Positions 1 through 64,000 of a DNA stretch of 64,000 nt are shown one piece after another (position 1 is the stretch's first letter; each line of letters opens with the position of its first letter). The DNA is from Lutibacter sp. B2 (GTDB taxonomy: Bacteria > Bacillota > Clostridia > Peptostreptococcales > Thermotaleaceae), in assembly GCA_015686845.1 (NCBI GenBank), contig JADPRS010000005.1:1-64000 (forward strand). The letters run 5' to 3'. The notes beneath the pieces were generated by a model. That model saw only the letters and a list, made by a program, of their open reading frames with translations, did not search any database and was not told the origin of the DNA. Both the position numbers and the translations under genes were made by a program.

Positions 1-65
1 AGAAAAAATATATGATAGATAGTACATAATAGTTTAATATTATAAAAATACTGGAGGGGGTCAAA

Positions 66-227
66 TTGCATAGAATGAAATGCTTAGTAGATTTCTTTCC
101 TCTAATTACATATATTGTTATTATATTAGCTTTTGAATTAGATAGCAGAACTAAGGATATGATTGTTTTTGCTTTATTAGGCGTGAATTTTTTAGCACAC
201 TTATATATAGATAAAAATAGAAAGTAG
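66..227 (+). CDS. Small hydrophobic membrane protein, 53 aa
   Basis: A short reading frame starts at TTG 66, five bases after a strong GGAGGGGG (53-60), and stops at TAG 225. An in-frame ATG at 75 is a weaker alternative because it lies further from the ribosome binding site. The product has two hydrophobic stretches (about residues 8-21 and 31-45) separated by a short charged turn (ELDSRTKD), so it could be a two-pass membrane peptide. It ends in a basic tail (DKNRK). I recognise no family. It precedes another small membrane protein by 55 bases and the two may be co-transcribed. The strong ribosome site is the main argument that it is real. Confidence 0.5.
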   Translation: MHRMKCLVDFFPLITYIVIILAFELDSRTKDMIVFALLGVNFLAHLYIDKNRK

Positions 228-282
228 TTGTTTGATTATATTCATTGATTGGTTATAAATAGGTAAATGGGAGAGGGGAATT

Positions 283-558
283 TTGAAAATTAGTCAAAAA
301 ACAAACTCAGTATTAGCAATTACATTTAGTATTATGGCTATTATTTCGGCTATTGTATCTTTTTTTGATTATAATAACAGTGATATTATGATATTACCTT
401 TAGGGTTTGCTCAACTCACTAGTGGATTAAATCAAATTAATATGGCACAACAAATAGATTCAAAAGGAAGCAGTAAAGGGAATAGGGCTCTTGGGCAATT
501 TTTTATCATTTTAGGTATAGTTGTAATAGTTTATGTTGTTAGTAGGATGATTGTATAA
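283..558 (+). CDS. Small two-pass membrane protein (DUF3953-like)
   Basis: The 91-residue product starts at TTG 283 behind GAGAGGGGAA (271-280). Hydrophobic segments lie at about residues 10-27 and 71-90, with a middle part containing LPLGFAQLTSGLNQI and a polar loop. That arrangement resembles small Bacillus/Clostridium membrane proteins of the DUF3953 type, but the match is from memory and weak. No catalytic motif is visible. A C-terminal TM segment ends at the stop codon. Function unknown. Confidence 0.6.
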   Translation: MKISQKTNSVLAITFSIMAIISAIVSFFDYNNSDIMILPLGFAQLTSGLNQINMAQQIDSKGSSKGNRALGQFFIILGIVVIVYVVSRMIV

Positions 559-607
559 TATTTTATTGTACATTATACATTGTGTAAGAAGAAAATTTAT
601 TTTCAGG

Positions 608-666
608 AGAGGGAAGTTTAACTAGTCTAAATGATAGCGTATTATTTTAAGGTCTTAGTTTTTTTG
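608..666 (+). repeat. Diverged ~60-bp direct repeat, copy A
   Basis: This segment resembles 1083-1142: shared blocks include GGGAAGT, TAAATGATAG, TTTAAGG and TTAGTTT in the same order and spacing. Copy A lies just after the small membrane gene. Both copies follow small genes (ending 558 and 1034), so they may be decayed 3' ends or remnants of one duplicated gene/intergenic unit. No coding potential seen. Confidence 0.4.
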
Positions 667-710
667 TGACTTCTTTGAAGGAATACGGGTTTTAGGGAGT
701 GTCTTTGGGG

Positions 711-796
711 GCTACTACAGATAACATACTATTTTCAAACATTCCACTAAAAATATGTGGAACGTCGTAAGATAGCAGAACGTTATCTACAATAGC
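711..796. repeat. Imperfect long palindrome with inner hairpin
   Basis: Outer arms 711-725 and 782-796 are inverted repeats matching at 12 of 15 positions (GCTACTACAGATAAC against GCTATTGTAGATAAC). Inside is a perfect 6-bp hairpin TTCCAC (742-747) / GTGGAA (757-762). The nested arrangement could be a small structured RNA, a MITE-like palindrome or an IS-end remnant. There is no T-run behind it, so it is not a standard terminator. It fills most of the 305-base gap 559-863, in which I see nothing else except the diverged repeat at 608-666. Confidence 0.5.
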
Positions 797-863
797 AAAA
801 TAAAATAAAGAAGGAAAAATATACATAATAGTAATATATTACGGACTACAGGAGGTAGAGAAA

Positions 864-1034
864 ATGAAAAAAATTGAATACAAAATTGTTGTAATAAAGA
901 CTAAACTAGGATTTAATCTTGAGAAAAAAAGCAAAGAATTTGAGAATGAGTTGAATGAATTAGGACAACAAGGCTGGAGATTTTGTTCATGGGTAAACGG
1001 CGGTGTTCTTTTTATGAGAGAAATTGAGGAATAA
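864..1034 (+). CDS. DUF4177 family protein, 56 aa
   Basis: ATG 864 follows a good ribosome site GGAGG (851-855). The 56-residue product begins MKKIEYKIVVIK, has a central helix rich in Glu and Asn, then ELGQQGWRFCSWV and ends in a beta hairpin closing with LFMREIEE. This is the pattern of DUF4177 proteins: an initial beta strand, a helix, the 'GWR' turn and a terminal strand. Those are short soluble proteins of unknown function. No neighbour suggests a partner. Confidence 0.75.
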   Translation: MKKIEYKIVVIKTKLGFNLEKKSKEFENELNELGQQGWRFCSWVNGGVLFMREIEE

Positions 1035-1082
1035 GTTGATTAAAGAATATTCTTATATTTTGTAAGAACAATGTCAATTTGC

Positions 1083-1142
1083 TAGGGGAAGTCTCCACAG
1101 CATAAATGATAGATTACTACTTTAAGGGAATTAGTTTCATTG
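1083..1142 (+). repeat. Diverged ~60-bp direct repeat, copy B
   Basis: Partner of 608-666, with the same ordered blocks. It sits directly after the DUF4177 gene. The rest of the gap up to aroB (1143-1300) holds the predicted aroB promoter and nothing else I recognise. Confidence 0.4.
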
Positions 1143-1258
1143 AGTATTTTTTATACATAACAGGGTAAACTCTGCCCTTCTAGAGCAAAAAGGTATTATA
1201 GCTTAAAGATAAAGTGAATATTTATACAAATTAGTGCTCTATTAGAGTATGAGTTTTT

Positions 1259-1287
1259 TTAATAACAACTATAAATAATGCTATAAT
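1259..1287 (+). promoter_or_regulatory. Candidate sigma-A promoter of the aro operon
   Basis: TTAATA (1259-1264) and TATAAT (1282-1287) are separated by 17 bases. The -10 box is perfect and the -35 box matches at 4 of 6 positions. It lies about 40 bases upstream of the aroB start. Confidence 0.45.
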
Positions 1288-1325
1288 AAAAATGAAGCAC
1301 TGTTTAAAGGAGGAGTATGAAAAAT

Positions 1326-2387
1326 ATGAAAACTTTAAAGATAAATTTGATTGATAAAAGTTATCCAATCCATATAAAAAAAGGATTGTTCCATAATATA
1401 GGTAAGAAATTAAAAAAAATATATCAAGGAAAAAAAATTGCTCTCATCACAGATGAAAATGTATATAAATTTTATGGAGAACAAATAAATGAAATATTGC
1501 AAAACGAAGAATTTCATGTGAATACCATTGTTGTAGAACCAGGAGAAAAAAGTAAATCAATAGAGATGTTGCAAAACGTATATGATAAGCTCCTGGATTT
1601 TAAAATCACAAGAACAGACTTAATCATTGCTCTAGGAGGAGGAGTCGTTGGAGATTTAGCAGGATTTGTGGCTGCTACTTTTTTAAGGGGCGTTCCCTTT
1701 GTTCAAATTCCTACTTCTCTTTTAGCACAAATAGATAGTAGCGTAGGAGGCAAAGTAGCAGTAAACTTACCGAGAGGAAAAAATTTAATAGGAAATTTTT
1801 ATCACCCTCAAGTAGTATTTATTGATCCAGACTTTTTAAAGACATTAGATGCTCGTTTTTTATATGATGGAATGGCCGAGGTCATAAAATATGGTTGTAT
1901 AAAAGATAAAAACTTATTTCAAAAATTATTTAATTATAAAACGAAAGATAACTTATATGAGCATATGGAAGAAATTATATACACTTGTTGTAAGATAAAA
2001 AAAGAAGTAGTAGAAAATGATGAAAAAGATATGGGCGAGAGAATGCTACTAAATTTTGGACATACCATAGGCCATGCAATCGAGAAATATTTTAATTATG
2101 AAAAATATACTCATGGAGAAGCAGTTGCAATTGGTATGTATGAAATTACGAAGAAAAGCGAAGAACTAGGAATTACGAAAAAGGGAACAATTGATTTAAT
2201 GAAAGAATTATTAATAAAATATAATCTTCACTATGAAATGAAGAACGTAGATCAAGAAAAAATCCTTGAAGCTATTGGATTAGATAAAAAAAATGTAGGT
2301 AGTAAATTAAATATTGTATTACTAAAAGATATTGGAGAGAGTTTTATTAAACTGGTGGATAAAGAAGAAATAAAGGATTATATATAG
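1326..2387 (+). CDS. aroB: 3-dehydroquinate synthase
   Basis: AroB converts DAHP to 3-dehydroquinate, the second step of the shikimate pathway, using NAD and a divalent metal in the cytosol. The NAD-binding motif [11 protein letters not shown], the segment [19 protein letters not shown] and the metal ligands in GHTIGHAIE and [10 protein letters not shown] are all present. The length (353 aa) is normal. I chose ATG 1326 (MKTLKINL), which matches the usual family N-terminus. ATG 1317 (three codons earlier) is also possible, but it sits only three bases after GGAGG (1309-1313). aroB heads a tight block with aroA and aroC, so three shikimate steps are encoded together; the other pathway genes are not in the window. 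Confidence 0.96.
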
Positions 2388-2402
2388 AAAGGAGCAGTTC
2401 AA

Positions 2403-3683
2403 TTGAAATGTATAAAAATAATACCAAATAAATTAAATGGGCAAGTGCAAATTCCTCCTTCTAAGAGTATGAGTCATAGAGCGATTATTTGTGGAGGACT
2501 TTCTAATGGTATTAGTAATATTGATAATATTGCATTTTCAAAAGATATTATTGCTACTTTAGAAGGAATGAAAAGCTTTGGGGTAAAGGTTGATGAAAGG
2601 GTAAATAAAATAAGTATTAAAGGAAATGAAAGCTTATATCTTATAAATAATAAAATACACTGTGGTGAATCAGGATCAACTTTACGCTTTTTAATTCCTA
2701 TGGCAGGGATTATGGGAAGAAAAGTTACTTTTACAGGGGAAGGGAAGCTTGTAGAAAGACCCCTTACCGTTTATTATGATTTATTTGATAAGCAAAATAT
2801 TTGTTACAATACAAATGAAGGAAAACTTCCATTAAGAGTAGATGGAAAATTAAAACCAGGAATATTTGAAATGAAGGGAGATATAAGTTCTCAATTTATT
2901 ACAGGGCTTATGTTTGTACTTCCATTACTCGATGGAGACTCTAAAATAGTATTGACTACAGAGTTAGAATCTAAAGGCTATGTAGATCTTACGATGGATA
3001 TTTTAGAAAAATTCTCTGTACACATAGAAAATAATGACTATCAAGAGTTTATAATAAAAGGAAAACAAAAGTATGTAGCTAGAGATTATTATGTAGAAGG
3101 AGATTTTTCTCAAGCAGCTTTTTTTGTTGTTGCAGGAATACTGGGTGAAAAAATAAGTTGTAAAGGCTTAGACATTCATTCCCTTCAAGGGGATAAAGCA
3201 ATCATAGAAATTGTGAAAAATATGGGCGCAAATATTCATGTAAAAGATGATTGTATAGAAATAGAAAAAGGCCAAACACATGGAATAGAAATTGATGCAT
3301 CACAATGTCCTGATATTGTTCCAATACTTGCTGTGCTAGGAGCTTTAAGTAAAGGCGTAACGAAAATAGTGAATGCTAAAAGACTTAGAATCAAAGAATC
3401 AGATCGATTAAAGTCTATTTCTACTGAACTCAATAAATTAGGTGCAGATATAAGAGAAACAGAAGACGGACTTATTATATATGGAAAAGATCAATTAGTT
3501 GGGGGTACGGTAGATAGTTGGAATGATCATAGGATTGCTATGGCATTAGCCATTGCTAGTATTAAATGTAGGGAAGAAGTGATCATTACAAATAGTGATT
3601 CAGTAAAAAAATCTTACCCGAACTTTTGGGATGATTTTAAAAGCTTAGGAGGAAAGATTCATGAGCAGTGTATGGGGGCATAA
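2403..3683 (+). CDS. aroA: 3-phosphoshikimate 1-carboxyvinyltransferase (EPSP synthase)
   Basis: AroA transfers enolpyruvate from PEP to shikimate-3-phosphate. Diagnostic motifs are PPSKSMSHRAI near the N-terminus, ESGSTLRFLIP, GDISSQFITGLM, and near the C-terminus RIKESDRL and NDHRIAMA. The length is normal (426 aa). The start is TTG 2403, eight bases after AAAGGAG (2388-2394); no in-frame ATG nearby has a better site. It begins 15 bases after aroB, and its last 23 bases overlap aroC, so translational coupling is likely. Confidence 0.96.
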   Translation: MKCIKIIPNKLNGQVQIPPSKSMSHRAIICGGLSNGISNIDNIAFSKDIIATLEGMKSFGVKVDERVNKISIKGNESLYLINNKIHCGESGSTLRFLIPMAGIMGRKVTFTGEGKLVERPLTVYYDLFDKQNICYNTNEGKLPLRVDGKLKPGIFEMKGDISSQFITGLMFVLPLLDGDSKIVLTTELESKGYVDLTMDILEKFSVHIENNDYQEFIIKGKQKYVARDYYVEGDFSQAAFFVVAGILGEKISCKGLDIHSLQGDKAIIEIVKNMGANIHVKDDCIEIEKGQTHGIEIDASQCPDIVPILAVLGALSKGVTKIVNAKRLRIKESDRLKSISTELNKLGADIRETEDGLIIYGKDQLVGGTVDSWNDHRIAMALAIASIKCREEVIITNSDSVKKSYPNFWDDFKSLGGKIHEQCMGA

Positions 3684-4740
3684 TATTAAACTTTCTTTGT
3701 TTGGAGAATCCCATGGAAAGGCAATTGGTATTGTTATCGATGGGCTACCTGCTGGAATTAAATTGGATTTAGAGTATATTTCTAATGAGATGAAAAGAAG
3801 AGCACCAGGAAAAAACAAATTAGCTACTGCTAGAAAAGAAAAAGATGAATTTGAGATTATAAGTGGATATTTTAATGAATATACTACGGGAACACCACTT
3901 TGTACACTGATTTATAATACAAATCAAAGATCAAGGGACTATGAAGCTACAAAACATCTAATGCGTCCTGGACACGCAGACTATACAGGGCATATTCGCT
4001 ATAGTGGATTTGAAGATTTCAGAGGTGGAGGACATTTCTCAGGACGATTAACTGCACCCTTGGTTTTTGCAGGGGCAATTGCTAAGCAAATATTAAAACA
4101 AAAAAATATATTTATTGGAAGTCATATTAAAAGTATTGGTAATGTTTGTGATAATCATTTTGATCCAGTAAATTTAGAGATAAATACGTTAGAAAAATTA
4201 ATGAAAAAAGAGATTCCTGTTATAGATGAGGCAAAAGGAAAACAAATGCAGGAAGTAATTATAAGGGCAAAAGAAGAGGGTGACTCTGTAGGAGGAATCA
4301 TAGAAACGGTGATTTTAAATGTTGAACAAGGGATAGGATCGCCTTTTTTTTGTTCTATAGAAAGTGAAATCTCTCGTATGTTATTTTCTATTCCAGGGGT
4401 AAAGGGCGTGGAATTTGGAGATGGATTTGACATTAGTAGAATGAAAGGCTCTGAGGCAAATGATGAATACTTTATAGAAAATGAAAAAGTAAAAACCTAT
4501 ACAAATCATAATGGAGGAATTCTTGGAGGAATCACAAATGGAATGCCAATCCTTTTTAAAACGGCTATTAAACCTACACCGTCTATATCAAAACTTCAAA
4601 GAACTGTGAACATAAAAGAAAATAAGAATACTCAACTTGAGATTGATGGAAGACATGATCCTTGTATTGTGCCACGGGCAGTACCTGTGGTAGAATCAGC
4701 AGCAGCGATTGTGATTTTAGATTTTTTGATGGGGAGATGA
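3661..4740 (+). CDS. aroC: Chorismate synthase
   Basis: AroC removes phosphate from EPSP to give chorismate, with reduced FMN as cofactor. Family signatures are seen: GESHGKAIG at residues 14-22, the segment with RRAPG, the RPGHADYTG and RGGGHFSGRLTAP blocks, and RHDPCIVPRAVPV near the end. The length (359 aa) is typical. The ATG lies inside the 3' end of aroA, a usual arrangement in coupled aro operons. The shikimate kinase and dehydrogenase steps are absent here. Confidence 0.96.
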   Translation: MSSVWGHNIKLSLFGESHGKAIGIVIDGLPAGIKLDLEYISNEMKRRAPGKNKLATARKEKDEFEIISGYFNEYTTGTPLCTLIYNTNQRSRDYEATKHLMRPGHADYTGHIRYSGFEDFRGGGHFSGRLTAPLVFAGAIAKQILKQKNIFIGSHIKSIGNVCDNHFDPVNLEINTLEKLMKKEIPVIDEAKGKQMQEVIIRAKEEGDSVGGIIETVILNVEQGIGSPFFCSIESEISRMLFSIPGVKGVEFGDGFDISRMKGSEANDEYFIENEKVKTYTNHNGGILGGITNGMPILFKTAIKPTPSISKLQRTVNIKENKNTQLEIDGRHDPCIVPRAVPVVESAAAIVILDFLMGR

Positions 4741-4744
4741 ATTC

Positions 4745-5149
4745 ATGGAAAAAGAATATCTATCTGCAAGTACGGGGATTGCAGTTATTAAAAATAAGAA
4801 AGTATTATTAGGGGATAGAAAAGATGGTCAAGGATGGTGTTTAGCTGGAGGTAAGCAGGAACCAGGTGAGACCCTTGAAGAATGTGCATATAGAGAACTT
4901 GAGGAAGAATTTGGACTTCGGGCTAAAGAACTTAAATATGTAGGAAAAGTTTTTTCAGAAGCAGTTGTAAAAGGAACTGTAAAAAAAGTATCACCATCTA
5001 TTTACATTTGTGATGAATTTGAAGGAGAAATAAAGCTACAAGAAAGTGAGATGCTTTCTTATCAATGGATTGATTTAAAAGAAGCATTAAAAATAGAAAA
5101 TATATTTTTACCCAGTAAAGAAGCCATTAAAAAAATCCTAAAAATGTAG
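4745..5149 (+). CDS. NUDIX hydrolase
   Basis: The 134-residue protein carries a full Nudix box, with GG at residues 32-33, GE at 38-39 and the RELEEEFGL helix (residues 47-55) providing the metal-binding glutamates. The substrate is usually a nucleoside diphosphate linked to another group, but it cannot be read from this sequence. The N-terminal half (GIAVIKNKKVLLGDRK) and the GQGWCLAGGK segment resemble MutT/ADP-ribose-type members. It starts four bases after aroC with GGGGAG as ribosome site and is probably in the same transcript. No functional link to aromatic synthesis is evident. Confidence 0.9.
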   Translation: MEKEYLSASTGIAVIKNKKVLLGDRKDGQGWCLAGGKQEPGETLEECAYRELEEEFGLRAKELKYVGKVFSEAVVKGTVKKVSPSIYICDEFEGEIKLQESEMLSYQWIDLKEALKIENIFLPSKEAIKKILKM

Positions 5150-5225
5150 TATAATAAAATAGGAAAATAGATAATTATGTAGAATTTTAATGTTTTAAAT
5201 AATAATGATAGATGGGGTTGTACAA

Positions 5226-5909
5226 ATGAAACTAAATAGAAGAAAAAAAATTATTATAATCGTTGCGCTATTTATTATAGCTATTGTGGTGTGTAAATTT
5301 CCGTGTATCATGAAATTACTAACATTAGAAAATTTAAAAAACAATAGATATCTTTTAGATGAATATGTTAAACATCATTATATATTCTCTGTATTGATTT
5401 ATATAGCTACAGCTATCTTTATAATGATATTTGGAATGCCAGTAATTGTTGTGATTTCTGTTACTGGAGGCGTTCTATTTGGTACATTTGAAGGGGCATT
5501 GTATAGTGATTTAGGAATTACTATAGGGTCTTCAATTTCATTTTTAGTAGCTCGGTATTTTATGGGGGATTGGGTTCAAAAGAAGTATTCAGATAAATTA
5601 AGGAGCTTTAATGAAGATATAAAAGAAAATGGAAAAAACTATTTCCTAATGGTTCGATTTGTTTTAATTATCCCCTCTTTCTTAATCAATTTATTTGCGG
5701 GAATATCTAAAATATCATTATGGACTTTCTTATGGACTACGTTTGTTGGAAATGGATCAGAAATTTTGATCTATGCTTTTGCTGGAAATAAATTAAGTCA
5801 AATTCAGTCCGTAGAAGATATTATATCTCCAGAAATTATAATAGCATTTATATTTTTAGGACTAATGGCAGTTATACCTACGATTATAAAAAAATATAGA
5901 AAGGTGTGA
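5226..5909 (+). CDS. TVP38/TMEM64 (SNARE-associated/DedA-like) membrane protein
   Basis: The 227-residue protein has about five hydrophobic segments and the central family features FGMPVIVVISVTGGVLFG and an amphipathic G/F-rich stretch (MVRFVLIIPSFLINLFAG). It belongs to the VTT/SNARE_assoc group, membrane proteins linked to lipid scrambling or undecaprenyl-phosphate handling in some members; the exact role here is unknown. I chose ATG 5226, preceded by GGGG (5216-5219), over the ATG at 5205, which has no ribosome site. It is followed four bases later by the GH18 gene. Confidence 0.85.
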   Translation: MKLNRRKKIIIIVALFIIAIVVCKFPCIMKLLTLENLKNNRYLLDEYVKHHYIFSVLIYIATAIFIMIFGMPVIVVISVTGGVLFGTFEGALYSDLGITIGSSISFLVARYFMGDWVQKKYSDKLRSFNEDIKENGKNYFLMVRFVLIIPSFLINLFAGISKISLWTFLWTTFVGNGSEILIYAFAGNKLSQIQSVEDIISPEIIIAFIFLGLMAVIPTIIKKYRKV

Positions 5910-5913
5910 TGTT

Positions 5914-7587
5914 GTGGGAAAAAAAAGGATCATCATTTTGGTACTTGTTTTTTTGAGTATCATTACATGTAAAAATTTTCTTTGGGCTACGCCTGTAGTT
6001 GCGTCTTATGAAGAAACGAAACTGTTAATCAAAAGAACAGATCATCAAATTCTGTATAGTAGTGAGGATAAAATGTTTTTCTTAGATGATAAGGACAAAA
6101 TATACATTAAGTTAAATACTTTGAAAACAGACATGGGCGTAAATGGAAGCTATGATGATAAACATAAAATAGCTGTAATTACTACGAAGGATAAGGTTTT
6201 TAGATTTTATGGTAAAGAGAATATAGTAAGGGTAAATGGAAGAATAGTAAATGATATTCCTTTCATGAAGATTGTAGAAGGTAGCCCCTATATAGAGGTA
6301 AATTCCATTAAAAATGATATGAAATTATATTGTAATTTTATTGAAAAAAACAATATTATTTTTATGAAAAATCAAATGGATACTCAGCATGTGGCAAATG
6401 TAAAGAAAGATAGTGTGAAAGTAAAAGGAAAAAATAGTATGTTTTCTAATGTAGTAGATGAATTAAATAAAGACGAAGCGTTTTACGTTATTGAAAAAGA
6501 AGAGTATTGGGCAAAAATTTTGACAGCTAATGGAGTAGAAGGATATATTCGAAAAATAGATATAGAGAATGAAAGAGATGAAAAAGGAATAGAAGAAGAT
6601 CATACTCCTATATGGAAGCCTGCAACTGGGAAAATAATAATGACTTGGGAGCATGTAACATCTAAAAATCCTAATACTTCAGAAATTAAAAATTTACAAG
6701 GTGTGAATGTAATTTCACCAACATGGCTGAGCTTAACGGATGCTTCAGGAGGCATTAAGCAGAATATAAGCAAAGAATATAGTACATGGGCGAAAGCAAA
6801 GGGATATAAAATATGGGCATTATTTTCTAATTCTTTTGATTGTACATTAACAGATGAATTTTTAAATGATGCATTAGCAAGAGAAAAAGCAATTAATACA
6901 GTCCTTAAAATTGTAGTGGAAAATAATTTAGATGGCATAAATATAGACTTTGAAAATGTTTATTTGAAAAATAAAGATATGCTAACTACATTTATAAGAG
7001 AGCTTACGCCAGTCTTTCATGAAAAAGGATTGGTCGTTTCAATGGATGTTACAGTCAAAGGTGGTAGTGAAAATTGGTCACAATGCTATGATAGAGAATC
7101 TCTTGGACTGGTAGTAGATTATATGCCAGTTATGACCTATGATGAGCATTGGAGAACGAGTCCTATAAGTGGTTCTGTTGCATCTATGGGATGGGTTGAC
7201 CAATCTATAGAAAGAATTTTAGAAGAAGTAAATCCGAACAAAGTATTATTAGGCGTTCCATTTTATACAAGAGCTTGGATGGAAACCCCTTCAAAGACAA
7301 AAGCCAATAAAATGGATGTAACATCAAAAGCTTTAAGTATGGAATCTTCAAATGAAATAATAAAAAAATATAATCTGTCAAAAATATGGGATGAAAGTTC
7401 AGGACAACACTATGTTGCCTATATTGATAATAATATTCTTTATAAAATTTGGATTGAAGATGGTAAATCAATGGGTCTTAGAGCAGATATTGCAAACAAA
7501 TACAATCTAGCAGGCGTTGCAGGATGGCGAAGAGGTTTTGAAACGGAAGATATATGGACTGTATTAGATCAGAAGTTGAATTATTAA
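5914..7587 (+). CDS. Secreted GH18 hydrolase with SH3 domain
   Basis: Starts at GTG 5914 behind GAAAGGTG. A signal peptide or N-terminal anchor (residues 1-25) is followed by a copper-amine-oxidase-N-like stalk domain (about 30-150), a bacterial SH3 domain (about 165-222, ending GVEGYIRKIDIE) and a GH18 barrel (about 235-557). The catalytic motif DGINIDFE lies near residues 340-347, with the expected Asp-Asp-Glu. MPVMTYDEHW and the C-terminal GVAGWRRGFE also fit. This layout resembles the YaaH/YvbX/SleL-type cortical or cell-wall N-acetylglucosaminidases of endospore formers. The substrate is probably peptidoglycan (inference). Confidence 0.88.
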   Translation: MGKKRIIILVLVFLSIITCKNFLWATPVVASYEETKLLIKRTDHQILYSSEDKMFFLDDKDKIYIKLNTLKTDMGVNGSYDDKHKIAVITTKDKVFRFYGKENIVRVNGRIVNDIPFMKIVEGSPYIEVNSIKNDMKLYCNFIEKNNIIFMKNQMDTQHVANVKKDSVKVKGKNSMFSNVVDELNKDEAFYVIEKEEYWAKILTANGVEGYIRKIDIENERDEKGIEEDHTPIWKPATGKIIMTWEHVTSKNPNTSEIKNLQGVNVISPTWLSLTDASGGIKQNISKEYSTWAKAKGYKIWALFSNSFDCTLTDEFLNDALAREKAINTVLKIVVENNLDGINIDFENVYLKNKDMLTTFIRELTPVFHEKGLVVSMDVTVKGGSENWSQCYDRESLGLVVDYMPVMTYDEHWRTSPISGSVASMGWVDQSIERILEEVNPNKVLLGVPFYTRAWMETPSKTKANKMDVTSKALSMESSNEIIKKYNLSKIWDESSGQHYVAYIDNNILYKIWIEDGKSMGLRADIANKYNLAGVAGWRRGFETEDIWTVLDQKLNY

Positions 7588-7630
7588 TAGTATCTTATAA
7601 ATTTAAATTATCAGCAAAGGTGAAGCTTTT

Positions 7631-8494
7631 ATGATTGAAAAACTAAAGAAGAAGTATAAAATAGGACTTGTATTATCTGGTGGAGGAGCAAAGGCCGCTT
7701 ATCAAATTGGTGTTTTAAAAAGTTTTAAAAGATATGGACTATATGAGGCTATTTCATCTGTATCAGGTACATCAGCAGGAGCACTTAATGTAGGTTTGTT
7801 TTTGCAAGATGATTTAGAACTTGCACAAAAGATATGGATGAATACCACTAAAAGCGAAATATTAAATTTTAAGTATAGGAACTTAAAGAGAGCATATTTA
7901 TGTTCTTTAGATGGAATCAAAGATATGTTAAATGATAAAAATATAGATTATAAAAAGATGTCAGAATCTAAAGTGAAAAGTTATATTACCTATTGTATAA
8001 AGGATAAACATATATTTGATTTAAAAACCATTTATTATCAATTAAATGGTTCATCCATAGAACCACTAAAAGAAGTTTTTACTGCTTCGTGTAGGATTCC
8101 ATTTATTTATGAAAGACTATATATTGAGAACAAAGTATGCTTAGATGGAGCAGTGGGAAATAATATTCCCATAGACCCAGTGTATAAAGATGGATGTGAT
8201 TTGATTTTTGTAATACATTTTGATAGAAGTTATCCTATTAACTATAAATTATATAAAAATGCAAAAATTATAGAGATTGTACCTCAAAATATACCTACAG
8301 GGTTTTTAAATGATATATTTTCTATTCAGCAAAATCAAATAGTAGATAGAATCAATGAAGGTTATAAAGATGGAGAAAGAATGATTAATAGCCTCTTTGA
8401 TGAGAATGTGGATTGCGTAAAAAAGCAAAAATTAAGAAATAATTTTACGATTGATAGCATTACCAATAAATTTAATAATATGATTATGAAATAA
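7631..8494 (+). CDS. Patatin-like phospholipase
   Basis: The catalytic dyad of the patatin family is visible: the oxyanion-hole loop GGGAKAAYQIGVL, the nucleophile elbow GTSAG (Ser about residue 48) and the Asp of LDGAVGNN (about residue 172). The 287-residue length fits single-domain bacterial patatins of the RssA/YlbK group. No signal peptide is seen, so it acts in the cytosol or at the membrane face on phospholipids or acyl esters. It starts 43 bases after the GH18 gene and ends in a terminator, so it closes this transcription unit. Confidence 0.9.
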   Translation: MIEKLKKKYKIGLVLSGGGAKAAYQIGVLKSFKRYGLYEAISSVSGTSAGALNVGLFLQDDLELAQKIWMNTTKSEILNFKYRNLKRAYLCSLDGIKDMLNDKNIDYKKMSESKVKSYITYCIKDKHIFDLKTIYYQLNGSSIEPLKEVFTASCRIPFIYERLYIENKVCLDGAVGNNIPIDPVYKDGCDLIFVIHFDRSYPINYKLYKNAKIIEIVPQNIPTGFLNDIFSIQQNQIVDRINEGYKDGERMINSLFDENVDCVKKQKLRNNFTIDSITNKFNNMIMK

Positions 8495-8520
8495 TACTTT
8501 CAAAAGTATTATTTTTTTTC
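8493..8520 (+). terminator. Rho-independent terminator after patatin gene
   Basis: AATACTTT (8493-8500) pairs with AAAGTATT (8503-8510) and is followed by ATTTTTTTTC. The stem begins inside the stop codon of the patatin gene. Confidence 0.75.
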
Positions 8521-8616
8521 TTAATAAAAAATTAATATTTAATTTATTATTATTTAATGTTGATCGTTTAATATAAATATATAGCGAATATAGTAGAAAA
8601 GAGGCGGTGGCAACTA

Positions 8617-11600
8617 ATGAATGAAATGAATGAAATTAAAGATGAAGAAAATATTTTAGGTAAAATATCTAATTTTTTTATTGAGCGGTATAGAGTCGTA
8701 TATTTAATTTTAATTATGCTAGTGTTGATAGGGGGATTAGCTTATGTGAAACTACCTAGAGAACAGGCGCCAGAAGTAGAACTTCCATATGTAAATATAA
8801 TGACTACGTATGCAGGAGCTTCGCCAAATGAAATAGAAACACTGATTACGGATAAAATTGAATCTAAAATTAGTGGAATGGAAGATATTAAAAATATAAG
8901 TTCACAATCTAAAAATGGCGTATCTAGTATAACCATAGAGTATGAAATAGGTATAGATGTGGATAAGAAGATACAGGATATAAACAATGAAATCGCAAAA
9001 GTAAAAAATGAATTACCAGAAGATAGTAATGATCCATTTGTAAGAAAATTTGATATAGGAAAATTGCCTATAATGGTTTTAAATGTAAGTGGTGATTATG
9101 ATCTAGTAACATTAAAAAATATAGCAGAAAATATTAAAGATGAAATAGAAAAAATAGACGGTATCCAAGAAGTAGATTTAATAGGTGGTCTAGATCGTGA
9201 AATTCATATATCATTAGATGAAGCCAAATTAAATACGTATAGTATTACGATTAATGACATTAAAAATACGATTTCTAAATCTAATATAAATTTTCCTGGA
9301 GGAGAAATCGAACTTGATGATATTAATTATAATATAAGAACGATAGCTTCTTTTGATCAAATTGAAGAAATAGAAAATTTAGTTATAGTTAACTCGAATA
9401 ATATCCCAGTCCGTTTAAAGGATGTGGCAAAAGTAGAAGATACTTTTGAAAAAGCAACTGCTTATGCAGCCATGTATGAAAAAGGGCTTTCAGAGAAAAA
9501 GGAAGTAACGCCCTCTATAAAGTTATCCGTAACAAGAGAAGATGATGGAGATATTATAGGGCCTTGCGAGGAAATATTGAAGTTATTAGAAAGTGAAAAG
9601 GGTTTATTATATCCAAAGGATGTTTTTATAAATATAAACCAAAATCAATCGGTAGATGTACAAGATTCGCTAGATGATGTCGTATCCAATGCTACATCAG
9701 GACTGTTAGTAGTAATCATCGTATTATTTTTATTTATTGGTTTTAGAGAATCGATCATTGTATCATTTGTAATTCCATTATCACTGTTATTGAGTTTTCT
9801 ATTGATGAAGTATACAGAAATGACATTCAATGGCGTATCTGTTTTAGCCCTTATATTATCATTGGGTATGATTGTAGATAATGCCATCGTTATTATGGAA
9901 AATATAGATAGAATCAGAGATGAGGGCGCAGATGTAAAATCAGCTTCAAAGATTGCTACAAATCAAGTTGCACCAGCAGTAATGGCATCTACACTAACTA
10001 CAATGGCAGCATTTTTTCCAATGGCATTAATGTCCGGTATCATGGGGCAATTTTTAAAGACAATACCAATGGTAGTTATGTTTGCTATAGGCTCGTCCTT
10101 TGTAGTATCTCTTGTTATAACCCCAGCTTTATGTTCTAAGCTTTTAAGCAAATATAAAAATAAGGGTAAAAATATAAATACTAAAATTAAGAAAATAAAT
10201 GATGTATTAGCAGTAATATTTGTAGCAGTGCTTTCTTTATATGCATTCGCCATAGATGGTAAGATCACTTTTATAACGGGTATATTAGCTGCAGTATTTG
10301 CAATTGCTATATATATTAAAAAGTTTAAAAGGAAAGACGATGCTCATAAGGAACTAAAGATTATAGGTAAATATACTAATTTCATGGAAACTGTTCTTAG
10401 ATCTAAGAAAAAGAGATTTTTGATTTTAGGATGTGCATTGGCTGTGTTTATAGGAAGTTTAGCTACAATTCCGCTAGGATTGTTAAAGATACAGCTGTTA
10501 CCTAATGTAGAAGCAACATCTTTGACGATAGAAGTAGAAACACCATCAGGATATTTATTAAATGATACGGCAGATATAATAGCTAAGATGGAAAATATAT
10601 TATTTAAGTATAAAGAAATAGATAACTTTGTGAGCAATGTAGGAAGTGAAGCGAATAAAGGGAACATAGAAGTTAAGTTAGTGGATGAGGATAAAAGGGA
10701 AAGAACGAGTACGCAAATATCCGCTAGTTTAAGAGAAGAATTTAAAAATATTGCTGGAGCTAAGATTGAAATAGGTCAACCAAAACATGGTCCATCTTCG
10801 GGCAAGGCATTAAGTATAGAGCTAAGAGGTGACGATTTAGACAATATAGGAAAAGTATCACAAGATTTTAAAATGGTCATAGAAGGTATTCAAGGAACGA
10901 CAAATGTAAGTACAACATTAGAAGGAGGATCTCCCGAACTTAAAGTCGTAATAAATAAAGAAAAAGCATCTGTTTTAGGGGTAGATCCTACTAGTATAGC
11001 AGGGCAAATAAGAAATACTATAAATGGAATAAAGGTCTCTAAATACAAAAAAAATAATGAAGAAATAGATATTATCATTAAAACAAATGAAGGTGAGTTT
11101 AATACAGTAAGAGATTTAGAAAAAATATATATAACCTCTACGAGAGGACAAAAAATACCATTTTTAGAAGTTGCATCTATTGTAGAGGGTAAGGGAATAT
11201 CCGTTATAGAACACGATGATTTAGATAGAATCGTAAAAATTGAAGGCGATGTTAATGGGGTAACGGCAGGGGAAGTAATAAAAGAATTTAAAGATGACAT
11301 AAAGGATTATGAAATACCTAAAGGCGTAAAGGTAACATATGGTGGAGAGGCTAAGGATACACAGGAATCCTTTAAAGAGTTAATCTTTGATATGTTAATA
11401 GCTATATTATTAGTTTTTATAATATTAGCAGTACAATTTAACTCTTTATCTCAACCAATCGTAATATTAGCATCAGTACCATTAGCAACTATAGGGGTAA
11501 TGTTTGGGCTAATATTAACGAACAATAATTTTGGTATGTATGGATTTATGGGATTAGTATCTTTAGTAGGTATAGCTGTTAATGATGCTATCGTTTTGGT

Positions 11601-11898
11601 AGATTATACAAATTATTTGAGAAAAAATGGATACAACTTATTAGAAGCAATAAGAGAATCAGGGAGAACGAGATTTATGCCAGTATTTGCTACATCTATA
11701 ACGACTATAGGGGGGGTACTTCCTCTTGCTATTAAGAGTACTGAATATGGAGAGATGGGATATGCATTAATTTTTGGATTAGTAGCATCAACCGTGTTGA
11801 CGTTAGTGATCATTCCTATAATATATTCTTTACTGGAAGAATTTAAGGCTTTTAGATCAGATAAACGAAAAAGGAGACTGGAATATGAAGAAGTTTAA
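8617..11898 (+). CDS. RND-family efflux permease (SwrC/AcrB type)
   Basis: The 1093-residue protein has the full RND layout: TM1 (about 30-48) followed by KLPREQAPEVELPYV, a large extracytoplasmic loop, a TM2-6 block with GMIVDNAIVIMENIDR, an internal repeat with a second large loop, and a C-terminal TM block with GIAVNDAIVLVDYTNYLR. It uses proton-motive force to expel hydrophobic compounds. In Gram-positives this branch is represented by SwrC/YerP of Bacillus, linked to surfactin-type or fatty-acid export. An extra insert with two TM segments near residues 515-570 is seen. It is followed, overlapping by 14 bases, by its adaptor and then by a two-component system. Confidence 0.93.
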   Translation: MNEMNEIKDEENILGKISNFFIERYRVVYLILIMLVLIGGLAYVKLPREQAPEVELPYVNIMTTYAGASPNEIETLITDKIESKISGMEDIKNISSQSKNGVSSITIEYEIGIDVDKKIQDINNEIAKVKNELPEDSNDPFVRKFDIGKLPIMVLNVSGDYDLVTLKNIAENIKDEIEKIDGIQEVDLIGGLDREIHISLDEAKLNTYSITINDIKNTISKSNINFPGGEIELDDINYNIRTIASFDQIEEIENLVIVNSNNIPVRLKDVAKVEDTFEKATAYAAMYEKGLSEKKEVTPSIKLSVTREDDGDIIGPCEEILKLLESEKGLLYPKDVFININQNQSVDVQDSLDDVVSNATSGLLVVIIVLFLFIGFRESIIVSFVIPLSLLLSFLLMKYTEMTFNGVSVLALILSLGMIVDNAIVIMENIDRIRDEGADVKSASKIATNQVAPAVMASTLTTMAAFFPMALMSGIMGQFLKTIPMVVMFAIGSSFVVSLVITPALCSKLLSKYKNKGKNINTKIKKINDVLAVIFVAVLSLYAFAIDGKITFITGILAAVFAIAIYIKKFKRKDDAHKELKIIGKYTNFMETVLRSKKKRFLILGCALAVFIGSLATIPLGLLKIQLLPNVEATSLTIEVETPSGYLLNDTADIIAKMENILFKYKEIDNFVSNVGSEANKGNIEVKLVDEDKRERTSTQISASLREEFKNIAGAKIEIGQPKHGPSSGKALSIELRGDDLDNIGKVSQDFKMVIEGIQGTTNVSTTLEGGSPELKVVINKEKASVLGVDPTSIAGQIRNTINGIKVSKYKKNNEEIDIIIKTNEGEFNTVRDLEKIYITSTRGQKIPFLEVASIVEGKGISVIEHDDLDRIVKIEGDVNGVTAGEVIKEFKDDIKDYEIPKGVKVTYGGEAKDTQESFKELIFDMLIAILLVFIILAVQFNSLSQPIVILASVPLATIGVMFGLILTNNNFGMYGFMGLVSLVGIAVNDAIVLVDYTNYLRKNGYNLLEAIRESGRTRFMPVFATSITTIGGVLPLAIKSTEYGEMGYALIFGLVASTVLTLVIIPIIYSLLEEFKAFRSDKRKRRLEYEEV

Positions 11899-12985
11899 GG
11901 CTTTTACAGCAGGATTATTGATATTAGTTATGGCATTTACTATTACAGGTTGTACTAAAAAAGAAGCATATGCGAATAAGCAGCAAAAAAAAGTTATACC
12001 AATAGAGGTGACGAAAATTGGGAATTCTACGGTTGTAGAAGAATATAGTGCTTTTGGAAAATTGTATGCTTCAGAAGAGGTCATTGTATCTTCTAAAACA
12101 AAGGGAGAAGTTAAAAAAACTTATTTTAATGTGGGAGATAAGATTAAAAAAGGGAATGTATTATATACTTTAGATAATGACAGTTTAATGAATGATTATG
12201 ATATAAAAATAAGTTCTTTAGAAAAAAATATTAAAGATTTAGAAATAAAATATAATGATATATTGAGAAATTATAACAACACGAAGCAATTATATGAAAG
12301 TGGTGTAGTTTCAAAAAACGACTTTGATAGTATAGAATCTAGTTATAATCAAATTGCATTGAGCCTAGATCAGGCTAGAAAGGATTTAGACCTGAATACT
12401 ACGAAAATAAATATTGCCATAGAAGATACCGTAGTGAAAAGTCCTATTAATGGAATAATAGCAGAAAAAAATGTAGAAGAAGGCGAAATGAATGGCAATG
12501 CTGATTTTAAAATAATAAATATAGACCAAGTTACTGCAAAGGTAAATGTACCAGAGACCATTGTAAATAGACTTAGTGTAGGGGATAATATAGAGGCAGT
12601 GGTTGACGCATTAAACAAAACATATAATGGGAAAATATCTTCTATAAATCCTCTCGGGGAAGGGAATAATGCAACTTATCCTATAGAGATAGAAATGAAA
12701 AATGAAAATCTAAGTTTAAAGCCTGGCATGTTTGTTAAGGGTAATTTTCAAGTAGCCAAGATAGAAAATCAAATTCAGATTCCTAAAAAAGCAATTTTAA
12801 AGACCCAAGATGAAGAATATGTATATACCGTAATTGAAAATAAGCCTAAAAAAGTAGTTGTTGAAACGGGAATCGTAAACAATGGATTCGTTCAGATAAA
12901 AAATGGATTAAAAACAGGAGATCCTCTTATTGTTAAAGGGCATGAGTATGTTGATGAAAACAGTGACGTGAAAATAGTAAATTAA
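11885..12985 (+). CDS. RND/HlyD-type efflux adaptor lipoprotein
   Basis: The 366-residue protein has a lipoprotein signal ending in TITGC (Cys about residue 23), so it is anchored to the outer face of the membrane. A barrel-sandwich hybrid domain (VSSKTKGEVKKTYFNVGDKIKKG) is split by a coiled-coil hairpin (about 105-175), then the second half (SPINGIIAEKNVEEGE) and a beta-barrel domain follow. This is the membrane-fusion-protein fold that works with the RND permease encoded just upstream. The order permease then adaptor is the reverse of the usual Gram-negative order. Its start codon lies within the permease gene, so translation is probably coupled. Confidence 0.9.
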   Translation: MKKFKAFTAGLLILVMAFTITGCTKKEAYANKQQKKVIPIEVTKIGNSTVVEEYSAFGKLYASEEVIVSSKTKGEVKKTYFNVGDKIKKGNVLYTLDNDSLMNDYDIKISSLEKNIKDLEIKYNDILRNYNNTKQLYESGVVSKNDFDSIESSYNQIALSLDQARKDLDLNTTKINIAIEDTVVKSPINGIIAEKNVEEGEMNGNADFKIINIDQVTAKVNVPETIVNRLSVGDNIEAVVDALNKTYNGKISSINPLGEGNNATYPIEIEMKNENLSLKPGMFVKGNFQVAKIENQIQIPKKAILKTQDEEYVYTVIENKPKKVVVETGIVNNGFVQIKNGLKTGDPLIVKGHEYVDENSDVKIVN

Positions 12986-12997
12986 CAGGAGGCAAAT

Positions 12998-14482
12998 ATG
13001 TCTATAAGAATTAGACTCGTACTATCATATATAGGGATGATCTTCATCCCTATTCTATTATTTATTTTATTTCAGAGTATGTTAACTACATTGGTTATTG
13101 ATGATGATATGAATTATTTTCAAAAGGTAAATCCAGTGAAATTAATGCAAAAATCATTTTATAAATCAGATAAGATTTTAAGGCAAGTAAATATAGATTA
13201 CTTGGAAGACAAAAGTAGATTGTTAAATCCAAGTTATATTCAATCTTTGGATGAAGGATTAGAAGAAATATTTTCAGGCATTATAACGAAAAAAGATGGA
13301 AAAATAATCTATATATCTGATATTGTAAATGAAGAAAGAATACTGAATGATTTGCCCAAATATAAAGAAGATAGAGCCCTTAGTATTGATACAATAAAAG
13401 AAAAAGGATATGTTTTAATGGCTCAAAGAGATTATAATGTGGATGATTCTAAGGTAAGTATGTTTATTGTTGGAAATATTGATACTGCCAATAACACTTT
13501 AAGGAAAGCACGTTATTTATTTTGTACCATAGTAATATTAGCTATATTAATAGTAGCTTATATTTTAACATTGTCTATGTATAGAGGAATCATAAAGCCT
13601 ATAGAAAAGTTGAAATATGCAACAAAAGAGATTAAAAAAGGGAATTTAAATTTTGATATAGAAAAATACCCCAATGATGAAATTGGAGAATTAATCAATG
13701 ATTTTGAAAATATGAGAATGGAGCTTAAAAATGCTAAGGAAATACAAAAAAAATATGAAGAGAATAGAAAAACATTAATTTCAAATATTTCTCATGATTT
13801 AAAAACCCCTATTATGTCTATAAAAGGATATGTAGAAGGAATCAGAGATGGCGTAGCCAATTCTCCAGAAAGAATGGACAAATACGTAAATACCATTTAT
13901 GACAAGGCAAAGCATATGGAAAATTTAATAGATGAGTTATTTTTATTTTCTAAATTAGATTTGAATAAAGTAGATTTTGATTTTCAAAATATAGATATAA
14001 TAGAGTATTTAAAATATTGTGTTGAGGATTTAAGTTTTGATATAGAAAAAAAGGGTGGAGAAATAGAGTTTAATAGCAGTAAAGAAAATTATATTGTAAG
14101 TGCAGACTTACAAAAATTAAAAAGAGTGATTTTGAATATAATACAAAACGCTATAAAGTATAAAAAAGAAGAACAACTAAAAGTTAGGATTAATGTTAGA
14201 GATGATGCAGAATTTGTGGTTATAGAGATGAAAGACAATGGAAAGGGAATTCCTAAAAAGGATATACAGTATATATTTGATAGATTCTACAGGGGGGATC
14301 AATCAAGGAATGTATCCATAGGAGGAAGTGGATTAGGACTTGCTATATCTAGTGAAATAATAAAAGCTCATGGTGGTAGCATTTGGGTTGAAAGTAAAGA
14401 AAATATAGGAACGAGTATTTTCTTTTCTTTAAAAAAGTCCAATAGAAAAGAGGGTTTTTATGAAAAAAATATTGATCATTGA
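12998..14482 (+). CDS. Membrane sensor histidine kinase (HAMP)
   Basis: Two TM segments (about residues 8-28 and 170-192) flank an extracytoplasmic sensor of about 140 residues. A HAMP domain (about 193-245), HisKA with SNISHDLKTPIMSIKGY (His about 267) and a HATPase_c domain with NIIQNAIKYKK, DNGKGIPKKDI and GSGLGLAI follow. It starts 12 bases after the adaptor gene with CAGGAGG as ribosome site and overlaps the response regulator by 23 bases. The context suggests that it controls the RND pump or senses the envelope stress that the pump relieves. Confidence 0.92.
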   Translation: MSIRIRLVLSYIGMIFIPILLFILFQSMLTTLVIDDDMNYFQKVNPVKLMQKSFYKSDKILRQVNIDYLEDKSRLLNPSYIQSLDEGLEEIFSGIITKKDGKIIYISDIVNEERILNDLPKYKEDRALSIDTIKEKGYVLMAQRDYNVDDSKVSMFIVGNIDTANNTLRKARYLFCTIVILAILIVAYILTLSMYRGIIKPIEKLKYATKEIKKGNLNFDIEKYPNDEIGELINDFENMRMELKNAKEIQKKYEENRKTLISNISHDLKTPIMSIKGYVEGIRDGVANSPERMDKYVNTIYDKAKHMENLIDELFLFSKLDLNKVDFDFQNIDIIEYLKYCVEDLSFDIEKKGGEIEFNSSKENYIVSADLQKLKRVILNIIQNAIKYKKEEQLKVRINVRDDAEFVVIEMKDNGKGIPKKDIQYIFDRFYRGDQSRNVSIGGSGLGLAISSEIIKAHGGSIWVESKENIGTSIFFSLKKSNRKEGFYEKNIDH

Positions 14483-15149
14483 AGATGATATAAGTATTGG
14501 TGAGTTAGAGAGAGATTATTTAGAGATCAATAATTACAGTGTAGAAATAGAAACAAATGGACAAAAGGGATTAGACAAAGCGTTAAATGAAGAATTTGAT
14601 CTTATAATATTAGATTTAATGTTGCCAGAAATAGATGGATTTAAAATATGCAAGAGCTTAAGAGAACAAATAGATATTCCTATTCTTATGGTGTCTGCAA
14701 AAGGCGAAGGAATAGATAAAATAAGAGGGCTAGGATTGGGTGCAGATGATTATATAACCAAGCCATTTAGTCCCAGTGAATTAGTAGCAAGAGTAAAAGC
14801 ACATTTAAGTAGATATGAAAGATTAACGAGTAAAAAAGAAAAAGTAGGAAAAAGTATAGAGATCAACGGTCTCTTAATAGATTTTTATTCCAAAAGGGCG
14901 TATGTAAATGATCAAGAAATAAATTTATCTTCTAAAGAATTTGATATCTTAGAACTATTAGTAAAAAATCCAAATCGTGTGTTTAGTAAGAATGAAATTT
15001 TTGAAAGAATATGGGATTTAGATTCATTTGGAGATATATCTACTGTTACAGTACACATAAGAAAAATAAGAGAAAAAATAGAACCAGATCCGTCAAGTCC
15101 TAAATATATAGAAACATTATGGGGGCTAGGGTATAGATTAAAAAAGTAA
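14460..15149 (+). CDS. OmpR/PhoB-family response regulator
   Basis: The receiver domain has the acidic pair EDD (residues 8-10), the phospho-acceptor in LIILDLMLPEIDG (Asp about 52) and the KPFSPSELVARV segment. A winged-helix Trans_reg_C domain with VTVHIRKIREKIEPDP and GLGYRLKK follows. The length (229 aa) is standard. It is the cognate partner of the upstream kinase, and the gene starts inside the kinase gene. A terminator follows directly. Confidence 0.94.
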   Translation: MKKILIIEDDISIGELERDYLEINNYSVEIETNGQKGLDKALNEEFDLIILDLMLPEIDGFKICKSLREQIDIPILMVSAKGEGIDKIRGLGLGADDYITKPFSPSELVARVKAHLSRYERLTSKKEKVGKSIEINGLLIDFYSKRAYVNDQEINLSSKEFDILELLVKNPNRVFSKNEIFERIWDLDSFGDISTVTVHIRKIREKIEPDPSSPKYIETLWGLGYRLKK

Positions 15150-15154
15150 ATAAA

Positions 15155-15186
15155 AAAGTCCCTTTTATTTAAAGGGGCTTTCTTAT
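15155..15186. terminator. Bidirectional terminator between response regulator and gltS
   Basis: AAAGTCCCTTT pairs with AAAGGGGCTTT (one G-T pair) around a short TATTT-type loop, with T-rich DNA on the right and A-rich DNA on the left. It can therefore stop both the plus-strand regulator transcript and the convergent gltS transcript. Confidence 0.75.
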
Positions 15187-15191
15187 TGATT

Positions 15192-16049
15192 TTAAAATAC
15201 ATTTGTGAGATCAAAATTACTTATATCATTTATATTTCTAAATAAAACGGCTACAAACATAGCGCCTACATATCCTGGAAGAACAAGACCTGTGGTTTTT
15301 GCAAACCAGCCACTTGCTAGTGCACCAATAGACATACAGACAGTAATAATAGCAAGATGCGTCATAAGAATATGTGTAGTAATTTGTTTTTGTTCAGATG
15401 TTCCTGCAATTTCATCAAATGTTTCTGAATTTTGATTACTAGATACATTTGGTTTTAAGTTGTTTTTATCAATCAAGTATTTGGCAATAGGACCACCTAT
15501 TATTCCACCTGATATTAAGCCGAAAGTTGCTGCAGCAATTGCTACAGTAGTAGCTCCCTCTATACCAAGAGATTCTACAGTAGGACCAAATGCTGCAGCA
15601 CCACCATGCCCACCTTCCATTGATACAGCGCCTACCATAAGACCTAATAATGGACTAATACCAGTAAGCTTAGCAAATACAACTCCAATTACATTTTGCA
15701 TAATAGATAGAATACCACAAAGAAGCCAATAGAAAATTAGTGGAAGTCTACCTTTTTTTACTAATCCAAAACTAGCACCTAAGCCAACCGTTGTAAAAAA
15801 TGCTATCATGAAAGGGGATTGAAATGTAGTATCCATTTTCATAGACATAATATTATTTTGTTTTAATATAAGGGCTAATATGGCGAATAATACCCCTCCA
15901 ATTACGGGTGCAGGAATACAGAACTTCTCAAGAAATTTGATTTTTTTCCTTAATCCATAGCCTAAAAGTAATATTAAAATTGCCATTGTCAATGTTGATA
16001 TCATATCAATATCAAGTGTTAGAATTCCGTTTGAAAATAATGTTTTCAT
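15192..16049 (-). CDS. gltS: Sodium/glutamate symporter, C-terminally truncated
   Basis: The 285-residue product matches the GltS family over its N-terminal half: CIPAPVIGG, the re-entrant loop GGHGGAAAFGP, and GGPIAKYL. It continues into the first two membrane segments of the second half (LPGYVGAMFVAVLFRNIND) and then stops at TAA. GltS proteins are normally about 400 residues, with two inverted five-helix halves and a second re-entrant loop; about 115 residues including that loop are missing. The frame closes right at the convergent terminator, so the end was probably deleted, not frameshifted. A typical AAAGGAGG ribosome site precedes ATG 16049 and a sigma-54 promoter lies upstream. Transport by the truncated form is doubtful. 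Confidence 0.85.
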   Translation of the reverse strand: MKTLFSNGILTLDIDMISTLTMAILILLLGYGLRKKIKFLEKFCIPAPVIGGVLFAILALILKQNNIMSMKMDTTFQSPFMIAFFTTVGLGASFGLVKKGRLPLIFYWLLCGILSIMQNVIGVVFAKLTGISPLLGLMVGAVSMEGGHGGAAAFGPTVESLGIEGATTVAIAAATFGLISGGIIGGPIAKYLIDKNNLKPNVSSNQNSETFDEIAGTSEQKQITTHILMTHLAIITVCMSIGALASGWFAKTTGLVLPGYVGAMFVAVLFRNINDISNFDLTNVF

Positions 16050-16093
16050 AAGTTGTATCCTCCTTTTGATTTAATTTTCTTATAAATATATAA

Positions 16094-16109
16094 AGCAAAT
16101 TTCATGCCA
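16094..16109 (-). promoter_or_regulatory. Sigma-54 (-24/-12) promoter of gltS
   Basis: Read on the minus strand, bases 16109 to 16094 give TGGCATGAAATTTGCT, matching the sigma-54 consensus TGGCACG-N4-TTGC at all but one position. The GG and GC elements are 12 bases apart, as required. The start site would fall near 16084, about 35 bases before the gltS ATG. A sigma-54-dependent activator gene lies 2 kb away at 18005-19366. Confidence 0.85.
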
Positions 16110-16227
16110 AAAGTATTAAGAAATTTATAAAAAATGATAAAATAAACATAGAACTATTACAAATACTATAAAGCAAATAGCGAGTTATAATCAAAATTTG
16201 TGAATGATAGTATTTGAAAAGTCTGAT

Positions 16228-16270
16228 TTTATCCTGCAAAATTTTCCGAAAGAAAAAAATGCAGGATAAA
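16228..16270. promoter_or_regulatory. Inverted repeat, candidate enhancer for the sigma-54 activator
   Basis: Perfect 11-base arms TTTATCCTGCA (16228-16238) and TGCAGGATAAA (16260-16270) are separated by 21 bases, a centre-to-centre distance of 32 bases (about three helical turns). The site is about 145-185 bases upstream of the predicted gltS start, where NtrC-type activators usually bind. A terminator role is less likely because no gene ends nearby. It is also upstream of the kinase promoter at 16312. Apart from this site and the two promoters, the gap 16050-16394 holds nothing I recognise. Confidence 0.6.
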
Positions 16271-16311
16271 TAAAGCGTGTATGATATTTTCTAATCAATA
16301 CGCCAATAAAT

Positions 16312-16340
16312 TTGAATTTTTTTAATAGTGAAAATATAAT
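16312..16340 (+). promoter_or_regulatory. Sigma-A promoter of the sensor kinase gene
   Basis: TTGAAT (16312-16317), a 17-base spacer and a perfect TATAAT (16335-16340) lie about 55 bases before the kinase ATG. Confidence 0.75.
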
Positions 16341-16394
16341 AGAATTTTATGATATTATATAATAAATATATAAATTAAAAACTTGGAGGAATAT

Positions 16395-17984
16395 ATGAAT
16401 AAGAGGATAGTGTGTCTTTTGGCTATATTAGTAATAACCTTATTATTTTCATATCAAATAGTACAAGCAGAAGATGACTACTATAGACATACGATTGTAA
16501 TAGGGGGTGACGAATATTTTCCTCCTTTTGAATATGTAGATAAAAATGGTACATATAAAGGATTTAATGTAGATTTAATGAGAGCTATTGCTATAGAGCA
16601 GGGAATAGATTTAGAAATAAAACCTATGCCATGGAGTAAAGTAATACAAGAATTGAATAAGGGAAAGATACACGCAATACAAGGAATGAAGTATACTCTT
16701 GACAGGACCAATTTATATGATTTTTCTGTGCCTTATTTAGTTTCATCACAATCTATTTTTGTAAATGTAAATAGTTCTTATATTGTTGATTTAGAAGATT
16801 TTGAAAATAAAAAAGTGGCTATACAAAAAAATGATATAGCAAGAGATGTTTTGAAGAAAACACATAACATAGTAATTGTAGAAACTGAAAATCAAGAGAA
16901 GGCTTTGAAGAAATTAGTAGCTAAAGAAGTAGATGCATATGTAGGGAACAGACTTACAGGTCTTTATAATATTCAAAAAAATGGATATAACAAACAAATT
17001 AAAATTATCGGAAATGAAATTAATCCTACAAATTATGGAATAGTGGTTAAAAAAGAAAATAAATATTTACTTGAAATTTTTAATGAAGGGTTAAAAACAG
17101 TTATGGAAAATGGAACTTATGATAAAATATACAAAAAATGGTTTGGACAAACTATTGACCCTTCGTATTTGTTTATAAAAAAGATATTTAATATACTAAT
17201 AGTAATATTGTTAATAGCAATGATTATGATTATGTTTTTTTATAAATGGAATTACTTATTAAAAAAGGAAGTTAAAAAAAGAATAGAAAAAGAAAAAATG
17301 TTAATAGAAAAGATGATTGAAAAAGATAAATTAGAATCTTTGGGGAGATTAGTAGCTGGAATTGCACATGAAATTAGAAATCCTCTTACAGCTATTAAAA
17401 TGTATATAGAACTTATACCATATAAGTATGATAGCATTTCTTTTAGACAAAAAATATCTGAAGATGTTCCAAAGGAAATTGAAAGGTTAGATAATATTAT
17501 TTCTGATTTACTTGAATATGCAAAACCTAAGCAGGCAAATAAGAAAATGATAAATGTATATAAAGAAATTAATGACGTATTAATTTTTTTTGAAAATCAT
17601 ATTGATGATAATCATATTGAGTTATACAAAGAAATGGATACGGATTTATGTATATTTTTTGATAATTATCAATTTAGGCAAATAATAATTAATCTTTTGT
17701 TAAATGGGATACAGGCTGTGAAAGAGACTAAAAATAGCAATATTTATATATATGTTAGAAAAGAAGGAGAATTTTTAATTATAATAATAAAAGATAATGG
17801 ATGTGGTATTTCTATGGAGAATAAGACTAAAATATTTGAGCCATTTTTCACTACAAAAAATACAGGGACTGGACTTGGTCTTGCTACTTGTTATCAATTT
17901 ATAAAGGAAAATGAAGGAGAAATCTTTATTAATAGTGAGATAGGAGTAGGAACAGAAGTCAAAGTAATAGTGCCTATATTTTAA
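16395..17984 (+). CDS. Sensor histidine kinase with amino-acid-binding (SBP_bac_3) sensor
   Basis: Signal peptide (residues 1-26) followed by an extracellular solute-binding domain of the SBP_bac_3 family (about 30-255; FPPFEYVDKNGTYKGFNVDLM is the typical opening, written here as positions 37-57), one TM segment (about 265-288), a HisKA domain with LVAGIAHEIRNPLTAIKMY and a HATPase_c domain with FEPFFTTKNTGTGLGLA. Kinases of this NtrB-like layout usually pair with sigma-54 activators. The gene is 17 bases upstream of such an activator and divergent from gltS, so the ligand is probably glutamate, aspartate or a related amino acid (inference). I chose ATG 16395 behind TTGGAGGA rather than an upstream TTG at 16383. 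Confidence 0.9.
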   Translation: MNKRIVCLLAILVITLLFSYQIVQAEDDYYRHTIVIGGDEYFPPFEYVDKNGTYKGFNVDLMRAIAIEQGIDLEIKPMPWSKVIQELNKGKIHAIQGMKYTLDRTNLYDFSVPYLVSSQSIFVNVNSSYIVDLEDFENKKVAIQKNDIARDVLKKTHNIVIVETENQEKALKKLVAKEVDAYVGNRLTGLYNIQKNGYNKQIKIIGNEINPTNYGIVVKKENKYLLEIFNEGLKTVMENGTYDKIYKKWFGQTIDPSYLFIKKIFNILIVILLIAMIMIMFFYKWNYLLKKEVKKRIEKEKMLIEKMIEKDKLESLGRLVAGIAHEIRNPLTAIKMYIELIPYKYDSISFRQKISEDVPKEIERLDNIISDLLEYAKPKQANKKMINVYKEINDVLIFFENHIDDNHIELYKEMDTDLCIFFDNYQFRQIIINLLLNGIQAVKETKNSNIYIYVRKEGEFLIIIIKDNGCGISMENKTKIFEPFFTTKNTGTGLGLATCYQFIKENEGEIFINSEIGVGTEVKVIVPIF

Positions 17985-18004
17985 TTAAAAAAGGAGAGCT
18001 GTTG

Positions 18005-19366
18005 ATGATTAAACTATTAATTATAGATGATGAGAAATCCATATGTACTTCTTTAACATTTGTATTTGAAGATGAATATGATGTTTATACAGCGAATAAT
18101 ATTTTTGAATTAGAAAAGCTTATTAATGATATAGAGTTTGATATTGTTTTATTAGATTTTAAATTTGGAGATATTAGTGGTTTAGATATTTTAACTACTA
18201 TAAAAAATAATCAGAAAAATAGTGTAGTTATTATTATGACTGCTTATGCAAGTATTGATTCTTCTATTGAGGCTATGAAAAGAGGCGCTTATGATTATAT
18301 TATGAAGCCCTTAGAGATGTCAAAGTTAAAGGTTCTTATTAGAAAGGCAGTAGAATATAAAAAATTAAATGAAAAAATTGATGAATTACAAAATGAAGTG
18401 TGTGAAAAATATGGAAAACATGGGATGATTGGAAAATCAAAAAAAATGAAGGATATTTTTTATTTAATAGATAAAGTAAAAGACTTAGATGTAAATATAT
18501 TGATTCAAGGATCAAGTGGAACAGGAAAGGAACTTGTTGCGAAGGCTATTCACTATCAAGGAAAACGTAAAAATGAAAGAATTGAAATAATAAATTGTGG
18601 AGCTATTCCATCGAATCTTATAGAAAGTGAATTGTTTGGATATGAAGAAGGTGCTTTTACGGGAGCAAAAACTCGTAGAAAAGGCAGATTTGAATTAGCT
18701 GATAATGGAACTATCTTTTTAGATGAAATTGGGGATATGAATTTTAATCTTCAAGTAAAAGTGTTACGTGCAATACAACAGAAAGAGATATTTCCTTTAG
18801 GAGGCGAAATAGGAAGAAAAATCAATGTGCGTATTATTGCAGCAACGAATAAAGATCTAAAGAAAGAAGTTGCAAAAGGTAATTTTAGAGAAGATTTATT
18901 CTTTAGGTTAAATGTAGTACTCATCAAACTTTCAGATTTAAAGGAGAGGAAAGAAGATATTCCATTATTAGTGCATGAATTTATAAATAAAAGTGCTAAA
19001 GAAATGAATAAAGAGGTGAGAGGAATTTCATCAGATGCATTGAAAATTTTAGAAGGTTATGATTATCCAGGAAACGTAAGAGAATTAGGAAATATAGTTG
19101 AAAGAGCATTAGCACTTACAGATAATAAGTCTATACAAATAGAAGATTTACCTGAAGATTTGATTAAAAAATATAAAAAATTTAATTTGTTAATAAAGAG
19201 TAATATTATACCTATTTCTATTGGTACGAGATTAGATGATATTGAAAAACTAGTTATTATAGAAACATTAAAGACTATGGGGGATAATAAAAGAAAAACT
19301 GCACAAGTTTTAGGTATAAGTGAAAGAGGATTAAGATATAAAATAAAGGAATATACTGAAAACTAG
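18005..19366 (+). CDS. NtrC-family sigma-54-dependent response regulator
   Basis: Receiver domain (residues 1-120), AAA+ sigma-54 interaction domain (about 140-370) with Walker A GSSGTGKE, the sigma-54 contact loop GAFTGA, Walker B FLDEIGDM and the FREDLFFRLNV segment, then a Fis-type helix-turn-helix (about 410-450, RKTAQVLGISERGLRYKI). It is the partner of the preceding kinase. ATG 18005 is better spaced from AAGGAGAG (17991-17998) than the TTG at 18002. The only sigma-54 promoter I found in the window is that of gltS, which makes gltS the likely target. Confidence 0.94.
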   Translation: MIKLLIIDDEKSICTSLTFVFEDEYDVYTANNIFELEKLINDIEFDIVLLDFKFGDISGLDILTTIKNNQKNSVVIIMTAYASIDSSIEAMKRGAYDYIMKPLEMSKLKVLIRKAVEYKKLNEKIDELQNEVCEKYGKHGMIGKSKKMKDIFYLIDKVKDLDVNILIQGSSGTGKELVAKAIHYQGKRKNERIEIINCGAIPSNLIESELFGYEEGAFTGAKTRRKGRFELADNGTIFLDEIGDMNFNLQVKVLRAIQQKEIFPLGGEIGRKINVRIIAATNKDLKKEVAKGNFREDLFFRLNVVLIKLSDLKERKEDIPLLVHEFINKSAKEMNKEVRGISSDALKILEGYDYPGNVRELGNIVERALALTDNKSIQIEDLPEDLIKKYKKFNLLIKSNIIPISIGTRLDDIEKLVIIETLKTMGDNKRKTAQVLGISERGLRYKIKEYTEN

Positions 19367-19379
19367 AGGGAAATTATAT

Positions 19380-19426
19380 ATCTTTACAAAAAAATACACC
19401 ATTTTGGTGTATTTTTTTGTAAAGAT
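19380..19426 (+). terminator. Strong terminator after the sigma-54 regulator
   Basis: Perfect 21-base arms 19380-19400 and 19406-19426 around a 5-base loop. The stem contains ACACC/GGTGT, with T-rich DNA in the descending arm. Confidence 0.85.
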
Positions 19427-19524
19427 ACAGTTCGACAAAAGAAGTGGATTTTTAACAAAGGGAATAAAAAGAGTTTTGTAGAAGTTAAGATGTTAAGATG
19501 TAATATTAAGGGGATGGAAAGAAA

Positions 19525-22194
19525 ATGTGGTTGAAAAAGGGAAGTATTTTGTTTGTTTGTATACTATTAATTTTTAGTGTGTTTATTGAAATAGATTATG
19601 CTCAGAATAACGACAAAAAAAGTGTATTAGTTCTGCAATCATATGATTATACAAATGAGTGGGTCAAAAGAAGAGAAAAAGGAGTTGAAGAAGTATTAAA
19701 TAGTGATCATTATAAAATTCATAGTGAATATATGGATAGCATGAACTTTTATGAAGATGGTTATATGGACAAATTATATGAATTATACAAAGAAAAATTT
19801 GAAAATAAAGACTTTGACATTATAATATGTTGTGATAATGCGGCATTTAATTTCATGTTAAAATATAGAGATGATTTATTTCCGAATATACCCGTTGTGG
19901 GTTGTGGAATTAATGGAACACAGAAAGAAATATTAGATAAAATTAAAAACCATAAACATTTTAAAGCTATATATGAATCACTAGATATAATTGCAAATAT
20001 AGAGTTGGCATTAAAGTTACATCCAAATACAAAACATTTAGTATTTATTATAGAAAAGTATACTATAGGTAAAGAACTAAGGAAAAGTATTGAGGAAAAG
20101 GCTAAAAATTTCCGAGATGTAATTTTTATAGAAGAAAAGAATATAGAGGAAGTTAATAAAAAAATAAACAAACTTCCTGAGGATAGTGTAGTGTTTTTTA
20201 TGTCACCTAAATTAGAGAGAGAAAAAGGAGTACAAGTGATAGGGGATATTGTTAATAAAAAAGATTTGCCAATGTATAGTTTTTGGGATACAACGGTAGG
20301 GGCAGGCGTAATTGGTGGACAAGTAGTAAGTGCCAAAGATCAAGGGAGAAAGGTAGGACGAATTACTAAAAAGATTTTGGATGAACAAGATTGTAATAGT
20401 ATTTATAAACTATGTAAAAATCAAAATCAATATATGTTTGATTATAAGCAAATGAAAAAATACAATATTGATTATGATGATGTACCTCAATATAGTGTTT
20501 TTATGAATGTGCCAAATATATATTATAAATTTTCTAAAATATATTTTAATACAATAATTGTTAGTATAATGACCATATTAATGATCATCATATATGCATT
20601 GGTTATTAATATAAGTAAACGTGATAAAGCAGAAGAAAAACTTAAAGAACAAATAAAATTTAAAAAGGTATTAATGGAGACTATTCCAAGTGCTATGTTT
20701 TATAAAAATAAAGAAGGAAAATATATTGGTTGTAATAAAGCTTATGCAGAATTGTTAGGAGTAGAAAAAAGTAAAATTATTAATTGTGTAGTAAAAGAAG
20801 TTTTTGATCCTTATCATGGAAGTATATATGAAAAAATAGATCGTAGACTTATAAAGAGTGGAGGTATACAAAGATATGAAGAGAAAATACCTAATAAAAA
20901 TGGTCATACTCGAGATGTAATATTTAATAAAGCGACTTATGCAAATGAAAAGGGTGAAATTGAAGGAATCATAGGAATTATTGGAGATATTACTGAACGA
21001 AAGAATATGGAGAAGTCTCTTAGAGAAAGTGAAGAAAGATATAGAATACTTGTAGAGTCCATACCTTATACATTTGTTATTATAGATAATGACAAAATTA
21101 AATTTGTTAATGAAGCAGGACTTAAATTAGTGGCTGCAAAAGATAAAGAAGAGATTATAGGAAGACCATGGACAGACTTTATTCATGCAAGTCAGTATGA
21201 AAAAATAAAAGAAAAATTAAAAATTGTAAAAGAGCAACATAGAATAGTTACTTCTATGGAACGAAAGCTCATTAGGTTAGATGGAAGATGTATATATATA
21301 GAGGTAATGACCATGCCTATACCTCAAGAAGGGGAAATTAAACAGTTATGTGTTATTAAAGATATTACATTTAAAAAGCGAAATGAAAAACTTAGAAAGA
21401 AGATTAAAGAGACGGAAGAACAAGAAAAACTCAGAACAGAATTTTTTTCTAATTTATCTCATGAATTAAGGACACCCCTTAATGTGATTTTAGGTAGCGT
21501 ACAGCTTATCGAATCAGAAATAAGAAATGAAAAAGATGCTAAACGCATTAATGTTTTAAAACAAAATTGTTATAGATTGTTGAGAATGATAAATGGTTTG
21601 ATAGATATTACAAAGATTGATGCAGGCTATTTTAAAATCAATAAAGAAAATTATAATATTGTAAATATAATTGAAAATATAGTTTTATCTGTTGTAGAGT
21701 ATGTAGAACAAAAGAAACTTGTCATACAATTTGATACAGATGTGGAAGAAAAAATAATTGCTTGCGATCCGGATGCACTTGAAAGAATTATGCTAAACTT
21801 GATTTCTAATTCAATAAAATTCAGTAATCCAGGTGATCGTATTACAGTTAATGTATATGATCAAGGAGAAGAAGTTTGTATTATAGTAAAAGATACAGGA
21901 ATAGGTATTCCTAAAAATCAAATTAAAGAGATATTTAAGCGCTTTAAGCAGGTAGATAAATCCTTTAGAAGAAATCATGAAGGAAGTGGGATAGGATTAT
22001 CGCTTGTAGAAGCGTTAGTGAAAATGCATGGAGGTAGTATTGAGGCAGATAGTGTGTATGGAGAAGGTACAGAGTTTATTATACATTTACCAGCTGATTA
22101 TATTACACAAGAAAAAACAGAAATTAAGAATCGTGATAATTTGCAAACGAGTGTTGAAAGAATTAATGTTGAATTTTCAGATATATATAATTAA
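19525..22194 (+). CDS. Orphan sensor histidine kinase with ABC_sub_bind and PAS domains
   Basis: 889 residues: a signal anchor (1-26), an extracellular periplasmic-binding-like domain of the ABC_sub_bind type (about 30-310; VLVLQSYDYTNEWVKRR at the start and VGAGVIGGQVVSAKDQG near the end), a TM segment (about 340-365), two PAS domains (about 375-490 and 500-620), HisKA with FFSNLSHELRTPLNVILGS and HATPase_c with GSGIGLSLVEALVKMHGG. No response regulator gene adjoins it. It sits immediately upstream of the first cobalamin-riboswitch unit but is separated from it by a promoter. The ligand is unknown; this sensor class binds small solutes. Confidence 0.88.
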   Translation: MWLKKGSILFVCILLIFSVFIEIDYAQNNDKKSVLVLQSYDYTNEWVKRREKGVEEVLNSDHYKIHSEYMDSMNFYEDGYMDKLYELYKEKFENKDFDIIICCDNAAFNFMLKYRDDLFPNIPVVGCGINGTQKEILDKIKNHKHFKAIYESLDIIANIELALKLHPNTKHLVFIIEKYTIGKELRKSIEEKAKNFRDVIFIEEKNIEEVNKKINKLPEDSVVFFMSPKLEREKGVQVIGDIVNKKDLPMYSFWDTTVGAGVIGGQVVSAKDQGRKVGRITKKILDEQDCNSIYKLCKNQNQYMFDYKQMKKYNIDYDDVPQYSVFMNVPNIYYKFSKIYFNTIIVSIMTILMIIIYALVINISKRDKAEEKLKEQIKFKKVLMETIPSAMFYKNKEGKYIGCNKAYAELLGVEKSKIINCVVKEVFDPYHGSIYEKIDRRLIKSGGIQRYEEKIPNKNGHTRDVIFNKATYANEKGEIEGIIGIIGDITERKNMEKSLRESEERYRILVESIPYTFVIIDNDKIKFVNEAGLKLVAAKDKEEIIGRPWTDFIHASQYEKIKEKLKIVKEQHRIVTSMERKLIRLDGRCIYIEVMTMPIPQEGEIKQLCVIKDITFKKRNEKLRKKIKETEEQEKLRTEFFSNLSHELRTPLNVILGSVQLIESEIRNEKDAKRINVLKQNCYRLLRMINGLIDITKIDAGYFKINKENYNIVNIIENIVLSVVEYVEQKKLVIQFDTDVEEKIIACDPDALERIMLNLISNSIKFSNPGDRITVNVYDQGEEVCIIVKDTGIGIPKNQIKEIFKRFKQVDKSFRRNHEGSGIGLSLVEALVKMHGGSIEADSVYGEGTEFIIHLPADYITQEKTEIKNRDNLQTSVERINVEFSDIYN

Positions 22195-22200
22195 CATATA

Positions 22201-22228
22201 TTGACTTTGAAGGATATCGTGATATAAT
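22201..22228 (+). promoter_or_regulatory. Sigma-A promoter of riboswitch unit 1
   Basis: TTGACT (22201-22206), 16-base spacer, TATAAT (22223-22228). It begins seven bases after the kinase stop codon and about 45 bases before the riboswitch. Confidence 0.85.
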
Positions 22229-22274
22229 GTGGTCATGATGTAATAATATGTTAAAAAACAACTTTAAATAGTGT

Positions 22275-22455
22275 AATGTTTAGGGAAAAGGGTAAAAAGC
22301 CCTTGCTGTAGTTGCAACTGTATGCGGGAATGAAAATCAAAATATGCCACTGATTAATTTTGGGAAGGCTTGATTTGAAGATGATCCGTGAGTCAGGAAA
22401 CCTAGTATTGCATTCTTCGTAAAACCTTCAACTTAAAGGAGAAGAAGATATATGG
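22275..22455 (+). promoter_or_regulatory. Cobalamin riboswitch 1
   Basis: Conserved pieces of the cobalamin aptamer occur in order: AGGGAAAAGGG (22282-22292), GCTGTAGTTGCAACTGT, ATGCCACTG, GGGAAGG and the B12-box region GATCCGTGAGTCAGGAAACC. A 3' hairpin (22420-22447) presents the loop CAACTT, which is complementary to the GTTG of the L5 region. This is the L5-L13 kissing contact known from this RNA class. The aptamer lies upstream of a DUF4430 gene and very probably represses the whole unit 22561-34958 when adenosylcobalamin or a related corrinoid is abundant. Confidence 0.92.
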
Positions 22456-22507
22456 ATACTCAATTATATACACTTATATTTTTATGTGTTTAATATAATA
22501 TACATAT

Positions 22508-22545
22508 AAAGTTCTCTTCTAAGTTAGAAGAGAACTTTTTTTATT
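22508..22545 (+). terminator. Riboswitch 1 expression-platform terminator
   Basis: AAAGTTCTCTTCT (22508-22520) and AGAAGAGAACTTT (22526-22538) form a perfect 13-bp stem followed by a T-run. Segments GAGAA and TATATG just after the aptamer can pair with TTCTC and CATATA on the left flank and left arm, giving a plausible antiterminator. Confidence 0.85.
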
Positions 22546-22560
22546 TATCTAGGAGGAGGT

Positions 22561-23667
22561 ATGAAATTGAAAAGAATTAAAAAAACATTTTTTTTGTTAA
22601 TATTTATATTGGTTTTAGTTACTACTGTTGGATGGAGCAATCCACAAGAAACAGGAAAAAAAACTAATGTTGTATCAATTGATGGAGTTGCATATAAAGG
22701 ATACAAAGGACCTGTTCAGGGAGAAATTAAATATAAAGAAGGTAGACCCGCAGATCAAAATTCTAAAGTTCGTAAAGCTTCAGGAGATATAGAAAGTCCC
22801 TACAAAGTAGAGTTGGTAGTTACTACAAACTATGGAAATAAAAGATTGTATTCAAAAAATGTAGGAATGGTAAAAGATGAAGTAGGAATGGAAGTTTTAT
22901 TTAGAAATTTAGATATCCAAACTGCTTATGGTGGAGGTTTTGTAAATACAATTAATGGAATAGAATCTAACTATACTTTTTTTACAGGAAAGGATAGAAA
23001 AAAAACAGATTGGTTTTATTGGGTAAATGGAATTATGGCACCGATAGGGGTAGCTGAATATAGACCACAGCCCGGAGATATAATTTGGTGGGATTATCAT
23101 AATTGGAGTTATACAATGTTTGCACCAGCTGTAATTGGTTCATATCCTCAGCCATTTAAAAATGGTTGTTTTGGAAAAAATTTAGGAACTGTAATTATGT
23201 ATACGGATAAATACAAGCAAGAAGCAGAAAAATTAAAACAAAGTTTAATTAAAAAAGGGATAAAACAGGTAGATATAGCAAAATATAATCCAACTGTTTT
23301 AGAAAAGCCCAAAAAATATTATATGGTAGTAGGTGTATGGGATAAATTGGCTAAAAAAAGTAAACTGATTCAAGATATTAATAGAAAAAATAAATTGATT
23401 GGAACTTATGTGAAATTTGAAAATGGAAAATTGAATAGATTAAATTTTAAAGGAAAAGCCATTTCATCTTATGATCATGCAGGTGCAATTTATAGTTATG
23501 CAGCAGGGCTTGGAAGTGTAAATCCAATATGGATGATTACAGGAACAGATGATGAAGGCGTAAAGATGGCAGTAGATGTATTGATTAATAATTCGAAGGC
23601 TATTGATAAACATTTTAGTGCTGTAATATCAAAAGACGGAATAGAAAATGCACCTTCTATAAATTAA
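22561..23667 (+). CDS. Secreted DUF4430 (transcobalamin C-terminal-like) protein
   Basis: 368 residues with a signal peptide (about 1-25). A DUF4430 domain spans about 80-200, with TAYGGGFVNTINGI, DWFYWVNGIMAPIGVAEY and PGDIIWWDYHNW. A C-terminal domain (about 215-360, ending PIWMITGTDDEGVKMAVDVL) is shared with the lipoprotein at 52797-53735 and I do not recognise it. The INGI...W.Y.NG...GVAEY pattern resembles what I recall of the C-terminal domain of human intrinsic factor, which contacts bound B12. It is the first gene after riboswitch 1, starting at ATG 22561 behind AGGAGGAGG. I infer an extracellular corrinoid-binding component; no lipobox Cys is seen, so it is either released or held by an uncleaved anchor. 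Confidence 0.85.
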   Translation: MKLKRIKKTFFLLIFILVLVTTVGWSNPQETGKKTNVVSIDGVAYKGYKGPVQGEIKYKEGRPADQNSKVRKASGDIESPYKVELVVTTNYGNKRLYSKNVGMVKDEVGMEVLFRNLDIQTAYGGGFVNTINGIESNYTFFTGKDRKKTDWFYWVNGIMAPIGVAEYRPQPGDIIWWDYHNWSYTMFAPAVIGSYPQPFKNGCFGKNLGTVIMYTDKYKQEAEKLKQSLIKKGIKQVDIAKYNPTVLEKPKKYYMVVGVWDKLAKKSKLIQDINRKNKLIGTYVKFENGKLNRLNFKGKAISSYDHAGAIYSYAAGLGSVNPIWMITGTDDEGVKMAVDVLINNSKAIDKHFSAVISKDGIENAPSIN

Positions 23668-23683
23668 GGGATGTGAAAATAGG

Positions 23684-25723
23684 ATGAAGAAAGTAAGTGT
23701 TTTCCTGAGTGTACTTATTTTATTTATGACTTTACTTATACCATTAGAAGAAGCTTATGCTTTTTCTAATTTAGATGTTTCTATAGAAGCAGGATTTGAT
23801 TTAAAATGTAAGTCAGGTGGAATAAATCCAGTAAAAGTCATAGTAGAATCGAAAGAAAAAGAAGTTAAAGGAAATGTGAAAATAAATGTAGATGGAAGAA
23901 TTTACACCCATCACGTGGATTTAGGACCAAATGCAAAGAAAGAACTTTTATTTTCAATTCCAATATTTAAAGAAAATGAAGATATTATAGTTGAATTTGA
24001 AAACAATGGAGAAGTACTAGAAAGTAAAACTATATCTCCAGATATTTTAGGAGAAGACACTATTTTAGCAGGGATTTTAAGTGATACACCTGAAAATATC
24101 TATTATTTAGAAGAACTTAAGAATTATGTACCTTCAAATAAAAATGTTGAAGTTATAAATTTAGACAAAGATATGAAGTATAGTTTAAAGGAAATAGATA
24201 ATTTTAATTTCATTGTGGTAGATAATTTTAATACAGAAAATCTATTACCAGAAAGTCAAAAAACAATAAAAAGTTGGATATCTAAAGGAAATAGTGTTTT
24301 AATAGGGGCAAATAAATATGACTATAAAACATTAACAGGAATATTTGAAGGGATAAAAGATACAAAACAAATAGGAGATGGATATATAATCCCTGTTAAA
24401 GGGGATTTAGAAAATAGTGATATTGAATTTATTAAAAATACTATAGAAAAATATATAACGCCTACAGCACTTTCTAAAGTGCTACAAGGAAATGATTTGA
24501 AAGGAAAAATACAAGACTCAAAAAATTTATATCCAGCAGTAGAACATTTATTAAAGTCAAGCTATAATAGTGTGTTTTGTTTAATTGCGTTTTTAGTGAT
24601 TTATTTTATATTCATGGGCGTAGCTATTTATTTAGGAAAAAATAAATGGTTATTTACTTCTGTAATCATGAGTTTGTTTGTATTGTTTTATGTATTCGCC
24701 TTATGGGGAGGATTCCAAAAAAGTAAAGTCGTTGGGGCAGATATAAAAATTTATAACAATGGAATTACTTCATATAGTTTATCTACTATATATCCATATA
24801 AGCAATCACAAGTATCAGTCCACGTAAAGGATGCATTATATATAGATGATGTAAATAGTGATGAATATTCAATAAATCCTATTGAGCAAAAAATAAACTA
24901 TACTAGTGTGACAGAGGATAGTCCCTTGTCATTTTATAGTGAAGGATTTAAAGACTGTAAAATACAAAATATGAAAGTGAAGTTAAATGAAGATGTTTTA
25001 AGTGGAGAAATTACAAATATATTGACAGATAAAATGTACAATTGCTTTTTAGTAGTAGGAGATACAGTAGTAAATATAGGGAATTTGGATGGAAAAGAAA
25101 AAATAGATATTAATGAAAAGCTAAATCATAACTTGAGAAATTTAGGAGATTATAATTATCTTGAAAATATTTATAAAACTACACAAATGAAGGAATATCA
25201 AAAACAAATGTTTGAATATTATTTTTATCATGTAAAGGATTATTCTTACGAAGCAAAATTGATAGGTTTTAGCAAAGAAGATTCAAATATAGAAATCAAT
25301 GAAAAAAAACAAAAGAGTAAAAAGCTTTCTTGTAATGTGTTTGATGTACAAATAGAGAATGACAAAGAAAAAACATATATGCCAGCGGGAATGATTAAAC
25401 CTATTGTTGATTATGGAAATAACGAAAAGTCAGAAGAAAAGAATGAGTATATATTAGAAGAAGGAAAAGAAATCACTGTATATTATAGTATGCCTAAAAA
25501 TACAAAGGTAGAAAATCTTAAGATTTATGCCAAAGCTGATTCTAGTGATATATATTTAGAAGCCTTTAAAAATAATAGATGGGTTCTTTTGACTTCATCA
25601 GAATTGAATGAAGAAAGTTTGAAAAGCTATATTTCAAAAGGAATATTTATACTCAGAATAAAGGGAAATGGCAGAATCATAATTCCACAAATTGAAATAA
25701 TGGCAGGTGATGAAAATGCTTAA
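23684..25723 (+). CDS. Exported membrane protein of the MoxR/vWA cluster (GATase-like ectodomain)
   Basis: 679 residues: signal peptide (1-27), an N-terminal beta-rich domain (about 30-125), a GATase-like domain (about 130-240; NFIVVDNFNTENLLP and ISKGNSVLIGANKY), two TM segments (about 296-318 and 323-345), and a large C-terminal extracellular domain. I do not recognise a named family. Similar large exported proteins accompany MoxR-DUF58-BatA clusters in Clostridia. It starts 16 bases after the DUF4430 gene and its 3' end overlaps the next gene. A role in envelope assembly or protein folding at the membrane is an inference from neighbours only. Confidence 0.6.
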   Translation: MKKVSVFLSVLILFMTLLIPLEEAYAFSNLDVSIEAGFDLKCKSGGINPVKVIVESKEKEVKGNVKINVDGRIYTHHVDLGPNAKKELLFSIPIFKENEDIIVEFENNGEVLESKTISPDILGEDTILAGILSDTPENIYYLEELKNYVPSNKNVEVINLDKDMKYSLKEIDNFNFIVVDNFNTENLLPESQKTIKSWISKGNSVLIGANKYDYKTLTGIFEGIKDTKQIGDGYIIPVKGDLENSDIEFIKNTIEKYITPTALSKVLQGNDLKGKIQDSKNLYPAVEHLLKSSYNSVFCLIAFLVIYFIFMGVAIYLGKNKWLFTSVIMSLFVLFYVFALWGGFQKSKVVGADIKIYNNGITSYSLSTIYPYKQSQVSVHVKDALYIDDVNSDEYSINPIEQKINYTSVTEDSPLSFYSEGFKDCKIQNMKVKLNEDVLSGEITNILTDKMYNCFLVVGDTVVNIGNLDGKEKIDINEKLNHNLRNLGDYNYLENIYKTTQMKEYQKQMFEYYFYHVKDYSYEAKLIGFSKEDSNIEINEKKQKSKKLSCNVFDVQIENDKEKTYMPAGMIKPIVDYGNNEKSEEKNEYILEEGKEITVYYSMPKNTKVENLKIYAKADSSDIYLEAFKNNRWVLLTSSELNEESLKSYISKGIFILRIKGNGRIIIPQIEIMAGDENA

Positions 25724-26435
25724 GTTAATGGATATAAATAAAAGAAATAAAGGAATTATTATGTCTTATGTAATGATTTTAGCTATTATATTAATGAGTT
25801 ATTTATTGATGGTGGCTTTAAGAATGGATGGATATAATCTTGAAGTGTATCAAAAAGCATATATATATTTTACAACTTTTTCTTTAGTGTTATTTTCTGT
25901 GATGATTCCATTATGGGAAATGAAGGATGAAACATATATAAAAATAATCTTTGATAGTATTATTTTTACAATTTCAGCCAGCCCTTTGATTTTAATTATT
26001 TTTATGGTAGGAAAAATAAATGGTGCAAATATTTTATTACCATTATGTATTCAAATACTATGGGGAACGGTTATTTTAAGCATAAAGAAAATGATGAATA
26101 GTACAGAAATTCATAAAACATGGAAATCTTTTTTATTGGTTATCTTTACTTTTGTTGTAATGATTTTAAGTAGCATATTTTTATTCTTCTATAGCCAATA
26201 TGCACAATTAGTGATTACTACCATTTATGATAAAGATATTCCAATGATTTTCTTCTTAAATCCAGTTGTATCTTTAGCAGGAATGTTGCATATACAAATG
26301 GGTGGAGCAAATCAAATGGGTAGTATACCCATTGTTATATATTTTGTATTTTGGGTATGTGTAGCTATCATTTCATTTTCTTTATCAAATAAATTTGCAA
26401 AAACACCAAGGGGTGTAGCCTATGAAGAAAAATAA
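25716..26435 (+). CDS. Polytopic membrane protein, ABC-2-permease-like
   Basis: 239 residues with about six hydrophobic helices and short loops. This resembles ABC-2-type permease subunits, but no ATPase gene adjoins it. The start ATG 25716 lies about seven bases from GCAGGTGA; GTG 25707 and ATG 25710 are alternatives. It overlaps both neighbours (8 and 14 bases), so it is translationally coupled within the MoxR/vWA cluster. No family-specific motif is visible. Confidence 0.6.
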   Translation: MLKLMDINKRNKGIIMSYVMILAIILMSYLLMVALRMDGYNLEVYQKAYIYFTTFSLVLFSVMIPLWEMKDETYIKIIFDSIIFTISASPLILIIFMVGKINGANILLPLCIQILWGTVILSIKKMMNSTEIHKTWKSFLLVIFTFVVMILSSIFLFFYSQYAQLVITTIYDKDIPMIFFLNPVVSLAGMLHIQMGGANQMGSIPIVIYFVFWVCVAIISFSLSNKFAKTPRGVAYEEK

Positions 26436-28005
26436 AATAGACATTATTTTAAACAAATTAAGGAGAAAGATATGGATATCAAATATAGTGAAAAGCTTAA
26501 TAGATGTCCTTTTTATAGCTAGTATAGGATTTTTATGTTTTATTATAATAGCACATATAACACCTGTAGTGTATGTTTTTAATAAAGGGTTGATTTTAAT
26601 TACGTATATGATTATTTTAGGATTTATTGTAGGTGTTTTAAGACGCCCTAGTATAGTTAAAACGGCACTTGTTGGTGATAAGCTAGGGTTAAAACAACGT
26701 CTTGAAACTTATTTGGAATATAAAAATTGTGATGTCTTTATTTGTGAAATATTTAAAGAAGAGACTGAGGATACTTTAGATAATTTCAATCTATTAAAAA
26801 AATATAAATTTAATATTCAATGGAAAAAGGTACTTATTAGTTGTGTAGTATGTGTTTTATCCGTTGGTATTTATTTTATTCCGTCATTATCAATGGATAA
26901 GGCAATAGAGAAGCAGGATATAAATAAAGAATTAAAAGAAGAAGCAAAAAATATTTCTGAGCTTAAGAAAAATATTGGGCAGGATGAAGAAGATGAAAAC
27001 ATAAGTGAAAATTATAAGAAAGAAATTCTTTTAAGTTTAGACAATCTTGAAAAAAAGTTAAATAAAAGTTTTGATTATAATGAAGGCGCATTACAAGTAT
27101 CAGATATGGAGAAAAAACTAAAAAAGATGAATAGTAAAAATACCAGTGAAGATATGAAGTGCATAGCAGGGATTTTTGATGGTTTAGACAATGAAGAAAA
27201 TTTACAAAAAGAAATGTTTTCATATAAAAATGTAAACACTTATAATAAATTAAATAATGAAGAATTTACAGATAAAGAACAAGAAAGAATTTCTGAAAAT
27301 ATAAAAACAATGCAAAAATCAAGCAAGAATTATAATGATAAACAGAAAGAACTGCTAAATAAAATAAAAACGACTACAGAAGATAAAAATCTTTCAGGAA
27401 ATAAACTACAGGAACTTATAAAAAAAGATAATAAAAAAATGGAAAAGTTTGAAAAAGATGCACAAACGAAGCTTACAAGCATGAAGGAAAGATTATTAGC
27501 AAAAGGAAATGAAGGGTTTAAAAGCTTGGGTGGAGAAGAAAAAGGAGCAGATTTTGCAAAGGGAGAAAATGATGATCATAAAAATGGTGAAATAAATAAT
27601 GAAAAATCAGATCAGATGGCTATCGGAGATGATGGAAATCAACGAATTAAAAGTTCAAGTGGCGTAGGCGGAAGTGGTATAGGTGGAGATAGTGAAGATG
27701 ATGTAGCAAAGGAAGGAAAAGTAGATAAAAATAATAAAGTTACACGATTAGGAGAAGATGGAAACAATAGATCCAATGTAAAAGGCAATTGGCAGAATGA
27801 AGGAAGTATAACAAATAAATATTCAGAGGATGTAATATTAGTAAATGGAGAATTTAAATCTATGGATTCTATGTACAACATATTCAAAAAAGAAGGAATG
27901 GAATATATATCAAAACAAGAAATACCATTAGAGCACAGACAACTAGTTATAGAATACTTTGATAAATTAAATAGGGGGCAACAAAATGGGGGAAATGGTT
28001 ATTAA
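26422..28005 (+). CDS. Membrane protein with long coiled-coil region (DUF4175-like)
   Basis: 527 residues: TM helices near 25-45, 52-72 and 140-158, followed by a highly charged Lys/Glu-rich coiled-coil section (about 165-370), a Gly/Asp/Asn-rich low-complexity linker (about 375-450) and a C-terminal segment ending LPLEHRQLVIEYF-type helix and GGNGY. The layout resembles DUF4175-like proteins found beside MoxR and vWA genes. The linker suggests an extended or flexible structure. Its last 20 bases overlap the MoxR gene. Function unknown. Confidence 0.55.
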   Translation: MKKNKIDIILNKLRRKIWISNIVKSLIDVLFIASIGFLCFIIIAHITPVVYVFNKGLILITYMIILGFIVGVLRRPSIVKTALVGDKLGLKQRLETYLEYKNCDVFICEIFKEETEDTLDNFNLLKKYKFNIQWKKVLISCVVCVLSVGIYFIPSLSMDKAIEKQDINKELKEEAKNISELKKNIGQDEEDENISENYKKEILLSLDNLEKKLNKSFDYNEGALQVSDMEKKLKKMNSKNTSEDMKCIAGIFDGLDNEENLQKEMFSYKNVNTYNKLNNEEFTDKEQERISENIKTMQKSSKNYNDKQKELLNKIKTTTEDKNLSGNKLQELIKKDNKKMEKFEKDAQTKLTSMKERLLAKGNEGFKSLGGEEKGADFAKGENDDHKNGEINNEKSDQMAIGDDGNQRIKSSSGVGGSGIGGDSEDDVAKEGKVDKNNKVTRLGEDGNNRSNVKGNWQNEGSITNKYSEDVILVNGEFKSMDSMYNIFKKEGMEYISKQEIPLEHRQLVIEYFDKLNRGQQNGGNGY

Positions 28006-28957
28006 AAATTTTCAAGATGATTTTGAAACAATTGTTAAAGAAATAAAAAAGCAAATTGTGGGACAAGATGAAATTATAAAAATGGTATTAATAGGCATTA
28101 TTGCAGGGGGGAACGTTTTGATGGAAGGAGCACCGGGACTTGGAAAAACCGTTCTTGTTAAGACTTTTTCAAAGGTTTTGGATATGCCTTTTTCCAGAAT
28201 TCAGTTTACACCAGATTTAATGCCAGTAGATATAACAGGGACAGTAATGATTAATAAAAAAGAAAATGGAATGGAATTTGAATTTGAAAAAGGACCTATA
28301 TTTAGTTCTATTGTACTTGCAGATGAAATAAATAGAGCCACACCTAAAACACAAAGTGCGCTTTTAGAAGCAATGCAGGAAAAGACAGTAACCGTAGGAA
28401 AAACTACATACCAATTAGAAGAACCATTTTTTGTATTAGCAACAGAAAATCCTCTTGAAATGGAAGGTACCTATTCTCTTCCTGAAGCTCAGCTTGATAG
28501 ATTTATGTTTAAGTTAAATATAAACCTTCCTAAAATGGAAGATTTATTTAAAATCATAGATTTGACAGTAGATGGTAAAGATGAACCTAAATTACGAAAA
28601 TGTGCAACAAAGGAGAAAATAGTAGATATGAAAAAAATGGCTATGAAGCTTCCTATAGCTGCAAGTGTAAAAGAAAGAGCAATAAAAATCATGCTACAAA
28701 CTCATTCAGATAGAACGGATATTCAAATGGTAAAGGATTATGTAAAATGTGGAGTAAGCCCTAGGGGGATACAGTCTATAATAGCAGCGGCAAAGGTAAA
28801 AGCATTATCAGAAGGAAGATTTCATGTTGCATTAGAAGATATTTATCAAATGGTATTTCCATGTTTAGGACATAGAATGTTCCTTAACTTTAAGGCAATG
28901 GCTGATCAAATTACTTCGGATACAATATTAAGAGAAATATTAAAGAAGGTGAAGTGA
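27986..28957 (+). CDS. MoxR-type AAA+ ATPase
   Basis: 323 residues with Walker A GAPGLGKT (about 47-54), the MoxR block QFTPDLMPVDITG, Walker B VLADEINRATPKTQ, sensor-1 ATENPLEMEGTY and LPEAQLDRFMF, and the C-terminal lid. MoxR ATPases act as chaperones or metal-insertion motors with vWA partners and are cytosolic. Two genes encoding vWA proteins and a DUF58 gene follow directly, the standard MoxR-partner order. What is unusual is that the cluster lies in a cobalamin-riboswitch transcript. Confidence 0.95.
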   Translation: MGEMVIKNFQDDFETIVKEIKKQIVGQDEIIKMVLIGIIAGGNVLMEGAPGLGKTVLVKTFSKVLDMPFSRIQFTPDLMPVDITGTVMINKKENGMEFEFEKGPIFSSIVLADEINRATPKTQSALLEAMQEKTVTVGKTTYQLEEPFFVLATENPLEMEGTYSLPEAQLDRFMFKLNINLPKMEDLFKIIDLTVDGKDEPKLRKCATKEKIVDMKKMAMKLPIAASVKERAIKIMLQTHSDRTDIQMVKDYVKCGVSPRGIQSIIAAAKVKALSEGRFHVALEDIYQMVFPCLGHRMFLNFKAMADQITSDTILREILKKVK

Positions 28958-28958
28958 T

Positions 28959-29798
28959 TTGGAAATATTTCTAAGGGAAATAGAAAATTTAAAGATTTCG
29001 CCTAGAAAGAAGCTGTTAAAAGGAGGGAAAGGAAATTATAAGGGCAAAGGATTTGGAAATTCGTTAGACTTTCATGGTCATAGAGAATATTCATTAGGGG
29101 ATGACATAAGGAAGATTGATTGGAAGTCTTATGCTAGAACAGAAAAATTATACATAAAAGAATTTACAGAAGAAAGACAAATGCATGTAAATGTAATCCT
29201 AGATAATAGCGGTTCTATGAATTTTGGAAATCCTAATAAGTTAGAAATAGCAAAAATGATTTCTCTAGGGATAAGCTATTTGACATTAAATCAAATGGAT
29301 CATTTAAGTTTTTATACCATAAATAACAAGCTTATTAATATTCAAAGAAACATAAGAGGAAAAGAGTATTTTTATAGATTGATTGAAGAGGTTTCGAACA
29401 TAAAGTTTGAAGACACCACAGATTTTAGTGGTATTTTTAATATAGATACATTCATGTCTGGAATAACATTTATTATTTCTGATTTTTTTGGAAAAGAAAT
29501 AGAAAAAAATTTAGACTTTTTATGTTCTCAAGGACAGGAAGTAATTGCTATACATGTACTTTCTCCTTTAGAGATTGAGCCAGAGTATGAAGAAGAATTA
29601 AAGCTTATAGATATAGAGACTAAAAGTATTAGAAGAATTCAATTTACCCCTAAAATAAAAGAAGTATATATGAAGAAAATGAAAAGCTTTATAGAAGAAT
29701 GTAAAAATACTTGTAACAACAGAAATATAAAATATATATTAGCTTCAACAGATACTTCTCCTTCAAGAATTATGTCAAAGGCATTAGGGGGTGTTTAA
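28959..29798 (+). CDS. DUF58 protein (MoxR partner)
   Basis: 279 residues, starting at TTG 28959 one base after the MoxR stop. The DUF58 signature is seen in REYSLGDDIRKIDWKSYAR followed by KEFTEERQ (positions about 48-75). A vWA-like fold with NVILDNSGSMNFG (about 85-97) carries an intact D-x-S-x-S metal site. DUF58 proteins accompany MoxR ATPases almost universally, probably as a vWA-type adaptor. No TM segment is seen. Confidence 0.9.
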   Translation: MEIFLREIENLKISPRKKLLKGGKGNYKGKGFGNSLDFHGHREYSLGDDIRKIDWKSYARTEKLYIKEFTEERQMHVNVILDNSGSMNFGNPNKLEIAKMISLGISYLTLNQMDHLSFYTINNKLINIQRNIRGKEYFYRLIEEVSNIKFEDTTDFSGIFNIDTFMSGITFIISDFFGKEIEKNLDFLCSQGQEVIAIHVLSPLEIEPEYEEELKLIDIETKSIRRIQFTPKIKEVYMKKMKSFIEECKNTCNNRNIKYILASTDTSPSRIMSKALGGV

Positions 29799-31328
29799 AT
29801 GAAATTATTAAATCCTTTGGGGTTATTTCTTGCTTTACTTTTACCTATTATTATACTTTTACATTTTAAGAAAAAACAAATTATAGAGCAGAAAATTTCA
29901 AATATAGCTCTTTGGGATGAAGTGCTAAAGGAAGTAGAAGGGGTAAAATCAAGAAAAATAAATAAATACTTTCTTTTAATGATACAGATCTTAATCGGAA
30001 TTTTGATCGTTGTTGCCCTCTCAAAGCCCATATGGATCAAAGGTTTTAGTGGAGAGGAAATAACCTTAGCAATAGATTGTTCTATCATGATGAAAGCTGA
30101 AGAAAATGGAAAAACACATTTTCAAGTAGCGAAGGGAAAAATAAATGACTATATGAATCATTTAGATGATGCCACAAGAATTAATCTTGTGTTATTAAAG
30201 AAAAAAAGTGAAATTTATTTAAAAGATTCAAAAAAACAAGATATAAAAAAAGCACTTAAAGGGATTAAATGTAGTAATGAAGAGTTAAATATTGAGTATG
30301 CTTCTAAATTTTTGAGTACAATATCAGGTAAAAAGATCCTTATTACAGATAAAGAGATCTTTTTAGGAGATCAAATTATAAAAGTTGGAAAAGCGTTCGA
30401 GAATATAGGAATTACCAATTTGAACTATGATTATTATAATAACACTATTTTATGTAGAGTAAAAAATTATGGGAAAAGAAAAGAAAATGTAGTAGTAAGT
30501 ATGATAAATGATCAAGGAAAAAAAGATTTACAAAGTATCACTGTAGATTCAAATAAAGAAAAAGATATAAGTTTTGAAGTATTCAAGGACTCAAAATTAT
30601 TGACCCTAAAAATAGAAAATAAAGATATGTTGAGGGAAGATAATGAATTTATCGTGTCATTAAAGAATAAAAAGAAAGTCCTATTAATAGGGAAAAATAT
30701 TTTTTTAGAAAAAGCACTGTTAAGTATCCCTCATATAAAAGCCGAATTCATAAATGAATGGGATGAAAGTAAAACAGGATATGATGTATATATTGTAGAT
30801 CAAGAAATGGATATTGAAAAACTACCAAAAGATCGTTCTATATGGAGTTTACATCCTAAATTTACAGATGGAGAAATTCAAGAAATTGCTCAATTAAATG
30901 TTGTAAATGATAGGTTTTCTAAAAGCTTACATATGAAGGGTATATATACAAAAGAAACACAATTCTTAAAAGAAAAAAAGGGATATGAACCTATTTTACA
31001 AGCAGATGAAAAAACTTTAATGCTCTATGGAATGGAAAATGAACAAAAGAGGATTTATAGTACCATAGATTTTAGAAAAACGAATTTAGTTATGACTCCA
31101 AACTTTCCAATACTTATAAACCATACAATAGACTGGCTTTTAGATGGAAATAAGATATCTTATGTAGATCATCCAGCTGTAAAGCTTGTAACAGGAGAAA
31201 ACTATAAAAATACAGAAAGTAAAAAGTTGAAAACGAAAACAGCCATATTTAGTTTTACAGAAATAATAGCAGTATTAATACTAATTTTTATGGTTATTGA
31301 ATGGGAGGTGTACAAGCGTGCATCTTAA
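29799..31328 (+). CDS. BatA-like membrane protein with degenerate vWA domain
   Basis: 509 residues beginning LLNPLGLFLALLLPIIILLHF, the N-terminal anchor of aerotolerance-regulator (BatA) proteins. A second TM lies at about 55-75 and a C-terminal TM at about 485-505. The vWA-like domain (about 85-200) has AIDCSIMM where an intact site would read D-x-S-x-S, so the metal-ion-dependent adhesion site is degenerate. A GATase-like section follows (about 300-400). It starts at the base after the DUF58 stop and overlaps the next gene by 11 bases. Confidence 0.75.
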   Translation: MKLLNPLGLFLALLLPIIILLHFKKKQIIEQKISNIALWDEVLKEVEGVKSRKINKYFLLMIQILIGILIVVALSKPIWIKGFSGEEITLAIDCSIMMKAEENGKTHFQVAKGKINDYMNHLDDATRINLVLLKKKSEIYLKDSKKQDIKKALKGIKCSNEELNIEYASKFLSTISGKKILITDKEIFLGDQIIKVGKAFENIGITNLNYDYYNNTILCRVKNYGKRKENVVVSMINDQGKKDLQSITVDSNKEKDISFEVFKDSKLLTLKIENKDMLREDNEFIVSLKNKKKVLLIGKNIFLEKALLSIPHIKAEFINEWDESKTGYDVYIVDQEMDIEKLPKDRSIWSLHPKFTDGEIQEIAQLNVVNDRFSKSLHMKGIYTKETQFLKEKKGYEPILQADEKTLMLYGMENEQKRIYSTIDFRKTNLVMTPNFPILINHTIDWLLDGNKISYVDHPAVKLVTGENYKNTESKKLKTKTAIFSFTEIIAVLILIFMVIEWEVYKRAS

Positions 31329-33828
31329 TACGCAGATAGATATAAAAATACTTATTTTTTCCATGCTTATTTTAGGATACTTTATATTTCAAGGCTTTCG
31401 TTTTTATAATATATTTCCGAAAAAGAAATTTTGGACATGGATTGTTTTGAGAGTACTAGGGGTTATCTGTATTGCACTTGTTTTAATGAAGGCTGAAATG
31501 GTTTTAACCAGTCAAAATACAACTACATTATTTTTAGTAGACAGATCCTTAAGTGTAGATCAAAACAAATCAGAAATAGAAGAGTATATAAATGCTCAGA
31601 TAAAAGATGAAAAATCAAAAGACAGCATAGGCGTAATCACATTTGGAAAAGAACCAATGATAGAATTGCCTATTTCAAAAGAAGTAAAGACCGTAAGACT
31701 AGAAACAAAACTAGACGCTGAATTTACTAATATACAAAAGGCATTAGAATTTGCAATAAACTATTTTCCAGAAAACAAAAATAAAAAATTGGTCATCTTT
31801 ACAGATGGAAAAGAGAACATGGGTGATTGTACAGATGTTGTAAATGTTTTAAAAGATGAAAATGTAAACATGATGATTTATCCACTAAAATCAAAGAAAA
31901 GAAACGATGTTCAACTTACTAATTTGCATATTCCAGCCAATATACATAAGGGAGAAAGAGTACCTATTACAGTAACTATTGACTCAAATATTATAACAGA
32001 TGGAACATTATATCTTTTTAATGGAAATGAAAAAATAGTACAAAAAGAACTTAAAGTTAAAAGTGGAGTAAATAATTTTGAATTTATAATTGCTATTAAT
32101 AGAAATGGAAGTATTGATTTAAGAGGAGAAATAAAATTTAAAGGAGACACAAATTTAAAAAACAATATATTTACAAAAACAATTATTGGAAAAGAACAAC
32201 CTAAAATTTTAGTCCTTGGAAATAAAGAAGATACTAAAAATTTAGAAAAAATAGTAGAAAGTTTAGAAATAAACTATGAGAATTATGATCCTAAACAAGT
32301 ACCTGATACAATAGAATTTTTATCCCGATTTGACATAATATGTTTAGTGAATGGTTCACATGAAGAGTTGACTAAGGAATTTGAAATGAACTTAGAACAA
32401 TGCGTGAAAGAACAAGGAACAGGATTTGTAGTAATCGGTGGAGAAAAAACATTTGCTCTTGGAGGGTATAAAGGGACGGTTCTTGAAAAAATACTGCCAG
32501 TAGAAAGTCGTATGAAGGGAAATAAGAAACAACCGAATACAGGGCTCGTACTCATTATAGATGCATCAGGAAGTATGGCGGATGAAAGTGGAGGCATTAA
32601 AAAAATTGAGATGGCAAAGGAAGCAGCCATTAGGTCTATAGAAATTTTGGAAGCAGATGATTATGTAGGCGTATTAGCTTTTTCTGACAGAGTAGAATGG
32701 ATCGTACCTTTTGAACAAGTAAAGGATAAGGAAAAGATCAAAAAGGATATAGGAAAGCTAGGTTCAAAAGGAGGAACACTTATAAAACCTGCTCTACAAA
32801 AAAGCTTGGCAACATTAGAAAATGCAGATACAAAGGTAAAACATATTATTCTTCTGACAGATGGACAGGGAGAAAAGAAAGGGTATGAAGAAATACTAAA
32901 TGGATTTAAAGATAATAAAATTACAGTGTCTACTGTTGCATTTGGAAAAGATGCAGATCAAAAATTACTAGAGGATATAAGTGAAAGTACAAAGGGAAGA
33001 AACTATTATTCTGTAGATTTTCATAGTATACCAGAAATATTTGCAAGAGAAACTTATTTAGCTACTAAAAAATATATAAACAACAGAGAATTTAGACCAC
33101 AGATCGTAAATGAAGCAGAATTTTTCAAGAATAAAACTATCCCTAAATTGAAGGGGTATATGGGAACAGGAATTAAAAATGAAGCAAATATTATTTTAAA
33201 GAGTGATATGGATGATCCTATACTTGCTCATTGGAGATATGGATTAGGGAATGTAATCGTATGGACTTCAGATTTGAATGGAAAATGGAGCAATGAATGG
33301 ATCCAGTGGATTGGACTTCAAAACCAATGGAGCAGTATCATTGATTATTGTCTGCCTCAATATAGAGGGAAAGATATGAATATAGATATTACTCAAAGGG
33401 GTGCAAATGTAAATGTATTCCTAGATACAGGGGTAAATGATTCAAATCAAATGATGAAAGCTATATTGCAAGGTCCTGAAAATTCTAAAAAAGAAATTCC
33501 TTTACATCAAGTAATGGCAGGAAAATTTAAAGATGATTTTAATTTAGATCAAAAAGGAGATTATGCCATTAACTTTAGACTTAGTAAAGAAGATAAGGTC
33601 ATAAAAAATGCGAAAAGAATCATTCATTTTGATTATTCCCCTGAGTATGCCTTGGATGATTCTAAACATATACCTTTATATATAAATGCTTCTATGATTG
33701 ATAAAGATACAAAAGTATTTGATTTACCCATGAAAAGAAAAAATAGGTCTAATACACCTTTAGACTATATTTTATTTCCCTTAGCATTGATTTTGTTTAT
33801 AACAGAACTATGGATGAGGAAAAGATAA
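31318..33828 (+). CDS. Large membrane protein with two vWA domains and GATase-like domain
   Basis: 836 residues. I chose GTG 31318, eight bases from GGGAGGTG (31303-31310), over the TTG at 31297. N-terminal TM helices (about 8-55), a first vWA domain with LVDRSLSVD (intact D-x-S-x-S), a GATase-like segment (VVIGGEKTFALGGYKG) and a second vWA domain with IIDASGSMADE (intact metal site, about residues 415-425) are followed by a C-terminal TM (about 810-830). The layout matches the large vWA/GATase proteins of MoxR clusters. The domains face the exterior between the anchors. A motor-partner pairing with the MoxR ATPase across the membrane is not possible directly, so signalling through the other subunits is inferred. 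Confidence 0.8.
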   Translation: MHLNTQIDIKILIFSMLILGYFIFQGFRFYNIFPKKKFWTWIVLRVLGVICIALVLMKAEMVLTSQNTTTLFLVDRSLSVDQNKSEIEEYINAQIKDEKSKDSIGVITFGKEPMIELPISKEVKTVRLETKLDAEFTNIQKALEFAINYFPENKNKKLVIFTDGKENMGDCTDVVNVLKDENVNMMIYPLKSKKRNDVQLTNLHIPANIHKGERVPITVTIDSNIITDGTLYLFNGNEKIVQKELKVKSGVNNFEFIIAINRNGSIDLRGEIKFKGDTNLKNNIFTKTIIGKEQPKILVLGNKEDTKNLEKIVESLEINYENYDPKQVPDTIEFLSRFDIICLVNGSHEELTKEFEMNLEQCVKEQGTGFVVIGGEKTFALGGYKGTVLEKILPVESRMKGNKKQPNTGLVLIIDASGSMADESGGIKKIEMAKEAAIRSIEILEADDYVGVLAFSDRVEWIVPFEQVKDKEKIKKDIGKLGSKGGTLIKPALQKSLATLENADTKVKHIILLTDGQGEKKGYEEILNGFKDNKITVSTVAFGKDADQKLLEDISESTKGRNYYSVDFHSIPEIFARETYLATKKYINNREFRPQIVNEAEFFKNKTIPKLKGYMGTGIKNEANIILKSDMDDPILAHWRYGLGNVIVWTSDLNGKWSNEWIQWIGLQNQWSSIIDYCLPQYRGKDMNIDITQRGANVNVFLDTGVNDSNQMMKAILQGPENSKKEIPLHQVMAGKFKDDFNLDQKGDYAINFRLSKEDKVIKNAKRIIHFDYSPEYALDDSKHIPLYINASMIDKDTKVFDLPMKRKNRSNTPLDYILFPLALILFITELWMRKR

Positions 33829-33845
33829 AAAAGGGAGTGTGTAAA

Positions 33846-34958
33846 ATGAAAAAAAGAAAATTGGTTTTGAGTTTTTTAGTAAGTGTTTTGATGATTTTCA
33901 ATTTGTGTTTTTTCAATGTGTATGCTATAGAGTCAAAGGTTAGTAGAGATGATGTATATAAGGCAGGACAAAAGACCATTAAATATTACCATGATACATA
34001 TAAAGAAAAGGAATATGCAGGAATCCTTGATTGGCCAGCATTAGGGTTGTTTGGATTCGGGGAAGATGTAAGCGGTCCAAAGTGGACTGTAGATGGAAAA
34101 AATGGAGCATACTGGAGAGAGCAGCAAGTAAAAGAAGCAAAGCTAGAGCCCAAATATTATGATAATGCTCTAAGATCAGGTGTAAACACAGATTATCAAA
34201 GAACTATTATAGCGGTATGTGCAGCAGGAAAAGATCCTAGAAACTTTGGAGGGAAAAATCTTGTTGAAATTGAAACACACACAATGCTTCCAAATGGGCA
34301 TTTTGCAGACAGTGTTATGGATAATGAAACAGGAAAACCTATAGGCGAAGATTTAGTAAATGCCCATATATTTGGAATCATTGCCCTTCACTGTGCAGGA
34401 GAACCCATTCCAAATAAAGATAATTGCCTTGCATGGCTTGAAGATCAACAAAATGTAGATGGAGGATTTACATTTGATGTAAAATATTTTGATGATCCAG
34501 AAGACTATGCGTTAGTTGAATCTGATGTAGATATGACAGCTGCTGGACTTATGGCTTTTGCCATATTAGGAGAAGATGAAAGTAATTCAAATGTGAAAAA
34601 AGCACTAGGTCTTTTACATAAAAAGCAACTAGACAATGGTGGATTTGAGTCTTGGGGAACGGTAAATCCTGAAAGCTGTGCATGGGCTATTCAAGGGATT
34701 AGGCTTATAGGACAAGATCCTATGGGACCTCAGTGGACTACAAAATCAGGAGACAATCCTGTTAGTGCTTTGCTTAGATTCCAGATAAAGGATGGAAGTT
34801 TTGTGCATGTGTTAAATGAAGAGGATGATTTACCTATCTATAGTAATGGTATGTCAACAGAACAAGCCCTATATGGACTAGCAGATGCATATAATGAAAA
34901 GGGAGCATATGATATTCTTTATGAAAAATATAGAGTCGAAGCTGAAAAAAATAAATAA
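33846..34958 (+). CDS. Secreted (alpha/alpha)6-barrel protein, squalene-cyclase/intrinsic-factor-like
   Basis: 370 residues with a signal peptide (1-27). The rest is a set of prenyltransferase/squalene-cyclase-like helical repeats: LEDQQNVDGGFTFD, DMTAAGLMAFAILGE, KKQLDNGGFESWG, ESCAWAIQGIRLIGQDP and STEQALYGLADAY. There is no cyclase DxDD catalytic motif, and the protein is exported, so terpene chemistry is unlikely. The fold is that of the N-terminal domain of intrinsic factor/transcobalamin. It is the last gene of the riboswitch-1 unit, whose first gene supplies the matching DUF4430 domain. I used ATG 33846 behind GGGAG; an upstream in-frame start at 33810 lies in the preceding gene. Confidence 0.82.
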   Translation: MKKRKLVLSFLVSVLMIFNLCFFNVYAIESKVSRDDVYKAGQKTIKYYHDTYKEKEYAGILDWPALGLFGFGEDVSGPKWTVDGKNGAYWREQQVKEAKLEPKYYDNALRSGVNTDYQRTIIAVCAAGKDPRNFGGKNLVEIETHTMLPNGHFADSVMDNETGKPIGEDLVNAHIFGIIALHCAGEPIPNKDNCLAWLEDQQNVDGGFTFDVKYFDDPEDYALVESDVDMTAAGLMAFAILGEDESNSNVKKALGLLHKKQLDNGGFESWGTVNPESCAWAIQGIRLIGQDPMGPQWTTKSGDNPVSALLRFQIKDGSFVHVLNEEDDLPIYSNGMSTEQALYGLADAYNEKGAYDILYEKYRVEAEKNK

Positions 34959-35008
34959 TATATCGAAATGAGTCGAATGATTTATAGATAATATTTACAA
35001 GGTATATA

Positions 35009-35037
35009 TTGACAAAATATGAAACTAAACATATAAT
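35009..35037 (+). promoter_or_regulatory. Sigma-A promoter of riboswitch unit 2
   Basis: TTGACA (35009-35014), 17-base spacer, TATAAT (35032-35037): a perfect consensus promoter. The predicted start is near 35044, about 65 bases before the riboswitch. Confidence 0.92.
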
Positions 35038-35107
35038 TACACATGAAAGAGGAATAAATAGAATAATTTGTAAAAATGATTTAATCAGAAATTAAATATA
35101 TAGCTAT

Positions 35108-35310
35108 TTAGGTTCTTTAATTTTAAGGATTAAAGATTTAAAGGGAATCGGGTTAAAATCCCGAGCGGTCCGGCCACTGTAAATGAGGAGTGACCTTTCG
35201 ATATACCACTGAGAAAAATTTCTTGGGAAGGTGAAAGGAAGCATTGATTCATAAGTCAGGAGACCTGCCTAATAGTTTGAGTACAGATCCTTCCGAAGAA
35301 AGGGACATGC
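35108..35310 (+). promoter_or_regulatory. Cobalamin riboswitch 2
   Basis: Conserved blocks AAAGGGAATCGGGTTAAAAT (35140-35159), GCGGTCCGGCCACTGTAA, ATACCACTGAG, GGGAAGGTG and the B12-box part TAAGTCAGGAGACCTGCC, then a 3' hairpin CCTTC/GAAAGG (35289-35304). This aptamer form differs from riboswitches 1 and 4 and is nearly the same as riboswitch 3. It controls the YezD-like gene, the Big+DUF4430 gene and probably the giant SLH protein. Confidence 0.95.
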
Positions 35311-35361
35311 TAAATGATATTTATAGACAATGGTCTGAAAATATTAGTGTTTGCATATAAT

Positions 35362-35400
35362 AATCCCTGTCTTCAGAAGAAGATAGGGATTTCTTGTTTT
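35362..35400 (+). terminator. Riboswitch 2 expression-platform terminator
   Basis: AATCCCT and AGGGATT, extended by TCTT/AAGA, form a hairpin (35362-35391) followed by TTCTTGTTTT. GAAGAAAGGGA (35295-35305), the 3' strand of the last aptamer hairpin, can pair with TCCCTGTCTTC (35364-35374) at 10 of 11 positions, giving a clear antiterminator that excludes the terminator. Confidence 0.8.
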
Positions 35401-35436
35401 ATAATAGGGAAAAAAGCTCTAAGGGGGACAAGTATT

Positions 35437-35583
35437 ATGAATAAGAAAAGTATGCAAGTAAATGAAAAAGAAAAAAAGTTAATTGAACTTATACGAAATA
35501 TAGAGTATGGAGATCTAAAGATCGTAGTACAAGATAAAAACCCTATAAGGGTAGAAGAAATAAAGAAATCTATCAAGTTATAA
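35437..35583 (+). CDS. YezD-like small protein (DUF2292)
   Basis: 48 residues from ATG 35437 behind AAGGGGG. The core EKKLIELIRNIEYGDLKIVV followed by QDKNPIRVEEIKKSIKL fits the short DUF2292/YezD family (a helix, 'YG', two beta strands). A longer frame open from 35314 runs through the terminator and is not the likely start. It is the first gene after riboswitch 2. YezD-type peptides are of unknown function and often sit near metabolite-transport or sulfur genes, so a regulatory or binding role is only a guess. Confidence 0.75.
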   Translation: MNKKSMQVNEKEKKLIELIRNIEYGDLKIVVQDKNPIRVEEIKKSIKL

Positions 35584-35621
35584 ATAATCTAAGTGAAGTT
35601 AGAGCTGACCAGAAAACTGGA

Positions 35622-35655
35622 GGCACTACCTATTAAGGGTAGTGTCTTTTTGTTT
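35622..35655 (+). terminator. Terminator after the YezD-like gene
   Basis: GGCACTACC (35622-35630) pairs with GGTAGTGTC (35638-35646) and is followed by TTTTTGTTTT. Some transcripts probably end here, and the DUF4430 gene at 35737 would need read-through or an unseen promoter. Confidence 0.8.
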
Positions 35656-35736
35656 TGTATACATGAGAATGTGTACAAATTATATAAAAATATTCAGAGA
35701 AGAACACAAAAGAAAAATTAAAGGGAGGAAGAAAAA

Positions 35737-36534
35737 ATGAGAAAAGGATTTTCGTTATTATTAATATTAACACTTGTGTTAAGTTTTGCAGGAATATCAG
35801 CTTTTGCAGATGGAGGAATTGAAAAGATTACATTTAAAGATGGAAGTATGTTTACGGTAAGTTTAGAAGAGGGAGATTCGTTTAAGTATGACATAAAAGG
35901 TTTAGCAAAAAATCCAGATGGAAGTTACAGAAAAGTAGATATTTCAGATCCACAAAATATTACTTGGGCAACTTCAAATCCATCTGTAGTAGATTTTGAT
36001 GGAAGTGCATCAGGAAAAATAGTATCAGTTGAAGCAGGAGCAGAAGGAAAAGCTAAAATTACAGCAACTTATAATGGGATGTCTGTTGTAAGTAATGTAA
36101 CTGTAACTCCTAAAAGTATTAAAGCAACTGTTAAAAATATCAGTGTGACAGTAAAAGGAGAAAAAACAAGCACTTTTACAGTAGATATTGCAAGTTTAGA
36201 TAATTTTTCATTAAAAAAAGTGTATGGAAATAGCTATAATGATTCTGGTGTGATGCAAGATAAAGTAACTGCACTACATGCATTTTTATATGCTTTAGAA
36301 GAGCATTATGATGCTGGCGGTGTTGCTGACGGTTGGCAATGGGTACCAAATAATGTTGTAGTAGGTTATAATGGTGCTTTTGTGTCAAAAGTTGGTACTG
36401 ATGTAAATTATGGTATGACTGGATGGATGTACAAAGTAAATGGAGAATTACCTATGCATGCAGCTTCTCAACATGTAATGAATAAAGGAGATCAAGAAAG
36501 ATGGGGATTTGCTACTTGGGGAGAAGAGTGGTAA
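35737..36534 (+). CDS. Secreted Big-domain + DUF4430 protein
   Basis: 265 residues with a signal peptide (1-24, ending in AFA). A Big_2-type Ig-like domain (about 30-125; ITWATSNPSVVDFDG and GKAKITATYNG) precedes a DUF4430 domain (about 130-265) ending GMTGWMYKVNGELPMHAAS and the RWGFATWGEEW strand. The domain lacks the C-terminal extension of the two shorter paralogues. Strong ribosome site GGGAGG at 35723. No anchor or lipobox is present, so it is probably secreted or wall-associated. Confidence 0.82.
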   Translation: MRKGFSLLLILTLVLSFAGISAFADGGIEKITFKDGSMFTVSLEEGDSFKYDIKGLAKNPDGSYRKVDISDPQNITWATSNPSVVDFDGSASGKIVSVEAGAEGKAKITATYNGMSVVSNVTVTPKSIKATVKNISVTVKGEKTSTFTVDIASLDNFSLKKVYGNSYNDSGVMQDKVTALHAFLYALEEHYDAGGVADGWQWVPNNVVVGYNGAFVSKVGTDVNYGMTGWMYKVNGELPMHAASQHVMNKGDQERWGFATWGEEW

Positions 36535-36574
36535 AAATAAAAAGGTTATAAAATAATCTCTGAATATTTTTTTT

Positions 36575-36616
36575 CACAAAGAAGAATCAGTGAACTGATT
36601 CTTCTTTGTGAGTATT
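36575..36616 (+). terminator. Long perfect hairpin terminator
   Basis: CACAAAGAAGAATCAGT (36575-36591) and its exact complement (36594-36610) around GA, with a T-rich stretch next to it. It separates the small DUF4430 gene from the giant gene at 36642, for which I see no separate strong promoter. Confidence 0.75.
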
Positions 36617-36641
36617 TTAATAAAGGGGGCATGAAGGATTT

Positions 36642-39600
36642 ATGAAAACGAATAAAAAGTTTTTCAGTATTTTTCTAGCAATGATTTTAATTGTTTTAAC
36701 TATTTTTCCATCATTTGCAGCGGGGATTCATGCAGATCCTGTACAAGAAACATATCGTTCAGGACAGTGGCTTACGCTAACAGCAGAAAGTGGCCAAGAT
36801 GGTCATATGAAATGGTATGAAATAGATCCAAAGGGTGAAAAACAAGAATGGACGAATACGAAAAAGATATGTAATCATTATATTTATGCTTTTAACGATA
36901 GTCTTTTTAATGATACCAAAGAAACCGTTTCTACTGTAGTTTATGCAGTATATGAGACCGTTAGTGGTTCTGTATACCAAAACATGGAGATAAAAGTTGA
37001 ACCAGATCCTGAGCGTTTAGAAATAGTAGATATGTATCCTCAGTATGGAGACAAAGGCGTAAAGAAAGATGCAGAAATAAGTGTTACATTTAATCAACCT
37101 GTAGAATTTAATGAAGAGAATACAGCTTCTAGACAAGTGAAGGTTAGATATGACGAAAATGAAGATGGAAGAGTCGTAGAATATTATCCAAATAAAGAGG
37201 CTTCTTACAAAAATAAGTTAATATTTAGGGATGAAACACCCAATAAAGTGATTATACAAATATGCGACGAAAACGAAAATCCAATTCATATGAAAGAAAG
37301 TTATGAATATAAAATAGATGTTTATCCTAGATGGATTCAAGCAAAAATGCGTAATCCATTTCATGAGAGCGAATATGCTAATGAATTTGTTAAATATAGA
37401 TTTGATACATATCCAATACCTAAAACCATAAAAATAAATAAACCAAATAAAACCATATACACAGGTGAAAGTGTACAGTTAACCGTTACAGGAATAAGTG
37501 ATGAAGGAAAAAATATAGTAGATTATCAACCTGTATGGGGAACAAGTAATCCAAACATTGCCCTTGTAGATGAAAAGGGTGTTTTTCGAGCAAGAACAGC
37601 AGGAAAAGTAACGGTATATGCCTCTATAGAGGGAAAAGAAGACCAAAAAGAAGCCATAGAAATTGAAATCAAAAAAGAAAATGAATATAGTCAAAGGATA
37701 AAAGCAGCAATAGATGGAGCTATAAATGTAGGATTAGATAATAATAATAGTATGGATTGGATAGTTGTAGGACTAGCAAGAGCTGGAAAAACAGATCAAA
37801 TTCCTGAGAACTATATAAAAAATGTAGAAGCAAAATTAAAGAAAAATAATGGGGAATTCCCTAATACACCTACAGAATATGCAAGAATGACATTAGGAGT
37901 TCTTGCGGCAGGGAAAAATCCAAGAAATATTGCAGGTTATGATTTAATAGAAAAAATATGTAATGCAGATTTAGAAGATCAAGGAATGAATTCTGTTATC
38001 TTTGGATTGATTGCATTAGATGCAGGAGAGTATGATATACATAAAGATGCAAAATGGACGAGAGAGAAAATAATAACAAATATATTAGAAAATGAATGTC
38101 ATTATATACAGGATGGAAAAGAATTTGAAGGTGGATGGTCTTTAAAATCAGAAAAAGATACAAATCCACCATCAGATCCAGATATAACGGGTATGGCTAT
38201 AACAGCATTAGCCCCATATAATAATGACAAATATCCAAAAGTAAAAGAAGCCGTAGATAGAGCTGTAAAGTTCTTATCAGCAGTACAAAAAGATAGTGGC
38301 GGATATTTCTCTTGGGATACAGCAAATTCAGAGAGTTGTTCACAAGTTATTATGGGACTTTGTACAAATGGAATTGATCCTGTGTCGGAAAAATTCACGA
38401 AAAATGGAAACAATTTAATAGATGGATTGTTAAGTTTTGAATTACCTGAACATGGTGGATTTGCTCATATGTTGGTGCAAGGTAGATTAGAGCTAGATGG
38501 AATGGGTAATGAACAAGCTTTATATGCACTAGATCAATACATGTATTATTTAGAGGGAAAAGGTTCAATCTATCAATGGGGAAAAGATAATATAGCACCA
38601 AGCATAGACGTTAAGAATCTTCCAAGTGATATTGTAAGTCAAGATGGCAAATTAGAATTTGAAGTGTATGTAAAGGATAATCGAGACGAACATATTGTTC
38701 CAGAAGTGAAATTTGAGAATAAAGTAGTTATAAAAAATCAGGCAGGGAAATATGATATACAGATTAAAGAAGGTAAAAATAAAATAACTATTGTTGCAGA
38801 AGATACTTTAAATAATAAAGCAGTGAAAGAATATACGATTATAAGATATAAACAAAAGTATCCAGTGGGTCAAAAAATTCAATTACAAAACAATTTGCCA
38901 ATAAAATTACAAGGTGCAAATGGAGAAATAGATATTGATCTAGAAGGTATAGAGTTAGAGAAGGAAGCTTCATTAAATGTAAGCGATGAAACAGAAAACG
39001 AGTTATATCAACCAAGTAAAGATACTGGATTAAAAGTAGTTGGACCGATCATGAATTTTGATTTTGAGGGAGCACATATTGATCAGCAACATTCAGTTAC
39101 ACTGAAATTATCTGCAAAAGAAGGAATGGATACTAATAAATCTTCTATTTATTATTTCAATGATCAAACAAAAGAATGGGAATATATTGCATCAACATAT
39201 AAAAATGGAAAATTTATTGCACAAGTAACACATTTTTCTGTATATGGAATAATGACAGATGAAAAAGCACCAGAAAATGTTTGTGTACAAAGTAAAATGG
39301 TTTCTTCAGATAAAGTGTTACTAAATATGAGTGCAGACGATGATTCTTTCATAAAAGCATATCAAATATTTAGGGATAATTTTGAGGGAGCACCGAAAGC
39401 CGTTATCAGTAAAAGTGAATATTTAGATATAGATGTAAAAGCGAATACACAATACCAATACAAAATAAAAGCAGTAGATGTATTTGGAAATGTTTCTGAT
39501 TTTAGTGAAGTATTAGATATAACTACTCCAGATACTAGTACTTCAGGCGAAGAAGAACAAAAGGAAGAAACCACGAGCGTATATTTACGTATAGAAGGAT

Positions 39601-42041
39601 ATGATCATACGATTTTATCAAGAACAAAAATACAAGTACCTTTATTTGATCTTACCGAGTATGTTCGTAAAGGAACAGGTGATAGTGCAACAGATGGTGG
39701 AAATTGGGGTGTAGATAAATTTAAATCTCCTACAGTGGCACATGCCATTATAAAAGCGTTGGAGAATAATGGTATAAGTTATGATTTTCAAGATTATGGA
39801 TGGGGATTATATGTAGCGATGATCGATGGAGAAAGAGAAAAAGATTATAAAGGAATGTCAGGTTGGATGTATCGATTAAACAACAAACTACCTAGTATAG
39901 GATGTCAAGGTAAAAGTATAAGTGATAATAATGAGCTTGTTTGGTACTATGGTGCATATGGATTTGACAATGTATATACAAAAATGAATGTTGATCAAAG
40001 TTCTATACCTGTAGGTGGAGAAGTAAAAATTCATGCAGATGGGTATGAAAATGGATTTAGCAACAATGTTTCTTCCTTGAAGGAAGCCACTGTTTTAGTA
40101 AATGGAGAACCTTTTGAAATGGAAGGAAAAGTTGTAAAAACAGATAATGCAGGAAATGCAACATTGAAATTTGATGAAAATGGCACATATAAAATTTCTC
40201 TTATTCGATATGCTAAAAAGGGCAAATATTATATAGACATTGTAAGACCTGTACCAATAAGTATTAAAGTAGGAACAGGAGAGTCAAATCATGTTGAACT
40301 GAAAGTAGAAAATTCGGAATACAAAGAAGAAAGTAAAATAGTCAATGATCAAAATGCTAAAGAAAGTGAAGTCATAAAAGCAGTAGATAAGGTTACTGAA
40401 AAACTAAGCAAAAATGCAGATGCAGTAAAATCAGAAGACGATGCTAAAAAAATGATTAGTCACGGTAAAGATGTTTCAAAAATTATGGAAAAAGCTATAG
40501 AAAGAGTCAAAAATGAAGATAGTGCAAAAGATATTGCAAAACAAAGTACAAAAGTGGTAGAGCTTTTAGGAAAATCACTTAAAAGATTGACAAAAGATGA
40601 AGATAAAAAGAAAATGAGTAAAGTAATCGTAGAGAGTATTAAAATAACATTAAAGGCAATAGATAAAATAAAAGATCAAGCAGATTTAAATGAGATCGTA
40701 GGTAATATGATAGATATTATTAAAAACTTATCTAAAGATATTGGTGAAAAGAATGAAAAAGAAGTGATAGAAAATGTAGTGAAAATAGCAGAAAAAATAG
40801 TTGAGAAAGCGACTGTAAAAGAATTTGATAAGAATGAATTGATATTAGAAAAAGAAAAAGCTATAGCAATAGTGGATAAAAATACCATGAAAGAAATGGC
40901 TAAAAACACAGCAATTACAGTAAAAACAATCAAAGATAAATTAAAGAAAAACGGGTTTGAAAGTAAGAAAGCAATGGAGAACAAAGTAACTATTGAAATA
41001 CCAAAGACGGATAAAAAAGAAATAGAAACAAAATTACCTAAAGATGCTATGAAAATATTACAAGAAAAGGGTATCGAAAAAGCAGCTATTAAAACAGAAT
41101 CGGCAGTATTTAATTTAACACCAAAAACATTTGCTGAAGAAGAAAATAATAAAGAAATAGGGTTAAGTGCAAAAGAGATTGATAGAAACACATTAACACC
41201 ACTTCAAAAACACAAAGTACCAAAGGGATGCATCCTTGTAGATTTAAATGCAAAAGCAGGACAAGAAAAAGTAAGCAACTTCAATGAACCAATAGAAGTA
41301 AGTGTTCCTTATAAGGGAATAGTGAAAAAAGGTGAAGTTGTACAAGTATTTTTGCTAAAAGATAATGGAACTATCGAAAGTATGGGTGGTGTATATGATG
41401 CTGATATAAAGATGGTAACATTTACAACTCCTCACTTTAGCAAATACTTTGCAAAGAAAGCAGACAAAGAAGAAATACAAGAAACAAAAGTAACATTTAA
41501 AGACCTTAAAGGCTATGAATGGGCAAAAGAAGCTATTGAAGCTATGGCAAACAAAGGTATCATCAATGGTCGTGGAGAAGCTATGTTTGACCCAACTGCA
41601 AATATTACAAGAGCAGAATTTGCAACATTAGTTACAAAAATGATGGGATATTCTACAGAAAATATGAATGTACCATTTACAGATGTAGCAAAAGATGCTT
41701 GGTACTGCAACTATGTAGGAGCAGCATACAAAAATGGTCTAATCAATGGTAGAAATAAAACAGTATTTGATCCAAATGGAAAAATTACAAGACAAGAAAT
41801 GGTAGTGATCGTTGCAAAAGTTCTTGAGAAAAAAGGATATAGCAAAGCAGAATTAAAAGAGTTAGAGATTTTTAAAGATCAAGGACAGATTGCTCCATGG
41901 GCAAAAGATTCTGTAAGCTTATGCGTAAAAGAAAAAATAATTAGTGGAATGGGCAATAATACATTTGCACCAACACAAAATGCGAATAGAGCACAAGCTA
42001 CTGTAATGATTAATAGAGTAGACAATTTAATGAATAAATAA
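36642..42041 (+). CDS. Giant SLH-anchored barrel + DUF4430 surface protein
   Basis: 1799 residues. Order seen: signal peptide (1-28), a beta domain, a Big_5-like domain (about 127-262), Big_2 (263-348), an (alpha/alpha)6 barrel (about 349-646; GMNSVIFGLIALDAGEY, DITGMAITALAPY, ESCSQVIMGLCTNGIDP), Ig-like and FN3-like domains (651-970), DUF4430 (about 978-1110; KGMSGWMYRLNNKLPS), a Lys/Glu-rich helical stalk (about 1215-1390), a ZU5-like beta region (about 1400-1600) and three SLH repeats (about 1616-1799) for cell-wall attachment. Barrel plus DUF4430 is the intrinsic-factor/transcobalamin architecture. Very probably a surface corrinoid binder, repressed through riboswitch 2. Confidence 0.85.
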   Translation: MKTNKKFFSIFLAMILIVLTIFPSFAAGIHADPVQETYRSGQWLTLTAESGQDGHMKWYEIDPKGEKQEWTNTKKICNHYIYAFNDSLFNDTKETVSTVVYAVYETVSGSVYQNMEIKVEPDPERLEIVDMYPQYGDKGVKKDAEISVTFNQPVEFNEENTASRQVKVRYDENEDGRVVEYYPNKEASYKNKLIFRDETPNKVIIQICDENENPIHMKESYEYKIDVYPRWIQAKMRNPFHESEYANEFVKYRFDTYPIPKTIKINKPNKTIYTGESVQLTVTGISDEGKNIVDYQPVWGTSNPNIALVDEKGVFRARTAGKVTVYASIEGKEDQKEAIEIEIKKENEYSQRIKAAIDGAINVGLDNNNSMDWIVVGLARAGKTDQIPENYIKNVEAKLKKNNGEFPNTPTEYARMTLGVLAAGKNPRNIAGYDLIEKICNADLEDQGMNSVIFGLIALDAGEYDIHKDAKWTREKIITNILENECHYIQDGKEFEGGWSLKSEKDTNPPSDPDITGMAITALAPYNNDKYPKVKEAVDRAVKFLSAVQKDSGGYFSWDTANSESCSQVIMGLCTNGIDPVSEKFTKNGNNLIDGLLSFELPEHGGFAHMLVQGRLELDGMGNEQALYALDQYMYYLEGKGSIYQWGKDNIAPSIDVKNLPSDIVSQDGKLEFEVYVKDNRDEHIVPEVKFENKVVIKNQAGKYDIQIKEGKNKITIVAEDTLNNKAVKEYTIIRYKQKYPVGQKIQLQNNLPIKLQGANGEIDIDLEGIELEKEASLNVSDETENELYQPSKDTGLKVVGPIMNFDFEGAHIDQQHSVTLKLSAKEGMDTNKSSIYYFNDQTKEWEYIASTYKNGKFIAQVTHFSVYGIMTDEKAPENVCVQSKMVSSDKVLLNMSADDDSFIKAYQIFRDNFEGAPKAVISKSEYLDIDVKANTQYQYKIKAVDVFGNVSDFSEVLDITTPDTSTSGEEEQKEETTSVYLRIEGYDHTILSRTKIQVPLFDLTEYVRKGTGDSATDGGNWGVDKFKSPTVAHAIIKALENNGISYDFQDYGWGLYVAMIDGEREKDYKGMSGWMYRLNNKLPSIGCQGKSISDNNELVWYYGAYGFDNVYTKMNVDQSSIPVGGEVKIHADGYENGFSNNVSSLKEATVLVNGEPFEMEGKVVKTDNAGNATLKFDENGTYKISLIRYAKKGKYYIDIVRPVPISIKVGTGESNHVELKVENSEYKEESKIVNDQNAKESEVIKAVDKVTEKLSKNADAVKSEDDAKKMISHGKDVSKIMEKAIERVKNEDSAKDIAKQSTKVVELLGKSLKRLTKDEDKKKMSKVIVESIKITLKAIDKIKDQADLNEIVGNMIDIIKNLSKDIGEKNEKEVIENVVKIAEKIVEKATVKEFDKNELILEKEKAIAIVDKNTMKEMAKNTAITVKTIKDKLKKNGFESKKAMENKVTIEIPKTDKKEIETKLPKDAMKILQEKGIEKAAIKTESAVFNLTPKTFAEEENNKEIGLSAKEIDRNTLTPLQKHKVPKGCILVDLNAKAGQEKVSNFNEPIEVSVPYKGIVKKGEVVQVFLLKDNGTIESMGGVYDADIKMVTFTTPHFSKYFAKKADKEEIQETKVTFKDLKGYEWAKEAIEAMANKGIINGRGEAMFDPTANITRAEFATLVTKMMGYSTENMNVPFTDVAKDAWYCNYVGAAYKNGLINGRNKTVFDPNGKITRQEMVVIVAKVLEKKGYSKAELKELEIFKDQGQIAPWAKDSVSLCVKEKIISGMGNNTFAPTQNANRAQATVMINRVDNLMNK
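41562..41651 (+). repeat. 90-bp segment identical to 51884-51973 (SLH region)
   Basis: The first-SLH DNA of this gene is identical base for base to 51884-51973 in the 1094-residue paralogue. A second block in the last SLH repeat (about 41897-41999) differs by one base from about 52218-52320. The flanking regions have diverged, so recent gene conversion or strong exchange between paralogues is likely. Confidence 0.8.
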
Positions 42042-42043
42042 GT

Positions 42044-42081
42044 AAAAATACTGCTAATAAAAAAATATTAGCAGTATTTTT
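42044..42081 (+). terminator. Terminator after the giant SLH gene
   Basis: AAAAATACTGCTAATA (42044-42059) pairs with TATTAGCAGTATTTTT (42066-42081). Confidence 0.85.
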
Positions 42082-42160
42082 ATGGAAAAATTTTAGGATA
42101 TAAAGAAAATATTTCCTTGTAATTATATGTATGATAGTATACAATCTACTATGTTGTATT

Positions 42161-42189
42161 TATACAAAAAAATATTACAATTTTATAAT
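42161..42189 (+). promoter_or_regulatory. Candidate sigma-A promoter of riboswitch unit 3
   Basis: TATACA (42161-42166), 17-base spacer, TATAAT (42184-42189), about ten bases before the riboswitch. The -35 box is only 4 of 6. Confidence 0.5.
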
Positions 42190-42195
42190 GATCTA

Positions 42196-42385
42196 CTTAG
42201 GTTCTTTATTACAAAATAAAGATAAAAGGGAATTAGGTGAAAATCCTAAACGGTCCGGCCACTGTAAATGGGGAGTGATCTTTCAATATGCCACTGAGAA
42301 ATCGGGAAGGCGAAAGGGAAACTTTGATCCATAAGTCAGGAGACCTGCCTAAGTAATTGTGTATTAACCTTCCGAGGAAAGGAGT
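42196..42385 (+). promoter_or_regulatory. Cobalamin riboswitch 3
   Basis: Same aptamer form as riboswitch 2: AAAAGGGAATTAGGTGAAAA, CGGTCCGGCCACTGTAA, ATGCCACTGAG, GGGAAGGCG, TAAGTCAGGAGACCTGCC and a 3' hairpin CCTT/AAGG (42369-42382). A 67-codon frame (42131-42334) overlapping it is a shadow. It controls the 1638-residue protein, the papain-like protease and the 1094-residue SLH protein. With the terminators and promoter listed separately, it fills the gap 42042-42523. Confidence 0.95.
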
Positions 42386-42443
42386 TATACAAGGCCGTGG
42401 TATATTAAATGATACTATTTATATAATATTTTATTATGTTATG

Positions 42444-42486
42444 AAAAAAGCCTTGACTTCCAATGGAAGTCAAGGCTTTTTTGTAT
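42444..42486 (+). terminator. Riboswitch 3 expression-platform terminator
   Basis: A 15-18-bp stem (42444-42462 / 42464-42482; core GCCTTGACTTCC/GGAAGTCAAGGC) ends in a T-run. CAAGGC (42390-42395) and GGAA (42376-42379) after the aptamer can pair with GCCTTG and TTCC of the left arm, a possible antiterminator. Confidence 0.88.
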
Positions 42487-42523
42487 ATTTTAACAAAACT
42501 AAATATAGAAGGGAGAATTAAAA

Positions 42524-45500
42524 ATGAATAAAAGGCTAATGAGTATTTTTTTAATTATAGCTTTATTATTTAGCTGTGTTCCATCGCTTGATTCGGTATA
42601 TGCAGAAGTTGAATACCAGGAACATGTATTGATTAAAAGTGAAGGAGAAGAAATTGATCAAAGGCAAATAACGGTAGGAGAAAGTATAATCTTATATGCT
42701 GAGGTAGAAGATAATCAAGGAAAAAAAGTAACTGATTATTCAATGAAAGATACAAAGTATAGTTGGACTAGTCAAGATGAAACAAAAGCAACTGTTAGTA
42801 ATAATGTATATGGAATAGGAACGATAACAGGAATAGATCCAGGAACATTTAAAGTAATAGTAGAAAGTATTGATCGTAAAAATTGCGAACCAAAAGAAAT
42901 AGAGATCACAGTAATAGAGGATAAGCTAAAATATGAAGGACATGTAAAAATAAATAATGAGCCAGAAAAAAAAGAAATAAAAGTAGGAGAAGAAATAGAT
43001 TTATATGCAATAGTAGTAGATGAAAAAGGAGAAGAGATATTAGATTGGGAGGACAATTCAAAATATACAAATTACAAATGGGAAAGTAAAAATACAGAAG
43101 TGTTAAAAATAGAAGTAGATCAGTGGGATACATATGCGGCAAAAGTAAAAGCAATAGCATCAGGAAAAGCAGTATTAAGAATAGAAAGTGAAGATTGTGA
43201 ACCAAAAGAAATAGAAATAACAGTAATAGAGGATAAGTTAAAATATGAAGGACATGTAAAAATAAATAATGAGCCAGAAAAAAAAGAAATAAAAGTAGGA
43301 GAAGAAATAGATTTATATGCAATAGTAGTAGATGAAAAAGGAGAAGAGATATTAGATTGGGAGGACAATTCAAAATATACAAATTACAAATGGGAAAGTA
43401 AAAATACAGAAGTGTTAAAAATAGAAGTAGATCAGTGGGATACATATGCGGCAAAAGTAAAAGCAATAGCATCAGGAAAAGCAGTATTAAGAATAGAAAG
43501 TGAAAATTGTGAACCAAAAGAAATAGAAATTACAGTAATAGATGATAAACCTGTTCCTCAAGAAGGAGAAATAGCTAGTATAAATATTTCACTAGATCAA
43601 GATATTGAAGAAATAGAATGTGGAAGAAATATAAAATTAAATGTTATGGCGAAAGACAGTAAGGAGAAAGAAATAAAAAAACCACATATTGTATGGAAAA
43701 TAGAACCTAAAGATAGTGCAACAATAGATGATAATCATATATTTCATGCATCCAAATCAGGAAGTATATGCATAAAGGCTACAACAGAAAAAGTAGATAA
43801 AAACCCTATAGAAAGTAATACACTTTCACTAAAAGTAATACAATCAAAAACAAGAGAAGAAAAGATTAATGAAGCCATAGATAATCTTAAAATACGTTAT
43901 AAAAATCCAACCTTTTATGGATCAGACGGACTTTCAGATAAATATATAGGGGAATTAGCATTAGCACTTAGATATTCAGGAATGAATATAGAAGAAATTA
44001 ATAAGACAAAAAAGATATTTTCAACAGATGCAGGAGCTTATAGTCTTTTAAATACTTCGAAAAATATTATGACGCTTATTGCTGTAAATGAAGATCTAAA
44101 AGAAGAGGTAGAAAAAATACTAGATGATTCATTTGTTTTTTATAAAGACAATGATGTAGATGCTGAAAAACTTATATATGCAATAATAGCCCTTGATATG
44201 GCTGATGCGGAGTATAATAAAACAGAAGCTGTAAAAGCGTTAATCAGTATGATGAAAAAAGATAGTGATGGAAAAAATTATATTGAGTCTTATGAGCATA
44301 TAGATGTAAATTTAACAGCTAAGGCAATGATTGCACTTTCTAAACACAAAGAGATAGAGGGCGCTACTGATGTAATCGATGGGATTAAAAAATGTTTAAA
44401 GAGTTTACAAAGTGAATCGGGATTAATAAAAGATGATAGTACCTCAGGAATTGGAGAAAGTTGTAGTGTAACAGCTGAACTAATTCAAGGAATTATAGCA
44501 CTTGAAGAAGATCCTTTAGATGAATATTGGACGATAGAAGATAAGTATGGAAATAAAAATAATTTAGTAGATGCAGTACTTGCATGTAGAGATGGACAAA
44601 GATTTAAAAAATCATTAAATGGAAGTGTAGCAAATATACAGACAGATGCAGCTATTGCAGCACTTGCAGACTTGAAATCAGGAAAATCTATGTATCATGA
44701 GCTAAAATATGTAAAAGCAGGAGTACCTTCTAAAATAGAAATAACCAATGAAGAACATATAGAAGTAGTAGAAGGAGATACTGTTGAAATTAAAGCTACT
44801 GTATATGATAAGGACAATAATGTGGTAAGAAATGAAAGTATTCAGTGGGAAAGTAGTGACCTAGAAAAAGCAACAGTAGAAAATGGACTAGTAAAGGCTT
44901 TAGGTGATGGAGTAGTAAAAATAAAGGTATATTTAGAAAAAAATCAAGATATCTTTGATGAGATTACTATAAATATAAAAGCTGGTACTTCACCTGAGAT
45001 TCTAAAACAAAGATTAAAAGAGGAAATTGAATTTTTAAAAGCTCACTATGAAGCATACGATCAGTATGAATTTGTAGCTGCTCCAGCATCAATAATTTCA
45101 GGCATTGATGAAATTAAAGTTCAAGAAAAATTACAAACATATAGAAAATATACTAGTACTTATCAATATGCAACATTAATAATATCAGCGTTAGGAGCAG
45201 AGCTTGAGCCACGAAATATTGAGCTTGAAGGAAGTAAGAAAAATAGTGTTGATATATTAAGATCTCACCAAATTAAAGAGGGAAAAAATAAAGGACAGTT
45301 CATAATAAATAATTATTCTGATACTGATTCTATTGAAACTTTAGGATATTCTATAATAGCACTTGATATGGCAGATGCAGATTATGATAAAGAATCAGCT
45401 ACAAAGGCTTTAATAAAGTTACTCGAAGATCCTAACATTAAAATGAAACTAGGACAAGATGAAGTGAAAATAAAAGCAGTAGCATTAACTGCTTTTGCAA

Positions 45501-47440
45501 ATCATAAAAGCATTGAAGGGGTTACTGAACAAATAAAAAGTATTATAAATTTATTAAAAGAAAAACAAAGTAACGATGGAGGATTTGGGTCAAAATTAGG
45601 AATGAATAGTGTGATTGCTACTGCTAGGGTTACGCAAGCACTTATAGCTAATGAAATAAATCCGTTATATGACAAAAGATGGATGAAAAATAAAAAAACA
45701 GTTATGGATAATATGTTGAAAAATAAATATGAACATCCAACAGATATAAGCAAATCAGGTTTTTCTAAATTTGGTGGAGGAGCACTTGATTATCATTCTA
45801 CCTATTATGCATTTGCAGCTTTTACAGATATGTATTCAAATGAATCTATGTTTAAAAGGTTTGCAAAAAAATATGATAAAAAAATTATTGCAGGGGAAAT
45901 TAGAAAAATAGATATTCTACAGAAAGACCCAAATAAGATATTTAAGATGTTAATGGGACAACCATTAAAGCTTCAAGTAGCTGCATTTGATAATCAAGAT
46001 AACTGGATAGAAAATCCTGCTATTATATGGACCTCTTCTGATGAAGAAAAAGCTACTGTGAAAGATGGTTTTGTAGAAGCGAAAACTATAGGGCAAGTAA
46101 CTATTACAGCAACTATTAAAGATACAAAGATAAAAAACAGTATCAAAATCAGTATAGAAGATTCAGGGATTAAAAATATAAAAATTCAGTGCAATAAAGA
46201 TAAAATTAGAGTTGGAGATACTATAGAATTAAAATCTCAAGGTTTTAACAAAATAGATCAGCCGTTAGAAGGACTATCATTTACTTGGGAAGTGGATAAT
46301 AAAGACGTTGCTAAATTATATGAGAGGGAAGGAAAAATGTATTTAGAAGGGTTAACTAAAGGGAAAATCGTTTTAAAAACGAAGTTAAAAAATCAACCTA
46401 ATATAAAACATGAAATGTCTATAGATGTGATAGATAAAAAATTAGCCAAGGTAAAGGTAAGCGTAGAAGGTCTAGACGAAACGATTGTACCACTAACTGA
46501 AATAGAAGTAGAAAATTTAGATTTAGGGAAATATGGTAATGGAAGTTGTATTTTAGAAGAGAATCCAACAGCAATGAATACAGTAATTGCTGCATTACAA
46601 AAAAACAATATAGATTGTATGGATAATGAACAATTTTATGCAGGGGGAGAATTATCTAGAATTACTAACATTAAAGGAATGAAAGAAAGTGCTGAAGGAT
46701 TACCTTATAGTGGTTGGTTGTATTTCATTAATAATGATTTTCCAAAAACACATGCAAAAGAAACCCAAATCCATAAAGGAGATACGATTAGTCTTGTTTA
46801 TTTAAAAGATTATAGAAACCAATTTTATGCATATTTTGATAAAAATGAAAAAAAGGTTAAGACAAGTACAAGTTTTACTATCAATTTGAAAGAAAATGTG
46901 AGTAAAGATAAAGCTATGGATGAGCATGAAAAGAAGAATATAGAGAATGCTCAAATATTTGTAGATGGAAAGCCATATGTAGTAGAAGGTAAAAATGTAG
47001 TAACAGATCAAGATGGAAATGCTGTATTGAAGTTTGAAAAAGAGGGAGAATATCATATCACTGCAACAAGAATCACAGGTGGTGTTGTAGATATTACGAA
47101 ACCTCACTGTAAAGTGATTGTAACGAATGAATTAGAACAATTTGAAGTAAAACTAAGTAATGAAAAATATTCAAAAGGTGAAGAAGCAAGATTAACCATG
47201 ATTATAACAAATAGTGACGAAGAACCTTCTAACATGCTTTGTAAAATCCAGCTATGTGATGAAAGTAACAAAGTATTAAAAGCAAGTAGTATAGAAAAAG
47301 TACTAGAGGGTAATGGAAAAACAACTTTAGCACCAGGATTTTCTATACCCGATGAGGGACGTTATAAAATAAAAATATTCTTATCAGATGGAAAAGAAGA
47401 AAATATATTTGAACCAACGAAAACAATAGAGATTAACTAA
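42524..47440 (+). CDS. Giant secreted protein with two barrels, Ig repeats and DUF4430
   Basis: 1638 residues: signal peptide (1-28), Ig/Big-like domains (about 30-440, including two nearly identical 104-residue copies at 132-235 and 236-339), a first (alpha/alpha)6 barrel (about 441-728), a Big_2 domain (730-822), a second barrel (823-1125), two Big domains (1126-1305), DUF4430 (about 1306-1450; PYSGWLYFINNDFP) and a C-terminal beta region. No SLH repeats, LPxTG or lipobox are visible, so attachment is unclear; it may bind other surface proteins. Two barrels for one DUF4430 domain is unusual. First gene of the riboswitch-3 unit. Confidence 0.82.
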   Translation: MNKRLMSIFLIIALLFSCVPSLDSVYAEVEYQEHVLIKSEGEEIDQRQITVGESIILYAEVEDNQGKKVTDYSMKDTKYSWTSQDETKATVSNNVYGIGTITGIDPGTFKVIVESIDRKNCEPKEIEITVIEDKLKYEGHVKINNEPEKKEIKVGEEIDLYAIVVDEKGEEILDWEDNSKYTNYKWESKNTEVLKIEVDQWDTYAAKVKAIASGKAVLRIESEDCEPKEIEITVIEDKLKYEGHVKINNEPEKKEIKVGEEIDLYAIVVDEKGEEILDWEDNSKYTNYKWESKNTEVLKIEVDQWDTYAAKVKAIASGKAVLRIESENCEPKEIEITVIDDKPVPQEGEIASINISLDQDIEEIECGRNIKLNVMAKDSKEKEIKKPHIVWKIEPKDSATIDDNHIFHASKSGSICIKATTEKVDKNPIESNTLSLKVIQSKTREEKINEAIDNLKIRYKNPTFYGSDGLSDKYIGELALALRYSGMNIEEINKTKKIFSTDAGAYSLLNTSKNIMTLIAVNEDLKEEVEKILDDSFVFYKDNDVDAEKLIYAIIALDMADAEYNKTEAVKALISMMKKDSDGKNYIESYEHIDVNLTAKAMIALSKHKEIEGATDVIDGIKKCLKSLQSESGLIKDDSTSGIGESCSVTAELIQGIIALEEDPLDEYWTIEDKYGNKNNLVDAVLACRDGQRFKKSLNGSVANIQTDAAIAALADLKSGKSMYHELKYVKAGVPSKIEITNEEHIEVVEGDTVEIKATVYDKDNNVVRNESIQWESSDLEKATVENGLVKALGDGVVKIKVYLEKNQDIFDEITINIKAGTSPEILKQRLKEEIEFLKAHYEAYDQYEFVAAPASIISGIDEIKVQEKLQTYRKYTSTYQYATLIISALGAELEPRNIELEGSKKNSVDILRSHQIKEGKNKGQFIINNYSDTDSIETLGYSIIALDMADADYDKESATKALIKLLEDPNIKMKLGQDEVKIKAVALTAFANHKSIEGVTEQIKSIINLLKEKQSNDGGFGSKLGMNSVIATARVTQALIANEINPLYDKRWMKNKKTVMDNMLKNKYEHPTDISKSGFSKFGGGALDYHSTYYAFAAFTDMYSNESMFKRFAKKYDKKIIAGEIRKIDILQKDPNKIFKMLMGQPLKLQVAAFDNQDNWIENPAIIWTSSDEEKATVKDGFVEAKTIGQVTITATIKDTKIKNSIKISIEDSGIKNIKIQCNKDKIRVGDTIELKSQGFNKIDQPLEGLSFTWEVDNKDVAKLYEREGKMYLEGLTKGKIVLKTKLKNQPNIKHEMSIDVIDKKLAKVKVSVEGLDETIVPLTEIEVENLDLGKYGNGSCILEENPTAMNTVIAALQKNNIDCMDNEQFYAGGELSRITNIKGMKESAEGLPYSGWLYFINNDFPKTHAKETQIHKGDTISLVYLKDYRNQFYAYFDKNEKKVKTSTSFTINLKENVSKDKAMDEHEKKNIENAQIFVDGKPYVVEGKNVVTDQDGNAVLKFEKEGEYHITATRITGGVVDITKPHCKVIVTNELEQFEVKLSNEKYSKGEEARLTMIITNSDEEPSNMLCKIQLCDESNKVLKASSIEKVLEGNGKTTLAPGFSIPDEGRYKIKIFLSDGKEENIFEPTKTIEIN
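42917..43540 (+). repeat. Two tandem 312-bp coding repeats
   Basis: Copy 1 (42917-43228) and copy 2 (43229-43540) are almost identical DNA, each coding one 104-residue Ig-like domain that begins EDKLKYEGHV and ends EIEITVI. I see only scattered base changes, such as AAGCTA/AAGTTA near the start of each copy. A third, diverged copy precedes them. The near identity indicates a recent duplication and possible length variation between strains. Confidence 0.92.
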
Positions 47441-47448
47441 AGGGGACA

Positions 47449-49065
47449 ATGATGAATATGACAAGAAAAAATAGGTTTCTTGGATTTGTATTAAGCTTTA
47501 TATTACTCATCACAGCCCAATGGAGTATAGCTTATGCAGATACTACTTTACCAACAAAATACGATTTAAGAGAAGAAAATAGAGTGACGTCTGTTAAAGA
47601 TCAAGGAAAAATCAATGGATGTTGGGCTTTTGCAGCCCTTTCTTCCCTTGAATCAAATATAAAATATAGGGAAAATCGTGAAATGGATTTTTCGGAAAAT
47701 AATATGTTGACCCAACATGGATTTGATTTAACATCAAAGAATGGGGGAAACATGTACATGGCAACAGCATATCTTGCTAGTTGGAAAGGCACAGTATTAG
47801 AAGAAAAAGATACTTATCCATTAGTAGGTCAAAATCCTATCAATAGAGGAATTATGAATGCTGATTACAAGGTGCAAGATGTAATATTTATCCCTAAAAG
47901 AGAAAACTTTAAAGATAATGACAAAATAAAAAAAGCTGTTAAAGAGTATGGTGCAGTTTATACAAATATAAAATGGAACGATGCTTATTACAACAGAGAG
48001 CAAAAATCATACCAAAATAGTAGCGCTAAAGGATTTGATCATGCTGTTTCTATTGTAGGATGGGATGATGATTATTCAAAGGATAACTTTTTAGGGGATG
48101 AAAAATATGGAGATGGTGCATTCATCTGCAAAAACAATTGGGACACGAATTGGGGAGATAAGGGATATTTTTATGTTTCTTATTATGATTTTAACATTGG
48201 AAATACAGATGATGCTGTTTTTTTAGGGAATAATGGTAAAGTCTATAATAATATTTATCAATATGATGAACTTGGACAAACAGATATGACTGGTTTTGCA
48301 AAGGATACAGGGTGGTTTACAAATGTATTTGAAGCTGAAAATTACAAAGAGAAATTAAAAGGGGTAAGTTTTTATACAACTGGAGAAGATTCAACCTATG
48401 AGATTTGGATTGTTAGAGATTTTAATAATATCGATTCATTGAAAAATAAAGCAAAAATAAAATCTGGAAAGATTACATCTATGGGGTATCATACTATTTC
48501 ATTGAATGATATTGCGCTCGATCCAAATGAAAAATTTGCTGTAATAGTAAAGCTTACTACAAAAGGAAGCAAAGACCCAATTTCGATTGAAAGTCCTAAA
48601 GGAGAGTTTTCAAGTAAAGCAAAAGCAAATGAAAATGAGAGTTTTATCAGTAGCAATGGAGAAAATTGGACAGACTTAACGACTCGAGAGGCTAATACGA
48701 ATGTATGTTTAAAAGCTTTTACAAATAGTGAGAAAATTGTTCTAAAAGAGAATGATTTAAAAATAGAGCAAATAGACAAAAAAGATTTTTTAAACGGAGA
48801 AGAAGTTTTTGTAAAAGTAAAAATAAAAAACGAAGGAAGCAAAGAGCAAAAAGTTGCGTTGATGGTTGGTTTATATGATGAAAATAATCAAATGATCAAT
48901 CATAGCTATATGAATGAAAAGATAAAATCAACAGAAGAAATGAAATTATCAGCTTCTGTATTTGTTCCAAAGAGCGGAAAGTACAAGGTAAAAGGCTTTG
49001 TATGGGATGATTCAGATAAAGGTATTTGTTATATGAAAGAGCCAATAGAATTGAATATACAATAG
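47449..49065 (+). CDS. Secreted papain-like (C1) cysteine protease with lectin-like domain
   Basis: 538 residues (ATG 47452, also possible, has better spacing from AAAGGGG). Signal peptide (about 1-30) and a mature start resembling LPTKYDLREENRVTSVKDQG. Catalytic residues: Gln in KDQGK, Cys58 in NGCWAFA, His198 in FDHAVSIVGWDDD and Asn229 in KNNWDTNWG. A beta-sandwich lectin-like domain (about 285-425) and a CARDB-like C-terminal domain follow. There is no obvious anchor. It lies between two B12-riboswitch-controlled binding-protein genes with 8- and 13-base gaps. It could mature the large surface proteins or digest host or environmental B12-carrier proteins; both are inference. Confidence 0.9.
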   Translation: MMNMTRKNRFLGFVLSFILLITAQWSIAYADTTLPTKYDLREENRVTSVKDQGKINGCWAFAALSSLESNIKYRENREMDFSENNMLTQHGFDLTSKNGGNMYMATAYLASWKGTVLEEKDTYPLVGQNPINRGIMNADYKVQDVIFIPKRENFKDNDKIKKAVKEYGAVYTNIKWNDAYYNREQKSYQNSSAKGFDHAVSIVGWDDDYSKDNFLGDEKYGDGAFICKNNWDTNWGDKGYFYVSYYDFNIGNTDDAVFLGNNGKVYNNIYQYDELGQTDMTGFAKDTGWFTNVFEAENYKEKLKGVSFYTTGEDSTYEIWIVRDFNNIDSLKNKAKIKSGKITSMGYHTISLNDIALDPNEKFAVIVKLTTKGSKDPISIESPKGEFSSKAKANENESFISSNGENWTDLTTREANTNVCLKAFTNSEKIVLKENDLKIEQIDKKDFLNGEEVFVKVKIKNEGSKEQKVALMVGLYDENNQMINHSYMNEKIKSTEEMKLSASVFVPKSGKYKVKGFVWDDSDKGICYMKEPIELNIQ

Positions 49066-49078
49066 AGGAGATTAGGAT

Positions 49079-52000
49079 ATGATAAAAAGAAAAACAGGTA
49101 GTTTATTATTATCGTTGTTATTCCTATTATCATTAACGGCTACTTCATTTGCACAAATTGATTTTAAAGTTGATGTAGATGATGGTAACATCAAAATGAA
49201 CGGAACAACAGAAGATAGCAATAAAGTTGTTGTGGTACAAATTAATGATGGAAAGAAAAAGGTTTATTTTGACCAAGGGTTAACAGATGGAAATGGGAAA
49301 TTTCACTTTCGAACTCAGTTAAAAGCTAATAATGATTACCGTGGATATTTTTTAACAGAGGGGGAGCAACAAAATTTTATATTTAAAACAGAAAAAAAAG
49401 AAATTATCATAGAAAAAAAGACCAATAAAGAGAAAATTAAAGAAGTAGTAGATGGATTAAGAAAGTATTATAAAAATGATAAAGATGAATTCGATTTTAA
49501 AGAAGCAATAGGTTATTATCATACAAGTGAAGACATAACTAATGGTATTGCTACAATAAAATCAAAATACAAAAAGAATTCAGAACTTGATTATGCAACA
49601 GGTTATGCAGGAAATATTATAGGGATGATTGCGAGTGGACTCAATCTAACTACTACTGAAGATGTAAGCACCCTTGTAAAAGCACAAAAACCAAGTGGGT
49701 TATTTGAAATAAGAAATGAGAGTGGTCAATCTACTCAAACGTCTTGGAGTATTGTAGCCCTTGATATGATAAAAGCAAAATACAATGAAGAAGCTGCTCT
49801 AAAAGCTCTTATAGAATTACAAGATAGATCAGGTAGCTTTGGAAGTATTGATCATACTGCTATGTGTATGATGGCTCTTGAGAAGCATAAGAATATAGAT
49901 GGTGTTACTGAAAGTATCAATAGAGCTAAAAAATATTTATTAGAAAACAAGAAAAATATCATTGAAAATAAAAATGTATATACTGTAGCTACAGTGATAC
50001 AAGGACTTGTTTCTATAGGGGAAAATCCTTTATCTAATACATGGACTATAGATAATAAAAGTATGCTAAGTGCTTTATTAAGACATATGAAACAACAAGA
50101 AAGTTTTGGAAGTCGTAGTGCAAATGAACAAGCCTTTATGGCCCTTGCAGATTTGTATAAAAAAGAGTCGATGTTTACAAAGACTAGTGTAAGCAATGAA
50201 GGATTTGAACGTTTATTTGTAGAACAAGAAAATTCTCAAACAGACAACACTAAACCAGATATTACTGTTCCTGAAAAGAAAATAATGGTTACTCTTTCTA
50301 TAAAAGGATATAAAGGAACGACTTTATCAGAGCAAGAAGTAGAAATTAAAAAAGATGAAAGTTTATGGGATGTTACAAAGAGGATGCTTGATAAAAATGG
50401 GAAATCTTATCATATAAAGACGGATGGATTTGTAGATAGTATAGATGGCCAGAATACACGAGATAAAGGCGCTTATAGTGGATGGATGGTTAATGTTAAT
50501 AACGAAACTATAAATACAGGAGTAGAGAGTTATGAATTAAATGGTGGAGAAAGAATACGTTGGTTCTATACCTTGGATTATAGAACAGATACAAGAAATA
50601 CAGGTGAATCAAGTGCAGAAATAAAGGATGAAGTAGAAAATCAAATAGATGCAGCAAAAAATATTATAGATAATAAAAATGTAAGTGAAAATGATATTAA
50701 AAAAGCAATGAAAGAGGTATCTTTTAAATTAAAAGAGAAGGCAGACAAAATAAATTCAAAAGCAGATGCTAAAGCTTTCGTAAAAGATGTAAAAAATATG
50801 TCTAAAGTAATGGAGAAAGCTGTAGATAAAATTAAAACAGAAGAAGGAGCAAAGGAGTTAGCGAACGAAAGTATCGATATAGTGAAAACATTAATAAAAT
50901 CTGCTGAACAAGTAAATGAAAATGATGATAAAAAAGAAATCAGTGAAGCAGCAGCAGAAAATATGAAAATGATCCTTAAAGCAATGGATAAAATCAAGAG
51001 TAAAGAAGCAAATGAAATTGCAGGAGATATTATTGAGTCTGCAGGAAATCTAATGAAAAAAATAGGAAAAGAAAATTCTAAAGAAATCAAAGAAAAAGCA
51101 GTACAAGTAGCAAATAAAGCATTAAAAAAAGCTAGTACTAAAATAGTTGAGAAAAATCAGGTAAAAGTAGAGAAGAAAAAGGTAATTGCTAAAATAGATG
51201 CCGAGAGTTTAAAAGATTTAGCAAAAACAGCAGCAAATATTGCAAAAGATATGAAAGAAAAATTAAAGAAAAATGATATCGTAGCAAATCAAGTATTTGA
51301 AAAGAAAGTAACAATAGAAATTCCTCATATGGATCAACCAGAAGTAGAAATAAATCTACCAGCAAACATGATGAAAAGTTTAAAAGAAAATGGAATTGAA
51401 AAAGTATCCATTCAAACAGAGGTGGCATCATTTGATGTGACACCAAAGACTTTTGGAGAAAAAGTAATAGATCAAGAAATTAGTCTGAGTGCAAAAAAAG
51501 TAGATAAAGATAATCTTCTTGAACTTGTAAGAAACAAAGTGCCAGAAAATAGTATTATCGTTGATTTAAATGTAAGCGTAGGGCAAGAAAAAGTAACTCA
51601 ATTTGAAGAGCCTATTACAATAAGTATTCCATATGAAGGAGAAGTAAAGATAGGGGAAAAAGTAGAAGTATTTTATTTAAAAGACGATGGAAATATTGAA
51701 TCTATGGGTGGAGTGTATGACTCCGTTACAAAGACTGTAATGTTTAAAACTTCTCACTTTAGTAAATATTTTGCTAAGATAGTAGATGAAGCAGAAGATG
51801 ATATATTGAAGAATACATTTAAAGATCTTAAAGGTTATGATTGGGCAAAAGAAGCTATTGAAACTATGGCAAATGAAAAAATTATCAATGGTCGTGGAGA
51901 AGCTATGTTTGACCCAACTGCAAATATTACAAGAGCAGAATTTGCAACATTAGTTACAAAAATGATGGGATATGATACTGAAAATATGAATGTATCATTC

Positions 52001-52363
52001 ATAGATGTAGAAAAAGATGCTTGGTACTATAATTATGTAGGAGCAACATACAAAAATGGATTAATTAATGGACGAAGTACAGCTGTATTTGATCCAAATG
52101 GAAAAATTACAAGACAAGAAATGGCAGTCATAGTTGCAAAAGTACTTGAGAAAAAAGGATATGATAAAGCAGAGTCAAAAGAATTAAATATATTTAATGA
52201 TAAAGAAAATATTACATCATGGGCAAAAGATTCTGTAAGCTTATGCGTAAAAGAAAAAATAATTAGTGGAATGGGCAATAATACATTTGCACCAGCACAA
52301 AATGCGAATAGAGCACAAGCGACTGTAATATTGTATAAACTTTACAATTTAATTAAAAAATAA
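49079..52363 (+). CDS. SLH-anchored barrel + DUF4430 surface protein
   Basis: 1094 residues: signal peptide (1-25), an Ig-like domain (about 26-105), a barrel domain (about 128-366; TQTSWSIVALDMIKA, DHTAMCMMALEKHKN), DUF4430 (about 401-503; DKGAYSGWMVNVNNETI and the ERIRWFYTLDY strand), a helical stalk (about 515-690), a ZU5-like beta region (690-905) and three SLH repeats (about 915-1094). It is closely related to 36642-42041 and 57736-60897 over the last 600 residues. Third gene of the riboswitch-3 unit, followed by a terminator. Confidence 0.87.
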   Translation: MIKRKTGSLLLSLLFLLSLTATSFAQIDFKVDVDDGNIKMNGTTEDSNKVVVVQINDGKKKVYFDQGLTDGNGKFHFRTQLKANNDYRGYFLTEGEQQNFIFKTEKKEIIIEKKTNKEKIKEVVDGLRKYYKNDKDEFDFKEAIGYYHTSEDITNGIATIKSKYKKNSELDYATGYAGNIIGMIASGLNLTTTEDVSTLVKAQKPSGLFEIRNESGQSTQTSWSIVALDMIKAKYNEEAALKALIELQDRSGSFGSIDHTAMCMMALEKHKNIDGVTESINRAKKYLLENKKNIIENKNVYTVATVIQGLVSIGENPLSNTWTIDNKSMLSALLRHMKQQESFGSRSANEQAFMALADLYKKESMFTKTSVSNEGFERLFVEQENSQTDNTKPDITVPEKKIMVTLSIKGYKGTTLSEQEVEIKKDESLWDVTKRMLDKNGKSYHIKTDGFVDSIDGQNTRDKGAYSGWMVNVNNETINTGVESYELNGGERIRWFYTLDYRTDTRNTGESSAEIKDEVENQIDAAKNIIDNKNVSENDIKKAMKEVSFKLKEKADKINSKADAKAFVKDVKNMSKVMEKAVDKIKTEEGAKELANESIDIVKTLIKSAEQVNENDDKKEISEAAAENMKMILKAMDKIKSKEANEIAGDIIESAGNLMKKIGKENSKEIKEKAVQVANKALKKASTKIVEKNQVKVEKKKVIAKIDAESLKDLAKTAANIAKDMKEKLKKNDIVANQVFEKKVTIEIPHMDQPEVEINLPANMMKSLKENGIEKVSIQTEVASFDVTPKTFGEKVIDQEISLSAKKVDKDNLLELVRNKVPENSIIVDLNVSVGQEKVTQFEEPITISIPYEGEVKIGEKVEVFYLKDDGNIESMGGVYDSVTKTVMFKTSHFSKYFAKIVDEAEDDILKNTFKDLKGYDWAKEAIETMANEKIINGRGEAMFDPTANITRAEFATLVTKMMGYDTENMNVSFIDVEKDAWYYNYVGATYKNGLINGRSTAVFDPNGKITRQEMAVIVAKVLEKKGYDKAESKELNIFNDKENITSWAKDSVSLCVKEKIISGMGNNTFAPAQNANRAQATVILYKLYNLIKK

Positions 52364-52376
52364 AGTAACAGATAAT

Positions 52377-52410
52377 GAAAACTGATAGCATGTGCTATCA
52401 GTTTCTTCAT
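52377..52410 (+). terminator. Terminator of the riboswitch-3 unit
   Basis: GAAAACTGATAGCA (52377-52390) pairs with TGCTATCAGTTTC (52393-52405), followed by TTCAT. The T-run is short. Confidence 0.7.
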
Positions 52411-52448
52411 GTAAAAGATTGAATGAGAGAAAGTAGTAAGTAAAAATA

Positions 52449-52477
52449 TTGAAAGAAATACAATAAAGTGATACACT
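52449..52477 (+). promoter_or_regulatory. Sigma-A promoter of riboswitch unit 4
   Basis: TTGAAA (52449-52454), 17-base spacer, TACACT (52472-52477), about 35 bases before the riboswitch. Confidence 0.7.
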
Positions 52478-52511
52478 TTAGAAAGTAAATAATAATTTTA
52501 AAATATATTGT

Positions 52512-52702
52512 CTTTGTTAAGGGAAAAGGGTGAAAAACCCTTGCTGTAGTCGCAGCTGTAATCGGTGATGAAAAGTAGAATATGCCACTGTCGAGTTATC
52601 TACTAGATGGGAAGGTCTACTTTGAAGATGATCCGTGAGCCAGAAGACCTGACTTGACATGCTTCAATGTACCTCCGACCTAGAGGTGATTGAAGATATA
52701 TG
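52512..52702 (+). promoter_or_regulatory. Cobalamin riboswitch 4
   Basis: Same aptamer form as riboswitch 1: AAGGGAAAAGGGTGAAAAAC (52519-52538), GCTGTAGTCGCAGCTGTAA, ATGCCACTG, GGGAAGG, GATCCGTGAGCCAGAAGACC. The last hairpin CTTCAAT..ACCTC / GAGGT..ATTGAAG (52662-52695) has the loop CGACCTA; CGAC is complementary to GTCG in L5. It controls the DUF4430 lipoprotein, ECF transporter, barrel protein and SLH protein. Confidence 0.93.
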
Positions 52703-52737
52703 TAGAATGCTCATTTTGTGTGTATAACATATATCTT

Positions 52738-52770
52738 TAACCTCTTTCTGGTCTGGGAAGGGGTTATTTA
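52738..52770 (+). terminator. Riboswitch 4 expression-platform terminator
   Basis: AACCTCTTTC (52739-52748) pairs with GGAAGGGGTT (with two G-T pairs) and is followed by ATTTATTAT, a weak T-run. The antiterminator is striking: AAGATATATG (52693-52702) pairs with CATATATCTT (52728-52737) and AGAGGT (52682-52687) with ACCTCT (52740-52745). Confidence 0.7.
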
Positions 52771-52796
52771 TTATGTAGTAAATGGAGGGGTTTTAT

Positions 52797-53735
52797 ATGA
52801 AAAAAATAATATCATTTTTTCTAGCTATAATGTTTGTATTTCTATGTATAGGCTGTAACCAACAAGATAGTGTAGAAACTGGTAAGGTAAATGTAATCAT
52901 TTCAAAAGATTTTGGAAACAAAGAGTTATCTAAGAAAAATGTAGATTTTTCAAAAGATTTAAGTGTTATGGAAGTGATGGAAGAAAACTTTAAGGTAGAG
53001 ACTGCTTATGGTGGAGGATTTATAAATGCAATTGATGGTCTCAAATCAGGATTTACAGGTGTAAAGGATAAAAAGAAGAAAGATTGGTTTTATTATGTAA
53101 ATGGGATACTTGCTCAAGTGGGAGCAGAGGATTATTATTTAACCCCAAATGATTTTATAATATGGGACTATCATGACTGGGACAATAATATTTATGGTTC
53201 GAGTATTATTGGTGCTTATCCTATGAATTTTACCAATGGACAGGAAGGCGATTTGTTTAAGACAGAAATTTTACATACGAAAGAGTATGAAAAGGAAAGT
53301 CAAGAAGTAAGCACATTTTTAAAGAAAAAAGGATTAGAAAATATAGATGTAAAAAACTTAAAAGAAGAAGGATTAGAAAATATACAAACAAACACAATTG
53401 TTATTGGAACATGGGAAGAAATATCTCAAATAGATTATTTGAAGGATTTTTATAAAAATGGAAATAAAACCGGATTGTTTTTCAGAATTGAAAAAGACAT
53501 ACAAGCTTTAAATAGTAAAGGTAATATTACTGATGAATATGAAAAGGGTGCTGTAATTACTTCTATGGTGAAAGAGTATGGAGTTTCAACAAGTATATGG
53601 TTGGTGACGGGAAATGATGAGAAATGTATAAAAAAAGCAGTAAAACTTCTTTATGAAACTCCAGAAAAGATAAAAGGTAAATTTTCTATTATTGTAACAG
53701 AAAATGAAATGATCAATATTCCGACAAATAAGTAG
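52797..53735 (+). CDS. DUF4430 lipoprotein, predicted corrinoid-binding partner of the ECF transporter
   Basis: 312 residues from ATG 52797 behind GGAGGGG. The lipobox CIGC places the mature N-terminal Cys at about residue 20, so it is tethered to the outer membrane face. DUF4430 spans about 28-155 with TAYGGGFINAIDGL, DWFYYVNGILAQVGAEDYY and FIIWDYHDW. The C-terminal domain (about 160-305) is shared with 22561-23667. It is the first gene after riboswitch 4 and nine bases before ecfT. ECF systems normally lack binding proteins, so a lipoprotein feeding an ECF complex would be atypical. Confidence 0.85.
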   Translation: MKKIISFFLAIMFVFLCIGCNQQDSVETGKVNVIISKDFGNKELSKKNVDFSKDLSVMEVMEENFKVETAYGGGFINAIDGLKSGFTGVKDKKKKDWFYYVNGILAQVGAEDYYLTPNDFIIWDYHDWDNNIYGSSIIGAYPMNFTNGQEGDLFKTEILHTKEYEKESQEVSTFLKKKGLENIDVKNLKEEGLENIQTNTIVIGTWEEISQIDYLKDFYKNGNKTGLFFRIEKDIQALNSKGNITDEYEKGAVITSMVKEYGVSTSIWLVTGNDEKCIKKAVKLLYETPEKIKGKFSIIVTENEMINIPTNK

Positions 53736-53743
53736 GTGATTTT

Positions 53744-54628
53744 ATGATAAAAACACATCCATGTACAATGATCTTATTTTCTATGATTTTATTTTTTATG
53801 ACACTTGTATACAGTCATCCTTTATATGTTGCGTCTATATTAGCGTTTGTTATCATTAGTATATTATTTTTAGGAGAAGGAAAAAGGCTTAAATCAACCA
53901 TAAAGTATGGACTTTATACAGCCATTATGGTAATGATCATAAATCCATTAGTGTCTCATTCAGGAAGTTCTATTATTTATAAAACACCTAAAATTCCTGT
54001 TTTGGGTAAAATTAAAATTACTTGGGAAGCGGTGGCTTTTGGATCAAATATGGCATTAAAGTTATTTTGTATATTATTAATATTTTTGTTTTATTCAGTA
54101 ATGACCGATAGAGATGAAACATTCAGTTTTTTATCTAAATATGCCCATAAGCTTACTCTTACCTTATCTATGACTACCAATATAATCCATAGATTGAAAC
54201 TGGAAATTATGAGGGTAAAGGATGTAATGATTTTAAGAGGGGTCAATTTCAATGAGAAAAATTTAATAAAGAGAATAAAATCATACTATCCTATTTTAAA
54301 AGTGATTTTTATATCTTCTTTAGAAGGTTCATTAGATCGAGCTGAAAGCTTATATTCTAGAGGATATGGTAAGGGCGTTAGAACTTGTTATTCTCAAGTG
54401 AAAATTAAAACAATAGATTACTTATTTCATGGGATTAATCTAGTATTATTATTTCTATTAGGATATGGCATTTTTCTGCATGTAGGAAGTTTTCAATTTT
54501 ATCCTGTACTTCAATCCTTTGAATACAAAGATCTTATTTTTTTGATTTTTATAGATGTGACTTTATTGATGGCCATTTTTCTGATTTGGGGGTGTAAAAG
54601 ATGGAAGTTTTTAAAATACAAGATCTAA
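53744..54628 (+). CDS. ecfT: ECF transporter T component
   Basis: 294 residues with about six hydrophobic helices and the two coupling-helix signatures of EcfT proteins, seen as MILRGVNF and SLDRAESLYSRGYGKG (A-R-G-type motifs contacting the ATPases). It couples ATP hydrolysis to toppling of the S component. The start overlaps nothing (nine bases after the lipoprotein gene), and its end overlaps the ATPase gene by 28 bases. Confidence 0.9.
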   Translation: MIKTHPCTMILFSMILFFMTLVYSHPLYVASILAFVIISILFLGEGKRLKSTIKYGLYTAIMVMIINPLVSHSGSSIIYKTPKIPVLGKIKITWEAVAFGSNMALKLFCILLIFLFYSVMTDRDETFSFLSKYAHKLTLTLSMTTNIIHRLKLEIMRVKDVMILRGVNFNEKNLIKRIKSYYPILKVIFISSLEGSLDRAESLYSRGYGKGVRTCYSQVKIKTIDYLFHGINLVLLFLLGYGIFLHVGSFQFYPVLQSFEYKDLIFLIFIDVTLLMAIFLIWGCKRWKFLKYKI

Positions 54629-56181
54629 CATATTATTATCCTAGAAAGAAAGAAGCTGCTTTAGAAGAGATAAATTTATCTATAAAAGAAGGGGAATTTA
54701 TAGTACTTTTTGGAGAATCAGGTTCTGGAAAATCTACCCTAGCAAGAGTATTCAATAAAATTGTGCCTGAATTTTATGGTGGTAAAATAAAGGGTAATAT
54801 AGAGAGTAAAGTTGATGTAGGCATGGTTTTTCAAGATCCAGAAAAACAATTGGTGATGGATAATGTAGAAAGAGAGATTGCCTTTGGACTTGAAAATTTA
54901 GGAATTGAATATGACAAAATGCGAAAAAAAGTAATGGAAACCCTAAGTTTTTTAAATATATGGGAGATACGAGATAAAAAAACTTATGAACTTTCAGGAG
55001 GTCAAAAGCAGAAGGTAGCTATAGGTGCTACTATTTCTATGGGCTATAAATTTTTAGTTCTAGATGAACCAACATCTCAACTTGATCCTGTAACGGCTGA
55101 GGAAATATTACATATTTTAAAAAGATTAAATGAAGAATTAGGGTATACCATAGTTTTGATTGAGCAACGGATCGATCGATGCTTTCACTTAGCGGATAGA
55201 GTATTATTTATGGAGGAAGGTAAATTAACATTTGATGGAGAACCAAAAGAATTTGTAGCTTGGAATTATGCAAATGAAAATAACTTTTCGCCTTCTGTTT
55301 CTGAATACTTTGTAAGAACAGGCAATAGTACTATACCTCTTACAATAAAAGAGGGAAGAAAACAATTAAGAAAAACAGGTTGTTTTGACAATGAAGTAAA
55401 AGTTGAGAGTAAAATTCAATACGATAAAAATGATGAAGCGATACATATGAAAAAAATTCATTTTACCTATAAAAATGGAAAAAAGGCTCTTAATGGAGTT
55501 AACTTAACTGTTTTTAAGGGAGAAATACTAGGGGTTATGGGAGAAAATGGTGGAGGCAAATCTACCTTACTTAGAAATATTGCAGGGTTAATAAAACCTG
55601 ATCAAGGGAAGTTAACTGTAAATGGAGGGGTAGGATATCTTTCACAGAATCCAAATGATTATTTATTTAATGATACGGTTTATGATGAATTGAAATATAC
55701 ATTAGATCAAAAAGGAATTGAGGATCTGTCCATTATTGAAAAAACATTGATGGATTTGAATATTTTAAAGTATAAAGATAAAAATCCTAGAGATTTAAGT
55801 GGTGGAGAAAAACAGAGAGTAGCCTTAGCGTGTATTCTTGTAATGGAACCTGAAATACTTATTTTAGATGAACCTACAAGGGGACTTGATAGAAAATTGA
55901 AGGACAAACTAGGAGAAATTATATTTGATTTTAAGAGTAAAGGAAAAACCATTTTATTGGTGACACACGATGTTGAATTTGTAGGTAAGTTTTGTGATCG
56001 AGTTTGCTTGATTTTTGATGGAAGTGTAGCACAAGTAGGTTCTAAATATGAGGTTTTAACAGATGGAATTTATTATACTACTCAAATGAATAAGTTATTT
56101 AGCGGATATATAGATAATATTATTACCTTAGAAGATGCGCTTTCTATAAATAATCAATCTTTAAAAGAAGGTGTTATTTAA
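54601..56181 (+). CDS. ecfA: Fused ECF transporter ATPase (A-A')
   Basis: 526 residues carrying two complete ABC ATPase domains in one chain. First domain (about 1-230): Walker A GESGSGKST, signature LSGGQKQK, Walker B LVLDEPTSQLDP. Second domain (about 285-500): GENGGGKST, LSGGEKQR, LILDEPTRGLDR. Most Firmicutes encode EcfA1 and EcfA2 as separate subunits; the fused form is seen in dedicated single-substrate ECF modules. It overlaps ecfT and precedes the S-component start by one base. Confidence 0.95.
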   Translation: MEVFKIQDLTYYYPRKKEAALEEINLSIKEGEFIVLFGESGSGKSTLARVFNKIVPEFYGGKIKGNIESKVDVGMVFQDPEKQLVMDNVEREIAFGLENLGIEYDKMRKKVMETLSFLNIWEIRDKKTYELSGGQKQKVAIGATISMGYKFLVLDEPTSQLDPVTAEEILHILKRLNEELGYTIVLIEQRIDRCFHLADRVLFMEEGKLTFDGEPKEFVAWNYANENNFSPSVSEYFVRTGNSTIPLTIKEGRKQLRKTGCFDNEVKVESKIQYDKNDEAIHMKKIHFTYKNGKKALNGVNLTVFKGEILGVMGENGGGKSTLLRNIAGLIKPDQGKLTVNGGVGYLSQNPNDYLFNDTVYDELKYTLDQKGIEDLSIIEKTLMDLNILKYKDKNPRDLSGGEKQRVALACILVMEPEILILDEPTRGLDRKLKDKLGEIIFDFKSKGKTILLVTHDVEFVGKFCDRVCLIFDGSVAQVGSKYEVLTDGIYYTTQMNKLFSGYIDNIITLEDALSINNQSLKEGVI

Positions 56182-56182
56182 T

Positions 56183-56806
56183 ATGAATTATGGTGTATTA
56201 TCAGCAGTTATTTTATTGATGTGTATTATTTTTGTTTTTATATCATATGAAAGAAAAAATACTTCAATCAAAGAAATTTCTATGATCGCCACTTTAGCTG
56301 CACTAGCAGGAGTAGCAAGAGTGCCTTTTGCAGCTATTCCAAATGTACAGCCTACTACATTTTTAGTGATCATATCGGGCTATGTGTTTGGATCAGGATT
56401 TGGATTTATGGTAGGTGCATTTGCTACGATTGTTTCTAATAGTTTTTTAGGACATGGACCTTGGACACCATGGCAAATGGTAGCTTGGGGACTTGCAGGT
56501 TTTAGTGCAGGGTTATTGAAGAAAGTTTTAAAAGATCCTTCTACGTTAACTATTAGTATTTTTGCCTTTTGTTGGGGATTTTTATTTGATTATATAATGA
56601 ATTTATGGCATTGGTTATTTTTTGTATATCCACTGAACTTGAGAAGTTTTATTATGGTTTATATGAATTCATTTTATTTTGATTTAATGCATAGTATAGG
56701 TAATTTTATGTTTGCGTATTTCTTTGGAAAAGATTTTATTAATATATTATCGAGGTTTAAAGACAGGATTAGCTATACGGAGATTCCTGTTGAAAAAATA
56801 GATTGA
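56183..56806 (+). CDS. ECF transporter S component, predicted corrinoid-specific (CbrT-like)
   Basis: 207 residues, about six hydrophobic helices, with FAAIPNVQPTTFLVIISGY and FGFMVGAFATIVSNSFLG (positions about 50-95) and the GPWTPWQMVAWGLAGF segment. These are typical of the CbrT-like S-component group linked by riboswitches to cobalamin uptake in other Firmicutes (recalled, not checked). I chose ATG 56183 near GAAGGTG; GTG 56171 would overlap the ATPase gene. Its place in a B12-riboswitch transcript supports corrinoid or a precursor as substrate. Confidence 0.88.
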   Translation: MNYGVLSAVILLMCIIFVFISYERKNTSIKEISMIATLAALAGVARVPFAAIPNVQPTTFLVIISGYVFGSGFGFMVGAFATIVSNSFLGHGPWTPWQMVAWGLAGFSAGLLKKVLKDPSTLTISIFAFCWGFLFDYIMNLWHWLFFVYPLNLRSFIMVYMNSFYFDLMHSIGNFMFAYFFGKDFINILSRFKDRISYTEIPVEKID

Positions 56807-56818
56807 GGAGGAATAAAA

Positions 56819-57673
56819 ATGAGAAAAATAACAGCTTTAACCATTGCTTTCATAATGATTTTTACAAGTTTTGCATTTGCGGTAGATTCAAATACTACTG
56901 CAAAGTATTTGGAAAAGAAAAAATTAGATGAATGGGGAATTTTAGCTTTATATTCTTCTGGAAAAGATGTGAAAAATAAGATATTAAAAAAAGTGGATGA
57001 TTCACAGGTTACAACGGATTATGAAGCCTATCTAATGGGGGCAGTACCTATGGGGAAAGATGTTTGTGATTATGCAGAAAAAATAATAAAATCCCAAAGA
57101 CAAAATGGGAAATTTGCAGATTATATTGATGGGACTGAAGATGAGTTGATCAATGCTCAGATATGGGGAATAATCTCATTATATACGGCTAATAAAGAGA
57201 ATTATGATAAAAAAAAGGCTTTAAGTTGGCTTAAAGAAAATCAAAATGAAGATGGTGGATTTTCAGTATTTACAGGAACAAAGTATTCAGATGTTGATTT
57301 AACAGCTATGGGACTTATTGCATATAGCGTATTAGGACTTAATCAAAATAGTGAAGAAGTAAAGACGTCACTTAGTTTTATTGAAAAAAATATTGATAAA
57401 AAAGAAAGCTGTGAGTCTGTGGCGTACTACATATTAGCCAAAAAGAAATTAGGAATGAAGATAGATAAAAGTTTATACAATAAACTTTTAAAATATCAAT
57501 TAAGAGATGGATCTTTTAAACATTTAAAAAGAGGTTCAAAGGGAAATTATATGGCAACTTGGCATGGATTACTAGCCATGACAGATTATAAGAATGAGTG
57601 TTCGATTTTTACAAGATTACATGATATGAATAAGGCAAAGGATGAAAAGAAGAAGGTTGTAGTAAAAAAGTAA
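56819..57673 (+). CDS. Secreted barrel protein, stand-alone
   Basis: 284 residues with a signal peptide (1-20, ending FAFA). Helical repeats of the squalene-cyclase/intrinsic-factor barrel type: INAQIWGIISLYTAN, LKENQNEDGGFSVF, DVDLTAMGLIAYSVLG, KYQLRDGSFKHL and TWHGLLAMTDY. It has no DUF4430, lipobox or SLH. It follows the ECF S gene by 12 bases with GAGGAGG as ribosome site. With the DUF4430 lipoprotein of the same transcript it could form a two-chain version of the intrinsic-factor fold (inference). Confidence 0.82.
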   Translation: MRKITALTIAFIMIFTSFAFAVDSNTTAKYLEKKKLDEWGILALYSSGKDVKNKILKKVDDSQVTTDYEAYLMGAVPMGKDVCDYAEKIIKSQRQNGKFADYIDGTEDELINAQIWGIISLYTANKENYDKKKALSWLKENQNEDGGFSVFTGTKYSDVDLTAMGLIAYSVLGLNQNSEEVKTSLSFIEKNIDKKESCESVAYYILAKKKLGMKIDKSLYNKLLKYQLRDGSFKHLKRGSKGNYMATWHGLLAMTDYKNECSIFTRLHDMNKAKDEKKKVVVKK

Positions 57674-57735
57674 GTTTTTATTTAGATAAGGATATTGTAT
57701 TTATATATTGAAAATAAGACTGTGGAGGGAACAAA

Positions 57736-60700
57736 GTGAATTACTTTATGAAGAAAAACTGGAAAAACCAAATTTCTAAAGTACTATTAATTGTTATATT
57801 AGCAACAATATTGGTGCCTATATTACCTAGTTTAAATGGATTTGAAGATAATAGAGTTGTTGCAGCTGAAGTGTATGAAGATGATAAAACTGTTACGGAT
57901 GAAGTGTATACGATGTATGATAAGCTAGCAACAAAAGCGGCACAAAACAATATGAATTTATATAAAAATGGAAAATCAGTAGGATCATATGATGTCTACA
58001 TATTAAAAGAAGCAGAGGTAAATGTAACATCATGGGTATATGATGAGACAAGCTTAAAAGATAGTGTCATTCATATAGCAGAGGAAGTAATAAAAGATCC
58101 AAATAAGAAAAAAATTGATTGGCAAGGAAATGAAGTAAATGCATATTCAGCAAAGGAAATAGGGTATGCGTATTTAGCAATGAATGGCGTAAAAGAAACA
58201 GACAAGGCAACAGATTTATTAAACATATTAAAAGATAGACAGGAAAAAAGTGAAAATGGTTCATTTGATAATGATCAATTTAGTGATATGGTTGCTTTTG
58301 AATCATTAGGAAGAGCTAAAATTATAAAGGAAATCAACATAAAAGATGCTATAAAGTATATATTAGGACAACAAAATGATGCTGGTGCGTGGGGATTTGG
58401 AGATTTTCAAACAACTGCACAAGCAGTGCGTTCGTTACTTTATTTAAAAGAATATGCAACTGATAAGAACACAGTTCAAGAATCAATAGATCAAGGAATT
58501 GAATGGATCAAGGGAAAGCAACAAGAGGATGGAAGTTTTACTGTATCCAGTGTTTGGAGTGGACTAACATATTGGGATGATAAAGTAATCGATACATCAG
58601 AAGCAATATATATATTAAAACTATTGAATGAAGATTTAAATAGTTGGACAAAGAACGGAAAAGGTCCAGTAGACTATATGACAAACGATGCATTGAATGA
58701 GGATGAAACTTTTGGATCTGGTAAAAAGAATACGGACAATACTTGGGCATTAGATGTATATCTTATGTTAGGTGGTATCGTTCATATTAAGGATGATGGA
58801 GATAATACTGGTGGTGGAACTGAAGTAGAAGGAAATAGAGTATATATTTCTATTAAGGGCTATGATGGGACTATTTTATCCAGAACAGAGGTTGAATTAA
58901 AAAATAATGATACAGTATTTACTGTTACAAAGAGAGAATTAGATAGTAGAGGTATTAGTTACAGTATTAAAGATGATGATTATTTTGTAAGCATAAATGG
59001 GCAAATTGAAAAACGTAAGGGTCAAAAAAGTGGTTGGATGTTTAATGTAGATGGACAAACTACAGGTAGTGGTTCAGATTCTGAAAAACTTTATGGTGGA
59101 GAAAATGTAGAATGGTTCTATACTTTAGACTTTACAACAGATTCGAGAAATACAAACAATGACAATAATGAACCAAAAGATGAATTAGACAAGCAGATTG
59201 ATGCAGCAAAAGATGTATTAAACAATGAAAATGCAAGTGAAAGTGAAGTTACAAAAGCAGTAAAAGATATAACGGATCAATTGAATAAGAAGGCTGATGA
59301 AATAAAATCACAAGAAGAAGCAAAAAACTTTGTGAAGGATACAAAGGATATTATGAAAGTTATGGAAATAGCTTTGAATAATATCAAAACAGAAGATGGC
59401 GCAAAGGATTTAGCAAATGAAAGTGTAAATATTGTAAAATATTTATTTAAAACTGTTGAGAAATTAACAAAAGATGAAGAACAAAAGTATTTAGACCAAG
59501 CAGTAGCAGAAAATATGGAAATTACATTAAAGGCAATGGATAAAATAAAGGATATGAATCATGTTCGTAAGATTGCAGGAGATATGATCGAAGCAGCTGA
59601 TAAAATAATGAATAAAATAGGGAAAGAAAATAGCAAAGAAATACAGAATAAAATAGTAACAATAGCACAAAAATCAGTAGTTTTAGCTGGGACACAAAAA
59701 ATAGAAAAAGATGAAATGAAAATTGAAGGAAATAAGGCAGTTGTTACAGTAGATGCAAAGAATATAAAGGATTTATCAAAACAAGTAGAAAAAACGATAA
59801 TAGAATTGAGTAAAAAACTTGAAAATAATAATATAGCAATAACAAAAATAGTAGAGAAGAAAATATCAATAGAAATACCCCATACAGAAAAAGAAGAAAT
59901 AGAAACAAATCTACCTTCAAATATGATGGATACTTTAAAAGAAAATGGAATCGAAAAAGTGGAAATCAAAACAGAAGTAGCATCGTTTAATGTAACGCCA
60001 AAAACTTTTGGTGACAACGCGAATGATAAAGAAATATCTCTTAGTGCAAAAAAAATAGATAGAAATAAATTATCTGCACTTGCAAAAAATAAAATACCAG
60101 AAGATAGTCCTATCATAGACTTAAATGCAAGGGTTGGACAAGAAAAAATATCTAAATTTGAAGAACCAATTGAGATCAGTATCCCTTATGAAGGAAAAGT
60201 GAAAGAAGAAAAAGCAATTAAAGTATTTTTCTTAAAGGATAATGGAATGATCGAAGAAGTTGGAGGAGAATATGATTCTGTAATAAAAACAATAAAATTT
60301 AAAACAAATCACTTTAGTAAGTATTTTGCAAAAGAAGTTGATGAAAAAGTTCGTAAAGTATTTAAAGACTTAAAAGGATACGATTGGGCAAAAGAAGCAA
60401 TAGAGACTATGGCAAGTAATGGTATGATCAATGGAAGAGAAAAAGGATTATTCGATCCAAGTGCATCTATTACAAGAGCTGAATTTGCAACATTAGTAAC
60501 TACAATTTTAGATTACTCAGATGTAGAAAAAGAAATACCATTTACAGATGCTAAAAAAGATGATTGGTATTATAATGTCGTTGTGAAGGCATATGAAAAT
60601 GGATTAATTAATGGAAGAAGCAATACAATCTTCGATCCACAAGGAAAGATTACAAGAGAAGAAATGGCAGTTATTATAGGAAAAGTATTGGAAAAAAAAG

Positions 60701-60897
60701 GATATAAAAATGCACAAGATAGTGAACTAAACTTATTTACAGATGAAGAGGATATATCAGATTGGGCAAAGAAGTCAGTATCATTAACTGTACAATCAAA
60801 AATAATGAGTGGTATGGGTGATGGAATATTTGCACCAAAGGAAAATGCGAATCGTGCTCAAGCGACTGTAATGCTTTACAATTTATATAAAAAATAA
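57736..60897 (+). CDS. SLH-anchored barrel + DUF4430 surface protein
   Basis: 1053 residues starting at GTG 57736 behind GGAGGGA. Signal peptide (about 1-40), barrel domain (about 75-355; LGQQNDAGAWGFGDF, KGKQQEDGSFTVSS), a short linker with GDNTGGGTEVEG, DUF4430 (about 369-468; QKSGWMFNVDGQTT and the ENVEWFYTLDF strand), helical stalk (about 480-650), ZU5-like beta region (650-870) and three SLH repeats (about 876-1053). The same tripartite plan as 49079-52363 but with a shorter N-terminus. Last gene of the riboswitch-4 unit. The gap 57674-57735 holds no terminator that I can see, so co-transcription is likely. Confidence 0.87.
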   Translation: MNYFMKKNWKNQISKVLLIVILATILVPILPSLNGFEDNRVVAAEVYEDDKTVTDEVYTMYDKLATKAAQNNMNLYKNGKSVGSYDVYILKEAEVNVTSWVYDETSLKDSVIHIAEEVIKDPNKKKIDWQGNEVNAYSAKEIGYAYLAMNGVKETDKATDLLNILKDRQEKSENGSFDNDQFSDMVAFESLGRAKIIKEINIKDAIKYILGQQNDAGAWGFGDFQTTAQAVRSLLYLKEYATDKNTVQESIDQGIEWIKGKQQEDGSFTVSSVWSGLTYWDDKVIDTSEAIYILKLLNEDLNSWTKNGKGPVDYMTNDALNEDETFGSGKKNTDNTWALDVYLMLGGIVHIKDDGDNTGGGTEVEGNRVYISIKGYDGTILSRTEVELKNNDTVFTVTKRELDSRGISYSIKDDDYFVSINGQIEKRKGQKSGWMFNVDGQTTGSGSDSEKLYGGENVEWFYTLDFTTDSRNTNNDNNEPKDELDKQIDAAKDVLNNENASESEVTKAVKDITDQLNKKADEIKSQEEAKNFVKDTKDIMKVMEIALNNIKTEDGAKDLANESVNIVKYLFKTVEKLTKDEEQKYLDQAVAENMEITLKAMDKIKDMNHVRKIAGDMIEAADKIMNKIGKENSKEIQNKIVTIAQKSVVLAGTQKIEKDEMKIEGNKAVVTVDAKNIKDLSKQVEKTIIELSKKLENNNIAITKIVEKKISIEIPHTEKEEIETNLPSNMMDTLKENGIEKVEIKTEVASFNVTPKTFGDNANDKEISLSAKKIDRNKLSALAKNKIPEDSPIIDLNARVGQEKISKFEEPIEISIPYEGKVKEEKAIKVFFLKDNGMIEEVGGEYDSVIKTIKFKTNHFSKYFAKEVDEKVRKVFKDLKGYDWAKEAIETMASNGMINGREKGLFDPSASITRAEFATLVTTILDYSDVEKEIPFTDAKKDDWYYNVVVKAYENGLINGRSNTIFDPQGKITREEMAVIIGKVLEKKGYKNAQDSELNLFTDEEDISDWAKKSVSLTVQSKIMSGMGDGIFAPKENANRAQATVMLYNLYKK

Positions 60898-60900
60898 TAT

Positions 60901-60946
60901 AAAGGATAAAACCTGCTAGGCATTACATTAGCAGGTTTTATCCTTT
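60901..60946. terminator. Bidirectional terminator
   Basis: A perfect 18-bp stem (60901-60918 / 60929-60946) with GGCATTACAT as loop, between two convergent genes. Confidence 0.88.
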
Positions 60947-60952
60947 ATTTAA

Positions 60953-63900
60953 TTAAATCAGTTGTTGGCTTTTTAAATAGTCAAGAAAATCATTGGCTAT
61001 ATGGTTAGTATTAACAGTTTTATCAAATAATAAACCATTTTTAACTATTTTTAGGTGTGCTTTTTTATTTTCAAAATGAAAACCATCAGTATATAGAATT
61101 CGACTACTATTTATAGGCCAAAATACAGAAGGAAAAAGATATTTGTCAGCTTTAAAGTATTCAGGTATATTTAAACAAATATCACTAAAAATTTCTTTTG
61201 GACTTGTATATTTAAAATTCGTATTTAGTGCATTTGCAAGTTTTATAATGACTTGCCAATTTTCAAATCCAAAAATAGGGTTGATTGCTTGATTTACTTT
61301 TTGAATTCTTTTTTCAGAGCTGGTATATGTTCCACGAGATTCTGCAAAGCTTGCGGCTGGTAAAACAACATCTGCTTTTTTAGCAGTTTCAGTTAAGTGT
61401 GTATCTTGAACCATTAAGAAGTCTAATTCATCTAAATCAACATGCGCAATATTTTCTCCAAATACTAAAAGACCTTTAATTTCTTTGTTATGGATCATTG
61501 TATTAAAATCTGTATGAATACCCATATCAATAAGCCCTTGGCTGTTGCAGTTTTCTTTTAATTGAATAATGCCGTTTCTAGCTTTTCCTATATGACCTGA
61601 AATGACTGCAATATTTGCAATTAATTTAGCAGCATTAGGGGTTACATTGTTTTGAGCGAATACAATCATTGCTTTTTTAGAAGTAGAATAAATAGTAGCT
61701 ATTTCTTTCGCTTTTTTACTTACATATAGATCTTTTAAACTATTTTTAAGTTCTTCAAATCCAGTGGTTAATTCTTCAGATGGTACATTACCTAAATCAA
61801 TTAAAGCTTTTAGTATTTCCTTTAAGAAAATCGTATTGTTTTCAGAGATAATGGATTTATATGCCCATTCATCTGCTTGGGTTTTAGAAGGATTTATGGT
61901 TATTAATTGTGCACCGTTGGTTACTGCTTTTTTGATTTTTAATCCTACGATAGTATGTTCTTTCATTACATCTGAACCTATTAAGAGGATTGTATTTGTG
62001 GATAGTAATTCATCGTAGGTATTGGTAGATGCATCATATCCAAGTACATCTTTAATGCCTTCTTGCAAGGCATTAAAGGAACAGATGTTTTTTGTTTTTA
62101 ATACATCTTTTGCAAATTTAGAAATTAGATAAATTTCTTCATTGGTATAGCGATCAGAAATTGAAATACCTAAAGATTTACTGCCGTATAATAAACTTAA
62201 ACTTTGGGCTTTTTTAGCAGCATAAAGAATTGCGTCATCCCACGTAGCTTCTTCAAATTTACCATCTTTTTTAATTAATGGGGTAGTAATTCTTTTTTTA
62301 TTTCTTTCTATATCAAAACCGAATCTTCCTTTGACACATAGAAGACCATGATCTACTTGACTGTCTTTATTTGGAATTGAGCGAAGTAATAAATTTCCTT
62401 TCGTGTTTAAATCTATATTACATCCTACACTACAGTGAGAACATATAGTATTAGTGACTGTGGCTTTTACTGGAACAGATTTTTCTATACTTAGTTTTTC
62501 AGAAAGAGCACCTGTTGGACAAACACTGATACATTGTCCGCAGGAAATACATCCAGTATTTTTTAAAGGTCTGTTTAGTGCAGGTTTTACGATTGTATCA
62601 AAGCCTCTGTCTACAAGACCTATTGCACTAACGCCCATGATTTCTTCACAGGTTCTTATACATAAACCGCATAAGATGCACTTATCAGGATTTCTTTGAA
62701 TGAATGGATGCTCATCTTCAAATTCTCTCTTATGAACTTCACCTTCAAATTTATTTGGTTTTATATTGTATTCATTAGAATATTTTATGAGTTTACAATC
62801 AAAGTAATCATGACATCCACATTCAAGACATCTGTGTGCATCTTGTTTTGCAGATTCTTCGCTGTAACCATCTACCACTTCATCAAAATTATATTTTCTC
62901 TCTTGTGCAGACAGATGGGGCATAGGTGGTCTAGGTGTTTTTTTTCTGCCTATAAAGTCTTCTTCTGTTAAATCATCTCTTTGTACATGATAAGGATTTT
63001 TAAACGGAATAATTTCACCTTCAAGGTATCTGTTGATCACTTCACATGCTTTTTTAGCATCCCCGATAGCTTCAATCGCAATACTAGCCCCTCTATTTGT
63101 AGCATCTCCACCAGCGAATACGCCTTCTATGTTTGTGGAATAAGTATTTTCATCTACATAGATTGTTCCACGTTTCGTAAGTTGAATATTTTCAAAGCCT
63201 TCAGTATCAGCATTTTGTCCGATGGCTACAATGACAGAATCTACTTCTATTATTTCTTCTTCATTTTCAATAGGAATAACATTTCGTCGCCCGCTTGAAT
63301 CTGGTTCTCCTTGCTCCATTTTTTGAAGTACTACTTTTGATACTTTTCCATTTTCTCCAATAATTTCTTTTGGACTAACGAGGAATTTGAAGTTAATTCC
63401 TTCTTCTTCGGCTTCTATAACTTCTACATCTTCAGCAGGCATATCAACCTTTGTTCTACGATAAAGAGCATAGACCTTTTTAGCACCTAATCGAATGGCT
63501 GTTCTACAAGCATCCATTGCAGTATTACCACCACCAACTACTGCGATTCGGTCGCCAGTTCTTATGGGTTGATTAACTGCAAATTTAGTTAAAAATTCTA
63601 TACCACTTATAATTCCTTTTAAATCTTTACCAGGACATCTTAAATTTGGACTGTTCCAAGCACCTATGGAAATATAAACTGCATCAAATTGTTCTCTTAG
63701 ATAATCTAATTTGACATCTTTACCCACTCTTAAATTCGTAAGCATTTTTACGCCTAATTTTTCGATAATTCTGATTTCTTTATTTAATACTTCTTTAGGG
63801 AGGCGATATTGAGGAATTCCATATCTAAGCATTCCTCCAAGTTCTGGCATGGCTTCATAAATAGCTACTTTGTGTCCTGATTGAGCGAGGTAGTAGGCAG

Positions 63901-64000
63901 CGGTAAGTCCACCAGGACCGCCTCCAATGATGGCTATTCTCTTGCCAGTAGAAGGTTTAATTTCAGGAATAAAAGCTTCTTCATCCTTTAAGTCTATATC
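60953..64000 (-). CDS. Large flavin/iron-sulfur/molybdopterin-type oxidoreductase, 5' end outside window
   Basis: 1015 residues are visible and the frame is still open at the window edge. Order: GltD-like FAD/NAD(P)H module with IIGGGPGGLTAAYYLAQSG (visible residues about 20-38) and VVGGGNTAMDACRTAIRLG, Cys motif CLECGCHDYFDC, two ferredoxin clusters (CILCGLCIRTCEE, CISCGQCISVCPTG), and a molybdopterin-oxidoreductase module with 4Fe-4S ligands CSHCSVGC...CVKGRFG. The visible part lacks the catalytic Cys/Sec region of formate dehydrogenases, so an NAD(P)H-linked electron-transfer or NuoG-like role is as likely as formate oxidation. Frame confirmed to the last base at 64000. Confidence 0.8.
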   Translation of the reverse strand, partial: DIDLKDEEAFIPEIKPSTGKRIAIIGGGPGGLTAAYYLAQSGHKVAIYEAMPELGGMLRYGIPQYRLPKEVLNKEIRIIEKLGVKMLTNLRVGKDVKLDYLREQFDAVYISIGAWNSPNLRCPGKDLKGIISGIEFLTKFAVNQPIRTGDRIAVVGGGNTAMDACRTAIRLGAKKVYALYRRTKVDMPAEDVEVIEAEEEGINFKFLVSPKEIIGENGKVSKVVLQKMEQGEPDSSGRRNVIPIENEEEIIEVDSVIVAIGQNADTEGFENIQLTKRGTIYVDENTYSTNIEGVFAGGDATNRGASIAIEAIGDAKKACEVINRYLEGEIIPFKNPYHVQRDDLTEEDFIGRKKTPRPPMPHLSAQERKYNFDEVVDGYSEESAKQDAHRCLECGCHDYFDCKLIKYSNEYNIKPNKFEGEVHKREFEDEHPFIQRNPDKCILCGLCIRTCEEIMGVSAIGLVDRGFDTIVKPALNRPLKNTGCISCGQCISVCPTGALSEKLSIEKSVPVKATVTNTICSHCSVGCNIDLNTKGNLLLRSIPNKDSQVDHGLLCVKGRFGFDIERNKKRITTPLIKKDGKFEEATWDDAILYAAKKAQSLSLLYGSKSLGISISDRYTNEEIYLISKFAKDVLKTKNICSFNALQEGIKDVLGYDASTNTYDELLSTNTILLIGSDVMKEHTIVGLKIKKAVTNGAQLITINPSKTQADEWAYKSIISENNTIFLKEILKALIDLGNVPSEELTTGFEELKNSLKDLYVSKKAKEIATIYSTSKKAMIVFAQNNVTPNAAKLIANIAVISGHIGKARNGIIQLKENCNSQGLIDMGIHTDFNTMIHNKEIKGLLVFGENIAHVDLDELDFLMVQDTHLTETAKKADVVLPAASFAESRGTYTSSEKRIQKVNQAINPIFGFENWQVIIKLANALNTNFKYTSPKEIFSDICLNIPEYFKADKYLFPSVFWPINSSRILYTDGFHFENKKAHLKIVKNGLLFDKTVNTNHIANDFLDYLKSQQLI

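Follow-up and report, generated by a model that had tools for sequence, protein, structure and literature searches.

A DUF4430 lipoprotein and toroid proteins encoded with a CbrT-like ECF transporter: a candidate locus for corrinoid capture and import

In the textbook account of ECF importers, the membrane S component itself binds the substrate. Nickel and cobalt ECF importers with the extra extracytoplasmic subunits CbiN, NikN and NikL are a precedent for outside-facing parts; these are small membrane-anchored subunits for metal ions and are not known to contain a transcobalamin-like domain. In excerpts of PMC5997447, purified ECF-CbrT of Lactobacillus delbrueckii takes up cobalamin into liposomes (apparent KM 2.1 nM), CbrT without the ECF module binds cobalamin with a Kd of 9.2 nM, and cobinamide is also carried, cobalamin being bound about four times more tightly by CbrT. 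The ECF-CbrT gene cluster is nrdJ-cbrS-cbrT-pduO, and in the same excerpts cbrS occurs once, unexplained (PMC5997447). The isolated TC-beta domain binds cobalamin and cobinamide, and separate TC-alpha and TC-beta co-elute only upon cobalamin addition (excerpts of PMC5599065); the DUF4430 label has been given to the C-terminus of TCN proteins (excerpt of PMC4350170). In Bacteroides, BtuG is an extracellular surface lipoprotein capturing B12 for a transporter (excerpt of PMC6143338). In Lacticaseibacillus rhamnosus, a protein listed in a table is named "Additional lipoprotein component of putative cobalamin ECF transporter", and the DUF4430 protein LGG_02295 is encoded near rtpR (excerpts of PMC9963975).

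The locus described here lies in a 64,000-nt window, the whole stretch of Lutibacter sp. B2 DNA that was analysed (Table 1). The genes encoding the DUF4430 lipoprotein, EcfT, a fused EcfA-A' and the S component follow each other where the earlier note had placed them. By ORF coordinates, the lipoprotein and T genes are separated by 8 nt, T overlaps A-A', A-A' overlaps S, the toroid gene lies 12 nt after S, and a further 62 nt precede the ORF beginning at 57736. The S ORF opens at 56171 (GTG), and several relatives begin at MNYG, which corresponds to 56180. An alternative lipoprotein start is possible at 52782, and the ATG at 52797 is favoured because of a GGAGGGG at 52784-52790. An RF00174 aptamer upstream assigns the operon to the cobalamin riboswitch regulon; it ends 126 nt before the lipoprotein start, and the interval contains an attenuator-like hairpin (fold z-score of -4.98 for 52660-52775). 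Between this hairpin and 60900, no other strong terminator-like site was found on the + strand, and the same transcript probably also holds the toroid protein and the S-layer-type toroid and DUF4430 protein. The riboswitch, the hairpin and the two downstream genes, up to 60900, are features beyond those of the earlier note. Four of the six cobalamin riboswitches of the genome, all seven of its DUF4430 matches and all five of its toroid-profile matches fall inside the window, a concentration that exceeds chance.

Table 1. Features of the operon and related genes in the window.
Feature	Coordinates	Strand	Evidence
Lipoprotein paralogue, aligning over both domains, without lipobox Cys, behind riboswitch 22259-22424	22561..23667	+	Alignment
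DUF4430 protein behind riboswitch 35093-35286	35737..36534	+	DUF4430 match and riboswitch
Big_2, toroid, DUF4430 and SLH surface protein	36642..42041	+	Toroid profile 6.2e-17
Big_2 and DUF4430 surface protein with toroid-like region, behind riboswitch 42182-42366	42524..47440	+	Toroid profile 3.9e-7
Second DUF4430 and SLH surface protein with toroid-like region, upstream of the operon riboswitch	49079..52363	+	Toroid profile 49664-50197, 5.1e-10
Cobalamin riboswitch (RF00174) ahead of operon	52472..52670	+	Rfam 83.3 bits, gathering 31.5
Attenuator-like hairpin between riboswitch and lipoprotein gene	52738..52766	+	13-pair stem and T-rich tail
DUF4430 lipoprotein: signal peptide with Cys20, transcobalamin-beta-like domain, BcsB-like alpha/beta domain	52797..53735	+	Pfam, alignment, predicted model
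EcfT (transmembrane energy-coupling subunit)	53744..54628	+	CbiQ PF02361 7e-10
Fused EcfA-A' ATPase	54601..56181	+	Two ABC_tran stretches, 1e-53; NCBIfam ECF_ATPase_1 363.1 bits, cut-off 315
CbrT-like S component	56180..56806	+	PDB sequence search: 6fnp (CbrT) E 4.7e-13 single, 1.1e-33 profile
Secreted alpha-alpha toroid protein (carrier alpha-domain-like)	56819..57673	+	Prenyltrans PF00432 8.8e-8, 32.3 bits, cut-off 26.5
S-layer-type intrinsic-factor-like protein: toroid-like, DUF4430, three SLH domains	57736..60897	+	SLH, DUF4430 over Pfam cut-off; toroid from model
Terminator-like hairpin at operon end	60900..60947	+	20 pairs and T-rich tail

The transporter has the components of an ECF importer, a T component, two ABC ATPases and an S component, in the order T, A-A', S. 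The S component matches ECF-ribofla_trS (4.4e-12) and ECF_trnsprt (8e-8) of Pfam, and its homology is with CbrT, not with the other S families. Among solved structures it has a single clear sequence match, the B12 S component CbrT from L. delbrueckii (PDB entry 6FNP, ECF-CbrT); the next PDB sequence in the profile search stands at 0.0043. Riboflavin and folate S components were rejected, with NCBIfam scores of 29.1 of 99 and 24.4 of 60 bits, far under the cut-offs. A cobalt or nickel importer was also rejected, since EcfT, despite its Pfam CbiQ match, reaches 28.2 bits against the 111.8-bit cut-off of the NCBIfam cobalt CbiQ; CbiM and CbiN are absent from the Pfam scan of the proteins of the operon (best 25 families for the ATPase). 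A CbtA match of the S component, at 0.92, is at chance level. From sequence, the transporter substrate is very probably a corrinoid, as the earlier note had it, because of the cobalamin riboswitch, the CbrT match and a related locus (L135) that has, one after another, a riboswitch, DUF4430, S and a cobalamin adenosyltransferase.

The lipoprotein shows an N-terminal signal with a lipobox cysteine, as previously claimed; the lipobox, L-C-I-G-C, is slightly off the consensus at -3, and Cys20 hardly varies (it is present in at least 90% of the 21 aligned rows). Two rows have Trp at this position, that of the 22561 paralogue and that of L060, and both are of the paralogue type, not ECF-linked. A crude lipobox pattern is matched by 38 of the 87 surveyed DUF4430 frames, whose start sites are uncertain. 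DUF4430 (PF14478, 4.9e-17) covers residues 61-131 of the 317-aa frame. In the predicted structure, a middling model (pLDDT 69.5, pTM 0.64), mature residues 1-109 fit the beta domains of transcobalamin, haptocorrin and intrinsic factor at Z 11.8-13.0 over 93-98 residues (rmsd 1.9-3.3), the best being 4kki and 2v3n (Z 12.9-13.0 over 95-98 residues). Haptocorrin 4kki is also matched by the DUF4430-only sequence profile A8 against PDB sequences (9.2e-6), and model and match together point to a domain of the transcobalamin beta type. The whole-length lipoprotein profile A1 found nothing among PDB sequences at E up to 1, and the lipoprotein contains no toroid. A classical ABC substrate-binding protein (BtuF type, Peripla_BP_2) was rejected, Pfam finding only DUF4430 at E up to 1. 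NCBIfam shows no family for the lipoprotein of the window, and an SP0191-family lipoprotein match, weak (6.4e-4), in one of 21 relatives.

The toroid gene comes after S in relatives too. In the 57736-60897 protein the toroid families stay under the Pfam cut-offs (0.0017, 0.018) and the protein is not among the toroid-profile matches, so that its toroid is assigned from a middling structure model (pLDDT 63.7, pTM 0.57). In a Foldseek search with the toroid and DUF4430 part of this model, each of the top 13 matches is to intrinsic factor, haptocorrin or transcobalamin (E 4.3e-7 to 6.9e-5). When its toroid is compared by Z, terpene cyclases and sugar epimerases stand above the B12 carriers (14.5 vs 12.9), and the toroid half alone therefore says little. 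Among PDB sequences, the matches of the toroid profile A2 were squalene cyclases and terpene synthases and included no B12 carrier, and phmmer with the 57736-60897 protein matched only S-layer proteins, via the SLH part.

The co-occurrence of DUF4430 with CbrT-like S genes, named in the earlier note as a check, is strongly positive. Among 398 sampled genomes, of which 121 contain DUF4430 (Pfam model), it is found in 110 of the 114 with a strong CbrT-like S gene and in 11 of the 284 without one, kinship being ignored and S being detected by profile A7, built from S components adjoining DUF4430; at a loose S threshold (E 1e-3), 118 genomes show both, 52 S only, three DUF4430 only and 225 neither. 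DUF4430-first loci, 87 in number, contain an ECF gene in 71 cases, a CbrT-like S in 66 and a same-strand upstream riboswitch in 56 (model R1, at least 40 bits, made from 21 riboswitches found in the window and in related loci), and these counts lean towards the finding since the survey profile A1 comes mostly from ECF-linked proteins. Seven loci, L135 among them, are two-gene DUF4430-S sets whose fetched stretch shows neither T nor A, L109 and L129 being short contigs. The riboswitch-DUF4430-S arrangement is also present in two named Virgibacillus genomes; no adenosyltransferase-like gene follows in the Virgibacillus locus L046, judged by eye. Five DUF4430-S pairs of one family show no riboswitch in the fetched stretch, the neighbours in L099 are carboxylase-like and lactate-racemase-like, and L054 has a lipoprotein and a toroid without ECF genes. 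DUF4430 is missing from 15 of 40 S-first loci (six of these 15 are among the 26 loci of at least 13 kb), a set selected for no nearby A1 match, with about seven further S places (E 1e-30 or better) left out. Twenty comparison regions of the same genomes, hand-picked and in many cases sharing a contig with the cluster, include none matching the S, T or lipoprotein/DUF4430 profiles, one with a toroid-profile match and two with a riboswitch, both on contigs also carrying the cluster.

The window probably contains a corrinoid capture-and-import locus, where corrinoid caught by intrinsic-factor-like surface proteins and by the lipoprotein would be handed on to the ECF transporter. The cobalamin riboswitch would switch the operon, and the S-layer-type toroid and DUF4430 proteins, with their predicted intrinsic factor/transcobalamin architecture, would bind corrinoid at the cell surface. 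The lipoprotein would hold its transcobalamin-beta-like DUF4430 domain on the outward-facing side of the membrane, probably closing on the corrinoid together with the separately encoded toroid protein, and present it to the CbrT-like S component, from which the EcfT/A-A' module would drive it across the membrane. Gene order, riboswitch, CbrT kinship and conservation of the set are the observations behind this reading, to which the domain folds are added by prediction; from these we infer corrinoid binding by the lipoprotein, its assembly in trans with the toroid protein and the handover to S. More tentatively, many Firmicutes-like bacteria may have a full extracellular corrinoid relay, in which intrinsic-factor-like proteins of the S-layer type catch the vitamin, and a lipid-anchored beta domain and a separate toroid clamp it in trans and supply a CbrT-type ECF transporter, with shared ancestry with the vertebrate carriers. 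The extracellular delivery protein proposed in the earlier note gains from the corrinoid context, the co-occurrence and the cobalamin-binding-domain fold; it is not needed for transport as such, since ECF-CbrT takes up cobalamin in liposomes and CbrT binds it alone, and the lipoprotein is therefore probably an affinity or delivery partner, not an obligatory one.

The lipoprotein could instead be a non-binding structural or regulatory accessory, such as a lid or an anchor docking the SLH and toroid proteins, with corrinoid bound only by the two-domain surface proteins and S. The fold comparison of the predicted model likens its second domain to BcsB domains, which have an assembly role in the cellulose machine. 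CbrT also binds and transports without a lipoprotein (excerpts of PMC5997447), but the minimal sets consist of a small DUF4430 protein and S, without a toroid match or second domain, which leaves DUF4430 as the conserved part. Since this domain shares its fold with one proven to bind cobalamin (excerpts of PMC5599065), an accessory role is unlikely. Slightly less likely still is a corrinoid precursor or fragment (cobinamide, alpha-ribazole or a lower-ligand base) as substrate in place of complete cobamides. The host genome encodes CbiD and CobS, so precursors could be finished, and cobinamide is both carried by ECF-CbrT (PMC5997447) and bound by TC-beta (PMC5599065), in the excerpts cited; the riboswitch does not tell complete cobamides and precursors apart. 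Against a precursor stand the roughly fourfold tighter binding of cobalamin by CbrT (excerpt of PMC5997447) and the carrier beta domain, which holds the corrin ring, a fragment without this ring being expected to fit neither. With CbiD, CobS and an apparent second riboswitch-linked ABC importer in the genome, as read by eye, the host may not depend on this corrinoid uptake; the one adenosyltransferase family searched, PF01923, has no match in the genome. It is very improbable that the DUF4430 and toroid proteins are general-purpose surface modules (adhesion, cell wall) beside an ordinary ECF transporter by operon accident. SLH, Big_2 and toroid domains do occur widely, and in the toroid fold comparison toroid enzymes score above B12 carriers, but the genome-level association, the comparison regions and the confinement of every DUF4430 and toroid-profile match of the genome to the window argue against it.

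The recurrence of carrier-like proteins with a predicted B12 pump in many related bacteria suggests a dedicated capture protein that supplies the pump. If the more tentative relay reading is true, ECF importers, a class regarded as working without an extracellular binding protein, have one here. A conserved extracellular partner folded like a human B12-binding domain would add a capture step to the ECF scheme. It would also give DUF4430 and its toroid partners a likely function and hint at how thick-walled bacteria compete for scarce corrinoids.

The intrinsic-factor-like relay has no description in the literature search (open-licence papers; titles and abstract starts among the matches listed), and DUF4430 or intrinsic-factor-like proteins as bacterial ECF partners appear in none of the matches listed, save the L. 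rhamnosus label. An extra lipoprotein for a cobalamin ECF transporter is thus not a wholly new idea; in the excerpts of PMC9963975 the label gives it at annotation level, as a name only, without mechanism, fold or survey. The locus shares with ECF-CbrT (PDB 6FNP) the S stretches around NVQP, SN-FLG-G-WT and FD--HA-GN and the ECF module; in the excerpts of PMC5997447 that system is studied as S and ECF module, whereas here T, A-A' and S come with extracellular DUF4430 and toroid proteins. RUMGNA_00854, PDB 3u7z, has the same fold as the DUF4430 domain (Z 12.5; profile E 0.016), and the title of the entry gives merely a putative role, "putative metal binding protein". BtuG shares the feature of an extracellular lipoprotein for a B12 transporter, a role predicted here, and differs in being a Gram-negative surface lipoprotein whose partner is the TonB-dependent transporter BtuB (excerpt of PMC10404256), the likeness being one of role description alone. 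Intrinsic factor, haptocorrin and transcobalamin combine a toroid alpha domain with a beta domain, an architecture predicted here, with the beta-domain fold matched at Z about 12-13, and the proteins of this locus, if read correctly, would be their bacterial counterpart; unlike the vertebrate carriers, they are bacterial and cell-anchored (by lipid or SLH), have their alpha and beta parts partly on separate proteins, and would feed a transporter, not endocytosis.

The DUF4430 lipoprotein, EcfT, a single-chain EcfA-A' and the S component are encoded in the order claimed by the earlier note, and this series is confirmed by ORF coordinates and Pfam. The lipoprotein and EcfT genes are 8 nt apart, the EcfT and A-A' genes and the A-A' and S genes overlap, the toroid gene lies 12 nt downstream of the S gene, and the DUF4430-SLH gene follows it after 62 nt. 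A cobalamin riboswitch (83.3 bits; gathering cut-off 31.5) ends 126 nt upstream of the lipoprotein start, with a 13-pair terminator-like hairpin between them, and the fragment 52660-52775 folds far better than its shuffled versions (z -4.98). Because the next strong terminator-like site of this strand is found only after the DUF4430-SLH gene (a 6-pair site at 55014 is within the A-A' gene), the two extra genes are probably on the same transcript as the ECF genes.

Features of the probable ECF transporter operon in Lutibacter sp. B2
Feature	Coordinates	Strand	Evidence
DUF4430 lipoprotein	52797-53735	+	ORF; Pfam DUF4430
EcfT	53744-54628	+	ORF; Pfam CbiQ
EcfA-A', single chain	54601-56181	+	ORF; two ABC stretches in Pfam
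S component	56171/56180-56806	+	ORF; ECF S families in Pfam
Secreted alpha-alpha toroid protein	56819-57673	+	Pfam Prenyltrans above cut-off
DUF4430 and three SLH protein, 1053 residues	57736-60897	+	DUF4430 and SLH above Pfam cut-off
Terminator-like site, 20 pairs	60900	+	hairpin with T-rich tail

The S component matches chain A of 6fnp among PDB sequences (phmmer, 4.7e-13), the other match being at chance level (0.97), and a profile of 18 relatives gives 1.1e-33 for 6fnp and 0.0043 for the next chain. The 6FNP entry is the structure of ECF-CbrT, an ECF transporter by which Lactobacillus delbrueckii imports vitamin B12 (PMC5997447). A riboflavin or folate S component was rejected, the NCBIfam models being far under cut-off.

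The mature lipoprotein, modelled from a six-sequence alignment (pLDDT 69.5, pTM 0.64), shows Foldseek matches to BcsB, haptocorrin, the Ruminococcus protein 3u7z and intrinsic factor, and a second aligner splits the model into two domains. Residues 1-109 resemble the B12-carrier beta domain, with Z 11.8-13.0 and rmsd 1.9-3.3 over 93-98 residues for transcobalamin, haptocorrin and intrinsic factor; 5no0, the transcobalamin beta domain by itself, and 5np4, the same domain in complex with cobalamin, are among these matches. Residues 112-284 resemble BcsB (Z 11.3-12.5). By sequence alone, an 11-sequence DUF4430 profile matches haptocorrin (9.2e-6), 3u7z (0.016) and transcobalamin (0.64); A1, a whole-length lipoprotein profile built mostly from ECF-linked proteins, gives zero matches to PDB sequences. 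A DUF4430 domain at the C-terminus of vertebrate TCN proteins is already in print (PMC4350170). In the DUF4430-SLH protein, toroid families remain below the Pfam cut-off (0.0017 and 0.018). The stretch encoded by 57841-59169, aligned with one relative (locus L045) and one window paralogue, was modelled with pLDDT 63.7 and pTM 0.57, and every one of its 13 top Foldseek matches is a B12 carrier (intrinsic factor, haptocorrin or transcobalamin; 4.3e-7 to 6.9e-5); by Z, generic toroids, such as terpene cyclases and sugar epimerases, reach 14.5 versus 12.9 for the B12 carriers. Alignments spanning both domains show an rmsd of 12.9-14.8, and the relative domain placement in the model is therefore unreliable.

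More DUF4430, toroid and SLH proteins are encoded at 22.5-23.7 and 33.8-52.4 kb, with three further cobalamin riboswitches. The window contains all seven DUF4430 matches of the genome, all five toroid-profile matches (the DUF4430-SLH protein is not among them) and four of its six cobalamin riboswitches. The region 22259-34958 shows a cobalamin riboswitch and a lipoprotein paralogue without the lipobox Cys, followed by genes for a MoxR AAA+ ATPase, for DUF58, BatA and vWA proteins and for a toroid protein; paralogue, MoxR and vWA are kept in all nine loci of relatives retrieved for the paralogue (L058-L062, L064, L065, L067 and L068). This layout points to a possible MoxR/vWA machine under corrinoid control. 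In the riboswitch alignment (A6), those preceding the lipoprotein and its paralogue are alike in the core GCTGTAGTYGCARCTGTA and those at 35093 and 42182 differ, a sequence difference that may correspond to a different ligand form. Inside the corrinoid cluster, 47449-49065 encodes a papain-like protease with a Lectin_like domain; the protease gene also precedes that of the lipoprotein in L050 (the same locus as L045), L051 and L052, three loci of relatives. Beyond the window, contig 31 (L073, 16262-20000) contains a cobalamin riboswitch followed by genes whose products were named by eye: a permease of the FecCD/BtuC type, an ATPase of the BtuD type and a CbiK-like lipoprotein, the latter apparently with an internal repeat. 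Contig 29 (L075, about 9729-9911, minus strand) contains another of 108.8 bits, with no ORF of at least 120 aa on the same strand in the next 2 kb.

The lipoprotein or its paralogue has a match in 17 of 59 genomes, Lutibacter sp. B2 included, and the recurring order in relatives' loci is lipoprotein-T-AA'-S-toroid, in many cases with an SLH-toroid protein next. Exceptions are L054, which has lipoprotein and toroid genes with the ECF genes absent, and L066 and L070, with a toroid-like gene preceding or between S genes; L069 is at a contig end. L070 contains two different S components (13035-13739 and 15377-16099) with a toroid-like ORF in between. Profile A1 matches 88 of 398 phylum-sample genomes, again including Lutibacter sp. 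B2, and one locus was annotated in each of the other 87: 71 show an ECF gene, 66 a CbrT-like S, 64 T, 60 A-A', 58 another toroid gene, 56 a same-strand upstream riboswitch, and in 50 a DUF4430 gene adjoins an ECF gene. None of 20 hand-picked comparison regions from the same genomes matches the S, T, A-A' (threshold at least 400 bits) or lipoprotein/DUF4430 profiles; one matches the toroid profile and two show a riboswitch, both on cluster-bearing contigs. Among 40 S loci chosen without a nearby A1 match, DUF4430 is present in 25, and in 20 of the 26 of at least 13 kb. The co-occurrence of DUF4430 and CbrT-like S genes, for which the earlier note proposed a search, holds by genome: DUF4430 (Pfam model) is found in 110 of the 114 genomes whose S match is strong (E at most 1e-30) versus 11 of the other 284 (Fisher 2e-79, kinship ignored). 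Two of 14 control genomes, Lactococcus lactis and the archaeon Methanosarcina acetivorans, also show DUF4430 above cut-off. In L215 and L219-L223, A-A' and S matches share a single long frame of 831 to 1024 aa, which suggests a fused EcfA-A'-S protein.

The smallest sets pair DUF4430 with S, neither T nor A being present within the fetched stretch; this form occurs in seven loci, of which two lie on short contigs. L135 has a riboswitch ahead of both genes and a cobalamin adenosyltransferase gene behind them, a layout close to the nrdJ-cbrS-cbrT-pduO order reported in L. delbrueckii (PMC5997447). Two Virgibacillus loci show riboswitch, DUF4430 and S; in one (L046) no adjacent adenosyltransferase-like gene was seen by eye. 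The DUF4430-S pairs of L092, L099, L109, L117 and L129, which belong to one family, have no riboswitch within the fetched stretch and possibly serve another substrate. The family search, carried out among these five for L099, identified as neighbours the beta subunit of an oxaloacetate decarboxylase-type enzyme, a protein with a carboxylase domain and one resembling lactate racemase; some similar neighbours are seen by eye in the other four.

Cobalamin riboswitches are generally OFF-type (PMC11477304), and the operon would be opened through one at low corrinoid. Corrinoid would be caught at the surface by proteins that combine toroid and DUF4430 domains, held at the membrane by the lipoprotein, with or without the separate toroid protein, and taken over by the S component for import by the ECF module. 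As a precedent, the two transcobalamin domains TC-alpha and TC-beta, made apart, co-elute only with cobalamin, and TC-beta by itself binds cobalamin and cobinamide (PMC5599065). That the minimal form retains DUF4430 beside S and loses the toroid and SLH parts argues for the DUF4430 protein as direct partner of S. The transport KM of ECF-CbrT in liposomes (2.1 nM) and the binding Kd of CbrT (9.2 nM) (PMC5997447) count against a strict need for a delivery protein; the benefit of the lipoprotein might be capture at lower corrinoid concentration or from bound stores. Human B12 carriers bind so tightly that release needs proteolysis (PMC5997447), and a bacterial relay would therefore have to bind less tightly or include a step that frees the corrinoid; a role of the papain-like protease in such release is speculative. 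In its strongest form, a full relay with an in-trans clamp, the proposal is tentative, at somewhat under an even chance. Among the matches listed from the open literature, there is no account of intrinsic-factor-like proteins serving a bacterial ECF transporter. A lipoprotein part of a cobalamin ECF transporter already exists as an annotation label (PMC9963975); the locus is described here as a CbrT-type ECF transporter served by putative capture proteins that resemble transcobalamin.
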